Source: Nitrospira sp. (GTDB lineage: Bacteria > Nitrospirota > Nitrospiria > Nitrospirales > Nitrospiraceae). Taken from it: 58,696 nucleotides of DNA. Shown here in pieces: positions 1 to 58,696 of the stretch (positions within the stretch are counted from its first letter, which is position 1; the number at the start of each line of letters is the position of its first letter). The notes beneath the pieces are model-generated. The model saw nothing but the letters and a program-made list of their open reading frames with translations. It was not told the origin of the DNA and did not search any database. Location: assembly GCA_013140455.1 (NCBI GenBank), contig JABFSU010000089.1, forward strand, positions 1 to 58,696, read 5' to 3'. Both the position numbers and the translations under genes were made by a program.

Positions 1-840
1 GCCTTCCAGGTTCGTCGAGGCCAGGTTCGCCTTGGTATTCTGCCCAATGCCCACGTTGGTCACCGCTTGCCCCACCGCCGTGTTGACCGACGCGCCCTTG
101 AGGGTACTCCCTTCCAGGTTCGTCGAGGCCAGGTTCGCCTTGGTATTCTGCCCAATGCCCACGTTGGTCACCGCTTGCCCCACCGCCGTGTTGACCGCCG
201 CGCCCTTGAGGGTACTCCCTTCCAGGTTCGTCGAGGCCAGGTTCGCCTTGGTATTCTGCCCAATGCCCACGTTGGTCACCGCCTTGCCTTGAGATATGTT
301 AACGGCAGCTCCTTCAATCTGACTACTCTTTAGATCCACTGCACCAAGATTGGCAGTTGTTCCATTTCCTATCGAAACGTTTGTAGCTGCCTGGCCGACT
401 GGGACATTGATCACTGCGCCCTTTACTTCCGATGCCTTCATTTTCACAGACCCAAGGTTTGACCTAGTATCATTACCTACTGCGACATTGGTCACGGTTT
501 TGCCTCCGGGAGTATTCGATATCACCCCAGTGAGCTTACTCCCGTCACTCTTAACAGACCCAAGATTTGCCTCACTCTTTTCACCGATACTGATGTTGAC
601 TGCATTTTGACTGGTTGGGACGTTGACAATGGCTCCCTTGACCTCACTATCAGCCAATTTTACGGTACCAAGATTTGCTTCGCTGCCTTTCCCGATTCCA
701 ACGTTGACAGCATTCTTGCCTTCCATCGTATTAATCACTGCTCCCTTAATCTCCGAGCCGGCAAAAACAGGAGGAGAACAGAGGAAAACCGCGCAGCTAA
801 CAACCAACACGGTCATTTTTGATAGGTTGCTTGTGTTCAC
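1..840 (-). CDS. Exported protein of 36-residue tandem repeats (3' end outside window)
   Basis: An open frame of 280 codons runs from a GTG at 840 off the left edge. The start is chosen for AGGAGGG five bases upstream. Residues 1-27 are a signal peptide with a hydrophobic core and a likely cut after VFA. The rest is exactly seven units of 36 residues with the pattern S-x-[IVL]-K-G-A-x-x-N, then A-V-T-N-V-G-I-G, then A-N-L. The first units are diverged and the last ones are almost identical. Regular spacing of small, hydrophobic and Asn residues suggests a beta-solenoid surface protein, perhaps an adhesin; this is inference from pattern only. I do not recognise the family. It points the same way as the two FecR genes at 1689-7241 and probably belongs to the same surface system. 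It has no counterpart in a conventional ORF list because it is open at the edge. Confidence 0.8.
   Translation of the reverse strand, partial: MNTSNLSKMTVLVVSCAVFLCSPPVFAGSEIKGAVINTMEGKNAVNVGIGKGSEANLGTVKLADSEVKGAIVNVPTSQNAVNISIGEKSEANLGSVKSDGSKLTGVISNTPGGKTVTNVAVGNDTRSNLGSVKMKASEVKGAVINVPVGQAATNVSIGNGTTANLGAVDLKSSQIEGAAVNISQGKAVTNVGIGQNTKANLASTNLEGSTLKGAAVNTAVGQAVTNVGIGQNTKANLASTNLEGSTLKGASVNTAVGQAVTNVGIGQNTKANLASTNLEG
4..281. repeat. 108-bp tandem repeats, nearly identical
   Basis: Units begin at 4, 112 and 220, giving a period of 108 bp (36 codons). Units 1 and 2 differ at one position that I can see (GAC/GCC on the plus strand, changing Ser to Ala). Unit 3 matches for about 62 bp before diverging. 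The array continues past the left edge. Older units of the same period, up to about 756, are recognisable only at protein level, which points to recent expansion at the distal end. Confidence 0.95.
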
Positions 841-1278
841 GTTAGCCCTCCTACGTTTTTGGCCAAGCCATCATATGTAGAAAATCTCTTCAGCCTATTC
901 GAGAGACTCAAACCTGCTCCAGAAATCCAGAAGCGCCGCCACTAATGACACCTTAGGACCGGCGATCTTTAGCAGGGCGGTCACGCCCACGAAAGGCGTT
1001 ATATCATGTACAAGTACTCATTTAGATGGAGGATTTTTGCTCTCATTCATACAAAGAGTCAAGCTCAATTTGGCGAGCCAAGAGCTGAATTTCTAATGAA
1101 ATACGCCACAGCAGTCCCAGTCTAGAGTTTCCAGCGATTCCGTTTTTTCGACGGATTGTACCGAGTTGGACAGGAGCAGGAGCCAGGCAGAGCATGGTCT
1201 GTGACAGAAACGCTTGATTTCTTTCCGACTGTTCCCGTTTGTTCTCGTTTGCAGTCACAGACTGGGACGGCACAGAAC
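841..1278. other. 438-bp divergent non-coding region
   Basis: This stretch separates the leftward repeat-protein gene from the rightward lipoprotein gene. It holds the ribosome binding site of the repeat gene (844-850) and the promoter-like element at 996-1017. The weak ORFs that cross it have no start signal or recognisable product. I see nothing else in it. Confidence 0.6.
996..1017 (-). promoter_or_regulatory. Candidate promoter/operator of the repeat-protein gene
   Basis: Read leftward, the sequence is GTACTTGTAC-ATGAT-ATAACGC. It contains a good -10 hexamer (TATAAC, 1003-998) just after an inverted repeat of two GTAC halves. The same arrangement, GTAC-AA-GTAC-AT followed by ATAACGC, occurs at 7356-7380 ahead of the TPR-barrel gene. 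No convincing -35 box is visible, which would fit an activator-dependent promoter. The function is inferred. Confidence 0.45.
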
Positions 1279-1656
1279 ATGCTGAAGCCTGCTCAGCCCA
1301 TGACTTCCCTGACCACAACCACACGAACACTGATTATCCTGCTCGCAGCGCTTCTGCCGCTGCTCTCAACAGGCTGCAGCGCGACACCCGGGCGTTACGT
1401 CGAAGAACACGAAATCAAGCAGCTGACCGTCGTGTTCCTCGACGAAGCGAGCCTGCACGAACAGTGGAGCAAAATCGCCGGGCGAGAGGCAGTCCGCCTG
1501 ACCGTGCCGATGAACAGCCAAACGCCGATCGTCAAGACCGTCCGCGGCTTCTACGATTATTCCTCCAACACCCTGTATTGCGAGAAGTGGAACTTCGAAG
1601 TGTGTGGACACGAACTCCATCACGCCGCACTCGGGCAGTTTCATCCACAACACTAA
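1279..1656 (+). CDS. Small lipoprotein with HExxH motif
   Basis: This encodes 125 residues from the ATG at 1279; 1300 is an alternative in-frame ATG. A hydrophobic stretch ends in the lipobox LSTGC, so Cys33 would be lipidated and the protein anchored to a membrane facing the periplasm. The C-terminus carries CGHELHHAALGQFHPQH. His111-Glu112-x-x-His115 matches the zincin HExxH motif, with further His at 122 and 125 as possible third ligands. Two Cys near the motif (in LYCEKW and FEVCGH) may form a disulfide. The length is very short for a protease, so a metal-binding or degenerate peptidase-like role is equally possible. It is tail to tail with the first FecR gene. Confidence 0.7.
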   Translation: MLKPAQPMTSLTTTTRTLIILLAALLPLLSTGCSATPGRYVEEHEIKQLTVVFLDEASLHEQWSKIAGREAVRLTVPMNSQTPIVKTVRGFYDYSSNTLYCEKWNFEVCGHELHHAALGQFHPQH

Positions 1657-1688
1657 ACCTCTCAGTAGCCTTCCTCAGATCCTCGCTT

Positions 1689-4370
1689 TTACTTTTTCAC
1701 GACGGATGTCCCGTTGATCGTCAAAGTAGATCCGCTGTCCACTTTGAACAAGGCCGCGTTCGATGCAATGTTCACCGTTGAAGTAGCCGGCCCCGCAAAC
1801 ACATTAAACGTACTTGGCAACATCACATTGCCCGTTACTCCCGCCACCTTCAGCGTCGTGCCGTTCCCCAATTGGAAGGGTTGATTGGCGCTATTGACTA
1901 AGACGCCACAGGCCGCATTACAAAAGCTGTTCGTGATCGAAAGTGTGTTAGCGCCACTCCCAAAGACACCGAAGGCATTGCCATTGAGATTCAGTGCCGA
2001 GTTGCCCGTTAGATTGAACAGCGCGCCGTTGCTGATCGTCAGCGTGCTACCGCCTGTCAAGGAGAACAGGTACCCGTTCACCGTCCCGGTTGCCGCATTC
2101 AGATTTAGGAGATGTCCGTTCTGGATAAGCAATTGAGACGCATTGAGGGCGACGAGGGCACCATTCACCAACATCGCCTGGGTATTGGGACCACCCTGCC
2201 CGGCCAGATCTGCGAAATGGCTGGAGGTTGTCATCGTCGCATTCGTGAGGGCCAGCAGTGGCGCCGACGCCTCCAAGAGCGCCCCGTCCAACGGGATCGT
2301 CGAGCGAACCACGACCGCAGACGTCACCTTCACATCGGGCGTAGCGCCTGGCGTCGCGTTGCCATCTCTGTCGAAATGGGATCCGGCTGCGATATCGATG
2401 AGCGGGATTGAGCCTCCAGGGCCTTTGAGCTTGGCGTCTAGCACACTGAGCAAGGCCTTGTTACCACCATTGGTATCGATAGTGCTCCCGTCATAGACCC
2501 CGAGCAGCCGATCCTGCACTGTGACGGAGGTGGTCACTCCATTGTTCGGCCCGTTGATGACGGATAGCAGCGAGCCGGTGAACTTGGCATCTGAGCCACC
2601 CACGTTTCTAAAGTAATTATCTGTCGCTGCCGTCGTGCCGATGGTTGCTTTCGTGCCTTGATCCAGCGTCACACCGCCGGTAAGGTTCACAACGGGAATG
2701 GCAGTGGAACTCGTCGCCGTGATCGCGCCGTCGACATGACTCACACCATTCCCTAGCTGATCAATCGCAATCCCATTTGGAGAGGGGGTTGAAATGCTGG
2801 AATACTGCCCCATAGTTCCGCCTGCAAACGCGTCTCTAGCCCCAAAAGCATTCAAGACAGGGATTGATTCTGACTGAACAATGAAGGTGCTGTTTGCAGC
2901 AACAACTTCTCTTGGTGGCCCACTGTCGTTAAATCCTATACTGAACGGCACGGGAGCGCGATCAGATGGATAGAGTCCATTTGCTCCAGAAAACCCCCCA
3001 TTAGTCGAGGCCAAGTTGGTAAAACTTGTCACAGTAGAGTTCGCCGCCTGCGCGGCTCCACGTACAATCAGGGTTTCAGTCGGAGCAATTCCTCCGTGCC
3101 CACTATTGGGTGTCCCGCCTATAAGCACTAACTCTTTAACAACAGAGAATTGGCTCGTAACCGACGGCACTGGTTCAAACGTCAGATTCGGCTGGAGCTT
3201 ATTGGTATTGGGATCGACACAGCTAACTGAAGCACACGGTGTACCATTAAACAGCGGTTGAACCGGGTCCTTTCTTGTGAATACCAGCAGCGAATTCCCG
3301 CCATTTACTCTCACGCTTAATCCTCTTGCGGCGGGAGCGGCACCGAATCCCGAGTTATTATTGCCCCCATACCCTGTTCCCGACGTATTTGTGACCCCGC
3401 CGGATGTCGGATTCGAAGTGCTCCCGCTGCCGAACAACGCATTGGCTACTGCGTTCGCCAGGGCCACGCCGCCCGTCGCGCCGTTAATGGCGTTCTTACT
3501 CTGATCGCCGCTACTCGTCTGGCCTTCCCCCGTCTCTGCCGCGCCGGTCAGCGCGTTGCCGAGTTGGGTCGCTTGATCCACCTGCAACGCCACGAGATTG
3601 TCCATGCCTTCTTTCGGCGTGCTGCGGTGTCCCGCCGTTGCCACCACGCCAGACTTCAGCGTGTCCGGTGCGGTGATTCCCGCGATAGGTCCCGCCTGGC
3701 CACCCTGCAAGGTGATGGCCTGGCCACTCTGCAGGGTCACGCCTTTGGCTCCGGGTCCTGTCCCAACAATCTCCGCGAGTCCTTCTTCGACTTGAATGAT
3801 CTCGCCACGAGTCAGAGACAGCGCCGCCACGATTGTAGGGGAATAGGAAGCCAGATAGGGCCGCGCCTCTCCCGTCGGGATCTGATCTGCCGCGCGCACC
3901 GGCGCATCGACCAGCACGCGGACAATGCCGCCGCGAGTCTGCACTTGCCCGGTCGGGGTCTGCACCGTCACGAGGCCCTGCTCACCGAGCGCTGAAGCCG
4001 CCGCCGCCACCCGCACGGTGCCTTTGCTGACTTGAATAGTGGTCTGTTCGGGCGTCATCGTCGTCAACTGTACGGACGTCCCCTGCCCCACGGTCACGAC
4101 GGCCCGGTTTCCGATTAACACCTCGGCCATCGTCCGGTCGCCGGTCGTGAGCCGATCGCCGGCCGCGACGCCCTCGCGAAACTGCAGCGTCTTCGTCCCT
4201 GCCCCATTCTGCAGCGTCAGCTGGTCGCCGCTTAACGCGGACACGACCACCCGCCGCGTGGCTTCGATCCGGACGCCGCGTTGATCCGCCGCCCATAAGA
4301 CCGCCGGTCCGAGCAGTTGAGTCGTAATCAACGACACCGCGATAAGGCAGGATGGCCGATGGCGATACAT
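1689..4370 (-). CDS. FecR-domain exported beta-helix-like protein, copy 1
   Basis: The product is 893 residues. The ATG at 4370 is preferred over a GTG two codons upstream because AAAGGAG lies seven bases before it. A signal peptide ends near LWA-A (about residue 28). A FecR-type domain follows, at about 35-190 (VGQGTSVQLTT, IQVSKGTVRV, VQTRGGIVRVLVD). Next come a Gly/Asn/Ser-rich linker (about 290-350), a copy-specific central region, and a C-terminal half rich in short N/G/T/L motifs (LLNLN, LTISNGALFNL) typical of secreted beta-helices. Here FecR is not the sigma-regulator form: there is no cytoplasmic or transmembrane part and no ECF sigma gene nearby. It lies 69 bp downstream of its paralogue in one leftward unit. 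A surface or matrix role is inferred. Confidence 0.85.
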   Translation of the reverse strand: MYRHRPSCLIAVSLITTQLLGPAVLWAADQRGVRIEATRRVVVSALSGDQLTLQNGAGTKTLQFREGVAAGDRLTTGDRTMAEVLIGNRAVVTVGQGTSVQLTTMTPEQTTIQVSKGTVRVAAAASALGEQGLVTVQTPTGQVQTRGGIVRVLVDAPVRAADQIPTGEARPYLASYSPTIVAALSLTRGEIIQVEEGLAEIVGTGPGAKGVTLQSGQAITLQGGQAGPIAGITAPDTLKSGVVATAGHRSTPKEGMDNLVALQVDQATQLGNALTGAAETGEGQTSSGDQSKNAINGATGGVALANAVANALFGSGSTSNPTSGGVTNTSGTGYGGNNNSGFGAAPAARGLSVRVNGGNSLLVFTRKDPVQPLFNGTPCASVSCVDPNTNKLQPNLTFEPVPSVTSQFSVVKELVLIGGTPNSGHGGIAPTETLIVRGAAQAANSTVTSFTNLASTNGGFSGANGLYPSDRAPVPFSIGFNDSGPPREVVAANSTFIVQSESIPVLNAFGARDAFAGGTMGQYSSISTPSPNGIAIDQLGNGVSHVDGAITATSSTAIPVVNLTGGVTLDQGTKATIGTTAATDNYFRNVGGSDAKFTGSLLSVINGPNNGVTTSVTVQDRLLGVYDGSTIDTNGGNKALLSVLDAKLKGPGGSIPLIDIAAGSHFDRDGNATPGATPDVKVTSAVVVRSTIPLDGALLEASAPLLALTNATMTTSSHFADLAGQGGPNTQAMLVNGALVALNASQLLIQNGHLLNLNAATGTVNGYLFSLTGGSTLTISNGALFNLTGNSALNLNGNAFGVFGSGANTLSITNSFCNAACGVLVNSANQPFQLGNGTTLKVAGVTGNVMLPSTFNVFAGPATSTVNIASNAALFKVDSGSTLTINGTSVVKK
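3529..4297. repeat. 769-bp duplicated block, copy 1
   Basis: This block matches 6400-7168 with no difference in a row-by-row comparison (constant offset 2871). It encodes the segment from just after the signal peptide through the FecR domain to the ALTGAAETG region. Identity breaks sharply at both ends. Confidence 0.95.
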
Positions 4371-4439
4371 AGTCACTCTCCTTTGTTAGTCTCAATGAGA
4401 CCCGTGCTGACAATCCTCGATGCCTCGCGACCCCTCTCG

Positions 4440-7241
4440 CTATCGGACCTTCGTCGTGCCGATCGTTAGGGTCGAAGTCTCATCCACATGGAACAGCGCC
4501 GTCGTGCTGGTCCCCATGATGGCCGCGGGACTTCCGCCGGACGCTGCAAAGGGACTGAAGCCGCTGGGCAAAACCACGTTCTTGCTCGTCCCTGCCACCA
4601 GAATCGGGCTGAGTGCTCCTGTTGAAACTCCCACAGGCATTTGGAAGGCCTGGCCCGCACCATTCACCAATTGCCCACAAGATCCGGGCGAGCACAAACT
4701 GTTCTGGACGAACAGCGTATTGGCTCCGCTACCAAATACACCAAAGGCGTTGGCGCCCAGCGTTAACGACGATCCTTTGTTCAAACTAAACAGTGCGCCG
4801 TTGTTGATAGTGAGGGTACTGCCACCGGTCAAGGAGAATAGGTAGCCATTTACCGTCGCGGTCGCCGCATTCAGATTCAGGAGATGTCCGTTCTGGATGA
4901 GCAGCTGTGAGGCATTGAGCGCCACCAGCGCATCGCCGAGCTTAATCGATTGCGCCTGATTGCCGGCTAAGTCGGCAAAGTGACTCGCGGTGGTCATGGT
5001 CGCATTCGTGAGGGCCAACAGTGGCGCGGACGCCTCTAATAGCGCCCCGTCCAGCGGGATCGTCGAGCGGACCACCACCGCAGACGTCACTTTGACATCG
5101 GGTGCAGAACCATCGGTCGTAGTCACCGTCCGGGGCTTGTCCGGCGTGACCAGTTCATCTGGATCAATCGCGAAATGTTTTCCATTCGCGATATCGATGA
5201 GCGGGATCGACCCTCCAGGACCTTTGAGCTTGGCATCCAGCACGCTCAGCAAGGCCTTGTTGCCACTCCCATCGATGCCACACTCTGGATGCCCACCACA
5301 GACAGTGCTCCCATCATAGACACCGAGCAGCCGATCTTGCACCGTCACGGAGGTCGTGACGCCGTTGTTCAGCCCGTTAATGACGGACAGCAGCGAGCCG
5401 GTGAACTTGGCATCTGAGCCACCCACGTTTCTAAAGTAATTATCTGTCGCTGCCGTCGTGCCGATCGTCGCCTTCGTGCCTTGATCCAGCGTCACACCGC
5501 CGGTAAGGTTCACCACGGGAATGGCAGTGGAACTCGTCGCCGTGATCGCGCCGTCGACGTTACTAGTCCCAACATCAGGACCACCACTCTCATTGATAAG
5601 CGCGATCCCGTCTGGATGACTCGAAAATTGACCAAGGGTACCGCCCCTATAGACTGCATCATTACCCGTGGTAGATGTGGTCTGCACGACAAAGGTGCTA
5701 TTTGACGCCACAGCCTCAGGTGCTGCCTGCCCCGTACCCAAACTACCCCCTCCTGCCGCGATATCATGAGGATATAGCCCACCCTCAAAGCCGCCAGTGC
5801 CTCTGCCGGGAAAGAAAGCAGCCACATTCGTAAAATTCTCTCCAGTGAATGTTGCCGCCGCTCCACGTACAACCAATCTCTCGTCAGGGACGATCCCACC
5901 ATGACCGGTATTGCCTGCACCGCCAATCAGAACAAGCTCTTTCACAATGGTGAACTCACTCTGAATCGATTTGAATGCCTTAAACTCTACATTTCCAGTG
6001 TCACCGGGAATAATGTGTCCGTTGTATCCATTCAGGTGGAAGCACTGCAGGTCTCTACAAACTTCACCCTTGAAGTAGGTCGTGCTAATGCCACCGCCAA
6101 AATCTATGGTGAAGTCCTTTTTCACGTAGCCTGCAACAGCGTCCATTCTGGTAAAGGCGAGCAGTGCATTGCTTCCATTGAGATTCACGGGGGCTCCAGC
6201 AAAACTGCGCACCGTAAATCCCGAGTTGCTATTACCCCCATACCCAGCCCCTGTCGTATTTGTGATCCCGCCGGATGTCGGATTGGCTGTGCTGCCGTTA
6301 CCAAACAGCGCATTGGCTACTGCATTCGCCAGCGTCACGCCGCCGGTGGCGCCGTTGAGGGCTTTGCCACTTTCGTCCTTCTTCCCTGACTCGCCTGCGC
6401 CCGTCTCTGCCGCGCCGGTCAGCGCGTTGCCGAGTTGGGTCGCTTGATCCACCTGCAACGCCACGAGATTGTCCATGCCTTCTTTCGGCGTGCTGCGGTG
6501 TCCCGCCGTTGCCACCACGCCAGACTTCAGCGTGTCCGGTGCGGTGATTCCCGCGATAGGTCCCGCCTGGCCACCCTGCAAGGTGATGGCCTGGCCACTC
6601 TGCAGGGTCACGCCTTTGGCTCCGGGTCCTGTCCCAACAATCTCCGCGAGTCCTTCTTCGACTTGAATGATCTCGCCACGAGTCAGAGACAGCGCCGCCA
6701 CGATTGTAGGGGAATAGGAAGCCAGATAGGGCCGCGCCTCTCCCGTCGGGATCTGATCTGCCGCGCGCACCGGCGCATCGACCAGCACGCGGACAATGCC
6801 GCCGCGAGTCTGCACTTGCCCGGTCGGGGTCTGCACCGTCACGAGGCCCTGCTCACCGAGCGCTGAAGCCGCCGCCGCCACCCGCACGGTGCCTTTGCTG
6901 ACTTGAATAGTGGTCTGTTCGGGCGTCATCGTCGTCAACTGTACGGACGTCCCCTGCCCCACGGTCACGACGGCCCGGTTTCCGATTAACACCTCGGCCA
7001 TCGTCCGGTCGCCGGTCGTGAGCCGATCGCCGGCCGCGACGCCCTCGCGAAACTGCAGCGTCTTCGTCCCTGCCCCATTCTGCAGCGTCAGCTGGTCGCC
7101 GCTTAACGCGGACACGACCACCCGCCGCGTGGCTTCGATCCGGACGCCGCGTTGATCCGCCGCCCATAGCAGCGCAGGACCACCAAGCTGTGTCGCAACC
7201 AACAATCCAACCATCGCACGAGACGTTCGATGCACATGCAT
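4440..7241 (-). CDS. FecR-domain exported beta-helix-like protein, copy 2
   Basis: The product is 933 residues. The ATG at 7241 is chosen because AAGGAG sits eight bases upstream; the GTG three codons earlier is too close to it. The layout is as in copy 1: signal peptide ending at LWA-A, FecR domain to about residue 190, an N/G/T-rich linker, a variable middle, and a C-terminal repetitive beta-helix-like half. The N-terminal ~255 residues after the signal are identical to copy 1. The module SNVDGAITATSST to YDGST is nearly identical. The middle region differs and carries its own Cys pairs (CRDLQC, CGGHPEC, CSPGSC), possible extracellular disulfide loops. It is divergent from the TPR-barrel gene across a 175-bp promoter region. 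Secretion through that barrel is a hypothesis. Confidence 0.85.
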   Translation of the reverse strand: MHVHRTSRAMVGLLVATQLGGPALLWAADQRGVRIEATRRVVVSALSGDQLTLQNGAGTKTLQFREGVAAGDRLTTGDRTMAEVLIGNRAVVTVGQGTSVQLTTMTPEQTTIQVSKGTVRVAAAASALGEQGLVTVQTPTGQVQTRGGIVRVLVDAPVRAADQIPTGEARPYLASYSPTIVAALSLTRGEIIQVEEGLAEIVGTGPGAKGVTLQSGQAITLQGGQAGPIAGITAPDTLKSGVVATAGHRSTPKEGMDNLVALQVDQATQLGNALTGAAETGAGESGKKDESGKALNGATGGVTLANAVANALFGNGSTANPTSGGITNTTGAGYGGNSNSGFTVRSFAGAPVNLNGSNALLAFTRMDAVAGYVKKDFTIDFGGGISTTYFKGEVCRDLQCFHLNGYNGHIIPGDTGNVEFKAFKSIQSEFTIVKELVLIGGAGNTGHGGIVPDERLVVRGAAATFTGENFTNVAAFFPGRGTGGFEGGLYPHDIAAGGGSLGTGQAAPEAVASNSTFVVQTTSTTGNDAVYRGGTLGQFSSHPDGIALINESGGPDVGTSNVDGAITATSSTAIPVVNLTGGVTLDQGTKATIGTTAATDNYFRNVGGSDAKFTGSLLSVINGLNNGVTTSVTVQDRLLGVYDGSTVCGGHPECGIDGSGNKALLSVLDAKLKGPGGSIPLIDIANGKHFAIDPDELVTPDKPRTVTTTDGSAPDVKVTSAVVVRSTIPLDGALLEASAPLLALTNATMTTASHFADLAGNQAQSIKLGDALVALNASQLLIQNGHLLNLNAATATVNGYLFSLTGGSTLTINNGALFSLNKGSSLTLGANAFGVFGSGANTLFVQNSLCSPGSCGQLVNGAGQAFQMPVGVSTGALSPILVAGTSKNVVLPSGFSPFAASGGSPAAIMGTSTTALFHVDETSTLTIGTTKVR
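6400..7168. repeat. 769-bp duplicated block, copy 2
   Basis: This is the identical partner of 3529-4297. The flanks, including the signal-peptide codons, are clearly diverged. That favours gene conversion, or selection-free recent exchange, over a simple recent whole-gene duplication. Confidence 0.95.
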
Positions 7242-7355
7242 GGCGATCACTCCTTAGTTCAGGTGAAACAAGTCCGAATCACGATATCGAGCCGGTCAGC
7301 CCTCTTGACAGTTTCCTTCGTTCCCAGGTACAGAAGGCCCCAGCGCCATGAATAC

Positions 7356-7389
7356 GTACAAGTACATTTATTCATAACGCATATATACT
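7356..7389 (+). promoter_or_regulatory. Candidate promoter/operator of the TPR-barrel/CHAT operon
   Basis: GTACAAGTAC (7356-7365) is followed by ATTTATTC and ATAACGC (7374-7380), then TATACT (7384-7389). TATACT could be a -10 box with the GTAC repeat at the -35 position. The element shares GTAC-NN-GTAC-AT and ATAACGC with the one at 996-1017, which implies a common regulator. This is inferred from two sites only. Confidence 0.45.
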
Positions 7390-7416
7390 CATATTTGAGG
7401 AAGGAAGGTGTCACAG

Positions 7417-9108
7417 ATGAGGGCTAATCGTCAAGGGATCATCAGTGCTACTGGCCATGTTGCGGGAATTTCTCTCATGACCGGCCTGTTCATTCTTGCG
7501 CTGCTCGCGACGGCGTCACTCTCTTCACCCCTCTGGGCCGCCGAGACGCCGCAAGCCGAAGCGGATGTGTTGGTGGCTCAAGGAGTGCTGGCCTATGACG
7601 ACCGGGACTATGAGAACGCTCTCGCCCTCTTCAAGAAGGCCCTGACGTCCAATGCGAAACATCCCCGCGCGCTCTATTACTCGGGGTTGGCCTATCTGGC
7701 GCTGAAACAACCCGCCGATGCGGTGACGGCGCTCGAAGCGGCGAAACAGGCGCAACCTTCTGATCCTGCGATCGCATCTCAATTGGGTGTGGCCTACTTC
7801 ACGGCGGGGCGCTATGACGACGCCACCCTGCTCCTGGAACAGGCCTACCAGGCTGACCCCTCTTCAGAGAACTTGGGTTACTTTGTCGGCTTGAGCCGCT
7901 ACCGGCAGAAAAATTACAAGCAGGCGATCGAGGCCTTCAACACCACGAAAACCACCGATCCGAACGTCCAGCAGCTTTCCCGTTTCTACCGCGGACTGTC
8001 GCTCGGTGTCTTAGGCTTGCCGGAACAGGCCTCGGCAGAGTTGCGTCAACTAGAAGGCACCGGGGCCAATCTTCCTTTTACCGGTCAGGCGCTGCAAATT
8101 CAGCAAGCGCTGGCCGCCGGCCGCAAGCCCGACGAGACGAAACGTTTGAGCTTGCAAGTGAGTGTGGGCGGATTCTACAGCGACAACGTGGCGATCAATC
8201 CGCGGAATCCCGGTACGACGCCCGATGCCAACACCAACGACCTGCTTCGGTCTTTGAATAGCCGCAAGACCACATCGCCGGGGGTCTTGGGATCTCTGGT
8301 TGCCGATTATTCCTTCTATCGCGACGGGCCATTCGAGGCCACTGTGAATTATGCGTTCTTGCAGACCGCGAATCTGGCTGACAGCTTGAATGCCTTCAAT
8401 ATCCAGAGTCACTTGCCGGGGATCAGCGGATTCTACCGCGGGACGGTGGCGGATCTTCCGTTTCAGATTGCCGCCCAATATACCTACAACTACATCCTTC
8501 TCAACGATGCAGGGTTCATGTCAGCCCACAGTCCGACTCTCACAGCCTCTATCGTGCCCCCCTCATTCACCTTGCCGCTGGTCGGCTCCGTCGGCAACCT
8601 CACGAGTGTGATCACCCGGTGGCAGAAGAAGGAGTTCTATCGTGAGCCGGTGGCCCTCGACACCCGGTTCTCGAGCGAGCAACGCGACGCCTTCAACACG
8701 ATGTTCGGCTTCGTCCATGCCTTCCGCTTCGCGCAGGATAAACAGATCCTGCGCATCGGTTATCAATACGACGACGAGCGCGCCACCGGCGGCGCCTTTT
8801 CCTACAAGGGCCATCGCGGCCAGGCGGGGCTGCAATCCGCCCTGCCCGTCGCCGACATGATCTTTCGCTACGACTACGACATCCATTTCCGCGACTACAC
8901 AAACACGCAGTCACTCTTCAAAGATTTCAGCGGACAACTGAGCAAGCGTGTCGATACGCAACAGACCCACAGCGCGCAGCTGGTCTACCCCTTCAACGAC
9001 CACTGGTCGGTGACTGCGCAGTACCAGCGCGTTTTCAACAAGAGCAATGTACCGCTCTATGACTATGTGCAGAATGTCTATACTGGTCTGGTGACCTGGA
9101 CCTATTAA
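7417..9108 (+). CDS. TPR protein with C-terminal outer-membrane beta-barrel (Slam/DUF560-like)
   Basis: The product is 563 residues from the ATG at 7417; the in-frame GTG at 7408 also has a purine-rich leader. A signal peptide ends at LWA-A. Four to five TPR units follow, at about 40-220 (ALYYSGLAYLALKQPADAV, QLGVAYFTAGRYDDA). From about residue 240 amphipathic strands with alternating aromatics run to the end (FYSDNVAINPRNPGTT, IGYQYDDERA). The final residues TWTY resemble a barrel-terminal aromatic signal. Periplasmic TPRs plus a barrel are the layout of surface lipoprotein assembly modulators (type XI secretion) and related exporters. I cannot tell whether this is a true member. It is co-transcribed with the CHAT gene (46-bp gap) and divergent from the FecR genes, so moving those proteins to the surface is a reasonable guess. 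Confidence 0.75.
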   Translation: MRANRQGIISATGHVAGISLMTGLFILALLATASLSSPLWAAETPQAEADVLVAQGVLAYDDRDYENALALFKKALTSNAKHPRALYYSGLAYLALKQPADAVTALEAAKQAQPSDPAIASQLGVAYFTAGRYDDATLLLEQAYQADPSSENLGYFVGLSRYRQKNYKQAIEAFNTTKTTDPNVQQLSRFYRGLSLGVLGLPEQASAELRQLEGTGANLPFTGQALQIQQALAAGRKPDETKRLSLQVSVGGFYSDNVAINPRNPGTTPDANTNDLLRSLNSRKTTSPGVLGSLVADYSFYRDGPFEATVNYAFLQTANLADSLNAFNIQSHLPGISGFYRGTVADLPFQIAAQYTYNYILLNDAGFMSAHSPTLTASIVPPSFTLPLVGSVGNLTSVITRWQKKEFYREPVALDTRFSSEQRDAFNTMFGFVHAFRFAQDKQILRIGYQYDDERATGGAFSYKGHRGQAGLQSALPVADMIFRYDYDIHFRDYTNTQSLFKDFSGQLSKRVDTQQTHSAQLVYPFNDHWSVTAQYQRVFNKSNVPLYDYVQNVYTGLVTWTY

Positions 9109-9154
9109 ACGACAGGGGACTCGGCCGCAGCTCGCAGAACGCGAGGGGAGACAG

Positions 9155-12100
9155 ATGCTGAACCGCGCGCAATGGGGACGGGCGAACCACTTCCTTCGCT
9201 CGACTTTCCTTGAATCCTCTCCTCATGGCTTTGCTCCGCTTCATGGGCTTCGGCCTGCAGGGACAGGGAGACTCCACCTCACCCTGTCCCTGCTCATTTT
9301 GCTCTTCACCGCCTGTTCGACCACACAGACTCCGCCACTCACGTCCTCCTCGCCGGACCATCCAGCCCATTCCCAGTTACTACAAGAGGCCACCGCGGCC
9401 TATGAACGCGCCCGATCCCTCTTCGAGCAGGGCCGCTATGCCGACGCCTTAGTGCCGGCCCAGCAAGCGGTGGCACTTCGTGAGCGGGTGCTCGGCCCGA
9501 CCCATGGCGATGTCGCCACGGCACTAACCACGCTGGGATTGATTCATGGGACGCTTATCCAACTCACTCAGGCGACACCCCTGCTTGAGCGAGCCCTGAA
9601 AATACGCCGATCGGCCCTGGGTCCCATCGATCCGAACGTGGGAGAGAGCCTCACCAATCTTGCCACCGTGATGTATGCGGCCGGCGACTTCACCCATGCC
9701 ATTCAGACCCTTGAACAGGGCCTCGCCATTCGTGAACGCGCACTCGGCCCCTCCCATCCCGATGTTGGCGTCACGCTGAGCCATTTGGCCATTGCGCTCC
9801 GGGGGATGAGCCGGTTGGATCAGGCGCGCACGTCTGCCGAACGGGCGATCACCATTCTACGGGCCGCGAATCCGCCTCGCCCAAGGGATTTGGCCATGGC
9901 TGTGAACGTGACCGGCAATATCCTTGGCCGCCAAGGGAACTTTGAAGCCGCCCGCTCGTTGCTTGAGGAATCGTTACACTTATTCGAACAGGCCTCGGGC
10001 TCCCAACACCCCCATGTCGCGGGAGCCCTCCTTCAACTCGGCATGCTTGAAGGGAAGCAAGGCAATTTTTCCGGAGCCATTCCTCTTCTGGAACAAGCCC
10101 TCGTCATCAATGAGCGCAGCTATGGTCCCAATAATCCCGAGGTGGCCGGCACGCTCTATGAAATTGGTCTCGCAGAGTTTGCACTGGGCAAAAACACGGA
10201 CGCGCAGCGACGATTTGAACGAGGCCTTGCGATTCAGAAAGCCACCGTTGACCCTGGACATCCCTTTGTCGCGCTGACCCTCATCGAGCTCGCTGAAGTA
10301 AAACGCCGGCAGAGCGATCCCAACGCCGCGCGCGGCTTGCTGCAACAAGCCCTGCAAATCCAGGAACAATCGCTGGGCCGCGAGCATACGTCCGTCGCGC
10401 AGACCTTGACCAGCCTCGGATATCTGGAAGCGCAGAGCACTCATTTCTCCTCTGCCGAATCGTATTTCGACCGAGCGGTGAAAATTCGCGAGAAGAGCTT
10501 AGGCCCCGTCCACCGTGATGTCGCAGCCAGTCTCCTGGACCTCGCCCGCGCCAAGCACGCGGGTGGCCAGTTAATTGCGGCTCGCCCCTTATACGAACGC
10601 GCCCGATCGATTCTTCAATCTCAGCAAGGGCTCAACCCGGGACTCGACGACGAGGCCTTGAGCCGGATTTGGAAAAAAGACTTGAAGGGGCTCCAGGACT
10701 ACGCCCTTCTACTGTCTGCCATCGCGGGCAATCCCAAACCGAGCGCTGAGCAACAATCGGCCGTGGCCGATGGATTTACCGTCACCCAGCAGGCCCGCGG
10801 GTGGCTGATGCAAGCGGCCGTGGCCAAAGCGCTTGCGCAACGCACGGTGGGAAATCTCGAAGACGTACGGCTCGCAAAACAGGTCGAAGAGCTCCGGCGC
10901 AAACGCCAGGAACTCTGGACGCGCCTGAATGAACTCTATGGGTTGTCCGACGCTCAACGGTCTGCTCAGGAGCTAGCCACGGTGAAGCAGCTCCTCAGCG
11001 AGGATCAACAACAACTCGACCTGGCCGGCGCCCAGTTACAGCTCGCCGCTCCACGCTATGCCGAACTCGCGCAACCGGAAGCCCTCGACCTCGCGCGTGT
11101 CCAACGCCTGTTGCGTCCCGATGAAGCCCTGGTCAGCTTCTACACGCTTGGCGATCGGGTCCAGATCTGGCTCGTGCGCCCAGGGCAGCCGGCACTCTAT
11201 CGTGAAGCTCCTGTAACCCGAGAATGGCTCACCGGCCGGGTCCGGCAGATTCGTGCCAGTCTGCTCCCCAGAGTGCGGCCGGGAAGCGACCAGTCGGTGC
11301 CCGTGCCCTTCGATGTCGACAGCGCCGCAGAACTCTACCGCTTGCTCTTTGCTCCAGTGGCCTCACAACTCCAGGGGATCGAGAACCTAATTGTCGTGCC
11401 CGACGAAGTGCTGCTCCCCCTTCCTCTAGCAGCCCTCCTGACTCAGCGAAGCGGCGAGCCCTTCACCCGTCTCGCTCAACTCTATCGCCTCAAGCAGACG
11501 CCCTCTGCAGAGGATTTGGCCTCCTATGCCGCACTGCCGTGGCTGGCAAAGGCCTATCCCTTGACCATCTTGCCATCGGCTTCAGCCCTTACACTCATCC
11601 GCCAATCGGTTGCGCGTCCCCAGGGCCAAGGGGAAGCCTTTCTCGGATTCGGCGATCCGGTCCTCCATGGTCAGGGAAGTCAACGCGGAGGCACCATGGT
11701 CGCAAGCCGCGGAATGCGCGTGGCGGTAGAGTCGTTGCAGGCCTTAGATCAACTCCCGGGAACCCGTGAAGAGTTGCTGACGATCGCGTCTGTCCTGCGT
11801 GTCAAACCCGAGACGAATGTGTTTCTCGGCCAGCAGGCGACAGAGCCGGAAGTGCGGCGGCTCAACGACAGTGGTCGGCTCGGTCAGGCCAAAGTCATCG
11901 CCTTTGCAACCCATGGCTTGCTGGCCGGCGAGGTTCAGGGCGTGACACAACCGGCGCTTGTGCTGACGCCTCCTTCTGTACCGACCGACGATAATGATGG
12001 GCTGCTGTCCATGGAAGATGTGCTTCACCTGAAGCTCCCCAATACAGACTGGGTGATTCTTTCGGCCTGCAATACGGCGGGAGATAACGGAAGCGGGGAA

Positions 12101-12379
12101 AGCCTCTCCGGATTGGCGAGAGCCTTCTTTTTTGCAGGGGCCAAGGCCTTGCTCGTATCACAATGGAGCGTAGACGATGAGGCGACCAAATTTCTGATGT
12201 CCGCCATTTTCACAGCCTACGGAGGTCGGCGATCCTTTCCCGCCAAAGCGTTGCAGGAAGGTATGCTGGCCTTGCTCAATGAGGCTGGGAAAGATCCGGA
12301 GAAACAGTATTTTGCGCACCCCTATGCCTGGGCGGCGTTCTTCCTGGTCGGAGACGGAACCCATCAGACTGCTTTGTAG
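9155..12379 (+). CDS. TPR-CHAT caspase-like lipoprotein
   Basis: The product is 1074 residues; GGGGAG precedes the ATG at 9155. A long N-terminal leader ends in lipobox LFTAC, so Cys54 would be lipidated and the protein would work in the periplasm or at the outer membrane. Nine to ten kinesin-light-chain-type TPRs (42-residue period, e.g. ALGPSHPDVGVTLSHLAIAL) fill about residues 80-510. A helical linker follows, then a CHAT peptidase domain from about 730 to the end. The caspase-fold dyad is present: His920 in FATHG and Cys972 in LSACNTA, with the ARAFFFAGAKALLVSQW element after it. CHAT proteins with TPRs are known as regulated proteases. Most described examples are cytoplasmic, so a lipid-anchored envelope form next to a barrel and two large exported proteins is notable. 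Processing of those proteins is inferred. Confidence 0.85.
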   Translation: MLNRAQWGRANHFLRSTFLESSPHGFAPLHGLRPAGTGRLHLTLSLLILLFTACSTTQTPPLTSSSPDHPAHSQLLQEATAAYERARSLFEQGRYADALVPAQQAVALRERVLGPTHGDVATALTTLGLIHGTLIQLTQATPLLERALKIRRSALGPIDPNVGESLTNLATVMYAAGDFTHAIQTLEQGLAIRERALGPSHPDVGVTLSHLAIALRGMSRLDQARTSAERAITILRAANPPRPRDLAMAVNVTGNILGRQGNFEAARSLLEESLHLFEQASGSQHPHVAGALLQLGMLEGKQGNFSGAIPLLEQALVINERSYGPNNPEVAGTLYEIGLAEFALGKNTDAQRRFERGLAIQKATVDPGHPFVALTLIELAEVKRRQSDPNAARGLLQQALQIQEQSLGREHTSVAQTLTSLGYLEAQSTHFSSAESYFDRAVKIREKSLGPVHRDVAASLLDLARAKHAGGQLIAARPLYERARSILQSQQGLNPGLDDEALSRIWKKDLKGLQDYALLLSAIAGNPKPSAEQQSAVADGFTVTQQARGWLMQAAVAKALAQRTVGNLEDVRLAKQVEELRRKRQELWTRLNELYGLSDAQRSAQELATVKQLLSEDQQQLDLAGAQLQLAAPRYAELAQPEALDLARVQRLLRPDEALVSFYTLGDRVQIWLVRPGQPALYREAPVTREWLTGRVRQIRASLLPRVRPGSDQSVPVPFDVDSAAELYRLLFAPVASQLQGIENLIVVPDEVLLPLPLAALLTQRSGEPFTRLAQLYRLKQTPSAEDLASYAALPWLAKAYPLTILPSASALTLIRQSVARPQGQGEAFLGFGDPVLHGQGSQRGGTMVASRGMRVAVESLQALDQLPGTREELLTIASVLRVKPETNVFLGQQATEPEVRRLNDSGRLGQAKVIAFATHGLLAGEVQGVTQPALVLTPPSVPTDDNDGLLSMEDVLHLKLPNTDWVILSACNTAGDNGSGESLSGLARAFFFAGAKALLVSQWSVDDEATKFLMSAIFTAYGGRRSFPAKALQEGMLALLNEAGKDPEKQYFAHPYAWAAFFLVGDGTHQTAL

Positions 12380-12431
12380 GGGACTGAATAAAAGAGGACG
12401 TTGCAGGGAATTCGGGCACCCAACAAACGGA

Positions 12432-12800
12432 CTATGATTGGGCACTCCGGCGACGCAGCACGGCCGCCGCGCGCTGCTCAATCCCAGCAAAGACCGCCTT
12501 GCGCAGGGCGTGAGGAATCTCCTGCGATCGTCTGATGCCCAGCTTCGTCGTCACCCGACGCGAGAAGACCACCATCCGCTTGCTTGATCTCGTTTCGACC
12601 TGGCCCATCGTCCACCACGCCTCATCCGGGGTTAACCCCAACAACTGACTCAATGCCTTGCAGACTTCTTCACTCACAAAGATCCAGCCCTCATGTAAGC
12701 TTCTGCCATGCCTTACGCGTATGGCTCCACACCGAGCAACTCTCATACCTGTGAGTCGCGCCGTGTATGACCACTGACATAGTTCGGATTTATCATCCAC
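12432..12800 (-). CDS. Uncharacterised protein, 122 residues
   Basis: This starts at GTG 12800, three bases after the stop of the 46-codon gene upstream, so the two look coupled. An internal ATG (codon 19) is another possible start. The protein is basic and Arg-rich (RRVTTKLGIRRSQ, AAAVLRRRSAQS), with a WIFVSEEVCKALSQLLGL segment that could be helical. There is no signal peptide, membrane segment or motif I recognise. Its position between two rightward units, with unrelated neighbours, would fit a cargo gene or a decayed remnant. Coding status is moderately likely. Confidence 0.4.
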   Translation of the reverse strand: MDDKSELCQWSYTARLTGMRVARCGAIRVRHGRSLHEGWIFVSEEVCKALSQLLGLTPDEAWWTMGQVETRSSKRMVVFSRRVTTKLGIRRSQEIPHALRKAVFAGIEQRAAAVLRRRSAQS

Positions 12801-12803
12801 GCA

Positions 12804-12944
12804 TTACCGCTGCACGAGAAAGGATTCCGCGCAGGGCAGTTGGCTGATTTGCGCCAAGAGGCGATCGCCTGCGTAATAGGCGATCGCATGTGGATTATAA
12901 ATGGTGAATCGGAAGTGATACAGGCCGTCATACTTTTGATTCAT
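12804..12944 (-). CDS. Short hypothetical protein, 46 residues
   Basis: A 47-codon frame runs from ATG 12944 to TAA 12804-12806. It begins MNQKYDGLYHFRFTIYNPHA and ends in CAESFLVQR. The composition, rich in Tyr and Phe, is like a folded protein rather than random reading. It is followed at once by the 122-codon gene. No clear ribosome binding site is visible, so it may instead be the C-terminal remnant of a longer gene. I do not recognise it. Confidence 0.35.
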   Translation of the reverse strand: MNQKYDGLYHFRFTIYNPHAIAYYAGDRLLAQISQLPCAESFLVQR

Positions 12945-13085
12945 TAAGAGAAGTATCAGAGCTAGATGGCCCTATGTGCTCCACAGGCTAATAGCAGTAT
13001 ATTCGGCCCATTCATTCGCTGAGTGTGCGCTATTCATCGCGTCATAGACCTGACGATCATTATTTTTCGGCATCCTACTGAATCG

Positions 13086-15197
13086 ATGCGCATTTTCTTC
13101 CGACGGGTAGCATCCTCTCGATCTCCTTGCGTGCCCTGTTGCCATAGGCCCCTTCCGGCTGCGAACCACTCGAATAGCCCCCTCGCCTTCCGATGGGGAT
13201 TCATCGCCGGCATCCTTGTCGCACTCTGGCCCATTACTTGCGCCGCACAAGACGCAGCACCATCACCACCTCGTGTGTCCTTGCAGACCGAGCAGCAACT
13301 CAAGGAAGAACTCGTGTTCCTGCGTGAAGAAACCGTCGTCACCGCGAACTGGCGGGAGCAACCGATCTCGGAAGCGCCTTCGAACGTCTACGTGATCTCG
13401 GCGGAAGACATCAGGCAGTCAGGCGCGACGGACCTCCCCACACTGCTCCGGCGCGTCCCCGGATTGTCGGTGATCGAAATGTCCGGCGGAGACTTCAACG
13501 TGAGCGCACGCGGGGACAACCAACAGCGGGCCAATCGCATGCTGCTCTTGATCGACGGCCGCTCTTCGTATGTGGATACACAGGGGCTGGTTCCGTGGAA
13601 AACCTTGCCCGTCTCGCTTTTGGAGATTAAGCAAATCGAGGTGCTCAAAGGGCCTGCGTCCGTCATCTATGGATTCAACGCCTTCGACGGCGTGATCAAC
13701 ATCATCACGAAGGATCCACGGGACACTGCCGGCACCACGCTCCAAGCCGGAGCCGGCGAGTATGGCACGGTGCGGACAGCCGCGATTCACGGCGGAAAGG
13801 CCGGCGATCTCGGTTATCGCCTGTCGATCGGCCATGATCAGCAGCAACAATGGCGCGATCGGAACGCACTGGCGTTTCGTGCCGACCGCTTCAATGGGCA
13901 GATGAACTATCTGCTCAATAGCGGCGGGACAGTCCGAGTTGAGGGCGGGGTCATTGATGCCAATCGAGCCGACTTTTCCTCCGGCGATTTCCTGCGGCTC
14001 AACTCTCCCTATACGCTCAGCTATGCCAGAGTCGGCTACGAACGTGACGATTTCTTCGTACGCGCATCCTGGAGCCAAAATAATGTCAGTAGCAGCAACG
14101 AGACTGTTCCTGCGCTGGCGCCTTTTGTGGTCAGCGGCGATAAAAACGGAAACCCCTTCAACATTCCGTTTCTGACCAACAGCTACGATCTGGTCTCCCA
14201 ATACACTCATGCGATCGGCAACACACATCGAGTGACCCTGGGCGCCAATTATCGCCACAACACCTTGTCGGGGACGGCGGTCTCCGGCCTCGGTCAGGAA
14301 AACCGATTCGGAGTCTATCTTCAGGATGAGTGGCGCCTGCTGCAGACCCTGACCCTGACAGCCGGCATACGGATGGATACCCATTCGGAGATTAATCCAA
14401 CGTATAGCCCGCGTGTGGCCTTGATCTATGCGCCGCATCCCAACCACACCATCAGGCTCTCTGGATCGGTTGCCTACAAACCTCCGACGCTGGTCGAAAC
14501 GAACGCGGATCTCCGCACAACGAACACGATCTTCGGATTTTCCACCACCAATGTGGGACAGGGATCGCACAACTTGAAGCCGGAACGGATCACGTCCTAC
14601 GAAGCCGAATACCAGGGCTGGTTCTTCGACCACCGTGCGCGAGTGCGCCTCACGGTATTTGACAACCACATTGCCGACGTCATCGAAGCCGTCGGCCTGT
14701 CGCCCACATTCGGCACCTGGATGAACATTCCAGGTGTGGCCGACATTCAGGGAGCCGAGGCCGGCCTTGAATTTCTGCCCGCCTCATGGCTGAAAGGTTA
14801 CGTCAACTATTCCTATCAGTCGATCAGTCAATCCATCACCGGCGCGGCCCGACGCGGCGGCCCGCGCTCTACACTCAACGGAGGATTGCGCGCCAACTGG
14901 GACAACGGATTGAACGCGGATGCCGCCGTGCATGTTGTCGGCGGAGCCAGTTATCCGATCAGGACGGAAATCTATTCCACCTTCTCGACAATCGGACTGA
15001 TCCCCTCCAGCGCCATTCCCACCGAACGCGTCGACAGCTATACCCTGCTCAATCTTCGCGGAGGCTATCGTTTCTGGAACCAGAAGGCCGAGGTGGCCAT
15101 CTCAGCCTATAATGCCTTGAACGACCGACATCGTGAACATCCATTGGGAGATACGATCGGCAGCCGGGTGATGGGATGGTTTACGCTGACCCTCTAA
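13086..15197 (+). CDS. TonB-dependent outer-membrane receptor
   Basis: The product is 703 residues from ATG 13086; an in-frame ATG 21 codons upstream lacks support. The signal segment is WGFIAGILVALWPITCAAQ. A TonB-box-like EETVVTA precedes a plug domain with the usual elements (SEAPSNVYVISAEDIRQSGA, LLRRVPGLSV, VLKGPASVIYGFNAFDGVIN). The remainder is a 22-strand-type barrel ending FTLTL. The length is typical of the family, and the plug resembles the vitamin B12/catecholate class. The ligand cannot be read from sequence. It heads an operon with a periplasmic binding protein (39-bp gap) and a histidine kinase, which suggests uptake linked to sensing. No ferric-citrate-type N-terminal signalling domain is seen. 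Confidence 0.9.
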   Translation: MRIFFRRVASSRSPCVPCCHRPLPAANHSNSPLAFRWGFIAGILVALWPITCAAQDAAPSPPRVSLQTEQQLKEELVFLREETVVTANWREQPISEAPSNVYVISAEDIRQSGATDLPTLLRRVPGLSVIEMSGGDFNVSARGDNQQRANRMLLLIDGRSSYVDTQGLVPWKTLPVSLLEIKQIEVLKGPASVIYGFNAFDGVINIITKDPRDTAGTTLQAGAGEYGTVRTAAIHGGKAGDLGYRLSIGHDQQQQWRDRNALAFRADRFNGQMNYLLNSGGTVRVEGGVIDANRADFSSGDFLRLNSPYTLSYARVGYERDDFFVRASWSQNNVSSSNETVPALAPFVVSGDKNGNPFNIPFLTNSYDLVSQYTHAIGNTHRVTLGANYRHNTLSGTAVSGLGQENRFGVYLQDEWRLLQTLTLTAGIRMDTHSEINPTYSPRVALIYAPHPNHTIRLSGSVAYKPPTLVETNADLRTTNTIFGFSTTNVGQGSHNLKPERITSYEAEYQGWFFDHRARVRLTVFDNHIADVIEAVGLSPTFGTWMNIPGVADIQGAEAGLEFLPASWLKGYVNYSYQSISQSITGAARRGGPRSTLNGGLRANWDNGLNADAAVHVVGGASYPIRTEIYSTFSTIGLIPSSAIPTERVDSYTLLNLRGGYRFWNQKAEVAISAYNALNDRHREHPLGDTIGSRVMGWFTLTL

Positions 15198-15236
15198 TCA
15201 TCACCTTCCACACGTTCCCGTGATAGGATCTGCGTC

Positions 15237-16235
15237 ATGCCCAGATCGATCCCAACATTTCACTCTCTCGCTCGCGTGGCTCTTTTCCTATGGTTCGGCT
15301 GCGGGGTGATGGTCGCGCTGGACGTTGATGTGCATGCGGCTGAGATCGTCGTCCTGAAATCCAGCGACGTGGGATATTACACGCAGGCCGTTCAAGGGTT
15401 CAGGCAGGCGCTCCCCGCTCATGCGCACATGATCGAATACACGCTGCGCGAAGGGGCAACCGATGCCAGAGAGATTGGACAATCCATTCGCGCAGGGCAT
15501 CCTGATCTGGTCCTTGCCGTCGGCTTGAACGCCGCCCTCACCGCCAAACTCGAAATTCCTGATCTCCCTGTCGTCTTCTGCCTCGTTCTGAATCCGGAAT
15601 TGCACGGACTCCCGGCCGGCAATATGACCGGCGTCTTGATGAAGATTCCACACCAGCAACAACTCGAGAGTATCAAGAGCATCGCCCCCGGCGCGCGCCG
15701 AATCGGCGTGCTCTACGATGAACACCACCAAGCCGCCGCGATCTCCTCGGCTAAACTGCAGGCAAAACTCTTGGGCCTGCAGTTGATCGGAAGCGCGGTG
15801 ACAAAGCGAGGGGGGGTACCGGGAGCACTCATGGCCCTCCTGCCCCAGATCGACCTGCTCTGGGTCCTCCCGGACCACACCGTGGTGACGGACGAATCCC
15901 TTCCGTTTCTCCTGGAGTCCACCTTCGACGCTAAAATCCCCTTGTTCGGATTTTCTTCCACATTCGTCCAGCGTGGAGCGCTTGGCGCCCTGGTCATCGA
16001 ACCCCTCGATGCAGGGACCCAAGCCGCTCAACTGGCTGCGGCGATCCTTCGCGATCCGGCAACCGGCGGCCTGCGGATGGTTCAGCCTAATCACCCAAAA
16101 CTTGTGCTCAATCTGAATACCGCCGAGTATCTCGGCCTCACGATCGCTCCGGATCTCGTGCACATGGCCTCCCGTCTCTATGGAGGGCCCGGAGCCTTCG
16201 CCTCGCAGGGAAACCAGACGAATATCGCGCCCTAA
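15237..16235 (+). CDS. Periplasmic ABC-type substrate-binding protein (PF04392-like)
   Basis: The product is 332 residues. A signal peptide ends near VHAAE. The mature part has the two-lobe pattern of the ABC_sub_bind/TrpX-like family: EIVVLKSSDVGYYTQAVQGF at the N-terminus, DLVLAVGLNAA, ARRIGVLYDEHH at the hinge, and PLFGFSSTFVQRGALGALV in lobe two. No permease or ATPase gene is near, and the next gene, 18 bp downstream, is a membrane histidine kinase. The protein may therefore present a ligand to the kinase rather than feed a transporter. Ligand unknown. The run GGGGGG at about 15808-15814 is in frame and intact. Confidence 0.85.
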   Translation: MPRSIPTFHSLARVALFLWFGCGVMVALDVDVHAAEIVVLKSSDVGYYTQAVQGFRQALPAHAHMIEYTLREGATDAREIGQSIRAGHPDLVLAVGLNAALTAKLEIPDLPVVFCLVLNPELHGLPAGNMTGVLMKIPHQQQLESIKSIAPGARRIGVLYDEHHQAAAISSAKLQAKLLGLQLIGSAVTKRGGVPGALMALLPQIDLLWVLPDHTVVTDESLPFLLESTFDAKIPLFGFSSTFVQRGALGALVIEPLDAGTQAAQLAAAILRDPATGGLRMVQPNHPKLVLNLNTAEYLGLTIAPDLVHMASRLYGGPGAFASQGNQTNIAP

Positions 16236-16253
16236 GTCAGAGAGGCACCTCGT

Positions 16254-18005
16254 ATGCCGCTCGTATTCTTCAATCGATCTTCTCTCAAGACCAAGCTGAT
16301 TACCGTCACTGCCTTGATCGTGGTGGTGAGCTGCACCACCCTAAGCTGGTTTTTCATCGATCGTGAGATTGCGTCAATGGCGGAAGCGCTGGCGCACAAC
16401 GGCAAGCTGGTCGCGAACAACTTAGCCGAGACCAGCAGACACGCGGTCTTCGCAGGAGATCAAGAGCGTCTCCAGCAACTCATACAAGGGACGTTGATCA
16501 GTGAACAAGTGGCCTACGTGTTGATTCTCTCAAAAGACGGCCGGTTGCTCAGCGCCAACGGCAAAGAGATCTGGCAGCAATACGTGGCTGATCCAGCGCA
16601 AGCCGACCGGCTGATCGCGATGAGCACGAACCGGTCCACGTCATCGGCGGCTTTTGTCTCGCCGCCCTTCCAAGACCGGATCATCGAGCTCAACAACGGA
16701 GAGTTGCTCGTTTCGGACGATCTTTCGCATAGTCGAACGTGCTGGCTTCGCCTCTTAGCAGGAACGGGTCACCCCATCGTCTATCACCTGACACAGGTGA
16801 TCAAGGGCCCGACCCTGTCACTTGCCAGCGACCCTTTACTCAGCCTGACGCTGACTGAATCTGCGCTGAGCCTGCCGTCCGACACCGCACTGCAGACGCC
16901 TCTGTATGGGTATGTGCTTGTCGGCATATCCAGCAGCCAAGGCCATGTCCTCCTTCGCAAAATGGCCGGGCACGTCGTCTTGATCGCCGGGATCATCATT
17001 GCCTTTTCATTCGCCGCCGGCGTCTACCTGACCAGGCACATCACCACGCCACTTACTGCGTTGACATCGCTCGCAACACAAGTCTCACAGGGAGACCTGT
17101 CGGTATCACTGGCCCCATCGTCCCACGACGAGATCGGACAACTCACGGCCACGTTCAATCAGATGACGACGGCGTTGAAAACTCGAGAGGACGACCTCAA
17201 AGAATTGAACCGGACGCTTGAATCCCGCGTGAATACGCGGACAGAAGAGTTGCAACGTGCCAACCAGGAACTCTTGAAACTGGACCGCTTAAAAACGATT
17301 CTGGTTTCCAATGCGTCGCATGAACTCCGAACCCCGCTCACGTCGATCAAGATTCATGTGAAGAACCTGCTCGATGGCGTGACAGGAGCCCTCGGAACCG
17401 ACCAACTCCAGGCCTTGGGACGGGCCCACGAAAACATCGAGCGGCTTCGAACGCTGATCGATGACCTTCTGGATCTTTCTCGGCTTCAGGCCGTTGGCGT
17501 TGAACTCACATGGGATGAGGTACAGCTGGATACGCTGTTGCGAGACATCGTCGAGGGACTCCGATACTTTTCTGAACAGAAGCAGCTGGCGGTTGATATC
17601 GCCTTTTCCGGCCGGCTCAAACCCATCAGTGGAGACCGCGACAAGCTCCGGCGCGCCCTCACAAACGTCATCCACAATGCGATGAAATTCACACCCCGGG
17701 GGAAACGCATCCGCATTGACGCGCATCAACTCACAGATGAATCAGTGCTTGTCAGCGTCGAAGACTCCGGATGCGGGATCGCACAGGAAGAACTGGATAA
17801 GGTGTTTCTCCCATTTTTTCGTTCCCCTCATACCTCGACGACGACACGAGGCTCCGGCCTCGGACTCTCGATCGCGAAGGAGCTGATCGCATTACATCAC
17901 GGAACGATCTGGGCGGAAAGCACGGCCGGACAAGGAAGCCGTTTCTTCATCCGGCTTCCAAGTACACCGCAAGACACATCTGCCGCTATTCATGACACCG
18001 TGTAA
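16254..18005 (+). CDS. Membrane sensor histidine kinase (HAMP-HisKA-HATPase)
   Basis: The product is 583 residues. The first membrane helix is at about 14-36 (LITVTALIVVVSCTTLSWFF), followed by a periplasmic sensor region to about 240. The second helix (HVVLIAGIIIAFSFAAGVYL) leads into a HAMP domain (TTPLTALTSLATQVSQGDL) and a coiled coil. The HisKA box is SHELRTPLTS with phospho-acceptor His356. The ATP-binding domain has its N box (NVIHNAMKFTP), G1 (DSGCGIA) and G2 (GSGLGLSIAKEL). All catalytic motifs are intact. The obvious partner is the NtrC-type regulator encoded tail to tail 35 bp away. With the upstream receptor and binding protein it may form a trans-envelope signalling chain. Confidence 0.92.
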   Translation: MPLVFFNRSSLKTKLITVTALIVVVSCTTLSWFFIDREIASMAEALAHNGKLVANNLAETSRHAVFAGDQERLQQLIQGTLISEQVAYVLILSKDGRLLSANGKEIWQQYVADPAQADRLIAMSTNRSTSSAAFVSPPFQDRIIELNNGELLVSDDLSHSRTCWLRLLAGTGHPIVYHLTQVIKGPTLSLASDPLLSLTLTESALSLPSDTALQTPLYGYVLVGISSSQGHVLLRKMAGHVVLIAGIIIAFSFAAGVYLTRHITTPLTALTSLATQVSQGDLSVSLAPSSHDEIGQLTATFNQMTTALKTREDDLKELNRTLESRVNTRTEELQRANQELLKLDRLKTILVSNASHELRTPLTSIKIHVKNLLDGVTGALGTDQLQALGRAHENIERLRTLIDDLLDLSRLQAVGVELTWDEVQLDTLLRDIVEGLRYFSEQKQLAVDIAFSGRLKPISGDRDKLRRALTNVIHNAMKFTPRGKRIRIDAHQLTDESVLVSVEDSGCGIAQEELDKVFLPFFRSPHTSTTTRGSGLGLSIAKELIALHHGTIWAESTAGQGSRFFIRLPSTPQDTSAAIHDTV

Positions 18006-18040
18006 TCACACGCCCGATGCGCTCGGTCAGGACGGCGCCA

Positions 18041-19459
18041 CTACGCTGATGGCTTTGAGGGAATGTTTTTCTGTTTCATCAGTTTGGTCAGGTAGGTCCG
18101 CTGAAGCTTCAAGGAAGCTGCGGCTTGCGTCTGGTTCCAGCCCGTCCTGCGCAAAGCCTCGGTGATGAGCCACCGGCTATGCGCCTCCATTGAATCGTGA
18201 TAAGGCATCCTCGTCCCTTCAGGAACGGGCGTCGCGCCTTGGGGCGTCACAACGCCTGGAAGCCCAAGTTCCTCGACGCGGATCACCGAACCGTCGGAGA
18301 GGATCACCGCCCGAGCCAATACATTCTCCAATTCACGAATATTCCCGGGCCAATGATAGTGACAGAGGGCTTCCATCGCCCCCGGACTGAGCTGCTTCTT
18401 TTTGACACCACCCCGTGCTCCCTCACGCTCCATGATGTGGCAGGCCAGTACGGGAGTATCTTCCTGGCGTTCCCGGAGCGGCGGAAGCGTCATGGGAAAC
18501 ATGCTGAGCCGATAATAGAGATCTTCCCGAAACGTGCCTTCCTTGACGGCTCGAGGCAGATCCTTGTTCGTCGCAGCAAGGAAACGAATGTCCGCACGAA
18601 TTTGGTGCGTGCCGCCCACTCGGTGAAACTCCCGGTCCTGCAGCAGCCGCAAGAGCCGGCTTTGAAGTGGAAGCGGCATATCGCCGATCTCGTCAAGAAA
18701 GACGGTGCCCCCTTCCGCCGCCTCAATCTTCCCCTCCTGCATGTGCGTCGCCCCGGTGAATGAACCCCGCTCATGCCCGAACAACTCATTTTCCAGTAAC
18801 TGCTCCGGCAACGCCGCGCAATTGACGACCATGAACGGCTTATTCTTTCTCGAACTCCACCGATGAATGGAGCGGGCAAGGAGTTCTTTCCCTGTACCCG
18901 TTTCCCCCTGAAGCAGAATGGTGATGTCCGACACCGCCGCTCGCTTGGCCGCGGTCACGACATCTTTCATCGTGGCACTCTCAGCCACAATCGTGGAATA
19001 GCGCGCATCCAGATCCGAGCGTAGGTGCGTCACTTCCCGTTTGAGGGATTCCCGTTCCAGGACTTTCTGAATCACTATTCCCAAATGGTCGGGATCGAAC
19101 GGCTTGGTAAGAAAGTCGCAGGCCCCCAGCTTCATGGCCTCGACAACCCGATTGACCGTGCCATAGGCCGTCAGAATGATGACGGGAGGGATGGGGTGGC
19201 CGGTCTTTTCAGAAGTCGCATGGGCCTGTTGAGCGATGGTCTTTCCGCGACCATTGAGGCGCTCCAAGACCTCGATCCCGGACAGGATCGGCAATTCAAG
19301 ATCAAGCAACACGAGGGAAGGCGATTCTTGCTGAATCGCAGCGAGGGCTTCCGCTCCGTCTTTTGCAGTGATGGTGTGATGCCCCATCCATTCAAGCCGC
19401 TGTTTGAGGCCTGAGAGGATGTCGGGATCATCATCGACGATGAGAATTTGAGCGGCCAT
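18041..19459 (-). CDS. NtrC-family sigma-54-dependent response regulator
   Basis: The product is 472 residues. The receiver domain (1-135) has acidic DDD at 9-11, phospho-acceptor Asp53 and the LTAYG and KPF switch residues. About 15 extra residues ([15 protein letters not shown] region) lie before the fourth strand. The AAA+ domain has Walker A GETGTGKE, the sigma-54 contact loop written GSFTGA, Walker [12 protein letters not shown] and an arginine finger region (FREDLYYRL). The C-terminus is a Fis-type helix-turn-helix ([20 protein letters not shown]). It follows mtnA by 5 bp with AGGACT before the ATG, so it sits at the end of the long leftward transcript. It is convergent with its presumed kinase. 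Control of the polysaccharide genes is plausible but not shown. Confidence 0.92.
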
Positions 19460-19464
19460 AGTCC

Positions 19465-20493
19465 TCAGCCGAAACTAGCTGCCAACTCTGAGGGCTTGAA
19501 GACGCCGCGTTCGGTGATGATGCCGGTGATCAACTCAGCCGGCGTCACATCGAAGGCCGGATTGTAGACGGCCACGCCGGCCGGTGCGACCGGGTGGCTT
19601 CCGTGAATGGTGGTGACTTCTAAGGAATTGCGCTGCTCGATGGGAATGTCCGCGCCGGTCTTGGTCTTCAGATCGATCGTCGAATACGGCGCCGCGACAT
19701 AGAACGGAATACCGTGAGCCTTGGCAAGCACCGCCACTGAATAGGTACCGATCTTGTTCGCCACATCGCCGTTCGCCGCGATGCGATCAGCGCCGACGAC
19801 GCACAGCTGGATTTTCCCCTGACGCATGAGGGACCCGGCCATATTGTCGGTAATGAGCGTCACCGGAATCTTGTCCTGCATCAGCTCCCAGGCCGTGAGC
19901 CGGGCGCCTTGTAAGACCGGGCGCGTTTCATCCGCAATGACCTGAATCTTCTTGCCCTGCTCCCACGCTGCGCGAATCACACCGAGTGCCGTGCCATATC
20001 CTGCCGTCGCCAGCGCTCCGGCGTTGCAGTGAGTCAGGACCGTCTGCCCGTTCGCGATCAGCTCCGCGCCGTGCTTTCCCATCGCTTTGCACAAGGCAAT
20101 ATCTTCATCCAGAATCGCTTGGGCCTCGGCCAGTAGTGCGGCTTTCACGGCTGGCACCGATTGCGCGCTCAAGGAAGCGAGTGTCTTTTTCATGCGATCG
20201 ATCGCCCAGAACAGATTGACGGCCGTCGGCCTGGTGGCGGCCAGATGATCGCAGATCGGCAAGAGCGCCTGGGCAAACGCGGGGAACTCCGTCGCTGAGA
20301 CCGCCTGCGCACCCAGCGCCACGCCCAACGCAGCCGTCACCCCGATCGCAGGAGCCCCGCGGACTTTCAATTCACGGATGGCATCGGCCACCGCCCGATA
20401 GTCCCGGCAGTCGAGAAACTCGACATGTTCGGGCAACCGGCTCTGATCAAGCAGGCGCACGGCACCATTTTTCCATTCAACAGTGGGAACCAT
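19465..20493 (-). CDS. mtnA: S-methyl-5-thioribose-1-phosphate isomerase
   Basis: The product is 342 residues, the usual family length. It converts methylthioribose 1-phosphate to methylthioribulose 1-phosphate in the methionine salvage pathway, in the cytoplasm. Family signatures are clear: [16 protein letters not shown] near the N-terminus, [20 protein letters not shown] with the catalytic Cys, and [20 protein letters not shown] with the catalytic Asp. Relatives include eIF2B alpha-like proteins, but the Cys/Asp pair supports the isomerase. No other salvage genes lie beside it. It sits between the lipid-linked initiating transferase (40 bp upstream) and the response regulator (5 bp downstream), so it is probably a passenger of the transcript. 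Confidence 0.93.
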
Positions 20494-20533
20494 GGAGGGA
20501 TCTTCTAGCGGGAACGGAGCAAGAGTGCAAGCC

Positions 20534-21706
20534 CTAGCGGCGGCGACCGCTCAATTCAAGAATGGTTACCATGCCAACAATAAGCCCGGCTTGCAGCAGC
20601 AGCAGCACGGCCTCTTGAAGGCCGGCATGGCGGAGCGCCATGGCGGAAAGGCCCAGACAAATCGTGAGCAGGAAAATCATGGCGACGCTGGCCTGCCGGG
20701 ATCCCAACGCGCGTTCCAACCGGTGGTGCAGATGGTCTTTCCCCACATAGTCCAGCCACTCCTTCACGGAATGCACTTTTCCGGTGATCACGCGCTCCAC
20801 GGTAATGTGGATCATGTCGTAGATCAGCACGCCAAAAATCAGCAACGGATTGCTGAACGACACGATGGGACTATGGTTGGCCCAGTTGCCTTTGACCGCG
20901 AGACAAGCCAGCGTGAAGCCAAGAAACGTCGAGCCTCCGTCGCCAAGAAAAATCTTGGCCGGCTGAGTCCCCCGGAAATTGTACGGGAAGAATCCGGCAC
21001 AGGCGCCGATGACGGCCATCGCCAACCACCCTACGCCGGGCTGGTCGGTTTCAAAAGCGACCAGCCCCATGAAGCCAGCCATAAGAATAGCCAGACCGGC
21101 GGCTAGACCGTCCATACCGTCAAAGAAATTAAAGGCATTCGTGATCCCGACGATCCAAAGCAAGGTCAACAGAATATTGGCCGCATCCCCGGCTCCGCCT
21201 GCAGGAAAGAGCGTGAGAACTTTTTCCGAGGCGATCACGATCCCGGCCGCCACGAGCTGCGCGACGAGCTTCGATGAGGCGGGCAATTCCCGGATATCGT
21301 CGATCACTCCGACGAGCAACAGCAACGAACCCGCCAACACAATCGCCGTCATCCAGTCCGGCAGGATCGAATTCATCAGCACGGACCCGACAAAGCCCGC
21401 ATACACCGCCACACCACCGAGCCGGGGCGTCGGCTGCACATGAATTTTACGCTCCGTCGGGATGTCGACAAGATTCCAGTGGTGACTGATCTCGACCATC
21501 ACCGGCGTGAGGGCGCAACTCCCGAGAAACGCAAACAAGAGCACGTACAACCAGCGCAGCCCCTCCAGCTGAAACAGATCGCGCACCGCCGGCACCGCCA
21601 GGGCCACCGCCCCGAACAACGCCGCCGCCATCGCGGGCGTCAGCCATCGCCAGGAACGAGGGCTCACCGTCAGCGGCAGATCGTTCTCGATTACTCGCGT
21701 CGCCAT
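20534..21706 (-). CDS. Polyprenyl-phosphate N-acetylhexosamine-1-phosphate transferase (WecA/MraY family)
   Basis: The product is 390 residues with about eleven membrane helices. It transfers a sugar 1-phosphate from a UDP-sugar to undecaprenyl phosphate, the first step of lipid-linked glycan assembly. Visible motifs are [16 protein letters not shown], the Asp pair in [39 protein letters not shown] and the His motif KDHLHHRL. The His motif and the absence of peptidoglycan neighbours favour WecA/TagO-like over MraY. The gene overlaps the aminotransferase gene by 16 bp and has GAGGGA before its ATG. It is probably the initiating enzyme of the cluster, unusually placed near its distal end. Confidence 0.88.
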
Positions 21707-22776
21707 TCATCCCTCATCACTATGCATACCTGTGCCACTTCTTCGTCCGCCAACGCGGGATAGAGTGGAATTGAGAGCGCTTCGTCTTCCGCCGCCGCGC
21801 TGCCAGGAAATCCTTTGAGATCGAGATAGCGATGCAGCGACTGAAACACCGGTTTCCGGCATTGCACGCCCTGCCGCTCCAAGCGCTCCAGACATTCGCT
21901 CAGTTCATCCGAACCTGATCCCCTCTTGGAAATCCGTACAACGAATCGATAATAAATATGAGATCGACCGGCAGGCACAGCAGGCAGGATTGCGGAAGTC
22001 CCGGCCAGCGCCTCACGATATTCCCGGGCCAGACGCACACGCCGCTCCAAAAATCCAGGGAGCCGGTCTAATTGCGCCAGGCCAACGGCGGCCTGCAAGT
22101 CCGTCATCTTGAGATTGGTCGCCAGCGGATTCAGCGAAGGAGCACCATCGTACTCCCGCAGCGCGCGGGCTCGCTCAAGCAGGACAGGATCGTTCGAGAG
22201 CACCATCCCCCCTTCGCCGGCGCACAAGAGCTTGTTTGCATAGAACGAGCAGACAGTGAGCGTACCCACTGACCCGACGGCCCGTCCTTGCTCCATAGCT
22301 CCCAAGGTCTGTGCGCAATCCTCGATGAGCGGCACCCCCAATTGCGCAAGCCTCGTCAGGTCGGCAGACAACCCGAAGAGATGCGGCACAATGATCGCGC
22401 GAGTCCTGGACGTAATCGCCGCACGGGTCAGATCGGCATCGATCTGAAATGTCTCCGGTTCGATATCTACCAGGCGCGCCTGCGCCCCGACGCGCTGAAC
22501 TGCCTGCCAGGGCGCCGCACAGACATAACTGGGCAGAATCACCTCATCACCGGGCCCGATCCCCAGGACTCGGAGTGCGACCTCCAGAGCCATCGTTCCC
22601 GAATTGACCGCGACGCCTCCGGCCAGCCCCAGATAAGCAGCCATCCCCCGTTCAAACCGCTCGACGACCGCGCCTTGAGCGAGATGACCGGACCGCAGCA
22701 CCTCAGTGACTGCGCGGATCTCCCCCCGGTCGATCGACGGACGGGAGTGAGGAATCATGGTCGTCGTGATCGTCAT
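21691..22776 (-). CDS. DegT/DnrJ/EryC1/StrS-family sugar aminotransferase
   Basis: The product is 361 residues. This PLP-dependent, fold type I family makes amino sugars from keto-sugar nucleotides. Signatures are HLAQGAVVERFE, AVNSGTMALEVALRVLGIGP, DEVILPSYVCAAPW, LIEDCAQTLGA and the PLP-lysine segment SFYANKLLCAGEGG. The start ATG overlaps the stop of the deacetylase gene by 4 bp (ATGA), and a second ATG six codons in is possible. No nucleotide-sugar dehydratase or epimerase gene lies in the window to make its keto substrate, so that step must be encoded elsewhere, or the protein has another role. Confidence 0.88.
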   Translation of the reverse strand: MTITTTMIPHSRPSIDRGEIRAVTEVLRSGHLAQGAVVERFERGMAAYLGLAGGVAVNSGTMALEVALRVLGIGPGDEVILPSYVCAAPWQAVQRVGAQARLVDIEPETFQIDADLTRAAITSRTRAIIVPHLFGLSADLTRLAQLGVPLIEDCAQTLGAMEQGRAVGSVGTLTVCSFYANKLLCAGEGGMVLSNDPVLLERARALREYDGAPSLNPLATNLKMTDLQAAVGLAQLDRLPGFLERRVRLAREYREALAGTSAILPAVPAGRSHIYYRFVVRISKRGSGSDELSECLERLERQGVQCRKPVFQSLHRYLDLKGFPGSAAAEDEALSIPLYPALADEEVAQVCIVMRDEWRRE

Positions 22777-23417
22777 GCTCCGATATTAATAAACAATCGC
22801 AACGGAAGAAACCCTTCTGCGTTTTTCACCCGCCCCTGAATACCGCGAAAATGCGCCGACGACCGGATGACATCCACGATACTCAGCGCTTCAATGTTCG
22901 TCTTCCTGACCTGCGACGCGTGAGCCTCGATGGCGGCAATCTTTTCGTCGAGTACCTGATCGATGTCGACAAAGACCGTCGGCGCAAAGTTTTGGGTCGT
23001 CGGACCTTCGTAGAACAAGACGTTTTTCGTGTACCGCGTCGCCGAAATCGCCGCCATGGCGAGATGACGGTGATCCTGGTGCGTGTCGTCGTGATAATGC
23101 ACGAAGATAAAATGCGGATCGACTTCCTTGACGACCGCCTCGATAGACTGGATCAGCTCACGCCCCATCGGCACCGCAGTATCTTGGTACCCGCCCCAGT
23201 AAATCCGTTCGGCACGCAGCCGCTTGGCCGCCTGTTCCTGCTCGAACTTCCGAAGTTCGCCGGCGCCGCCCTGTTCTCCCTCGGTCATCACCATCAAGAA
23301 CACCCGATGACCGTTTTGCGCATACTTGACCAAAGCCCCGCCGCACCCGGCTTCGATGTCGTCCGGATGGGCCCCGATCGCGAGAATCCGCATCGCCTCT
23401 GTGCCGTCGAATGTCAT
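22773..23417 (-). CDS. PIG-L/LmbE-family deacetylase
   Basis: The product is 214 residues from ATG 23417, chosen for GAGGAGG five bases upstream; an upstream GTG (23471) would overlap the WbqC gene and lacks a site. The zinc motif AHPDDIEAGCGG and the second His motif HYHDDTHQDHRHL are intact. The family removes N-acetyl groups from GlcNAc-containing lipids or glycans. Here it may de-N-acetylate a cluster intermediate, giving a free amine. It is coupled to the aminotransferase gene by an ATGA overlap. Confidence 0.88.
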   Translation of the reverse strand: MTFDGTEAMRILAIGAHPDDIEAGCGGALVKYAQNGHRVFLMVMTEGEQGGAGELRKFEQEQAAKRLRAERIYWGGYQDTAVPMGRELIQSIEAVVKEVDPHFIFVHYHDDTHQDHRHLAMAAISATRYTKNVLFYEGPTTQNFAPTVFVDIDQVLDEKIAAIEAHASQVRKTNIEALSIVDVIRSSAHFRGIQGRVKNAEGFLPLRLFINIGA

Positions 23418-23433
23418 ACCTGCCTCCTCGTCA

Positions 23434-24147
23434 TCATCGCGATAACATCGTCGCCCGGTCATGTCGCACACGATGACTGCGCAACTGATTCAATGCATCA
23501 GGGCCAGCACACAACAACAAATCGATCGCCGATAAATTCGGTTCAAACGGCTCATAGACCTGTCGATACGCCGGATGGTGAAACTCCTGGATCTCCAATT
23601 CCACACCGGATACTTCAAACCTTGGCTGATCCATATAGCCTTCCGCTCCGGGCCCCGCGAGGTACCGCGTCGCACCGACGGCCCGGCAGAGATCAATCAG
23701 GCGATCCGTCGGCTCTTCGCGCGCAACCATCCCGGATGCACAGCGTAACGGCGTCGTAATGCCATAGGACTGGAGCAGCCATCGAATCACCGCCAGATTC
23801 AGATCGGACAGCTTCGTCCAGGGCTGCGCGTAGACTGTTCGCAACTCCGGCAGGTACCGGTCGCGGAACGGCGCCCGCGCATAGTGCATCTCCAGCGCCC
23901 GCAGATGCTGGTCTCGCCAGGCCGTCGTCGGATTGATCCTCACATCCTGCACATGCTGGCCGAAACGATGCAGCACCGGCACCGTCAGCCATTGCCACCC
24001 GTCCGCCGTTCTGATGCGGTTCCGGTTCTGCCATTCGTTCTTCTTGAACTGGACCGTGTCCAGCACGATAAACAGATCGGTGCGATCGATCTTGTCGAGA
24101 TAGCCCAGCCACGGCAGAAACTGCGGTTGATGAATTGTGACACGCAT
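23434..24147 (-). CDS. WbqC-like protein
   Basis: The product is 237 residues. The N-terminus IHQPQFLPWLGYLDKI and the following QFKKNEWQNRNRIR are the signature of the WbqC family (PF08889), common in O-antigen and polysaccharide loci. Their precise reaction is not firmly established; an acyl- or aminoacyl-transfer role in sugar decoration has been discussed. Residues GATRYLAGPGAEGYMD and VELEIQEFHHP fit the rest of the family. There is no signal or membrane segment, so it should be cytoplasmic. It starts 3 bp after the stop of the PHP protein gene. Confidence 0.85.
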   Translation of the reverse strand: MRVTIHQPQFLPWLGYLDKIDRTDLFIVLDTVQFKKNEWQNRNRIRTADGWQWLTVPVLHRFGQHVQDVRINPTTAWRDQHLRALEMHYARAPFRDRYLPELRTVYAQPWTKLSDLNLAVIRWLLQSYGITTPLRCASGMVAREEPTDRLIDLCRAVGATRYLAGPGAEGYMDQPRFEVSGVELEIQEFHHPAYRQVYEPFEPNLSAIDLLLCAGPDALNQLRSHRVRHDRATMLSR

Positions 24148-24150
24148 GGG

Positions 24151-25677
24151 CTATCCGCGTTCCTTCGTCTGAACGTCCACGTACACAGGATTGGTCAATA
24201 GCTCGCCGCTCTGCCCGACAACTTCCAGACGGTAATACGCGCCGCCGTCCGGCACTGGCTGCGTATCCGCCACGTGATAGGCCACAGGGGTCTCGGCCGT
24301 CGTGACGCCGATGATCTCTCCTGAACGGATCACACGCACAGTGACCGGATGGGGCTTGCCGTCACGCGCAGAAAGCCGCACAGCGGCGACCGCGTGCGAG
24401 CCGGACGGCAGAGCCACGCGCTCTCCGATGCCGACGGTCGCCTGATCGCAGTCACAACCAAGACTGAACTCGTCCAACGTCAACATCACCCGATGATCCC
24501 CTTCGGCAACCGCATAGGCATGGCCGGACCTGATCGCCTCCAACACACCACCAACCGATCGTTCCTTAGCAAAGACCGTCGTCACCACACGGTCGAGATC
24601 CTTCCCCTTATCGGCCAACCCATGAAAGGCGATCTCCCCGATCATCGTCGGCACAGCAGACTGCGCCGTACCCCGGTGCGCCTGAATCACCTGATCCCAA
24701 AGCCCGCCTGCAGCCGTCACCATCCTCGTATCCTGATAGAGGCCGCCGAACCCGGCATACCCGCTGGTCAAAGCCAGCGCTTCCGGATGGGCATCGGTCC
24801 TCACCGTCACCGTTCCCAAAGGGCCGAAGGCATGCGATTGCAGATCGCGCGCCTCCGTCATCGACCACAGCACGACCGCACCGCGTTGATTCGCGGCATC
24901 CAATACTGCTTGATAGGGCCGATAGCCCTGTGGTTCGTATGAACTGAACGGAGGCGTTCCGAGCGGCCAGGCATTCACCAGCGTGGCCACAGCCAATACC
25001 AGGCAGCATGCGGCGACCGTCCGACGCGCCGCACCGATCGGCTCGCGCCAGCCTTCCACCAGTTGACGGCGAGGCTTCCATAAGAACAGCGCGGGAACGA
25101 CCAGGAGCAGGGGCGCAATATTCGCGAGACTGGCTCCATCCACCGTAAAAGACGCCGGATTCCCGCGTGCCGGAAGCGCGCGATAGCCCTCAGCCGTCGT
25201 CAGTCCCAACACCAGAAGATTGCGTTGCGCGTCATGCATCGTCAGATCACCGCGCCAGAGCGAGCCGGTCCAATAGTAATAGGGCGCGACCTCGACTCCC
25301 GGCACGATCACCAGCTGAGGGTGGCGCGCTTGCACCGTCTTGATCTCATCGAGATAGCGCTCGATCCCATAGGACAGGACCGACGGAAAGCTGACGGCTT
25401 TCTTTAGCAGTCCGGGAAGAGGCTGGAGCCCGTACTCATACTCCAAAGAAAAATTGTCGGAAAGCACGATCGCATCCAGGCCCTGCTGCTCCGCCCTGGC
25501 CGCCAACGCCTCCAGACTTACAGTGCCGGTACTGGCCGTGCTATGAACATGGATGGCGACACGAAGCGGCACGCGCTGTTCCGTAGCCGACACCGTCGAA
25601 GACCAGACCATCCCTGACAGCGCAAGGCTGATCCAGGCTGCGGTAACCACCGGCTTTCGCCATATGAGATTACGCAT
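24151..25677 (-). CDS. Membrane-bound PHP-fold protein with degenerate metal site
   Basis: The product is 508 residues from ATG 25677, inside the last codons of the preceding gene (8-bp overlap); a start 13 codons earlier is possible. A membrane helix or signal (about 10-30) leads into a PHP-like segment: AIHVHSTASTGTVSLEALA, GLDAIVLSDNFS, VIVPGVEVAPYYYW. Two further hydrophobic helices (LANIAPLLLVVPALFLW and TVAACCLVLAVATLVNAW) follow, then a long, probably beta-rich C-terminal domain. The first HxH is kept. The usual Asp-His is Asp-Asn (SDNFS), the later His before LLVLG is Asn, and the aHP-like site reads LWSM. Hydrolase activity is therefore doubtful. Its place in the cluster suggests a role in glycan export or modification. 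Confidence 0.65.
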   Translation of the reverse strand: MRNLIWRKPVVTAAWISLALSGMVWSSTVSATEQRVPLRVAIHVHSTASTGTVSLEALAARAEQQGLDAIVLSDNFSLEYEYGLQPLPGLLKKAVSFPSVLSYGIERYLDEIKTVQARHPQLVIVPGVEVAPYYYWTGSLWRGDLTMHDAQRNLLVLGLTTAEGYRALPARGNPASFTVDGASLANIAPLLLVVPALFLWKPRRQLVEGWREPIGAARRTVAACCLVLAVATLVNAWPLGTPPFSSYEPQGYRPYQAVLDAANQRGAVVLWSMTEARDLQSHAFGPLGTVTVRTDAHPEALALTSGYAGFGGLYQDTRMVTAAGGLWDQVIQAHRGTAQSAVPTMIGEIAFHGLADKGKDLDRVVTTVFAKERSVGGVLEAIRSGHAYAVAEGDHRVMLTLDEFSLGCDCDQATVGIGERVALPSGSHAVAAVRLSARDGKPHPVTVRVIRSGEIIGVTTAETPVAYHVADTQPVPDGGAYYRLEVVGQSGELLTNPVYVDVQTKERG

Positions 25678-26857
25678 GAGCCTGCGAAGCTCCCCGATAG
25701 ACCGATTCAACAGCATCGACCATGGCCTTCACTCCGAACTCCTGCCCAATCGTGCGCGAGGCGTTCCGGCCGAGTCTGTTGGCCCACTGAGGATCGGCCA
25801 GGATGCGACGCAGCGCGTCGCTCAGCGCCCGACTATCCCCCGCCGCCACCAGCAACCCGTTCTCCTCATGGCGCACAATCGCAGGAATCCCGCCGACCCG
25901 GCTGGCCACGACCGGCAGGCCCGCCGCCATCGCTTCGATCAATGCCCGCCCCATCCCCTCGTTGAGTGAAGGAAATGCAAAGCAGTCCATCCCGGCCAGA
26001 CACCGCTCAATATCGTCTCGATGCCCGACTAAATGGATTCGATCGCGGAGGCCCAACGAATCAGCTTGAGCGAGCAAGGCGGCCTGTTGCCCGCCGCTCC
26101 CCACAATCACCGCATGGAGTCCGGGAAACTCGTCTTTGAGATAGCTCAAGGCCTCAACCAACACCCGATGGCCTTTGATATCCGTCAACCAACCGATCGA
26201 TCCGACAATGGTCGCATCGGCAGGACAGTCGAACCCCGGGGGAATCTGCCTGCCCGCAACTCGCGCGCGGCGAAACTGCTCGACATCGATACCGCTGGGA
26301 ATCACGACAAACCGGTCGGCACAGCCGACCGCTCGCTCAAGATGGTCGTCCCGTTCCGCGCTCGTCAACGCCACAAGGGTGCTCGTCACGCGACACAGGA
26401 TGCGTTCGATCTGTACAAAGATCCGGGATTTCCAGGGACCGAAGTGTCCGTAAAACACATGCCCGTGCGGCGTATGCACAATCACCGGAACCTGCGCGAA
26501 CCAGGCAGCCATTCGACCTACTACGCCGGCTTTCGAGGTGTGTGTATGCACGATCGCCGGACGTTTCTTTCCCAGGATGCCGATCAATGTCCATAACGCA
26601 CAAAGATCCTTCCAGAGGCTGATCGGTCGAACGAGCGAAGGCACAATGACGAAGGAGATCCGCTCCTTCTCCAAACGACGACACTGTTCCTCTGTCGCAG
26701 CCATGCCGCCTTGCGCGTCCCACGATCCGGGATGGCCGGCAATCACCACCGGCTCATACTGCGTCCGGTCATGCCCCAATACTGTGAGCATGGTGTTTTG
26801 CGCCGACCCTCCGTGATCGAGCCGCGTAATAATGTGAATCACCGTACGTGCTGCCAT
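25670..26857 (-). CDS. GT4 glycosyltransferase
   Basis: The product is 395 residues from ATG 26857, eight bases downstream of the preceding stop, with AGGGG before it; longer forms would overlap that gene. The GT-B fold is clear. The N-terminal half carries IHIITRLDHGGSAQNT and VHTHTSKAGVVGRMAA. The C-terminal GT4 half carries VIPSGIDVEQF, GSIGWLTDIKGH, FPSLNEGMGRALIEAMAAGL and PVVASRVGGIPAIV, with the E-x7-E motif in NEGMGRALIE. It is retaining and nucleotide-sugar dependent; donor and acceptor are unknown. Confidence 0.9.
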   Translation of the reverse strand: MAARTVIHIITRLDHGGSAQNTMLTVLGHDRTQYEPVVIAGHPGSWDAQGGMAATEEQCRRLEKERISFVIVPSLVRPISLWKDLCALWTLIGILGKKRPAIVHTHTSKAGVVGRMAAWFAQVPVIVHTPHGHVFYGHFGPWKSRIFVQIERILCRVTSTLVALTSAERDDHLERAVGCADRFVVIPSGIDVEQFRRARVAGRQIPPGFDCPADATIVGSIGWLTDIKGHRVLVEALSYLKDEFPGLHAVIVGSGGQQAALLAQADSLGLRDRIHLVGHRDDIERCLAGMDCFAFPSLNEGMGRALIEAMAAGLPVVASRVGGIPAIVRHEENGLLVAAGDSRALSDALRRILADPQWANRLGRNASRTIGQEFGVKAMVDAVESVYRGASQAHA

Positions 26858-26865
26858 GAAGACCC

Positions 26866-28089
26866 CTAGGCCGCCTTTCGTTCCGACATCGGCTTTGCTG
26901 AGAGCCGGATCAGATCCGCGCAATGCTGCACCCAGTTGTACCGGCGCTCCACCAGACTGCGCCCTTTCCTCGACAGCCGCTCCCGCTCCACCGGCTCCTC
27001 AATGCGACTGAGGACCCGCCCGAGCGCATCGGCAAATGAACGACTATCCGTCCCGCTTGAAATCAGAATAGGATCGATCTGGCCCAACACTTCGGGAATC
27101 GCGCCGACCGGCGTGCCCACGACCGGCGTGCCGCAAGCCAGCGCCTCCACCGTCACAAGCCCGAACCCTTCGAGTTGAGCGGTCGGCATCAGGACCAGAT
27201 CGGCAGCCTGGTAATACGCCACGAGTTGTTCCTCCGGAATAAACCCGACCAGCCGAACAATCTGTTCCAATTGTCGCTGCGCGATCCCCGCTTCCAGCCG
27301 GGCCCTGAGCGGTCCTTCGCCGCCGATCACCAACAGGCATCGCTGACCGGCTTGGCCGAGCGCGGAGAAAGCATCCAACAACGTCTCCAACCCCATTCGT
27401 GGAACCAGATTGCGAACGGTAAAGAGAATAGTCCGATCCTCCGGTAATCCCAACATTCGGCGCAACTCTCGTCGGTCGGCAGCCGGACGAAACAGACTCA
27501 CATCCGCGGCACCCGGCACCAGCACAATCCGCTCAGGTGCAATGCCATGCGTCGCCATCACCCGCTGCCGCATAAATTCACTCAAGACGACAATCCGGTG
27601 ACAGCGACCCATCACGAGCCACTCAATGCCGCGGCGCGCCCAGGCATTCACATGCCGGCGCAGCCTCGATAACAACGAGGTGGCTGCTGCGGTGCGCGTG
27701 AGGTACTCCTCATGCGCGAGGGAGTGACAGACATACAGCCACTCGGCCGCCGCGTTGCGCCTCAGATAGAGAGGGCCAAGACCCGTGAGGGCTTGATGAA
27801 TAATCGCCATGTCATAGGAGGACGTCCTGACCAACCGATCGAGCACAGACAGGGCTCCCCACACCGTCGATCGCACAAAGCTCCACTCATTGCTCTTTGA
27901 TACGGGAAACCGCCACTCCTTCGCTCCTCCGATCGCGACCTCTGAAGCCGCATCCTCGCCCGTCGCCCGCGTGAGGAGATCCACCTGATGTCCCGCCGCG
28001 ACAAGGCCAACGGCCTGCTGCCGTAAGACCCGCTCTGCGCCGCCGATGACCCGTTCGGCTGAGACTTCCGCTAAGAGCAGAACCTTCAC
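26866..28089 (-). CDS. GT4 glycosyltransferase
   Basis: The product is 407 residues, beginning at a GTG whose bases overlap the asnB stop by 4 bp (GTGA). The GT-B features are AERVIGGAERVLRQQAVGL at the N-terminus, RIVLVPGAADVSLF at the domain junction, TVRNLVPRMGLETLLDA, and EGFGLVTVEALACGTPVVG containing E-x7-E. There is no membrane segment. It is one of five GT4 enzymes in the cluster, each presumably adding one sugar of the repeat unit. Confidence 0.9.
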   Translation of the reverse strand: MKVLLLAEVSAERVIGGAERVLRQQAVGLVAAGHQVDLLTRATGEDAASEVAIGGAKEWRFPVSKSNEWSFVRSTVWGALSVLDRLVRTSSYDMAIIHQALTGLGPLYLRRNAAAEWLYVCHSLAHEEYLTRTAAATSLLSRLRRHVNAWARRGIEWLVMGRCHRIVVLSEFMRQRVMATHGIAPERIVLVPGAADVSLFRPAADRRELRRMLGLPEDRTILFTVRNLVPRMGLETLLDAFSALGQAGQRCLLVIGGEGPLRARLEAGIAQRQLEQIVRLVGFIPEEQLVAYYQAADLVLMPTAQLEGFGLVTVEALACGTPVVGTPVGAIPEVLGQIDPILISSGTDSRSFADALGRVLSRIEEPVERERLSRKGRSLVERRYNWVQHCADLIRLSAKPMSERKAA

Positions 28090-30014
28090 AATGCCTCCAC
28101 AGCCACAGCCGGTTCAGAAGCAGGCTGAGCGGCTTGCTCATGCCACAGCTCCAACACCATCAAGGCATAGAGTTGGTCCGCGCAATTTCTTCGTCCGCTC
28201 TGATGTTCCTCCATCAGCCACCGCACATACTCAGGCGTCACATAGCCGCGGCGGCGAATGGCCGCGTCCGACAACAGATCCTGCGCCATCTCACGAAGGT
28301 CTTCGCGCAACCAGTGGGCCAGCGGAATCATGAACCCCTGCTTGGGACCGCCAAGAATCGCCTCAGGCACAAGCCCGCGCAATGCGGATCGCATGAACCC
28401 TTTCAGCTGCCAGCCCGACAGTCGCAGCGATGGAGAAAGTCGCAGCGCGCAGGCCAGGAGAAGGTGGTCGCAAAACGGGACACGGAGTTCAAGCGAATGC
28501 GCCATGCTCATCCGGTCACCCATACGCAGGAGGTCATCGGGAAGATAGGTCTGCAGATCGAGGCCCATCGCGCGATCCATCGGATTGTTCGACGGCCATT
28601 GATCAAACAGTGCCGAAGGTCGGCTTGGTGAATACCCGTGGAGCAACGCGTCCCTCATCTCCCTGCTCCAGATGCTGGTCTCCCATTCGGCCGGAATGAA
28701 CGTCGTCCACCGGCGATATTGCTCGGCAAGCGAGCGATGGCCATGCTCCACAAATCGCTTCAACCGCCCCATGTGGTCACGACCGGTACCGCTCTCACGA
28801 CAAGCCCATGCGCCAGAGGCGGCCAGCCACGAACGCATCGCGCGAGGAAGCGTCTGATAGTAAGATGCGAGGCGGATACCGAGATACCGGGGATAGCCGC
28901 CAAAGAGTTCATCGCCGCCGATGCCGGATAAGGCCACAGTGACGGACCGGCGCGCCACTTCAGACACAAGAAAGGTCGGAATCGCCGATGAGTCCGCGAA
29001 CGGCTCCCCCATTCCCTCAACCACCCGCGGGAGGAGCGCGCGGATATCAGGCTGCAAGATGGCTTCGGTGTGATCGGTTCCAAAATGTGCCGCAAGAAGC
29101 CGGGCGCTGGCCAGCTCATTGAAGGACTGGTCCTCGGGATGCCCATAGCCGATCGTAAAGGTCTTGACCGGCCCCCGTTCCTGCATCATGGCCAGCACGG
29201 CCGCCGAATCCACACCCCCGGACAGAAACAATCCCACCGGTACATCGCTCACCAGATGTGCGTGAACCGTGTCGCGGAAGATCTCGACAAACTGTTCCTT
29301 CGCCTCTTCGACCGTCGTCCACTGAGACGATGATATGGATTGTTCAGGTCGATAGTAGCGGAAGACCTCGACACGCCCCTGCCCGACTCGTAATGCTTCG
29401 CCGGGTCTGAGTTGATACACGCCTTCGTAGATCGTGTCGGGTCCGGGAACGTACAGCGAGGTCAGATAGTCGGCGATGGCTTGCGGACGGATACGCGCAT
29501 CGGGCAACGCTTCCAACAGGGATGGCAACTCGGACGAAAACAGCACGTCGGTGCCGGTCGATCCCGCTCCGGGACGAGTTGCATAGTAGAGCGGCTTGAT
29601 CCCCAAGCGATCCCGGACCAACAGTGCCTCCTGCCGCTCCCGATCCCAAATCGCGAACGCAAACATCCCTCTGAGGCGCGAAAGACCGTCGATCCCCTCC
29701 TGCTCATAGAGATGCACCAGCACTTCGGTGTCGCAGCGAGAGGTAAACCGGTGACCGCGTTCGATGAGGTCCTGACGCAAGGCTCGATAGTTATAGATTT
29801 CTCCGTTCAGCACCGCCCGGACCGAACCATTTTCGTTCTGCACCGGTTGCCGGCCCCCGGCAGGATCGATCACGCGCAAGCGACGAGCCCCAAGCGTGAC
29901 CCCGCTCTCCCGATGGAGCCCCTGTTCGTCCGGCCCCCGATGGACCAGCCGCCGGAGCATCCGGGAGACCAGCGTCTCTTCACTCGAACCGATGATGCCG
30001 CAGATCCCACACAT
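28086..30014 (-). CDS. asnB: Asparagine synthetase-type glutamine amidotransferase
   Basis: The product is 642 residues, usual length for the class. The N-terminal Ntn glutaminase domain begins MCGICGIIG with catalytic Cys2 and has RRLRVID and NGEIYNYRALR. The synthetase domain has the PP-loop FLSGGVDSAAVL and the SGIGGDELFGGY segment. Both halves look active. AsnB-like proteins in polysaccharide loci often amidate uronic acids rather than make asparagine, and the flanking glycosyltransferase and methyltransferase genes favour such a role here. It starts 4 bp after the stop of the small membrane protein gene, and GTGA coupling continues to the next glycosyltransferase. Confidence 0.9.
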   Translation of the reverse strand: MCGICGIIGSSEETLVSRMLRRLVHRGPDEQGLHRESGVTLGARRLRVIDPAGGRQPVQNENGSVRAVLNGEIYNYRALRQDLIERGHRFTSRCDTEVLVHLYEQEGIDGLSRLRGMFAFAIWDRERQEALLVRDRLGIKPLYYATRPGAGSTGTDVLFSSELPSLLEALPDARIRPQAIADYLTSLYVPGPDTIYEGVYQLRPGEALRVGQGRVEVFRYYRPEQSISSSQWTTVEEAKEQFVEIFRDTVHAHLVSDVPVGLFLSGGVDSAAVLAMMQERGPVKTFTIGYGHPEDQSFNELASARLLAAHFGTDHTEAILQPDIRALLPRVVEGMGEPFADSSAIPTFLVSEVARRSVTVALSGIGGDELFGGYPRYLGIRLASYYQTLPRAMRSWLAASGAWACRESGTGRDHMGRLKRFVEHGHRSLAEQYRRWTTFIPAEWETSIWSREMRDALLHGYSPSRPSALFDQWPSNNPMDRAMGLDLQTYLPDDLLRMGDRMSMAHSLELRVPFCDHLLLACALRLSPSLRLSGWQLKGFMRSALRGLVPEAILGGPKQGFMIPLAHWLREDLREMAQDLLSDAAIRRRGYVTPEYVRWLMEEHQSGRRNCADQLYALMVLELWHEQAAQPASEPAVAVEAL

Positions 30015-30018
30015 CTGG

Positions 30019-30276
30019 TTACTTGTCTTTCCCTTCGGTCATCGTCCGCTCGCGTCGTTCCAATTCTTCCCGCTCCCGTTCATGCCGGGGCGAGATAGCT
30101 TGCGGCGGAACATCAACCGGTTCATACCGCGTATGTTTGGCCGACCCGACGGACGTCAACAGCGAGCGAACGCCGAGCGCAGCCACTGCACCCAGCAGAC
30201 ACACGATCAACACGCTGCCCCAAAACCCGATCCGCCGCTTCCATCGACGGCGGCTCTGCCAGCTGATCGCGCTCAC
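30019..30276 (-). CDS. Small single-span membrane protein
   Basis: The product is 85 residues from a GTG at 30276 that overlaps the stop of the methyltransferase remnant (GTGA). A basic N-terminus (SRRRWKRR) precedes one membrane helix (about 17-38, FWGSVLIVCLLGAVAALGV). A charged tail ends in HEREREELERRERTMTEGKDK. The positive-inside rule puts the tail in the periplasm. I do not recognise a family. Tight packing before asnB and the biased composition argue that it is real. It may be a small accessory or scaffold for the membrane assembly machinery. Confidence 0.6.
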   Translation of the reverse strand: MSAISWQSRRRWKRRIGFWGSVLIVCLLGAVAALGVRSLLTSVGSAKHTRYEPVDVPPQAISPRHEREREELERRERTMTEGKDK

Positions 30277-30401
30277 GAGACTCCATCCTTCCGCCGGGCG
30301 ATCAGCGTAACCGATGTCGCCCAGACCAGACGGCCGGCACTCAGCCAGTGCGCCACAAGTAGCCTCAGATTCCTCTCTAACTTACCGGCGCGTGAATTCA
30401 C
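30273..30401 (-). pseudogene. 42-codon remnant of a duplicated methyltransferase C-terminus
   Basis: A frame from GTG 30401 to TGA 30273 encodes a peptide containing HWLSAGRLVWATSVTLIARR and ending KDGVS. The intact methyltransferase just upstream ends YWLSAGRLVWAPSFELIARR then VDGVS. The two tails are clearly homologous but diverged, and about 22 bp (GCCCAGACCAGACGGCCGGC core) are identical at 120-bp spacing. The frame is joined at both ends by 4-bp GTGA overlaps, to the methyltransferase stop and to the small membrane protein start. It may therefore still be translated as a bridge. Most likely it is what is left of a second methyltransferase after deletion or recombination. Confidence 0.75.
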
Positions 30402-31285
30402 GAAACACCATCTACGCGCCGAGCGATCAGTTCAAACGACGGTGCCCAGACCAGACGGCCGGCACTTAGCCAATAGGCCAGCGCGGCTACCATCGACAAC
30501 CCGCTTCCAACCAGTCTCCATTTCAGCCTGCGCCCCCAGGAATTGGCACTGGTAACTGGGCCCAGACTCGGAACAGAATTGCGCAGGGAAAGCACCTCAC
30601 AACCGCTGCTCTCCATGAGTGTCCGCAGCGCGCTCGGCGAATAACTGAACAAGTGAAAGGCCTGGTCATACTGGGATCCGCACCAGCGAACAGGCGCTCT
30701 CATTCGCTGATGAAACAGTCCGTTTGAGACCCGAACTGCAATAATCCCTTGAGGTTTAATGTGTTGCGTCATGGCTCTGACGATCGCCGCCGGATCCGTC
30801 ACCGTTTCCAAGACATTCACCAGTGTCACCACATCGAACTGGCCGACGGTTGATTGGCCGAGCTCTGCCGGCGAAAAGACCGTACAGCCCTTTGCTCTCG
30901 CTCGCGCGGCTGCTCCTTGAGACACTTCGACACCGGCGCAAGTCCATCCGGCCTCGCGACAGAGCAGCATGAACGCTCCGTCTCCGCAGCCGATATCGAG
31001 CAGCCGTCCCGGCGGTCTTCGCCAATCCAACACATGCGCCAGGACGCTAGCAAACACAGGCTGGCGATCAGCGGAACTTTCCGCGGCGCCATAGGACCCG
31101 TCATAACTCTCCCGATAATATTTCTCCACTTTGGTGGAAGAGGGACGAGGACTCAGAAAGACCAGCCCGCACCGCGGACAAGCCACATACCGTCGCGTCG
31201 ACGTATGAAAGACCTCGGACGGACTCCCGCCTCCCCCGCAGGGGCACATCACGGTTTCCATCTCAAGCGGTATCGCGAGGCTCAT
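30398..31285 (-). CDS. Class I SAM methyltransferase with N-terminal zinc-ribbon-like motif
   Basis: The product is 295 residues. ATG 31285 is chosen because it overlaps the preceding stop (ATGA) and has AGGAAGG upstream. The N-terminus has a Cys pair arrangement CPCGGGG and CPRCGLVFLSPRP, as in the C-methyltransferase-like polysaccharide enzymes. The Rossmann fold shows LLDIGCGDGAFMLL (motif I), FDVVTLVNVLETVTDP and IKPQGIIAVRVSN. The C-terminus may be membrane associated (GSGLSMVAALAYWLSAG). Sugar methylation in the glycan is the likely role. Its tail is duplicated in the adjacent remnant. Confidence 0.85.
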   Translation of the reverse strand: MSLAIPLEMETVMCPCGGGGSPSEVFHTSTRRYVACPRCGLVFLSPRPSSTKVEKYYRESYDGSYGAAESSADRQPVFASVLAHVLDWRRPPGRLLDIGCGDGAFMLLCREAGWTCAGVEVSQGAAARARAKGCTVFSPAELGQSTVGQFDVVTLVNVLETVTDPAAIVRAMTQHIKPQGIIAVRVSNGLFHQRMRAPVRWCGSQYDQAFHLFSYSPSALRTLMESSGCEVLSLRNSVPSLGPVTSANSWGRRLKWRLVGSGLSMVAALAYWLSAGRLVWAPSFELIARRVDGVS

Positions 31286-32445
31286 GCGACCTTCCTCTTC
31301 CATGAGGGCACGTCAAATCCTTCTGTCCATAACGCCGCATCAAAGACTGCCTCTGTCTTCTCGACCATCCGGTCGACGGTGAATTGCGTCTGCACCACAG
31401 CACGCCCGGCATTTCCCAACTGCTCCGCTCGCTCGGGATGTTCCAACAGCGATTGAATCGCACCGGCCAGCCCTGCGACATCATGAGCCTTCACCAGGAG
31501 GCCGGTCTTCATGTGTTCGATCACTTCAGGCACGCCGTTCACGCTGGTCGCAATCACCGGCCTCCCCATGGCCAGCGCTTCGAGAATGACAAACGGGAAT
31601 CCCTCAGAATGCGAGGGCAGCACGACCACATCCGCCGCCGCATAGAAATCCATCACATCGTCTCGGGATCCGACAAACCGGCACATGGACGTCACGCCCC
31701 GGGCAGCGGCCAGTTCCTCCAGCGGCTGCCTCAATTCACCGTCCCCCACGCACACACATTGCAGTTGCGGCCATTGATCTCGGAGCAGAGCCAGCGCTTC
31801 GATCAAGTCACAATGTCCTTTGGGTTGGGTCAGCCGGGCCACCGTGACCAGCAGGGGACCATCGGTGAGGCCGAACTCACGCCGCACCCTGGTTCGATCG
31901 ACCGGTTTCTGAAACGACAGTCGATCGACCCCATTGTGGACCGTCTCCGCCAGACCGGCAGCTGCCGGATCGTCCTGGATCACATCGCGCCGGACGGCGT
32001 CAGACACACAGATAATCCGCGTGGCCCACGGCAGGGTCACCCGAAGCGCGGCGGAATAGATCCAGCGTTTCAATCGGCTTACCCCATAGTCGGCGATCGA
32101 ATTGTGCACCGTGGAGATCACCACCGGTACCCCCGCCAACCAACCAGCCACACGTCCATAAAAATTCGCCCGGGCGCCGTGCGTTTGTAGAATCGTCACG
32201 TTCTCTTGAGAGAGCACGTGCACTAATCGCATAAGGGCAACGGGGTTCAAGAGAGGCTCCAAATGCACCACCCGCACGTCCACCCCCCGGGCCTGCATGC
32301 GACCGACGAACGAGCCCGGCTCCGGACAAATCAGAATCGGCCGGAAGCGCGAGGGATCAAGCCGCTCACACAGCAATTCCAGATAGCGTTCACCGCCGCC
32401 ATAGGAAGCCGACCCGGCCAGTTCTGCGACCACGATCGTATTCAT
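31282..32445 (-). CDS. GT4 glycosyltransferase
   Basis: The product is 387 residues from ATG 32445, coupled to the preceding stop by ATGA; the longer frame would overlap that gene by 100 bp. The N-terminal half has VAELAGSASYGGGERYLELL and LQTHGARANFYGRVAGWLAG. The C-terminal half has VHNGVDRLSFQ, VARLTQPKGHCDLIEALALL, LPSHSEGFPFVILEALAMGR and PVIATSVNGVPEVIEH. The E-x7-E element is EGFPFVILE. The sugar is unknown. Confidence 0.9.
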   Translation of the reverse strand: MNTIVVAELAGSASYGGGERYLELLCERLDPSRFRPILICPEPGSFVGRMQARGVDVRVVHLEPLLNPVALMRLVHVLSQENVTILQTHGARANFYGRVAGWLAGVPVVISTVHNSIADYGVSRLKRWIYSAALRVTLPWATRIICVSDAVRRDVIQDDPAAAGLAETVHNGVDRLSFQKPVDRTRVRREFGLTDGPLLVTVARLTQPKGHCDLIEALALLRDQWPQLQCVCVGDGELRQPLEELAAARGVTSMCRFVGSRDDVMDFYAAADVVVLPSHSEGFPFVILEALAMGRPVIATSVNGVPEVIEHMKTGLLVKAHDVAGLAGAIQSLLEHPERAEQLGNAGRAVVQTQFTVDRMVEKTEAVFDAALWTEGFDVPSWKRKVA

Positions 32446-33284
32446 CGCTTCCGCCCCACGATCAAGAGACTCCCCCGCAAATGCGGGACGGCATAGAAGG
32501 GCCACTTCGCCCAATTGATCGCCTGCTGCTGTGATGTCTGGCGGCAATCCTGGGTATCCTCGCCCAGGAAATGGCGTGACTCGGCAATCTCAAACCCGGA
32601 ACTCCTGAGCATGTCAGCCAGCTCATGCATCGCATATTCCCTGGCGTGGGGACGCCATTCATCGTTCGGATTGTCATAGCCGGGAGGAGCCAAGCGATCA
32701 TTGAGCGTTCGGCCGACCAAGAGCTTCATCACGTTGCCGATACGCGTCACATTCGGCGTCGTAATCACAATGCAGCCGCCTGGCTGCAGAATGCGATGGG
32801 CTTCCGCCAGCAGATGAAAGGGCGAGGTCAGGTGCTCGATGATCTCCAGCGCGAACACCAGCCTGGCAGTCCCCTCTCCCATCGGCACGGCGGTCGGATA
32901 GCCCTTCAGTTCAAACTGTTTGGCAGCCGGGTCCAGATTCACCGTCAGAATGTCCACATCCACATCCTGCTTCATGAGTTCCACGAATTCCGGACTGGCC
33001 ATGAGGCCGGCCCCCACGAGCCGGGCCGATCTCGTCGGTTCGGTCAGGCGCAACAGCCTCAACAGGCTGCCGGGATACGGACCGAAATCCACGATGGCTT
33101 GCGGTCCCTGCGGCAGCCAGCGGAGCCCGCTCCGCAACGCGATGTACAACCGATCCCGACACTTCAACGCATGGTGCATCGGCGTGGTGAAACGAGGATC
33201 CTCGCTCCCGAATACCTCATAGCGGGAGGGACGAAACTCCCGCATCACACAATTGAATCCCGATCTGGTCAATTGGTAACTCAT
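32442..33284 (-). CDS. SAM-dependent methyltransferase with unusual motif I
   Basis: The product is 280 residues from ATG 33284. Motif I reads VDFGPYPGSLLRLL instead of the usual GxGxG loop. Later parts are standard: FALEIIEHLTSPFHLL, ILQPGGCIVITTPNV and a C-terminal GSLLIVGRKR. The altered glycine loop may change cofactor binding, or the protein may be a divergent class I enzyme. It is adjacent to a second methyltransferase gene (4 bp apart), so two successive methylations, or a heteromeric pair, are possible. Confidence 0.8.
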   Translation of the reverse strand: MSYQLTRSGFNCVMREFRPSRYEVFGSEDPRFTTPMHHALKCRDRLYIALRSGLRWLPQGPQAIVDFGPYPGSLLRLLRLTEPTRSARLVGAGLMASPEFVELMKQDVDVDILTVNLDPAAKQFELKGYPTAVPMGEGTARLVFALEIIEHLTSPFHLLAEAHRILQPGGCIVITTPNVTRIGNVMKLLVGRTLNDRLAPPGYDNPNDEWRPHAREYAMHELADMLRSSGFEIAESRHFLGEDTQDCRQTSQQQAINWAKWPFYAVPHLRGSLLIVGRKR

Positions 33285-33288
33285 CAAC

Positions 33289-33948
33289 TCAGGATCTCCG
33301 GCCGATCAGAAGCAACGTATCGCACAACCAGGTAAAGCCCAAGGAGGCCAAGGATTCATAGCGCTGGCGCAATCCGGTCAGGGTCACAATCTCAAATCCT
33401 TCACGAGCCACGAGCGCGTTCAGCAAGGCCGCATTGAAGGAATGGAGATGGCGCGCATCCGCAGTTACAGACGGCACGCCTCCCCGCAGCGCCTCCAAGC
33501 GAAAACGCCAGAAGGCGACATTCGGCACCGTGATCAAGACATGCCCGCCAGGCCGGAGGACTCGATGAAATTCCGCGACTGCCCGCCCCGGGTCAATCAC
33601 ATGCTCAATTACCTCGCTGGCGACCACCAGATCGAGACTGCCGTCCGGTTCCGGCAGACGATCGACATTGAGATCCACTGCATACCGGCGATCCAACCCT
33701 TCAGCACGTGTGAGCGCCGCAACTGACAGATCACACCCGTGCACCACGACACGAGGCCATACCAGCTTAATTTCTCTGGCCAGCCGGCCATCGCCGCAAC
33801 CCACATCCAGCATGCGCTCAGGTGCAAGCGCAGCCACCCTCCGGCTGATCTGGCCGTACCGCCGGACTCCCTCGAATGCGCCGGCTGCAGCCTTCCAGCC
33901 GTTCCACTCGAGATCATACTGCTCACGTTGGCTCATGGTCTGTGGCAT
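33289..33948 (-). CDS. Class I SAM methyltransferase
   Basis: The product is 219 residues; ATG 33948 is used, and a second ATG four codons in is possible. Motif I MLDVGCGDGRLAREI and the acidic loop HGCDLSVAALTRAE are complete. They are followed by LDLVVASEVIEHVIDPGRAV and RVLRPGGHVLITVPNV. It resembles the polysaccharide-locus Methyltransf_11/23 group. Target not identifiable. It lies 6 bp after the GT2 gene in the same transcript. Confidence 0.87.
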   Translation of the reverse strand: MPQTMSQREQYDLEWNGWKAAAGAFEGVRRYGQISRRVAALAPERMLDVGCGDGRLAREIKLVWPRVVVHGCDLSVAALTRAEGLDRRYAVDLNVDRLPEPDGSLDLVVASEVIEHVIDPGRAVAEFHRVLRPGGHVLITVPNVAFWRFRLEALRGGVPSVTADARHLHSFNAALLNALVAREGFEIVTLTGLRQRYESLASLGFTWLCDTLLLIGRRS

Positions 33949-33954
33949 CGCTCG

Positions 33955-34899
33955 TTATCCTCGCAAACTAGCCGAACATAAATGTGAGTGATCAGTTTCG
34001 TCATGCCCCAACCAGACTCGTCGCAAGGTCGTCCACATCGTCTGAATCTGCTGCCTTCGATCGGAAGCATGCGAGCAGGCGGTCATAAGCAACTTGCGCA
34101 TGACTCCCAGAGCGATCCAGCTCTTCATGAGAAACCGCCGGGGTTGCGCAAAGTGCTTTTCCACATAGCGGATACGACTGAGCTCCCATTGCTTATTAAG
34201 ACCATTGCGGTTCGTGCGGCTGCTCCTTCCGAGCAGATGCACCACCTCACCCTCCGCCACATGCCGGACACGATAGCCCAGCTGCTGCACGCGACGACAG
34301 AGATCGACATCTTCGAAATACATGAAGAACCGTTCGTCCAATCCGCCCAGCCGGTCGAACAACGCTTTGCGGATCATGAGGCAGGCGCCGTTGGCCCACT
34401 CGACGTCCTGCGACTGGGTAAAGTCCGTCGGCGGCATAGTCCCGACCAGCCGCCTGACGACCGTGGGCAACGCCTCTGCATAACGCACGTGGTCGCGAAT
34501 CGAAGGAAAGGGAAAACAGGACTGCAATACCCGTCCCTGTTCATCACGTTGCAGACAACTCACGGCTCCGATATCCAGATGCTGATCCAGACAGGTCACC
34601 ATCATACGGAGCGTGTGCCTCTGCATCACCGTATCGCTGTTCAGCAACAAGAGATACCGTCCAGAACTGACGGCTGCAGCCTGGTTGCAAGCCTTAGCAA
34701 ATCCGTCATTCTGGCCATTCGCAAGCACCGTGACGTGAGGAAATAAAGCCCGCACGGCTTCCGCACTCCCGTCGCGCGAAGCGTTATCCACTACGATCAC
34801 TTCATAGTCCACATCCGCCGTCCTGTCCCGAACCGATTGCAGGCAGGCCAGAAGCAGGTCGCGAGTGTTGTAGCTGATGACGGCGATCGACAGATCCAC
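33955..34899 (-). CDS. GT2 glycosyltransferase (rhamnosyltransferase-like)
   Basis: The product is 314 residues. The GT-A fold begins SIAVISYNTRDLLLACLQSV, with VIVVDNASRDGSAEAV. The metal-binding DxD-like element is in LLLNSDTVMQ, and ANGACLMIRKALFDRLGGLD and FFMYFEDVDLCRRVQQLGY follow. This pattern is typical of inverting rhamnosyl- and related transferases of O-antigen loci. No membrane helix is evident, so it probably works at the inner face of the cytoplasmic membrane. Confidence 0.9.
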   Translation of the reverse strand: MDLSIAVISYNTRDLLLACLQSVRDRTADVDYEVIVVDNASRDGSAEAVRALFPHVTVLANGQNDGFAKACNQAAAVSSGRYLLLLNSDTVMQRHTLRMMVTCLDQHLDIGAVSCLQRDEQGRVLQSCFPFPSIRDHVRYAEALPTVVRRLVGTMPPTDFTQSQDVEWANGACLMIRKALFDRLGGLDERFFMYFEDVDLCRRVQQLGYRVRHVAEGEVVHLLGRSSRTNRNGLNKQWELSRIRYVEKHFAQPRRFLMKSWIALGVMRKLLMTACSHASDRRQQIQTMWTTLRRVWLGHDETDHSHLCSASLRG

Positions 34900-34906
34900 G
34901 TATCTC

Positions 34907-35959
34907 CTACTCCTCTTGTTTCACGGCGCTGAGCATCAATTCATTGCCCGCCCATCGCCAGAAGGGCAACAGTCCCCGCTCCAACCGATGGAGCCCGCGC
35001 GCGAGCGGGCCGGCATCACAGGGCCGTAAGTTTCCCCGGGCATGTCCCTGGCGACGGATAAGAAGGCTCTTTTCGTAATTCACCTGCGAGAGGAACGGAC
35101 GCGTCAGCATCCGCTCGACACGAAAGCCCGCCCGCTCCACGCAGGCCCGCAAAGTATCCGGCGTAAAGAGCCAGAGATGCCGGGGCGGCTCCAGCGCCAT
35201 CCAGTGGTCGGCGAAGAGACGGCTCATCAGCCCAGAAAAATTCGGCGTCGTCAGAACCAATCGCCCGCCCTCTTGCAAGACCCTATGACACTGCCGCAAA
35301 TGACTGATCGGATCGGGGACATGCTCGATGGCATGGACCATCGTAATCACCGCCATACTCCGGTCCGACACACCGGCCGTTTCCAAGGTCCCCACCTTCA
35401 CTGGGATCCCGTAACTCTCACGCGCGATCCGCGCCGCCTGCGGAGAGAGATCGACACCCAACACCTTCCATCCCAACTCTTTCATCGCCGACAGATAACC
35501 GCCCGCCCCACATCCGATATCCAGCAACGTCCCGCCGTCGACAAAGGGTGGACACAACTCATCGCGGCCATATCGCGCCCGGTCCTGAAGCGTGGGGACA
35601 TGGCCGAGCACGCGCCCGGTCACCGGAGCCCACCACTCAGGCCGCTTAAACCGGGTGTAGCCGAACACCTCGCTCAAGATCATTCCTCGCATGGCATCGC
35701 GCATCCCGGCCGCCGGCCGAACCGGGCCTTCACCCGGCGTCGTTCCCTCATGCGGTTCATAGTCATCCGGGTAGCACTTCGGAATGTCCGCCATCGTCGG
35801 CCGGGGGCTCTGCCAGACCAATCCACAGGCGGCACATCGGGCGAAACCGAACTCGCCCTCGACGGAATAGAGCCGGTCATGCAACCTCTGAAATAACGTC
35901 GCACCGGGAGTGCCGCACAATAAGCACTGCGTAATGAGTTCTGTCGTTAGTGCCGGCAT
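34907..35959 (-). CDS. Class I SAM methyltransferase with N-terminal zinc-ribbon motif
   Basis: The product is 350 residues from ATG 35959, which overlaps the preceding gene by 13 bp and has GGGGCGG upstream; the longer reading is out-of-frame shadow of that gene. Four Cys in two pairs (CLLCG and CAACGLVWQSPRP) form a likely zinc ribbon. Motif I is LLDIGCGAGGYLSAM, then LGVDLSPQAARIA, VHAIEHVPDPISHLRQCHRV and GGRLVLTTPNFSG. The domain order matches the smaller enzyme at 30398-31285, so the two may be paralogues acting on different positions of the glycan. Confidence 0.87.
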   Translation of the reverse strand: MPALTTELITQCLLCGTPGATLFQRLHDRLYSVEGEFGFARCAACGLVWQSPRPTMADIPKCYPDDYEPHEGTTPGEGPVRPAAGMRDAMRGMILSEVFGYTRFKRPEWWAPVTGRVLGHVPTLQDRARYGRDELCPPFVDGGTLLDIGCGAGGYLSAMKELGWKVLGVDLSPQAARIARESYGIPVKVGTLETAGVSDRSMAVITMVHAIEHVPDPISHLRQCHRVLQEGGRLVLTTPNFSGLMSRLFADHWMALEPPRHLWLFTPDTLRACVERAGFRVERMLTRPFLSQVNYEKSLLIRRQGHARGNLRPCDAGPLARGLHRLERGLLPFWRWAGNELMLSAVKQEE

Positions 35960-36960
35960 ACCACCGCCCCAGCCATCAGATCGGCCTGCATGTCTTTCGG
36001 ATAGTGAAACGCCTCCTGCCCCGTGGCGAGACGCATGCGCTTTGCCAATTCCAATTTCCACCACTGCAGCGGGCGATAGCCCCCCAACACCTTCACCAGT
36101 CCCCCGGTGAGGACGAGCAATGAATTGAGGGTCAATATCAGCCACAAGGTTCCGGCGCTGATAAACCCTTCATGCTTGCGGCAGTAGCGAATCAGTCCGA
36201 TCAAGCTGTCGGCCACGCCCTGGTCCGGCATGGCACCGACTCCACCGGCGCCGCCGTGATGCATCACTTCGGCCTCCGGCAGGAGAAACAACCGGTGTCC
36301 TGCGTCCCGCAGCCGTCGGCACAAATCCACATCGTTGTAGAAAATGGGAAAGCGCTCGTCGAAGAGTCGCTCTGATCCGATGATCGATCGCCGCAACATC
36401 AAGCAAGCGGCCGGCGGCTGTTCGATCTCCGTCACGACATCGAAGGGCTCATCGAGCATATAGAATTCGCGCACCCACCGATTACACGGGGCCACATTCC
36501 GCAGCAACGTTTCGGACCACAGGACGGATGACCACCGGGGCAAGCGTTTGTGATACCGCTGCAGAGTTCCATCCGGATTGCGCAGCACCGCCGTTACGCC
36601 GGCGCGCCGCGGATCGGCATCAAGAAACCGCACCATCTGCTTCACAGCGCCTCCCCCCAACTCCGTATCGGGGTTCAAGAGCAACGCATACCGGCCTTGC
36701 GCACGACCATAGGCTTGGTTGTTGGCTCTGGCGAAGCCGAGATTCTCCTGGTTGCGCACCAGTTCGACCTGAGGAAACTCGTCCGCCACCAACTCGGCAC
36801 TCCCGTCGGTGGACCCGTTATCAACCACGAGCACTTGCGCCGCGAGGCCGTCGACACCGGCTGCAATGGAACGCAGACAGCGGTCCAAGAGGAGCCGCGT
36901 ATTCCAATTCACGATGATAATCGAGACATCTATCTGGCCGTTGCGATGAACCCTGTCCAT
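35947..36960 (-). CDS. GT2 glycosyltransferase with C-terminal membrane helix
   Basis: The product is 337 residues from ATG 36960, four bases after the flippase stop. The GT-A core has VSIIIVNWNTRLLLDRCLRS, VLVVDNGSTDGSAELV, LLLNPDTELGGGAV and FPIFYNDVDLCRRLRDAGH. Near the C-terminus a hydrophobic segment (LWLILTLNSLLVLTGGLV) suggests membrane attachment. It is close in type to the GT2 at 33955-34899. Confidence 0.9.
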   Translation of the reverse strand: MDRVHRNGQIDVSIIIVNWNTRLLLDRCLRSIAAGVDGLAAQVLVVDNGSTDGSAELVADEFPQVELVRNQENLGFARANNQAYGRAQGRYALLLNPDTELGGGAVKQMVRFLDADPRRAGVTAVLRNPDGTLQRYHKRLPRWSSVLWSETLLRNVAPCNRWVREFYMLDEPFDVVTEIEQPPAACLMLRRSIIGSERLFDERFPIFYNDVDLCRRLRDAGHRLFLLPEAEVMHHGGAGGVGAMPDQGVADSLIGLIRYCRKHEGFISAGTLWLILTLNSLLVLTGGLVKVLGGYRPLQWWKLELAKRMRLATGQEAFHYPKDMQADLMAGAVVCRH

Positions 36961-36964
36961 CTTC

Positions 36965-38455
36965 TTATGAACCCCACAACATGCGTAAGCGAAGCGACTC
37001 GCGCGACCAGAGATGCCATCCATAAACACTGACACCGGCCAGGCCGCACAATGCGCTCAGCCATTGTGCAATCCACATCGACGGCACGGCCTGGCTCAGC
37101 GCGACACCGCACCCCACCAATATCACCAGACCTCCAGCCCAGCGCAACGGTTCAAACGCCGACGTGGCTTCAACTCCCAGGATTTGCACCGTGGCTTGAA
37201 GATGCAGACCGAGCCCCACCAGAAAGGTCAATGCCAATGCCCACGCCGCTCCGACCAGTCCCCAAGCGATCGTGAAGGGAATCACCGTCGGAACATAACA
37301 GGCGCACATGACCGCCCAGATTTTTGTCTGGAGTTCCGGACGATTGGCTCCGCAGTGAAACGCCGCCATCACACTGCAGAAAGCCGCCGCAATGGCAAAA
37401 AGGCACAACACCCGCAACGGCTCGACGGCCGCCGACCAGGCAGGACCGAACACCAACGGAACCAGATAGGGAGCCAGGATAGCAACCGCCATCGCACTCG
37501 GCACCACAATCATGCCGGTCAGACTCATTTGGAGACTCAAGGCCCGTAACACTCCGGCATGGTCTTTCTGCATGAGCGCGTAGGTCGGCAGGCTGATCTG
37601 GGAAATCACACTCATGGCCCGGATGCCGATCATGGTCGGAATCGCCATCGCCAACTGATACTGACCCAGCCCCGCGACTCCCTGTAACCGGCCTACTACA
37701 AAATCTCCGCCGCTCATGACCGTAAATAAAAACCACGCCGTGACGTTCTGATACCGGCCATACCGCCAGAGGCTTTGCAAGGCCGTGTGATCCAGCGACC
37801 AGCGAATGCGGCAGGGCGCAACCCAGAATGATAGGAGCGAGCCGAAGAGAAAGGCGACCAACTGTCCCCCCAATAACGCCCAGGCACTCTGCCACCACCA
37901 GGCCAACCCTATCGTGACTGCGGACTCAACCAGGCGACGGCTGAGATCGAACGGCACCCGCCGCCGGAGATCCAGCTGTTTGAGCAGGACGAACAACGCC
38001 GGACTATGCAGCGATTGCAGAAGCACGCCCGCTGCATGGACCCGAAGAAAGAAGCCCAGCTCGGGAATTCGCAGGCTCCCGGCAATGACGTCTGCTAATC
38101 CCCAGAGACCGATGGTCAGAACAATCCCTCGAATCACGGACAACGTCCAGGCCACGCGCAGATCTTCATCCGTTAGATTCGGCTTGGCGATCACCGCCGG
38201 CTCAAGACCCAACTCAGAAAACGTCTGAATCGCGAGCAGGACGGCCGCAGAAGCCGCCATCAATCCGAAATCACCCGGCAGCAGCAATCGCGTCAGAACG
38301 ATGAGCTGGAGAAACCCAATTCCTTTCTCTACGGCGAAGCCGGCCATCGCCCACCCGCCAGCCTCCAAGACCCGATGACGGATGCGCACCGCGCCGGTGA
38401 CAGCAGTATCAGATGCGCCCGATGTGACTGGCTCATGATTCGATGAGATCGTCAT
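36965..38455 (-). CDS. Wzx-type oligosaccharide flippase
   Basis: The product is 496 residues. The ATG at 38455 shares one base with the preceding stop (TGATG). It has twelve or more hydrophobic segments in the MOP-superfamily pattern; the start GGWAMAGFAVEKGIGFLQLI and LTRLLLPGDFGLMA are characteristic of polysaccharide exporters. It would flip the lipid-linked repeat unit across the cytoplasmic membrane. Together with the Wzy-like protein and the Wzc/Wza pair it defines a Wzx/Wzy-dependent pathway. Confidence 0.9.
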   Translation of the reverse strand: MTISSNHEPVTSGASDTAVTGAVRIRHRVLEAGGWAMAGFAVEKGIGFLQLIVLTRLLLPGDFGLMAASAAVLLAIQTFSELGLEPAVIAKPNLTDEDLRVAWTLSVIRGIVLTIGLWGLADVIAGSLRIPELGFFLRVHAAGVLLQSLHSPALFVLLKQLDLRRRVPFDLSRRLVESAVTIGLAWWWQSAWALLGGQLVAFLFGSLLSFWVAPCRIRWSLDHTALQSLWRYGRYQNVTAWFLFTVMSGGDFVVGRLQGVAGLGQYQLAMAIPTMIGIRAMSVISQISLPTYALMQKDHAGVLRALSLQMSLTGMIVVPSAMAVAILAPYLVPLVFGPAWSAAVEPLRVLCLFAIAAAFCSVMAAFHCGANRPELQTKIWAVMCACYVPTVIPFTIAWGLVGAAWALALTFLVGLGLHLQATVQILGVEATSAFEPLRWAGGLVILVGCGVALSQAVPSMWIAQWLSALCGLAGVSVYGWHLWSRESLRLRMLWGS

Positions 38456-39651
38456 CACGCACACACCCGTTCACGCAGTGGTTCAACGGGAATAATCCCG
38501 AAGACCCCTTCCAATTCCACCGCTCTCGCCTCCCAGGTATGAGCATTCAACACAGCTGCACGCCCGGACTCTCCCATCTTGCTTGCCACCGCCGGGTTTT
38601 GAATGAGACGGCACAGTTCCTTCGCGAGAGCAGGCGCATCGTCATTCTTCACCGACACACCGGCCCCCAGCGCTTCGACCAGATCGCCGTAGCCTTCTCC
38701 TGCCGTTGCCACTACCGGCCTCGCACAAGCCATATATTCCCAGAGTTTCATGGAATCACCCGGATAGCAGCGAACAGGACGATGGAGTACGACGCAGAGA
38801 TCGCTCGCTCCGATCCACCAGGACACTTCTTCAAATCCCACGCGCCCGACGAACGACACGGCCTCTTCCAGTCCCCGTTGCCTCACCATCGCTTCAAGTG
38901 CCGGCTTGGTCTGGCCATCGCCGACCAAGAGAAGCATCGCAGTCGGATATTCACGCCGGACGAGCGCCATCGCTTCCACAAGAGTATCCAACCCATGCCA
39001 CGGAAAGAACCCTCCGACGAATCCGATGTAGGGCCGATCCGGACTCAGCCCCAGGCGACGGCGGGCCTCAGCTTTGTCACGCGGCACACAGGCAGAGGGA
39101 TCCACCCCGTTTCGAATCACACGGCACCGGGCTGCCTCAATTCCCCACTCGCGTTGCATCCATTGCGGAATCTCCTGACAGACACTGACGACGGCCTGAG
39201 CCTGCTGTGCCGACAGACGCAACGCCCATTGCACCAGGCCGCGAATCGGAGCCAGCCTCCACAGACCGGTCAATTCCTCAGCCGGCAATCCATTCACAAA
39301 CAGCACGTAGGGACAGCCCAACACACGACTACACCACAAGGGAGCAATCTGGCCGGGCGAATCGAACCACAGGAGAATCTCCGGCTTTTCCCGCCACATC
39401 GCCCGGAACAGAGCGACCGCCGAGCCCGCGAGATACAGCAATGGCCGGATAACCGGGATCCGTAACACCCGCACCCAGACTGGGCGCACGCCACCTAAAG
39501 CAAGCGCCTCATCCATTTTGGCCCGGGGTTTCGGTGCCACCACACGCACCGCATGGCCCCGAGCTGCCAGGGCACGCACAAACTCAACCACCTGACGGCT
39601 TCCGCCACCGGCGACCCCCAACTCCTCATCGCAATAGACCAGAATATTCAT
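38455..39651 (-). CDS. GT4 glycosyltransferase
   Basis: The product is 398 residues. The N-terminus is ILVYCDEELGVAGGGSRQVV. GT4 elements follow: CRVIRNGVDPSACVPRDKAE, GFVGGFFPWHGLDTLVEAM and LLLVGDGQTKPALEA. The acceptor region is CYPGDSMKLWEYMACARPVV, and E-x7-E is less clear than in the neighbours. It is likely a member of the repeat-unit assembly line. It begins 6 bp after the TylF-type gene. Confidence 0.88.
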   Translation of the reverse strand: MNILVYCDEELGVAGGGSRQVVEFVRALAARGHAVRVVAPKPRAKMDEALALGGVRPVWVRVLRIPVIRPLLYLAGSAVALFRAMWREKPEILLWFDSPGQIAPLWCSRVLGCPYVLFVNGLPAEELTGLWRLAPIRGLVQWALRLSAQQAQAVVSVCQEIPQWMQREWGIEAARCRVIRNGVDPSACVPRDKAEARRRLGLSPDRPYIGFVGGFFPWHGLDTLVEAMALVRREYPTAMLLLVGDGQTKPALEAMVRQRGLEEAVSFVGRVGFEEVSWWIGASDLCVVLHRPVRCYPGDSMKLWEYMACARPVVATAGEGYGDLVEALGAGVSVKNDDAPALAKELCRLIQNPAVASKMGESGRAAVLNAHTWEARAVELEGVFGIIPVEPLRERVCA

Positions 39652-39657
39652 GTCACC

Positions 39658-40566
39658 CTAGGAGACCGCTCTGAGCGATGGCGAATCGCGCCTGGCCGAC
39701 ATCGCACCACGGTCCGCCGTCGACCGTTGCCAGAATGCTCCGGTCCAGTCGATGAGCTGAATCGGATCTGTAATGCCGTGAGCCTGACGGAAGTCTTCAA
39801 TCGCCGCGCGACAGGTCGGTAGCCCATAGTCATCGACGATCACAAATCCCCCCGCCGGCACCTTTGGATACAGCGCGACTAACGCCTCCATCGTGGACTC
39901 ATACAAATCTCCATCGAGCCGCAACACTGCCAACCGTTCAATCGGCGCCATCGGCAGCGTGTCGCGAAACCATCCCGGTAAAAACGCCACCTGATCGTCC
40001 AGAAGGCCGTAGCGCGAAAAGTTCGCCTTCACCTGCTCCATCGGAATGGCCAACTCGGAATACTTCCAGAGCGTGTCTCCCTCATCAACCGGATAACGAG
40101 ACGGATCAGGCGGCGGCAAACCACGAAATGAATCGGCGAGCCAGACTTTCCTGGATGTATCGCCATAGGCCTTGAGAATCGCGCGCATAAAGATCGACGA
40201 ACCACCCCGCCAGACCCCGGTTTCGATGAGGTCGCCGACAACACCGTTTCGAATGACGGATGTGACACAATGCTGGAGATTGTCCAGCCGCTTCAACCCG
40301 ACCATCGTTTCTGCTTCCAGCGGCCAATCGCGCCCTTCCTGGCGGGCGGCGGCTCGGTCCGGCTCGACATGTACCAACTCCAATTGCGCCCGGCGTGCCA
40401 GAAGCTGCAGCGGTTTCAGTACAACGCGCCGCCATCCGCTGAGCGACGTCGCCATCGGACGGTATTTTTCCCGCCAGAGCATTCTGGTCAGACAGTGCTT
40501 CATCAGCTCCAGATACAGCTCCTCGGACGTTGTCCCACTTGCTGGTTCGGTCATAGGCTGATTCAT
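39658..40566 (-). CDS. TylF/MycF-type sugar O-methyltransferase
   Basis: The product is 302 residues. The family (macrocin O-methyltransferase type, metal-dependent) shows in VGDLIETGVWRGGSSIFMRA, KVWLADSFRGLPPPDPSRYP, LAVLRLDGDLYESTMEALVA and GGFVIVDDYGLPTCRAAIED. The Asp pairs in the last two elements are the metal ligands in characterised relatives. It probably methylates a hydroxyl of a sugar nucleotide or glycan intermediate. The ATG overlaps the preceding stop by 4 bp. Confidence 0.88.
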   Translation of the reverse strand: MNQPMTEPASGTTSEELYLELMKHCLTRMLWREKYRPMATSLSGWRRVVLKPLQLLARRAQLELVHVEPDRAAARQEGRDWPLEAETMVGLKRLDNLQHCVTSVIRNGVVGDLIETGVWRGGSSIFMRAILKAYGDTSRKVWLADSFRGLPPPDPSRYPVDEGDTLWKYSELAIPMEQVKANFSRYGLLDDQVAFLPGWFRDTLPMAPIERLAVLRLDGDLYESTMEALVALYPKVPAGGFVIVDDYGLPTCRAAIEDFRQAHGITDPIQLIDWTGAFWQRSTADRGAMSARRDSPSLRAVS

Positions 40567-41765
40567 ACTCTCTCACCTGCATTGTTGATAAGGACTCTTC
40601 GTTGACTCTGATGAGAAGGAACCATCTGCTCGGCGAGACCACGCAGTCCTTGTACGATCGCCTCCCATCCAAACCGCTTTTCGACGAAGGTACGGCCATC
40701 GCTACCCAGTCGGCGGGACTCCTCAGGCCGATTGAGTAACGCCATGATGGCGCCAGCCAGAAGCTCAGCGCGATCAGGCTCGACCAGGACCACTCCGTTC
40801 GATTGCGAAAACAGCGCAGTAACAGAAGGGATCGCGCTGGCGACCACCGGTTTTCCGCAGGCCAGGTAGTCGAATATTTTGACCGGCGACGTCTCTCCCC
40901 GGTCCCCGCAGAACGGCGCAACACACACATCCATGGCTCCGATCAACAGCGGAACGCGCGCATACGGAATGCGACCGGTCCAGGTGATCCAGGGAGAGAG
41001 GCCTCGCTGAGCGGCCTGCTCACGAAGAGCGGTCGCCTCCTCTCCGTCCCCGACCAGTAAGAGCCGCACGGACAAACGCTTTGCGTGCAAGCGGTCAAAG
41101 GCCTCTAACAATGTCGCCAGTCCTTGATACTGATAGAAACTCCCGACAAATCCTATGTACTCACAGGCCGGGTCCAATCCCGCCTCTTGCACACAGCGGT
41201 TGTTCTCCATCGGATGAAACAACGACACATCTGTCCCGCTCGGCAGCAACACAACATGATTACCAGGCACCCCGTACCGTGCCTTCACGAGATGACCCAA
41301 TCCTTCCGTCAACACGACCACGCGATCGCACCGGCGAAGCGCGAAAGAAGCCAGGGCATGCGTCAAGCGCCCACGCCATCCACCGGCACCCCACGGAGGA
41401 ACCGGCTCTCCGTTCACTTCACAAATACAGCGTGCTCCAAAGATACGCGCGAGCAGCAACGGGTGAAGGCTTTCCATCCAGCGGTAATACACCACTGTCG
41501 GCCGCTTGTGGAGGCCGCGCCAGAGTCCTGAAAGGAATGCCAGAACCGCGTAACTGATCGGACGAATGACAGATCCCGGCAGCATGGGAATCGGCACAAC
41601 CCGCGAACACCTCGGCACCAAGGCCGACCGATACCAGGGGGCAAACACGGTCACATCGTCGCCGACAGACACTAACGCATCGGCTAGCGCCCAGATCCGC
41701 ACCAGCCCGACCGGGTCATTCGGCGCATCCGGTTCATACCAATAACAGCAGACCCACCAGTTCAT
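40563..41765 (-). CDS. GT4 glycosyltransferase
   Basis: The product is 400 residues, coupled to the Wzy-like gene by ATGA. The GT-B fold shows CCYWYEPDAPNDPVGLVRIW, VYYRWMESLHPLLLARIFGA and VLLPSGTDVSLFHPMENNR. Then come GFVGSFYQYQGLATLLEAFD, APFCGDRGETSPVKIFDYLA and the nucleotide-sugar site GKPVVASAIPSV. The unusual WVCCYWYEP start differs from the other GT4 enzymes of the cluster. Specificity unknown. Confidence 0.88.
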   Translation of the reverse strand: MNWWVCCYWYEPDAPNDPVGLVRIWALADALVSVGDDVTVFAPWYRSALVPRCSRVVPIPMLPGSVIRPISYAVLAFLSGLWRGLHKRPTVVYYRWMESLHPLLLARIFGARCICEVNGEPVPPWGAGGWRGRLTHALASFALRRCDRVVVLTEGLGHLVKARYGVPGNHVVLLPSGTDVSLFHPMENNRCVQEAGLDPACEYIGFVGSFYQYQGLATLLEAFDRLHAKRLSVRLLLVGDGEEATALREQAAQRGLSPWITWTGRIPYARVPLLIGAMDVCVAPFCGDRGETSPVKIFDYLACGKPVVASAIPSVTALFSQSNGVVLVEPDRAELLAGAIMALLNRPEESRRLGSDGRTFVEKRFGWEAIVQGLRGLAEQMVPSHQSQRRVLINNAGERV

Positions 41766-43144
41766 ACAAGCCTCGGTTCACCGGCGACGGGCTCTTCGGC
41801 GTTCGACAGTCGCGGCAAAATCATCACCAGCCCCGCGCACAACCAGAACGGCTCCATGATACGTATGATGATAAAGGTGTTGGCCCCCACGGCATGAGCC
41901 AGCATCGCAATAAGGCCAAGCCAGACGCCTAAGGCCAGTCCCTTCGCAAACGGATCGTCCTCCGATGCATATATCCTTCGAGTACTCAGCCACAGCCGAA
42001 CGGTAATCACAATGAACGCGAGAAGGCCGGCCAAACCGGTCTCACCGATAATCTTGACGTACTGCGCGTCGGCCCAGGCATAGCCGGTAATCCCGCGGCC
42101 GAGAATCGGATTGTGCACCCAATCCTGCAGCACATAGGCCCAGGATCGAAGACGCTCTGACGTCGAGAGGTCCAGTCCCACCTTGCCGACTTGTATTTCT
42201 CCGCCGTACTGACGTCCGAAGAAGGTTTCGTTGATACGAGTCTTCACATTATCCGGAGCAAAGAGCGGCAGGAGTGCCATCGCGAGCAACAGTAGAACCA
42301 CGACTCGTGGCTTTCTCCACTGAGACGCTCCGACGGCCACGACCAGCACCGCTCCGGCCAGATACGAAGAGCGCGAGAGTGTGGCCATCAATGCCAGAAG
42401 CCCGCATCCGCCCAAGATCAATAGCGCGACACGGATCGGACCGGTTTTCATATGAATCAACAACCCCGTCACGATGGCGAGGAGAAACACGAGATAGCCG
42501 CCCAGCGTATTGGGCTCGCCGACTTCTCCCTCAAACGGCGCCGTCGCCCGTTGCCCGCTCGGAATCTGATAAATGGCATAGAGACTGATGATGAAGCCGG
42601 TGATGAGCAGTGCGGCCACCAGCCCGACGACCTGCTGCTTGGAGGTCACATGATTCACCACCATGAAATACACGAAGAAATATTCGAAATACTTCAAGAC
42701 GAAGAAGAAGCCGGTGGCCGGTTGTACCCGCCCAGCCAATACGCCCATGAGCGTCGCAACCACACAGACAATCATATAGGCTGCAATAGGACGATTCAGA
42801 GGCGTCTCCCGAAACAGCCCGAGTTCCCGGTACACCACCGTCTTGACCAGCCATCCAAAACCGATGATGACCAGAAATACATCGTCCAGTCGAAAGGACA
42901 ATTCGCGAACCCCGACGCCACGCCCCTCTACACGGCCAACGGCGATTTCCGGAGAAAGCAGCATGGAAAAAATGAGGAGATACAGCGCGGCTGGCACCGA
43001 CGTAAAGGCGATGACGACGATAAAGAAGCCTAAGGTGGCCTGCAATCCGACGATCGGAGTGGTCAACGTCAAGCCAAGCGCGAGGATCACGGCTAATGCC
43101 GTGACGACGATCACATCGTTCGGTTTGACAGCGGCGTAATACAC
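41762..43144 (-). CDS. Wzy/O-antigen-ligase-family membrane protein
   Basis: The product is 460 residues from a GTG at 43144 with GGGAG ten bases before. It has about eleven to twelve membrane helices and a large periplasmic loop. The loop carries the family segment LSTSERLRSWAYVLQDWVHN then PILGRGITGYAWADAQ. It would polymerise or ligate lipid-linked repeat units at the periplasmic face. Next to Wzc and Wza homologues, a polymerase (Wzy) role is favoured over ligase, but sequence alone cannot separate them. Confidence 0.85.
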   Translation of the reverse strand: MYYAAVKPNDVIVVTALAVILALGLTLTTPIVGLQATLGFFIVVIAFTSVPAALYLLIFSMLLSPEIAVGRVEGRGVGVRELSFRLDDVFLVIIGFGWLVKTVVYRELGLFRETPLNRPIAAYMIVCVVATLMGVLAGRVQPATGFFFVLKYFEYFFVYFMVVNHVTSKQQVVGLVAALLITGFIISLYAIYQIPSGQRATAPFEGEVGEPNTLGGYLVFLLAIVTGLLIHMKTGPIRVALLILGGCGLLALMATLSRSSYLAGAVLVVAVGASQWRKPRVVVLLLLAMALLPLFAPDNVKTRINETFFGRQYGGEIQVGKVGLDLSTSERLRSWAYVLQDWVHNPILGRGITGYAWADAQYVKIIGETGLAGLLAFIVITVRLWLSTRRIYASEDDPFAKGLALGVWLGLIAMLAHAVGANTFIIIRIMEPFWLCAGLVMILPRLSNAEEPVAGEPRLV

Positions 43145-43166
43145 AGAATCCGGACTCCCATCTCAC

Positions 43167-45305
43167 TTACCGATATTCGTAACGGTACAACCCGTACTCA
43201 GGAGTCACTTCCGACTTCACATTGGTGAGCACCACACCCATGATGTTCGCCTGTGCATGGTCCAACAAGAACTTGGCGCGTTTCAGTGCGTTACGTCCGA
43301 TTCTCCCGACTTGATACACGAGAATCGTCCCATCGACTCGCGAGCTAAACGCCACCGCATCGGTCACCGGCAGGATCGGAGGCGTATCAAACAACACCAT
43401 GTCATAGTCCTGCTGCATTTCGTCGACCAGCACTTTGATCTTATTCAGATTCAAGAACTCATTCGGATTGCCCGACTCAGATCCGCTCGTGAGGACATGC
43501 AGATTATCCAGCCCTGGCGTATTCATCATTCGATCCGCTCCGATGGGCCCCAACATCAGATCCGATGCCGACCGGACATAAGACCGCCACGACGTGGTTC
43601 CGATCATGGCATCGACCAATCCCGGCTCACGATCCAGGCCCAACCGCTGGTGGACGATGGGCTTTCGGAGGTCCGCATCGACCAGAAGCACCCGTTGCCC
43701 TTCCTGCGCCATGGTAATCGCCAGATTGATGACCGACGTACTTTTCCCTTCGCCGAGCCCTGCGCTCGTAAAGAGTATGGACTTCACCTTCCGATCCATG
43801 CTGGCAAATTGAATATTCGTGCGCAATGACCGGAGACTTTCCGACAACACTGATTTCGGATCGACCAGGCAAATCAGCCGTGACAAACTTTCCACTGTCG
43901 CAGGCGGGGTGGAGGCAGGTAGCACCGCCTTGGCCTGCTCCACTAATTCACGATGATCGAACTGCGGAATGATCCCCAGAACGGGAACCTTGAGAAACTC
44001 CTCTACCCCTTCGATCGTCCCGATTGATGTATCGAACGATTCCCGGGCAAACGCCAGAACCACTCCCATGAACAGTCCCATCAGCGAACTGACCATGATA
44101 TTCAACAGCATATTGGACGCATTGACTGCCGCCATGGGCGTAATGGCCGGGGCAATGATGGTCACTTCCTCGATCTGTCCCGCACTCTTGATCAGCAGTT
44201 CCTGATGTTTGACTTTCAGCGATTCGAGAAGGTCCGCGTTGACTTTCACATCGCGCTCCAGCCGGCTCATCTGAATGGCGGCTTTGGGAAATGCCATGTA
44301 CCGTTCCCGATACAGACGAATCTGCTGACCCAGGGCAATACCCCGCTCATCCAAGGTCTTTTGCTTCGAGCGTAACTCCCGCACCATTTCGGCCTTGACC
44401 CCCGCGATCTTCTGCGAGATCTCCTTCACCACCGGATGGCTCTCCGTATAGTTAATCAGCAAGGCCGTTCGTTCCTGCCCAAGGTCCAGGAGACGCTGAT
44501 TGAGCGCCGTCAGTTGAGCGTACTGCTCTTCAGTAAAGATGCGGATATTGTCCTGCTCCAGCGTGCCGTCATTCCGGCTCAAGACCGCGATCTGACGCTC
44601 AGCTTCCCCCCGGTTTCGCAACACGGTATTGTGCTGATCTTCCAGCTTCGTGAAGGTCTCGAGCGCGGCCTTCGCTTCGTCGGTGAGAAAGACCTGCCCT
44701 TCCCGCTCCTTGAATGTCCGCAAGGCTTCCTCGGATTCGGCCAGCTTTCGTTCCAATTCCCCCAGCTGTTCTTCCACAAATCGACGAGACTCCGTGACCA
44801 GGCGATTGCGCGCTGCAATGTTTTCCTGTCGATACGACTCAGCAACGAGATTGGCCATCCGTTCGGCCGTCCTGGCCTCCTCCGCTGTGGCGGTGATCCG
44901 GATGATATTGGTATCGCCTTCCCGTTGTGTTTTGATCTGCTGACCAAAATCGTAAATCGCGTTGAGATGTTCTGCTGACCGCTTCTGCTCCGGAGTCAGA
45001 TCCGCCTGCACAACGCCTAACTCCACAGCCACCCGCTCCATGACGGGAAAACTCCGGATAAACTCCGACTGCGTAATCAGATCGTTGGCATTAGAGAAGG
45101 ACATCGATTCCAGCAGCTGTTGCACCACTGTCGTCGACCGATCAAATTTCACTCGCGCCGATGCTTCATATACAGGCGGCGGTTGCAGCAGCTGGGAAAA
45201 GATCACGGTAAATCCCACGACCAGCGCGGTCGCAAGCATGATGAGATACTTCCGCTTTTTAATGATCAACCAGTAATCGATTACATTCAGCTCATATTGT
45301 GCCAT
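43167..45305 (-). CDS. Wzc-like polysaccharide copolymerase with BY-kinase domain
   Basis: The product is 712 residues. The N-terminal Wzz domain has a first helix (about 20-40) and a second (about 400-425, MLLNIMVSSLMGLFMGVVLA) around a coiled-coil periplasmic region. The cytoplasmic tyrosine kinase has Walker A SAGLGEGKST, Walker A' VLLVDADLRKP and Walker B MVLFDTPPILP. A Tyr-rich tail (EYGLYRYEYR) has four Tyr, shorter than the cluster in E. coli Wzc. It controls polymer length and export and is probably cycled by phosphorylation. No dedicated tyrosine phosphatase gene is visible; the PHP-fold gene is degenerate and unlikely to serve. Confidence 0.93.
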   Translation of the reverse strand: MAQYELNVIDYWLIIKKRKYLIMLATALVVGFTVIFSQLLQPPPVYEASARVKFDRSTTVVQQLLESMSFSNANDLITQSEFIRSFPVMERVAVELGVVQADLTPEQKRSAEHLNAIYDFGQQIKTQREGDTNIIRITATAEEARTAERMANLVAESYRQENIAARNRLVTESRRFVEEQLGELERKLAESEEALRTFKEREGQVFLTDEAKAALETFTKLEDQHNTVLRNRGEAERQIAVLSRNDGTLEQDNIRIFTEEQYAQLTALNQRLLDLGQERTALLINYTESHPVVKEISQKIAGVKAEMVRELRSKQKTLDERGIALGQQIRLYRERYMAFPKAAIQMSRLERDVKVNADLLESLKVKHQELLIKSAGQIEEVTIIAPAITPMAAVNASNMLLNIMVSSLMGLFMGVVLAFARESFDTSIGTIEGVEEFLKVPVLGIIPQFDHRELVEQAKAVLPASTPPATVESLSRLICLVDPKSVLSESLRSLRTNIQFASMDRKVKSILFTSAGLGEGKSTSVINLAITMAQEGQRVLLVDADLRKPIVHQRLGLDREPGLVDAMIGTTSWRSYVRSASDLMLGPIGADRMMNTPGLDNLHVLTSGSESGNPNEFLNLNKIKVLVDEMQQDYDMVLFDTPPILPVTDAVAFSSRVDGTILVYQVGRIGRNALKRAKFLLDHAQANIMGVVLTNVKSEVTPEYGLYRYEYR

Positions 45306-45323
45306 CAGACCGTCGTCTCCTTG

Positions 45324-46121
45324 CTATCGTATCGTGGCGGTTGGAAAGAACGCCGGAATCAAGAATGCCGGGTAGAACGGAGCAATCGCGACTTGCACAA
45401 TCGGCATGATCTTCTTGGCGGCCTCCGCCGAGTCTCCAAGATGCTCACGAGGAACGAAGATCACATCATTTTCTTCAAGCGCGACGTTTCTCGACAGGTC
45501 GCCGTAGGTAAAGGTTCTGGCCAAGTCTGCCGTTACGATGTAGGGACGATCCAGCGATCCACGCACAATGCGAATTTCTTCCAGCAACGCCGATTCGTTA
45601 TAGTTCTCCACTGCCGCCAAGGCCTGCAACACCGTCATGTTTCTCGGCATCGGCACGGCTCCCGGCTTCCGGACATCGCCAAACACAAACACCCGTTTTA
45701 TCTTGAGCGATTTCTTCCTGAGCACAACCTGGACTCTGGGATTCCGCATATACGGAATGACCTGCTCCTGAATCCGCCCCTCGGCTTGCTGAGCCGTCAA
45801 CCCGCTCACCGTCACTTCCAAGAAAGACGCTCCGATCACGCCATTCTCCCGAACGACACTCGTAAACTTCTCTTCTCCCGCCCCGCGGCGAATGACGATG
45901 TCCAGTGTGTCACCTGCCTCAATCGGTGTCTCTGCCGTCGGCACGGCCTCATCTGCGTAGACATCGCCCTTCGGCATCGGAGGTAACGGTTGCGCCGCAG
46001 GACTAATGGCTGAAGGCGGCAGAGATGATTGTCCGGGGTTCCGGCAGCCCGGCAATATTTGAAGCCCTACCGCAAGAGCGAGAAGACTCCATCCGATCGA
46101 TGTCCGCATGCGAATACTCAT
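45324..46121 (-). CDS. Wza-type polysaccharide export lipoprotein
   Basis: The product is 265 residues; AGGAGGGG precedes the ATG. The lipobox LPGC puts lipid Cys at about residue 26. The mature part has Poly_export features (ETPIEAGDTLDIVIRRGAG, RVFVFGDVRKPGAVPMPRN) and SLBB-like beta-grasp repeats. The protein is shorter than E. coli Wza and ends PAFFPTATIR without a clear amphipathic helix for an outer-membrane pore. It may be periplasmic or need a partner. It heads the structural genes just upstream of wzc. Confidence 0.9.
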   Translation of the reverse strand: MSIRMRTSIGWSLLALAVGLQILPGCRNPGQSSLPPSAISPAAQPLPPMPKGDVYADEAVPTAETPIEAGDTLDIVIRRGAGEEKFTSVVRENGVIGASFLEVTVSGLTAQQAEGRIQEQVIPYMRNPRVQVVLRKKSLKIKRVFVFGDVRKPGAVPMPRNMTVLQALAAVENYNESALLEEIRIVRGSLDRPYIVTADLARTFTYGDLSRNVALEENDVIFVPREHLGDSAEAAKKIMPIVQVAIAPFYPAFLIPAFFPTATIR

Positions 46122-46139
46122 GGCCCCTCCTGATTCCTC

Positions 46140-47159
46140 CTACGCAGCGCGCGTCTCGGGCAAGACTTCTACGATATGCATGGATGTTTCCCGACAGAGA
46201 TCCACGGCCGCTGCTTCCCCATTCGTCTGCCCTTCCCGGTTGCGCTGAACGAGCAAAACCGGCCTGAGGGGATAGCGGGAATTCACCTTTGATACGATCC
46301 CAATGTGACCGTCGTTCAATCGAACCGATGTCCCGATCGGATAGAGCGAGAGCTGGTCCACCAACGTCTTGATGAGTCGGGGCTGGAAAGCCTGTTTGTA
46401 CTGAACCAGTAACGAGCGCAGAGCCTGGTGCGGAGCAACCCGTGCGTGATAGGGCCGCGGACTCATCATGGCGTCGAGCACATCGGCCAATCCGATGATT
46501 TGCGCAACTTCGACAATCGCTCCACCCTTCAACCGACAGGGATAGCCACTGCCATCCCATCGTTCATGCTCTTGAGCGATCGCGGTGGCCAGCCAGTGAA
46601 AAGACTCGCCCATCTCGGCCACCACACGTCGCCCTTGCTCGGGATGCGCATGAATGCCGGACCACTCATCCGCATTCAGCGAACCGGACTTCTCAACGAT
46701 CTCTTGAGGTACCAGCCACATGCCAAGATCGTGCAGTAACCCAGCCAGGGCCAGACGTTCCAGAGCTGCGGAGTCATACCGGAGTCCCTGTCCGATCTTC
46801 ACGCTGAGAATAGCGACATGAATGGCGTTCGAGACCTGATAGGCCTCCACATCTTCTCTCATCATGCGTAGAATCAGATCATCGCTCGTTGCGAGCATCG
46901 TGACGAGATCTTCCGCCAATCGATGACACCGGTCGAACGTCACCCCGCGGTTCGCACGAACAGCCTCTCCGATCGCAGTTATTTCCTTGCGTGCAGCCCC
47001 ATACCAGGCGACATGAGCATCTGCTTCCCTGAGTGACGACACGTTCTCCCCCAAAGAATCTTTCGTGTCGAACAGCAGGCTCGATAGAGCCGGCCGTCGC
47101 CCGGTAGCATCCTCGCGAGGGTCTGGGGCTTGATCTCGCACTAAATCTGAGAGCCGCAT
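46140..47159 (-). CDS. HD-GYP-domain protein (possible c-di-GMP phosphodiesterase)
   Basis: The product is 339 residues with no membrane segment. The HD-GYP core spans about 105-245: LAGLLHDLGMW (HD), HAHPEQG, HERWDGSGYP (GYP) and GLADVLDAMMSPRPY. Two metal positions differ from the usual motif as I recall it. The early H-S-x-N-V reads N-A-I-H-V, and the His-His before ERWDG reads Glu-His. About 75 C-terminal residues form a small beta-rich domain (YPIGTSVRLNDGHIGIVSK). Position at the head of the polysaccharide operon suggests c-di-GMP control of glycan production. Catalysis is uncertain. Confidence 0.85.
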   Translation of the reverse strand: MRLSDLVRDQAPDPREDATGRRPALSSLLFDTKDSLGENVSSLREADAHVAWYGAARKEITAIGEAVRANRGVTFDRCHRLAEDLVTMLATSDDLILRMMREDVEAYQVSNAIHVAILSVKIGQGLRYDSAALERLALAGLLHDLGMWLVPQEIVEKSGSLNADEWSGIHAHPEQGRRVVAEMGESFHWLATAIAQEHERWDGSGYPCRLKGGAIVEVAQIIGLADVLDAMMSPRPYHARVAPHQALRSLLVQYKQAFQPRLIKTLVDQLSLYPIGTSVRLNDGHIGIVSKVNSRYPLRPVLLVQRNREGQTNGEAAAVDLCRETSMHIVEVLPETRAA

Positions 47160-47186
47160 GTCGACGTTCCTCGTACGTGTTACAGG

Positions 47187-47369
47187 CTAGGACGATTTGC
47201 CCGGTGCCCGCCGACTATTGGCCACCAACTTCAACTCCGGCTTTTTCAATTCACGCTCTAACATCGCCCGAATAAAGCCACTGGTCGTATAGCCTTGCGA
47301 TTTCAAGGCATCCAGCTGTTCCTTCAGTTCAAGCGGCAGTTGAATGACGATACGAACAAGATTAGCCAT
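47187..47369 (-). CDS. Ribbon-helix-helix DNA-binding regulator
   Basis: The product is 60 residues from ATG 47369, ten bases after GAGGAG; ATG 47378 and longer forms to 47420 are possible. The N-terminal strand LVRIVIQLPLELKEQL followed by helices with GYTTSGFIRAMLEREL is the MetJ/Arc fold. It begins 27 bp before the HD-GYP gene (47159) and is first in the leftward polysaccharide transcript. It probably acts on its own upstream region, where three TGGACA repeats occur, as an autoregulator or master switch. Confidence 0.75.
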   Translation of the reverse strand: MANLVRIVIQLPLELKEQLDALKSQGYTTSGFIRAMLERELKKPELKLVANSRRAPGKSS

Positions 47370-47475
47370 GATGGTCATACTCCTCAGGTCATAAGTTCCC
47401 AGAGCATGGGATGTGTGCACATGCTATGCCTTGCTAGCATTGTGACAATAGTGAGGAAACTCGCGGACTTGTGAG

Positions 47476-47558
47476 TGGACACACCAGCATTGTGGACAAG
47501 AATGGACATAAACAACCATTCGCACACCACCAATGTACGGAATTGGCTAAGAGCCAAT
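47476..47558 (-). promoter_or_regulatory. Candidate operator region of the polysaccharide operon
   Basis: Three direct copies of TGGACA (47476-47481, 47493-47498, 47503-47508) and a perfect inverted repeat ATTGGCT-AAG-AGCCAAT (47542-47558) lie between comEC and the ribbon-helix-helix gene. Downstream on the minus strand TTGTCA and TAGCAT, 16 bp apart (about 47449-47422), could be -35 and -10 boxes. Ribbon-helix-helix proteins often bind short tandem repeats. No sigma-54 consensus is visible here. Confidence 0.35.
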
Positions 47559-47602
47559 CGGAGTCGAATTGGAGAGACTATGTAGGTTGAATTTCTTACT
47601 TT

Positions 47603-50134
47603 TTAGAATTCATGCGCCCGCATCCACACTCGATGCCAGTTGCGCCACTCACAATCCCAGAGACACTCTTGCGGTATCACTGGTTGCAAAACCATATCGC
47701 GCATTCTTCGTACCTGCATGTCCGATGTCGAGAGACGGCCTGTCACGATGATCGCTCCATCCCTATCCGTTCTGGCCACTTCACTCCCAATAGCGGAATA
47801 GGCCTCAACCACATCAGGAACAGGATGTCCGTAAGAATTATGCCGCCCGACCGAGAATACCGCATAGCGAGGTCGAACCAATGCAATCCAGTCACGATTC
47901 AACGAACTGCGCGCTCCGTGATGGGGGACTTTGAGCACCGACACCGGATCTTGCCCCATAACCGCTAGGCGGTGGAGTCCGTCTGTTTCAATATCAGCGG
48001 CAAACAAAATGCTCTGATGACCACAGGTCAACTGCACGACTACGGACTCATTGTTGAGGAATGTTCCGCTAAAACTCTGGGTGGAGCCCCCACGATCCTG
48101 CGCCCTGATCGGATTGAGCACCATGAGCCGACAGAACTCTCCCCGAACAATGTCCTCCCCGCGCGTCGCTACATGGTCTTGCACATTTCGCTCTGCCACA
48201 GCCTGGCGCAATTCTTTGAAGAGCGGCTCGGATCGTTCAATGCCCGTATGCCAGAACTCCCCCACTTCAAGATGACGAATCATCCAGGGAAGCCCGCCGA
48301 CATGATCCTGTTGCGGATGCGTGGCAATCATATAGTCCAACCGGCGAATCCCCTGATTCAAAAGAAAAGGCGCAATGACACCACGCCCCATATCGAACCG
48401 CTCATACTTTCTTCCACCGTCAATCAACACCGTTTTCCCATCAGGAAGTTGAAGCAACGCACTGTCTCCCTGTCCGACATCAAGAAAGGTGACACGCCAG
48501 CGATCACCGTCTGCAACCGGAATTCCAGTCAGGATCCATCCACCCAGCGCCGTCCCGACGAGCACGCTTCCAATGGCCAGGTGATACCGAAACCGTATGG
48601 CGCCAGCGACAAAAGTCACGCCTAGATAGAACGCAGCCATACCCCAAAGAGGAGGGGCAGGCACACGCCAGTCGCTCCCTGGGATCGTCACACACCAGTG
48701 CAACGCATTCACCATCCACTCCAGTAGATGCTCTTGGATAAATGCAAGCGGAAGGTCTCCGGCAACATTCACAAGCGTCACAAATGCGGATAGTAGCCCG
48801 AGAGGGACAAGGATCATTCCCGTAAAGGGAACGGCTACCAGATTGGTGGCCAGGCCCAGCCATGGCACCTGATTAAAATACCAGGCCACCAGCGGGGTCG
48901 TCACCAGCGTCACCGCTGCCCCCAGGACAACCGCCTCTCGAACATGACAGCCCCAGACTTCCCGCTTTGTACCGGCCTGCTCGTCAGGACTATCCTGGCA
49001 AGACGGAGAAGCCACGACCCAGATGATTGCCAGCACCGATAGAAACGACAGTTGAAACGAAATGTCTCCGATCGCATGCGGATCGTGCAGAAGAATCAAG
49101 AACGCCGCCCCGGCCAGGGCATGCAGAAGATGGCGTTCCGAACCGATCCAAATAGTAGCCAGCCCCATGCAAATCATGACCCATGCCCGCATGGTCGCGA
49201 GTTCAGCGCCGGCAAGCAGCGCATAGAAGGTCACTACCAGCCAGGTGCAGAGGATCGCCACACGAGTCGGCGCGACGAATCTCGACATTCTCAAGAGCAT
49301 CAAGGCCGGCAGAAACGTGAGTCCTCGACGGATCGACCCAAACACCACCACCGCGATCAGTCCTAAATGCGATCCCGAGATTGAAAGCAGATGGATGGTT
49401 CCCGTGGTCATGAACCATTCTTGCAGATCCTCCTCGACATACCCCCGCTCTCCGATCACGATCCCCAGAAACAAACCGCGGGCCGGCTGGGCTAACGAGT
49501 GGATCGCTTTCTCTCGAATGATACTTCGCCAACGATCGATGAGCCCCCACCCCCTCCACCACCAGTTCAGCTCACTTGCCGACGGAAGCAGGTGAACGGC
49601 TTCAGGCCCTGTGACGGTCCCCACGGCCTCGATGCCTTGCCGCTCGACATAGGACGCATAGTCGAATCCTCTAGGGTTGAGAGATCCCGTCGGAACGCGC
49701 ACACTCGCGCGAAACACAATCTGATCGCCCGCCCATACGGCATCGCCAGGGTCTCGCCACGTCAGCTTAATTTTGCGCGTGAGTGATCCTTCGTCGGAAC
49801 TTGAGGTGATTTCGACCACCATCATCAGACGAGATGGCGCATGCTGGACGAGACCGACAATTCGCCCCGTATACTCCACACTCGATACCGACAAGAAGCC
49901 ATCGCGGGCGTGGCCGGAGATCGGCGGCGTCACCCCTGTCCAATAGACCACTCCCAGACAAAGGGCCGCACACCACATGAAACTTTTTGGCAGATCAATG
50001 ACTCCAGCTCGTTCAAGAGCCGAAAGAATCAATATGAATACAAGTAAAAGAAAGAGTAGAGCGACGGGAAAGAATGGAAGGAACGAACCGGCCACAAGCC
50101 CAGTGAGAAAGGCGACACAAAGGGATGGCAGCAT
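47603..50134 (-). CDS. comEC: ComEC/Rec2-type DNA uptake channel
   Basis: The product is 843 residues from ATG 50134; the TTG five codons earlier is less likely. It has N-terminal membrane helices, a periplasmic OB-like domain (VWAGDQIVFRASVRVPTGS), and a Competence channel with GTIHLLSISGSHLGLIAVVV and DPHAIGDISFQLSFLSVLAI. The C-terminal metallo-beta-lactamase domain has FLDVGQGDSALLQ, ATHPQQDHVGG and KVPHHGARSS. All parts for moving single-stranded DNA across the inner membrane are present. It follows glmM by 26 bp. Confidence 0.93.
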   Translation of the reverse strand: MLPSLCVAFLTGLVAGSFLPFFPVALLFLLLVFILILSALERAGVIDLPKSFMWCAALCLGVVYWTGVTPPISGHARDGFLSVSSVEYTGRIVGLVQHAPSRLMMVVEITSSSDEGSLTRKIKLTWRDPGDAVWAGDQIVFRASVRVPTGSLNPRGFDYASYVERQGIEAVGTVTGPEAVHLLPSASELNWWWRGWGLIDRWRSIIREKAIHSLAQPARGLFLGIVIGERGYVEEDLQEWFMTTGTIHLLSISGSHLGLIAVVVFGSIRRGLTFLPALMLLRMSRFVAPTRVAILCTWLVVTFYALLAGAELATMRAWVMICMGLATIWIGSERHLLHALAGAAFLILLHDPHAIGDISFQLSFLSVLAIIWVVASPSCQDSPDEQAGTKREVWGCHVREAVVLGAAVTLVTTPLVAWYFNQVPWLGLATNLVAVPFTGMILVPLGLLSAFVTLVNVAGDLPLAFIQEHLLEWMVNALHWCVTIPGSDWRVPAPPLWGMAAFYLGVTFVAGAIRFRYHLAIGSVLVGTALGGWILTGIPVADGDRWRVTFLDVGQGDSALLQLPDGKTVLIDGGRKYERFDMGRGVIAPFLLNQGIRRLDYMIATHPQQDHVGGLPWMIRHLEVGEFWHTGIERSEPLFKELRQAVAERNVQDHVATRGEDIVRGEFCRLMVLNPIRAQDRGGSTQSFSGTFLNNESVVVQLTCGHQSILFAADIETDGLHRLAVMGQDPVSVLKVPHHGARSSLNRDWIALVRPRYAVFSVGRHNSYGHPVPDVVEAYSAIGSEVARTDRDGAIIVTGRLSTSDMQVRRMRDMVLQPVIPQECLWDCEWRNWHRVWMRAHEF

Positions 50135-50160
50135 GAGCCTTCCCTGCAAAGAAACGGCTA

Positions 50161-51510
50161 CTACGTGAGGTGCGTGCGCACAAGGCGCGCGAGATCTTCG
50201 GCCACTTCTTTAATCACAGTATCCTGCTCACCTTCGACCATGATTCGAAGAAGCGGTTCCGTCCCGGAATAGCGCACCAGGACACGACCGCTCCCGTTCA
50301 ACCGGCGTTCACTCTCACGAATCGCCCGGTCAATATCCGGCACTGATTCCAATTTCGGCTTCTGCTTGACCTTAATATTGAGCAGAATTTGCGGAACGGC
50401 GGACATCGCCTGAGCCAATTCGGAAAGCGGTTTTCCTGTCCGCTTCATCAATGAAATCATTTGAAGCGCGGAGATCAGGCCATCGCCAGTCGTATTATGG
50501 TCCAGGAAGATGAAATGCCCGGATTGCTCGCCGCCGAAGTTGTAGCCTTCAGCGAGCATGCGTTCGAGGAGATAGCGATCACCCACGGGAGTCCGAAGCA
50601 ACGTGACGCCCGCTTTGGCCATACACAGTTCTAGCCCGAAGTTACTCATGACCGTTCCGACCAGGGTTTGCTTGGCGAGGAGTCCATTCTGATGCAAGTC
50701 CAGCCCCAATGCCGCCATGACATGATCGCCATCGACAATAGTCCCCTGCTCACACACAAAGATCGCTCGATCGGCGTCCCCATCAAGCGCAATCCCGATG
50801 TCCGCCTTATGACGGCGTACCGCTTCCTGCAGTTGCTCAGGATGCACCGCCCCGCATCCGGCATTGATATTCATACCGTTGGGCTCGCACCCGATCACCT
50901 CAACCTTGGCCCCGAGTTCTCGTAAGACCTTTGGGGCCAACTTGTAGGCAGCTCCATTGGCGCAATCCACCACCAACTTGATCCCCTGAAAGTCCAAGTC
51001 ACGTGGCAAGGAGCGCTTGGCAAATTCAATGTAACGCCCCTCCGCATCATCGATACGAAACGCCTTTCCGATTAAATCAGCTGTGGGGCGCAGATGACTG
51101 ATCTCATTTGACACGATCAAGTCTTCAATGCGGGCTTCCATTTCATCCGGCAATTTAAAGCCATCATTAGAAAAGAACTTAATGCCGTTGTCTTGATACG
51201 CATTGTGCGAGGCCGATATCACGACCCCAGCATCCGCACGGAGGCTCCTGGTCAAAAATGCAATGGCCGGTGTCGGCATCGGCCCCACCAGCAACACATC
51301 CACGCCCATGGAACAGATACCGGCTGTGAGCGCGGATTCCAGCATATAACCGGAGATGCGCGTGTCCTTCCCGATCACGATTTGATGGCGCCCCGCGCGG
51401 CGCATAAACAGATGTGCGGCCGCACGCCCGAGTTGCATTGCCATTTCGCTCGTCATGGGCTCCAGATTGGCAACCCCGCGAATCCCATCCGTTCCAAATA
51501 GTTTACGCAT
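50161..51510 (-). CDS. glmM: Phosphoglucosamine mutase
   Basis: The product is 449 residues, family length. ATG 51510 follows AGGAAG and overlaps the folP stop by 8 bp. It converts glucosamine 6-phosphate to glucosamine 1-phosphate on the way to UDP-GlcNAc. Motifs are [13 protein letters not shown], the phosphoserine loop [14 protein letters not shown], the metal loop [10 protein letters not shown], the sugar loop [10 protein letters not shown] and the phosphate site [15 protein letters not shown]. It feeds peptidoglycan and also the polysaccharide cluster downstream. Confidence 0.97.
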
Positions 51511-52375
51511 AATCTTCCTGTTTCGAAGTAAGGGACGCCGCATGGACCGCTGCGGCAACCATCACGACATCCTTCATGCTCGCCACATCATGCACGCGAA
51601 TGATCGAGGCGCCACGATCCACCGCCAGCGCGACGGCCGCAGCCGTTCCCCATTCCCGATCCAGCACCGGACGATCAAGAATTTTTCCCAGAAAGGCTTT
51701 CCGCGAGAGTCCTACCAACACAGGACAGCCCAATTGGTCGAATGAGGACAAGTGATTCAAAAGCTCCAAGTTGTGTATCAGCAGCTTACCAAAACCAAAC
51801 CCCGGATCAAGCACGATCTGGCTTTTCGCAATCCCGGCGCGTTCCGCAACGGCGATTCGCTCGAAAAAGAACATACGTACATCTTCTACTACGCTATCAT
51901 ACCTAGGAGCTTCCTGCATGGTCATCGGCATGCCCTGCATATGCATCATCACAACTCCGGCACCATACTGCGCCACCACGGCAGCCATGTCAGGATCAAA
52001 GCGCATGGCCGTCACATCGTTGATGATTGAGGCGCCCGCATTGAGCGCTTCCCGGGCCACTCTGGACTTCATTGTATCCACAGAAATCGGCACGGCAGTC
52101 CGCTTCACCACCTCCTGTAAGACCGGCAGCAAGCGATCCATTTCCTCCTGCTCACCGACCGGCGTCGCCCCGGGCCTCGTCGACTCTGCGCCTAGATCGA
52201 GAATATCCGCGCCCTGTGCCACGAGTACCATCGCCCGTTCGACAGCCTGATCAACCGTCCCATAGCGTCCCCCGTCAGAAAAGGAGTCCGGAGTGACGTT
52301 CACAATACCCATCAGGAGCGGACGATCCAGGATTGGAATCAGCCGTCCCTTGGCAAGCACGGTATAGCTTTTCAC
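51503..52375 (-). CDS. folP: Dihydropteroate synthase
   Basis: The product is 290 residues from GTG 52375, chosen for GGAGG six bases upstream and for normal family length; an ATG 38 codons earlier gives an unlikely N-terminus. It joins p-aminobenzoate and hydroxymethyl-dihydropterin diphosphate in folate synthesis. Motifs are [62 protein letters not shown] and [10 protein letters not shown]. It sits between ftsH and glmM, as in many bacteria. Confidence 0.96.
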
Positions 52376-52504
52376 CAAAGTCCTCCGCACATACGTCGGC
52401 TGCACTGAACCCTGATATATACAGGGGATCAAGCGTTCCGACTGCGATAAGAACAATAGACCGCGACCCGTCGTCGAGTCTATCGGCATCTATAGAGTGA
52501 CTGA

Positions 52505-52540
52505 TGCCGCGCTTCCTGTGCCCAAACAGGAAGCGCGGCA
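52505..52540. terminator. Perfect 15-bp inverted repeat between ftsH and folP
   Basis: A 15-bp stem (TGCCGCGCTTCCTGT and its complement) encloses a 6-base loop. It lies 15 bases after the ftsH stop on the minus strand and about 130 bases before folP. No T-run follows on the minus strand, so it may be an mRNA-stabilising or attenuating hairpin rather than a classic intrinsic terminator. Confidence 0.6.
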
Positions 52541-52555
52541 GAGCTTTGAAGCAGA

Positions 52556-54367
52556 TTAGGCAGGAACGGTCTGAGAGGAAGACTGCAACAGAATCGCATC
52601 GATTTCCGGTGCATCGAGTACTTCTTTTTCAAGCAACGCTTCAGCCAATGCCTTCAAACTGACCATATTCTCGGTCAGAATCCGCTTGGCCCGTTCATAA
52701 TTCTCCGTCACAAGACGTCTGATCTCAAGATCGATATCCAGCGCAATTTGATCGCTAAAGTCTCGCTTCGTAGCGATTTCACGACCCAGGAAAATTTCTT
52801 CTTCCTTCCGCCCGAATGTGAGAGGGCCCAGCTTTTCACTCATTCCCCACTCACAGACCATCTTTCTCGCCAGATCCGTCGCCCGTTCAATATCGTTTCC
52901 AGCCCCAGTCGTGACATGGTTGAGCACCAACTCTTCAGCGACTCGTCCTCCCATCAAGATAGCGAGGTTGTTGTACAGGAAATCCTTTGAATAATTGTGC
53001 CGGTCATCGGTCGGCAACTGCATCGTGACGCCCAACGCCCGTCCACGCGGAATAATAGTGACCTTGTGAACCGGATCCGTACCCGGCAAGAGCTTCGCCA
53101 TCAATGCATGGCCGGCCTCATGATAGGCCGTCGTGCGCTTTTCCTCGTCCGTCAGCATCATGCTTTTGCGCTCGGCACCCATCAGCACCTTGTCTTTGGC
53201 CATTTCAAAATCAACGACCTCGACTTCTTTTTTATTCTGACGGGCAGCCCAGAGCGCAGCCTCATTTACCAGATTCTCCAGATCCGCGCCGGAGAAACCG
53301 GGCGTCCCACGAGCGATCTTTTCCAATTCAACGTTGGCCGCCACCGGAACTTTCTTCGTGTGCACTTTCAGAATCTCAGATCGGCCTCTTAAATCAGGCC
53401 GATTCACAACGACCTGCCGGTCAAACCGGCCAGGCCGCAATAGTGCAGGATCCAGCACATCAGGCCGGTTCGTAGCGGCAATCAAAATCACACCTTCTGT
53501 CGTATCGAATCCGTCCATTTCAACCAGCAACTGATTGAGCGTCTGCTCCCGTTCATCATGTCCGCCGCCTAAGCCGGCACCGCGCAACCGTCCTACCGCA
53601 TCAATTTCATCGATGAAAATGATACAGGGGGCGTGTTTCTTCCCCTGCTCGAACAAGTCGCGCACACGTGACGCGCCAACCCCCACAAACATTTCAACGA
53701 AATCAGACCCGCTGATACTGAAAAACGGCACTCCGGCTTCGCCGGCAATCGCCTTGGCAAGTAGCGTCTTACCGGTTCCTGGAGGACCGACGATCAGGAC
53801 GCCCTTGGGAATTCTTCCGCCAAGCTTTTGGAATTTGCGCGGATCTCTCAGGAACTCGATGATTTCAAGAACTTCTTCTTTCGCCTCTTCAATCCCCGCC
53901 ACATCGGAAAACGTGACCTTCTTCCGGTCTTCCGTCAGCATCCGCGCTCGACTTTTTCCAAAAGATAAAGCTTTATTCCCTCCGACTTGCATCTGCCGCA
54001 TCAGGAAGAACCACAGTCCGAGGAACAGAATGAACGGCCCCCACGTCACCAGGAAGGTAATGTACCAGGGACTCTCTTCCGGCGGCTTGACTTCAATCTG
54101 CACATCCTTCTCGCGCAAGACCTTCACCAGATCCGGATAATCCGGCGAAAAAGTCCGAATCCGCGTCTTGTCTTTCAAGACCGAACTGATGTGGTTCCCT
54201 TTTATAATGGCCTTTTCGACATCGCCCTTTTCAATCTTGGCCATGAAATCGCTAAATATCACATCTTCTTCGGGCGCGTGAGTCGGCACGCTGAACAGAT
54301 TGAACAGCAAAATCATAAACAAGCCGACGACCACCCAAAAGAGCAGGTTCTTCACCCTGGAATTCAT
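52556..54367 (-). CDS. ftsH: ATP-dependent zinc metalloprotease FtsH
   Basis: The product is 603 residues; AAGGAG lies seven bases before the ATG. Two membrane helices (about 8-24 and 103-124) flank a periplasmic segment. The AAA+ module has Walker [15 protein letters not shown], Walker [11 protein letters not shown], the pore loop [13 protein letters not shown] and second region of homology [19 protein letters not shown]. The protease carries HEAGH. It degrades membrane and regulatory proteins. It lies 113 bp from hpt. Confidence 0.98.
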
Positions 54368-54480
54368 CCAGATCTCCTTCGTGGGAACGTTAAATCAGAG
54401 GAAGATACATCGCATGACACCACTGAATGTGGGTGATGTTAACACAGGGTCGACAAAAGTGACAATATCAAGTCCAAAGC

Positions 54481-55020
54481 TTACGCCTCTTCTTCCGCGA
54501 GATCCAAGACCGCCAGATACGGCAAATTTCGATATTGCTGCTGATAATCCAGTCCATACCCAACCACATAATGATTCGGGATCTTGAAACCCTCGTAATC
54601 GACCTGAACGGTGACTTGCCGACGGTCCGGCTTGCTCAACAGAGTGCAGACCTTCAGCGAACGCGGCTTCTTCTTCGCGAATGTTTTCAGCAAATACTGA
54701 ACGGTCAACCCCGAATCAACGATATCCTCGACCAGCAACACATCCTTGCCCTTAATGGGTTCCGTGAGATCGGTGACGAGCTTCACCTTCCCCGAAGTCT
54801 TGGTCTTGGCACCGTAACTGGATACCACGATAAAGTCGATGTGGATCGGGACCCGGATGGCGCGCGCCAGGTCCGCGTAAAAAGCATACGCTCCCTTGAG
54901 CACCCCCACGAGCACTAAATCTTTGCCCGCATAGTCAGCGCTGATCTGCTTACCCAATTCCCGGATGCGGGTTCGCATCTGTTCCTGTGTCACAATCGGC
55001 CGGCCAAACACTCGCTCCAT
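54481..55020 (-). CDS. hpt: Hypoxanthine phosphoribosyltransferase
   Basis: The product is 179 residues, normal length. It salvages hypoxanthine and guanine to IMP and GMP with PRPP. The PRPP loop VLLVEDIVDSGLTVQYLL and the N-terminal LVLVGVLKGAYAFYADLARA are diagnostic, and VVGYGLDYQQQYRNLPYLAV is the C-terminal signature. The start is 1 bp after the tilS stop. The tilS-hpt-ftsH order is common in bacteria. Confidence 0.96.
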   Translation of the reverse strand: MERVFGRPIVTQEQMRTRIRELGKQISADYAGKDLVLVGVLKGAYAFYADLARAIRVPIHIDFIVVSSYGAKTKTSGKVKLVTDLTEPIKGKDVLLVEDIVDSGLTVQYLLKTFAKKKPRSLKVCTLLSKPDRRQVTVQVDYEGFKIPNHYVVGYGLDYQQQYRNLPYLAVLDLAEEEA

Positions 55021-55021
55021 G

Positions 55022-56500
55022 CTACTGCACCCCCTCCGTCACTGACACCTCGTCAATACTGACCACCAAACATCGGCGCGTGCGGTCGCTCACTTGAAAC
55101 CGCTCATCCTGCCGAAACCCCAACACACCCACAATCCCTTGAGGAGAATCCATGATCGGAATTCCTCCACGCTGAGACATAGGGATCTTGAGATCCACAA
55201 AATAATCCTGCAATTTTTTCGATCGGCCCTTCATGCCCGACGGAATAAATCGATCCCCAGCCTTCCACGGTCGAATATGCAGCGGATACGACACCAGATC
55301 CGCATCGACGACCATCACCCATCCCCGGGAAGCAGACAGTTGACGGGCCGACTCCCGAGTCCCTTCTTGTACTCGAATTCGTTGTCTCGTACCAGCCCAT
55401 TCGACGACGGAAGGGATCTGTACCAATTGCCTCTCACCAACCACCGTAGACGCCTGCGGGAGAGCAACGACTTTGGCCGACTGCACGAGCAGCGCACTCT
55501 GAGCCACTTGGACGTGCACCCCGCCGGCGCAACGCCGTGCCCCTTCTCGCTTCGACGAGAGCAGCCGGCGTACGGCCTCAACCGTCGCGAGACTAGCGGC
55601 CCGCCGACTCGAATGCATTCGGCGAAATACCTCGCGCAAGAGCCTCCGTTGCAAGGCCAGCGGTTGCGTCTGAAAACAAAGCCGGTCGATCGAATACCCC
55701 CCGCCACCATCCGGCTGAACCAGTGAGGCCCACACCCTGACCGTCTGATCCTCCAGATACCGATCATCCTCACGGCACAAGTCACCCATTCGGCAGAGCG
55801 CATCGACGGCAGCCGGTGCGATCTGGCTCAGCACTGGAAGCAGCTGATGGCGAATGCGGTTCCGCGCGTAGATCGGCTTCGCATTGCTGGAATCCTGTCG
55901 ATACACCTGACCCGTCGCGCTAAGAAAATCCAGCACCTCCCGGCGCCTGACCTCATACAGCGGGCGAATAATCATCCCGTCTCGTTGAACCGGCATACCA
56001 GCCAAGCCCGTAATTCCGGCCCCACGCAACATCCAGAGTAAGATTGTTTCTGCCTGATCATCCGCCGTGTGCCCGACGACAATGCGATCGGCACCAACGT
56101 CTTCGGCCAGCCTAGTCATGGCGCGATAGCGCACGTCGCGCGCCTGGGCCTGAAGAGAAACCCGCTGTGGGCGAGTCCGGGCATCCAGCGACACACAGCG
56201 AAGCGATACCTCTAGCAAATCACATAACGACGTCACAAACGCCTGATCCTCATCGGACTCGTGTCCGCGAAGGCCGTAATTAAAATGGACCGCCGTCAGC
56301 CGCAATCGCCACCGGGGGATGAGGCGATGGAGGAGCATCAACAGCGCGACAGAGTCCGGCCCCCCGGACACAGCGACGAGCAGGTGGTGCCCCGGCTCAA
56401 ACAACCCACGCGCACGCACCGTCTTGACGACTCGGTGGAGCAACGGTGGCCAGCCCCTTCGCGGCACACGTTGTTCGATCAAGGCCATGCTTGCCATCAT
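55022..56500 (-). CDS. tilS: tRNA(Ile)-lysidine synthetase
   Basis: The product is 492 residues, starting at an ATG that overlaps the ribF stop (ATGA). It adds lysine to C34 of the CAU-anticodon tRNA-Ile so that it reads AUA. The PP-loop VAVSGGPDSVALLMLLHRL is intact, with HFNYGLRGHESDEDQAFV and IVVGHTADDQAETILLWMLR. The C-terminal domain has WKAGDRFIPSGMKGRSKKLQ then DYFVDLKIP. The length fits the long form with both accessory domains. Confidence 0.95.
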   Translation of the reverse strand: MMASMALIEQRVPRRGWPPLLHRVVKTVRARGLFEPGHHLLVAVSGGPDSVALLMLLHRLIPRWRLRLTAVHFNYGLRGHESDEDQAFVTSLCDLLEVSLRCVSLDARTRPQRVSLQAQARDVRYRAMTRLAEDVGADRIVVGHTADDQAETILLWMLRGAGITGLAGMPVQRDGMIIRPLYEVRRREVLDFLSATGQVYRQDSSNAKPIYARNRIRHQLLPVLSQIAPAAVDALCRMGDLCREDDRYLEDQTVRVWASLVQPDGGGGYSIDRLCFQTQPLALQRRLLREVFRRMHSSRRAASLATVEAVRRLLSSKREGARRCAGGVHVQVAQSALLVQSAKVVALPQASTVVGERQLVQIPSVVEWAGTRQRIRVQEGTRESARQLSASRGWVMVVDADLVSYPLHIRPWKAGDRFIPSGMKGRSKKLQDYFVDLKIPMSQRGGIPIMDSPQGIVGVLGFRQDERFQVSDRTRRCLVVSIDEVSVTEGVQ

Positions 56501-57444
56501 CCTGCCGACAGCGCACTGCGATGTTCTTGTAAAATCGCTTTGGCCCGTTCCACATCGACTGCGATTTGACGGCTCAGATCGGCTCCGCTGGGAAACTTCG
56601 TGTCGCCACGCAGCCGCTGAAGGAACTGCACTTCAATAGACTCTCCGTACAGATCCTGTTGCTCGTTCAGCAAATGGACTTCCATCAGCCGCTCGCCGGC
56701 ATCAAAAGTCGGCCGCGAGCCGATGTACACAACGGAATCGAACCGTTGTTGATTCCAGATGGTGACCGTCGCATACACCCCGTTCGGCGGGATCACCCGC
56801 TCAACCGTCAACCGCAGATTGGCCGTCGGCCAGCCCAGCTCCTGCCCCCGCTGAGCACCCGGCATGACGACTCCCCTCATCGCATACTGCCGTCCCAGCA
56901 ACCGAGCCGCGAGATCGACCTGCCCCTCTTGCACTAATTTTCGTACACGCGTGGAGCTGACGATGCTGCCGTCGGCAATCACCGGCTGGACGGGATTCAC
57001 CGAAAATCCGAATCGTTTCCCCATCACCGTCAACGAGGCGACATTGCCTGTACGCCCCTTGCCGAAGACAAAATGTTGCCCGACAAAAATCTGCCGCAAG
57101 TGCAACCCGCGATACAAGACCATTTCAGTAAATGTTTCAGGCGAGAGACTCGCGAACGCCTGATCGAACTCGAGTACGACCACTTCATCGATCCCCGCGT
57201 CCTCAAAACGCTGTAACTTTTCTTCAGAGCTCGTCAGAAACTTCAAATCGACATGGGGAGCAAGAATCTTGACCGGATGGGGATCGAACGTCAGCACAAG
57301 GGCCGTGCCCTCCATCCGACGCGCGGTCTCCACGACCGTCCGCAACAGTGAGCGATGGCCGAGATGATGCCCGTCAAAATTGCCGACCGTGGCCACCGGG
57401 TAGGGCCGTTCTTCGCCGCCTGAGTATCCGCGTGTAACCTTCAT
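56497..57444 (-). CDS. ribF: Bifunctional riboflavin kinase/FAD synthetase
   Basis: The product is 315 residues from ATG 57444, seven bases after the hemB stop; a frame ten codons longer would overlap hemB. The FAD-synthetase half has VATVGNFDGHHLGHRSLL, LTFDPHPVKIL and IVGSTRVR-like VSSTRVRKLVQEG. The flavokinase half has GWPTANL and NGVYATVTI with GSRPTFDAGERLMEVHLL. It makes FMN then FAD. Translation is coupled to tilS. Confidence 0.95.
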   Translation of the reverse strand: MKVTRGYSGGEERPYPVATVGNFDGHHLGHRSLLRTVVETARRMEGTALVLTFDPHPVKILAPHVDLKFLTSSEEKLQRFEDAGIDEVVVLEFDQAFASLSPETFTEMVLYRGLHLRQIFVGQHFVFGKGRTGNVASLTVMGKRFGFSVNPVQPVIADGSIVSSTRVRKLVQEGQVDLAARLLGRQYAMRGVVMPGAQRGQELGWPTANLRLTVERVIPPNGVYATVTIWNQQRFDSVVYIGSRPTFDAGERLMEVHLLNEQQDLYGESIEVQFLQRLRGDTKFPSGADLSRQIAVDVERAKAILQEHRSALSAG

Positions 57445-57451
57445 GCAGATA

Positions 57452-58423
57452 TCACTGGAGCTGCCGGACGGCATCCTTGGCGAAGTAGGTCAAGATGAGA
57501 TCGGCTCCGGCCCGCCTGATCGAGAGGAGCGACTCCATCATGGCGCGCGTTTCATCCAGCCAACCGGCGCGTCCCGCAGCCTTGATCATGCTGTACTCAC
57601 CGCTGACTTGATACGCCGCGATGGGAAGCAAGGTCCGCGCGCGAGCCTGGGCGATGATGTCCAGATAGGGCATGGCCGGCTTGACCATCACGATATCGGC
57701 CCCTTCTTCCACGTCCGAATCGATTTCGCGCAATGCTTCCCGCCCGTTGGCCGGATCCATCTGGTACGACTGGCGATCGCCGAACTGCGGGCTCGAATAC
57801 GCGGCATCCCGAAACGGGGCGTAGAAACAAGAGGAAAACTTTGCGGCATAAGCCATGATTGGCAGTTCGGGGAAGCCCGCCTGATCGAGTTCCGCACGAA
57901 TCGCAGCCACTCGTCCATCCATCATATCGGAGGGGGCCACCATATCGGCGCCGGCTTCGGCATGCGTGCGGGCCATGGTGCGAAGACACTCCAGCGTTTC
58001 ATCATTGAGAATTTTGCCGTTTTTCACAATGCCGCAATGACCGTGATCCGTATACTCATCGATGCAGACATCCGTGATCACGGCCAGCCCCGGCACCTGA
58101 TCCTTCACGGCTTTGATCGCCCTCTGCACGATCCCGTTCGGATCATAGCCTGAGCTGCCCCGGTCGTCCTTCTTCGCCGGAATGCCGAACAGGATAATCG
58201 CGGGAATGCCAAGCAACTTAACCTCCGCCGCCTCCTTCACCAGCAAATCGACCGACAACCGGAACTGGCCGGGCATGGACCCGATCTCCTCACGCCGGCC
58301 CTGTCCCTCGACGACAAACAAGGGATAGATAAAATCCGCCGGAGACAACACGGTTTCCCGCACCATCCGCCGAAAAGAGTCCTGTTGCCTGAGCCGCCGA
58401 AGACGCTGGATCGGAAACGCCAT
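57452..58423 (-). CDS. hemB: Porphobilinogen synthase
   Basis: The product is 323 residues, usual length. It joins two 5-aminolevulinate molecules in tetrapyrrole synthesis. The Schiff-base lysines are in [19 protein letters not shown] and [13 protein letters not shown]. The metal segment reads [14 protein letters not shown]: two of the three zinc cysteines are kept but the middle one is Asp, a mix of zinc and magnesium types. The gene lies 6 bp after the CBS-domain gene. Confidence 0.96.
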
Positions 58424-58429
58424 GCTGTC

Positions 58430-58696
58430 CTACTTCCTTGGCAAATTGGTCAGAAAGACCACCAAATCACGAACGGAAATCACCCCGACCAACTTCCCCT
58501 CGCGAGTCACGCCCAGGTGGCGCACATGCGCCTGAGCCATCAGGTCGTTGGCATCCAGCAACGTCTTGCTCTCCTCGATCGTCATGATCGGAGCCGACAT
58601 GATCTGCTCCACCGTCGCCTTGGTCGCATCCGACCCCGACGCCACCACCCGGCGCATCATGTCCGTGTCGGTCACGATGCCGATAATTTCTTTGTC
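58430..58696 (-). CDS. CBS-domain protein (5' end outside window)
   Basis: The last 88 codons are visible, open at the right edge. They hold the end of one CBS motif (KEIIGIVTDTDMMRRVVA) and a full second one (VEQIMSAPIMTIEESKTLL, MAQAHVRHLGVTREGKLVGV, ISVRDLVVFL). Such pairs bind adenosyl nucleotides. The protein is probably a short stand-alone two-CBS regulator. Its partner is not apparent. Confidence 0.85.
   Translation of the reverse strand, partial: DKEIIGIVTDTDMMRRVVASGSDATKATVEQIMSAPIMTIEESKTLLDANDLMAQAHVRHLGVTREGKLVGVISVRDLVVFLTNLPRK

Follow-up and report, generated by a model that had tools for sequence, protein, structure and literature searches.

The 58,696 nucleotides of the window analysed here make up the complete contig G000:C31, part of a Nitrospirota genome, and the relatives recovered by protein searches belonged to Nitrospira and Nitrospirales. 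The features of the locus are listed in Table 1. The gene content and positions given for nucleotides 1-12379 in a preliminary description of this DNA were confirmed as open reading frames; the lipoprotein gene, which is conserved with the system, had been missed there. Because the window is the whole contig and the repeat gene is cut by its end, that gene is incomplete; no match to it was found in related loci, and it is regarded only as a candidate member of the system. The barrel and TPR-CHAT genes are separated by 46 bp, and this gap and the shared direction suggest that they are co-transcribed. A promoter and terminator scan of the locus, including the divergent intergenic region, returned no match above chance.

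Table 1. Features of the window locus, and WD40-caspase proteins encoded at the CHAT position in other loci.
Feature	Coordinates	Strand	Remarks
Exported repeat protein, cut by the contig end	1..840	-	108-bp (36-aa) repeats
Lipoprotein, ~100 conserved residues, GHELHHAALGQFH (HExxHxxxGxxH, metalloprotease-like)	1156..1656	+	Kept beside FecR in G033 and G048
FecR protein 1, 895 aa	1689..4376	-	Signal peptide, FecR/PupR-like domain, linker, variable middle, C-terminal beta-helix
FecR protein 2, 936 aa, tandem paralogue of FecR protein 1	4440..7250	-	
Divergent intergenic region, FecR genes / barrel operon	7251..7407	.	
Outer-membrane TPR-barrel protein	7408..9108	+	Signal peptide, TPR ~45-240, predicted 14-strand beta-barrel 246-566
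Exported (predicted lipoprotein) kinesin-light-chain-like TPR and CHAT protease-like protein	9155..12379	+	Dyad H920, C972
WD40 and caspase (Peptidase_C14) proteins in the position of the window's CHAT protein	L171:10882-15084, L173:10869-15071, L021:5817-8822		

Two other groups of genes lie on the same contig. Genes for a TonB-dependent receptor, an ABC-type substrate-binding protein, a histidine kinase and a sigma-54-type response regulator stand in a row (13023-19459) and possibly form a separate uptake or sensing operon. A Wzy-dependent exopolysaccharide cluster (20534-46121, minus strand) encodes glycosyltransferases, a Wzx-like protein, Wzy_C, a Wzz/GNVR kinase and Poly_export, and also holds genes for an asparagine synthase and a TylF methyltransferase.

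TPRs were detected in the first half of the TPR-barrel protein by a Pfam scan. An AlphaFold2 model built with ten homologues (mean pLDDT 79) placed TPR helices up to about residue 237, followed by 14 long strands from residue 246 to the C-terminus, which bears out the earlier assignment of the C-terminal domain as a barrel. The closest solved barrels to the model were CymA (Z 22.8) and OmpG (Z 20.9), and the TPR part matched YrrB, MamA and PilF. POTRA, ShlB and Omp85 were absent from the listed Pfam matches of the protein. The TPR_Slam model scored below its cut-off in the Pfam scan, and a genome search with the PF04575 profile, carried to E = 1, gave no match at the barrel locus.

The nearest barrels are channels, and the first Foldseek hit to the protein, covering both TPR and barrel, was BcsC; together with the Wzy-type polysaccharide cluster on the same contig (~20.5-46 kb), this would fit a TPR-armed porin or a polysaccharide exporter of the PgaA/BcsC kind, with the FecR proteins as periplasmic partners or exported by another route. 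Such a function is improbable, however. The model has 14 strands, not 16, and the recurrent neighbours of the barrel gene included no recognisable synthase gene. Export of polysaccharide through this barrel is also unlikely because the cluster carries an outer-membrane exporter of its own (Poly_export/SLBB, 45324-46121).

FecR was the sole Pfam match of the two FecR proteins. PF04773 fell just under its cut-off of 24 in scans of the whole proteins (20.9 and 23.2) and exceeded it in the genome search (26.6 bits for each). The model of FecR protein 1 had an overall mean pLDDT of 48.9, with a low-confidence middle, and only residues ~42-241 and ~710-890 were usable. The first of these parts, the FecR domain, superimposed on the cell-surface signalling domain of PupR (Z 15.9, 134 residues, 2.5 A) and on a Parabacteroides anti-sigma factor (Z 15.8); the match to the cell-surface anchoring domain 5ix9 (Z 6.8) was under the level of a trustworthy match. 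The second showed the regular strand pattern of a beta-helix, with weak matches to tailspikes and pectate-lyase-like folds. PupR uses this fold to bind the periplasmic portion of an outer-membrane receptor, and the shared fold suggests that the FecR domain docks in a similar manner on the periplasmic arm of the barrel encoded next to it.

Beyond the FecR domain, G, S, N, T and P make up 48-80% of the region that follows (37-48% in the whole proteins), and in G048 this region is a long poly-proline run; a linker of such low complexity would suit a chain that spans a pore. Between the paralogous FecR genes of the window, DNA identity is ~100% along ~700 nt of the FecR-domain region, falls to ~45-65% in the middle and increases again closer to the beta-helix. 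The tandem FecR pair of Ca. N. defluvii, which lies within 1,860,192-1,877,811 of FP929003, is built alike (81-93% over the FecR domain, ~45% in the middle, ~95% near the C-terminus), so that a conserved FecR domain joined to an unrelated middle was found in tandem paralogues of two species. This is the pattern expected if the FecR domain were a shared docking or trafficking domain that carries variable surface passengers, because the constant FecR end has been homogenised between paralogues with unrelated middles. A FecR-type beta-helix protein of at least 2,398 aa was also seen beside a TPR-barrel gene at L116:1-7197, its N-terminus lying beyond the fetched stretch.

The protein encoded downstream of the barrel gene matched CHAT (PF12770) with E = 1.4e-51, in addition to TPRs, and is a predicted cysteine protease. 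Both residues of the dyad described earlier, H920 and C972, are present, and the dyad was invariant in 8/8 relatives checked (window included). The same description had the protein lipid-anchored. A plausible lipobox (LLFTAC) is indeed present in the window protein, but lipidation is not a conserved trait: a lipobox was found in 3/8 relatives (window included), and most of the other N-termini were signal-peptide-like. These N-terminal export signals point to a location in the envelope.

In relatives the C-terminal half of the lipoprotein is preserved, with GHELHHA.LGQFH at its end; the true start of its gene is probably downstream of position 1156. No Pfam family matched this HExxHxxxGxxH family, which was found mainly beside large FecR genes and also elsewhere in the genus (13/59 relatives' genomes). 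A small exported protein, with the motif HLxFLGYQxDxVxQGxRAxHSS and without a Pfam family (L101:16840-17343 and relatives), recurs at large-FecR loci.

Conservation of the neighbourhood was assessed at 71 TPR-barrel loci across Nitrospirota (70 loci and the window). A FecR gene stood beside the barrel gene in nearly all of the first ten related loci, and over the whole set a FecR open reading frame was found within 1 kb of the barrel gene in 58/71 loci, so that the neighbourhood passes the conservation check set in the preliminary description; several of the remaining loci lie at a contig edge or have FecR 1-3 kb away. In distant classes both genes point the same way, and often they abut or share a few bases. 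These counts relied on a FecR profile that was trained and refined partly on the neighbours themselves, and an independent check was made with Pfam PF04773 on 12 whole genomes. It gave 0-8 FecR genes per genome; in G139 and G200, the single match in the genome was the FecR gene beside the barrel.

The loci fall into a class with large FecR proteins (590-1,400 aa, with a C-terminal beta-helix) and a class with small ones (~250-440 aa). Of the 14 large-FecR loci, 8 have a TPR-CHAT gene (Fisher p about 1e-6) and 9 the HExxH lipoprotein (p about 1e-7), against 0/47 small-FecR loci for either; large-FecR loci are related by descent, so these counts are not independent and the p-values describe the pattern only. 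The complete genome of Ca. Nitrospira defluvii (FP929003) carries the full gene set with two tandem passengers, and a scan of named genomes placed CHAT beside the barrel also in L162 and L176. Pairwise identities were correlated between CHAT and FecR (r 0.94), CHAT and barrel (0.88) and barrel and FecR (0.80; Mantel p <0.001), showing that the three genes are inherited jointly. In small-FecR loci of the distant classes, a recurrent third gene encodes a large secreted multidomain protein.

Another recurrent third gene of small-FecR loci encodes a CHASE2-adenylate cyclase, found near 17/70 barrel genes, and PP2C, FHA and cyclase genes lie near several loci. Along with the FecR/PupR fold, and with a Burkholderia operon of FecR and a CHASE2 histidine kinase that controls biofilm (PMC5192318), these neighbours would be accounted for by trans-envelope signalling of the FecA-FecR-FecI type: the barrel would sense the outside, the docked FecR protein would relay the signal across the periplasm, and an inner-membrane CHASE2 cyclase or another effector would answer, the effector at large-FecR loci being the exported CHAT protein. 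As an account of the system this is unlikely. The pair showed no recognisable sigma factor, TonB plug or STN domain, TPRs standing in place of STN; CHASE2 shows no enrichment among large-FecR loci (2/14), and none lies beside the genes of the window; and large variable passengers would be superfluous. For small-FecR loci, signalling from FecR to CHASE2 is nevertheless a serious alternative, and it may be the ancestral role.

The position past the barrel gene is held by different genes. At eight loci, of which the window is one, the barrel gene is followed after 12-122 bp by the start of CHAT; at seven others the next large gene recognised in that direction encodes a Peptidase_S15 protein, at two a WD40-Peptidase_C14 protein (E about 1e-27), and at two (G048 and G276) a TpsB of the ShlB type with a strong ShlB match. 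G033 has both the WD40-C14 protein and CHAT. In the tree of barrels, loci with CHAT are spread across several deep branches, and S15, C14 and ShlB occupy one branch each. As CHAT, Peptidase_C14 or Peptidase_S15 occupy the same position, a processing or release enzyme is favoured as the predicted product of this gene.

The barrel family is present in 142/396 genomes of the phylum. When an alignment of closer sequences was used as a genome-scan profile, 20 Nitrospirota loci were recovered and one weak match on a PVC-group contig (25% identity); a search of plasmids gave no match. Full-length relatives were found in only 2/35 congeners, and on the barrel tree the window barrel groups with that of G033 and with that of G264, a member of another family, in preference to those of nearer relatives. 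This grouping across families and the scarcity among congeners suggest that the locus has moved by transfer as a cassette.

A patchy cassette that joins taxonomic families, with variable passenger middles, would also be in keeping with envelope defence, in which the beta-helix FecR protein, at the surface or in the periplasm, would detect an attacker and trigger the TPR-CHAT protease as an effector that harms the cell or the intruder; proteases of the CHAT and C14 families often serve as effectors in bacterial conflict systems. The CHAT protein carries export signals, however, its position can hold an S15 hydrolase or a TpsB, and in its small-FecR form the pair is an ordinary part of genomes that comes without effectors of this kind. 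We consider a defence role, although possible, to be improbable.

The analysis established the conservation of the genes and their joint inheritance, the predicted folds, the intact dyad, the export signals and the constant-variable-constant passengers, and the reading that we favour, to which we give about an even chance, is that the locus is a FecR-anchored module of Nitrospirota for cell-surface display and processing, with an envelope cysteine protease. The TPR-barrel protein, with 14 strands and a periplasmic TPR arm, would be the outer-membrane pore or platform. The FecR domain would dock each large FecR protein on the TPR arm, and the passenger, held on a flexible linker and ending in the beta-helix, would reach the exterior via the TPR-barrel itself or via a helper barrel. 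In a next step the exported CHAT protease (C14 caspase-like or S15-type in relatives) would cut the docked FecR protein, leading to its maturation or its release from the surface, by analogy with the action of LapG on LapA. Two steps that were already part of the preliminary description, export of the FecR proteins by the barrel and their cleavage by the CHAT protein, are thus retained as what these proteins may do.

The ShlB-type TpsB encoded beside the barrel in two relatives counts against display through the TPR-barrel, and could be the real exporter in the relatives that carry it. Export would also not be the sole role of the pair, since most FecR partners are small (~250-440 aa) and have no obvious passenger. 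A bolder reading, less likely than not, is that FecR domains serve as transferable modules for docking and retention on TPR-armed 14-strand barrels, that dedicated caspase-like envelope enzymes (CHAT or C14) cut them to release surface adhesins, and that the LapA/LapG logic was in this way invented a second time from different parts.

In the literature searched, no paper was found that joins CHAT with FecR, two-partner secretion or filamentous haemagglutinin, or that deals with Nitrospira together with FecR and CHAT. The FecR and TPR-barrel pair was not found described there as a phylum-wide unit, or in company with envelope proteases of the CHAT/C14 kind and an HExxH lipoprotein. TPR-plus-14-strand exporters, the FecR-CHASE2 operon and a CHAT gene beside a haemagglutinin gene are already known. 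In nitrite-oxidising Nitrospira and relatives, the phylum-wide pair combined with very large surface-type proteins and exported caspase-like proteases has the look of a route not described before for displaying proteins on the cell surface and perhaps for setting them free. If this is true, a set of exporter, cargo and protease would be at hand for a phylum of major nitrifiers about whose cell surface little is known, a role would be assigned to the widespread FecR and TPR-barrel gene pair, and bacterial caspase-like proteases would have a concrete test case in the envelope rather than in cell death.

Several known systems resemble the module in part. In the Slam (DUF560, type 11 secretion) systems, which export lipidated or soluble proteins, an N-terminal TPR domain is followed by a 14-strand outer-membrane barrel, and the gene lies beside that of the cargo (PMC8406197). 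The modelled TPR-barrel has the same arrangement of N-terminal TPRs and C-terminal 14-strand barrel. It lacks a PF04575 match, however, the cargo consists of a FecR domain and a beta-helix instead of a TbpB-type (TbpB_B_D) domain, and protease genes are attached. The use of TPRs in place of POTRA had been put forward as new; no POTRA match was found, but exporters that combine TPRs with 14 strands were already on record (PMC8406197).

Two-partner secretion (FhaB/FhaC, ShlB) likewise pairs a large beta-helical exoprotein having an N-terminal constant domain with an adjoining outer-membrane barrel, and CHAT can adjoin such genes. On a Sphingomonas plasmid (L158:1-10632), genes for a filamentous haemagglutinin, CHAT and a CPBP protease lie in a row near type VI secretion genes, the annotated CHAT gene 8 bp downstream of the haemagglutinin gene. 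The association of CHAT with large exported proteins, presented earlier as unusual, is therefore not confined to this locus. The TPR-barrel differs from the two-partner transporters in having no POTRA or Omp85 match, and the FecR proteins have no haemagglutinin N-terminal domain; a true TpsB is present in two relatives only. Among other CHAT loci on plasmids, those of cyanobacteria and Bradyrhizobium that were examined had no FecR or exporter neighbour. In Pseudosulfitobacter plasmids (L155:7671-10690), a CHAT gene overlaps by 4 bases the gene of a 478-aa protein without a Pfam family, a find matched by 47 Pseudosulfitobacter records.

The FecA-FecR-FecI and PupB-PupR systems share with the locus a FecR fold encoded beside an outer-membrane barrel. 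Here a TPR arm replaces STN, the partner barrel has no TonB-dependent plug, no anti-sigma/sigma pair was recognised, and the passenger is huge; no sigma factor was present among the proteins scanned at the locus end of the window. The FecR-CHASE2 operons of Burkholderia (BiofilmReg, PMC5192318) combine FecR with a CHASE2 protein, as small-FecR loci do. They encode a histidine kinase and a LysM-FecR protein, whereas the Nitrospirota loci encode a CHASE2 cyclase, absent at the window locus, and a TPR-barrel. PgaA and BcsC are 16-strand barrels with TPRs, encoded with a polysaccharide synthase, in contrast to the 14 strands predicted here and the lack of a recognised synthase.

In the LapA/LapG/LapD system, a surface adhesin is held by a periplasmic retention domain and served by a dedicated periplasmic cysteine protease. 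The module as modelled would correspond in its retention domain with flexible linker, its adhesin and its cysteine protease. It departs from LapA/LapG/LapD in the protease, which is of the CHAT, C14 or S15 type, and in the pore, a 14-strand barrel and not TolC; Peptidase_C93 (LapG) was found in 0/8 genomes with the system. Membership in the Slam, two-partner secretion and LapG families was ruled out by the lack of PF04575, POTRA and Peptidase_C93. By analogy, we favour a module that would join export in the manner of Slam or two-partner systems to a release step like that of LapG, and that stands outside those families.
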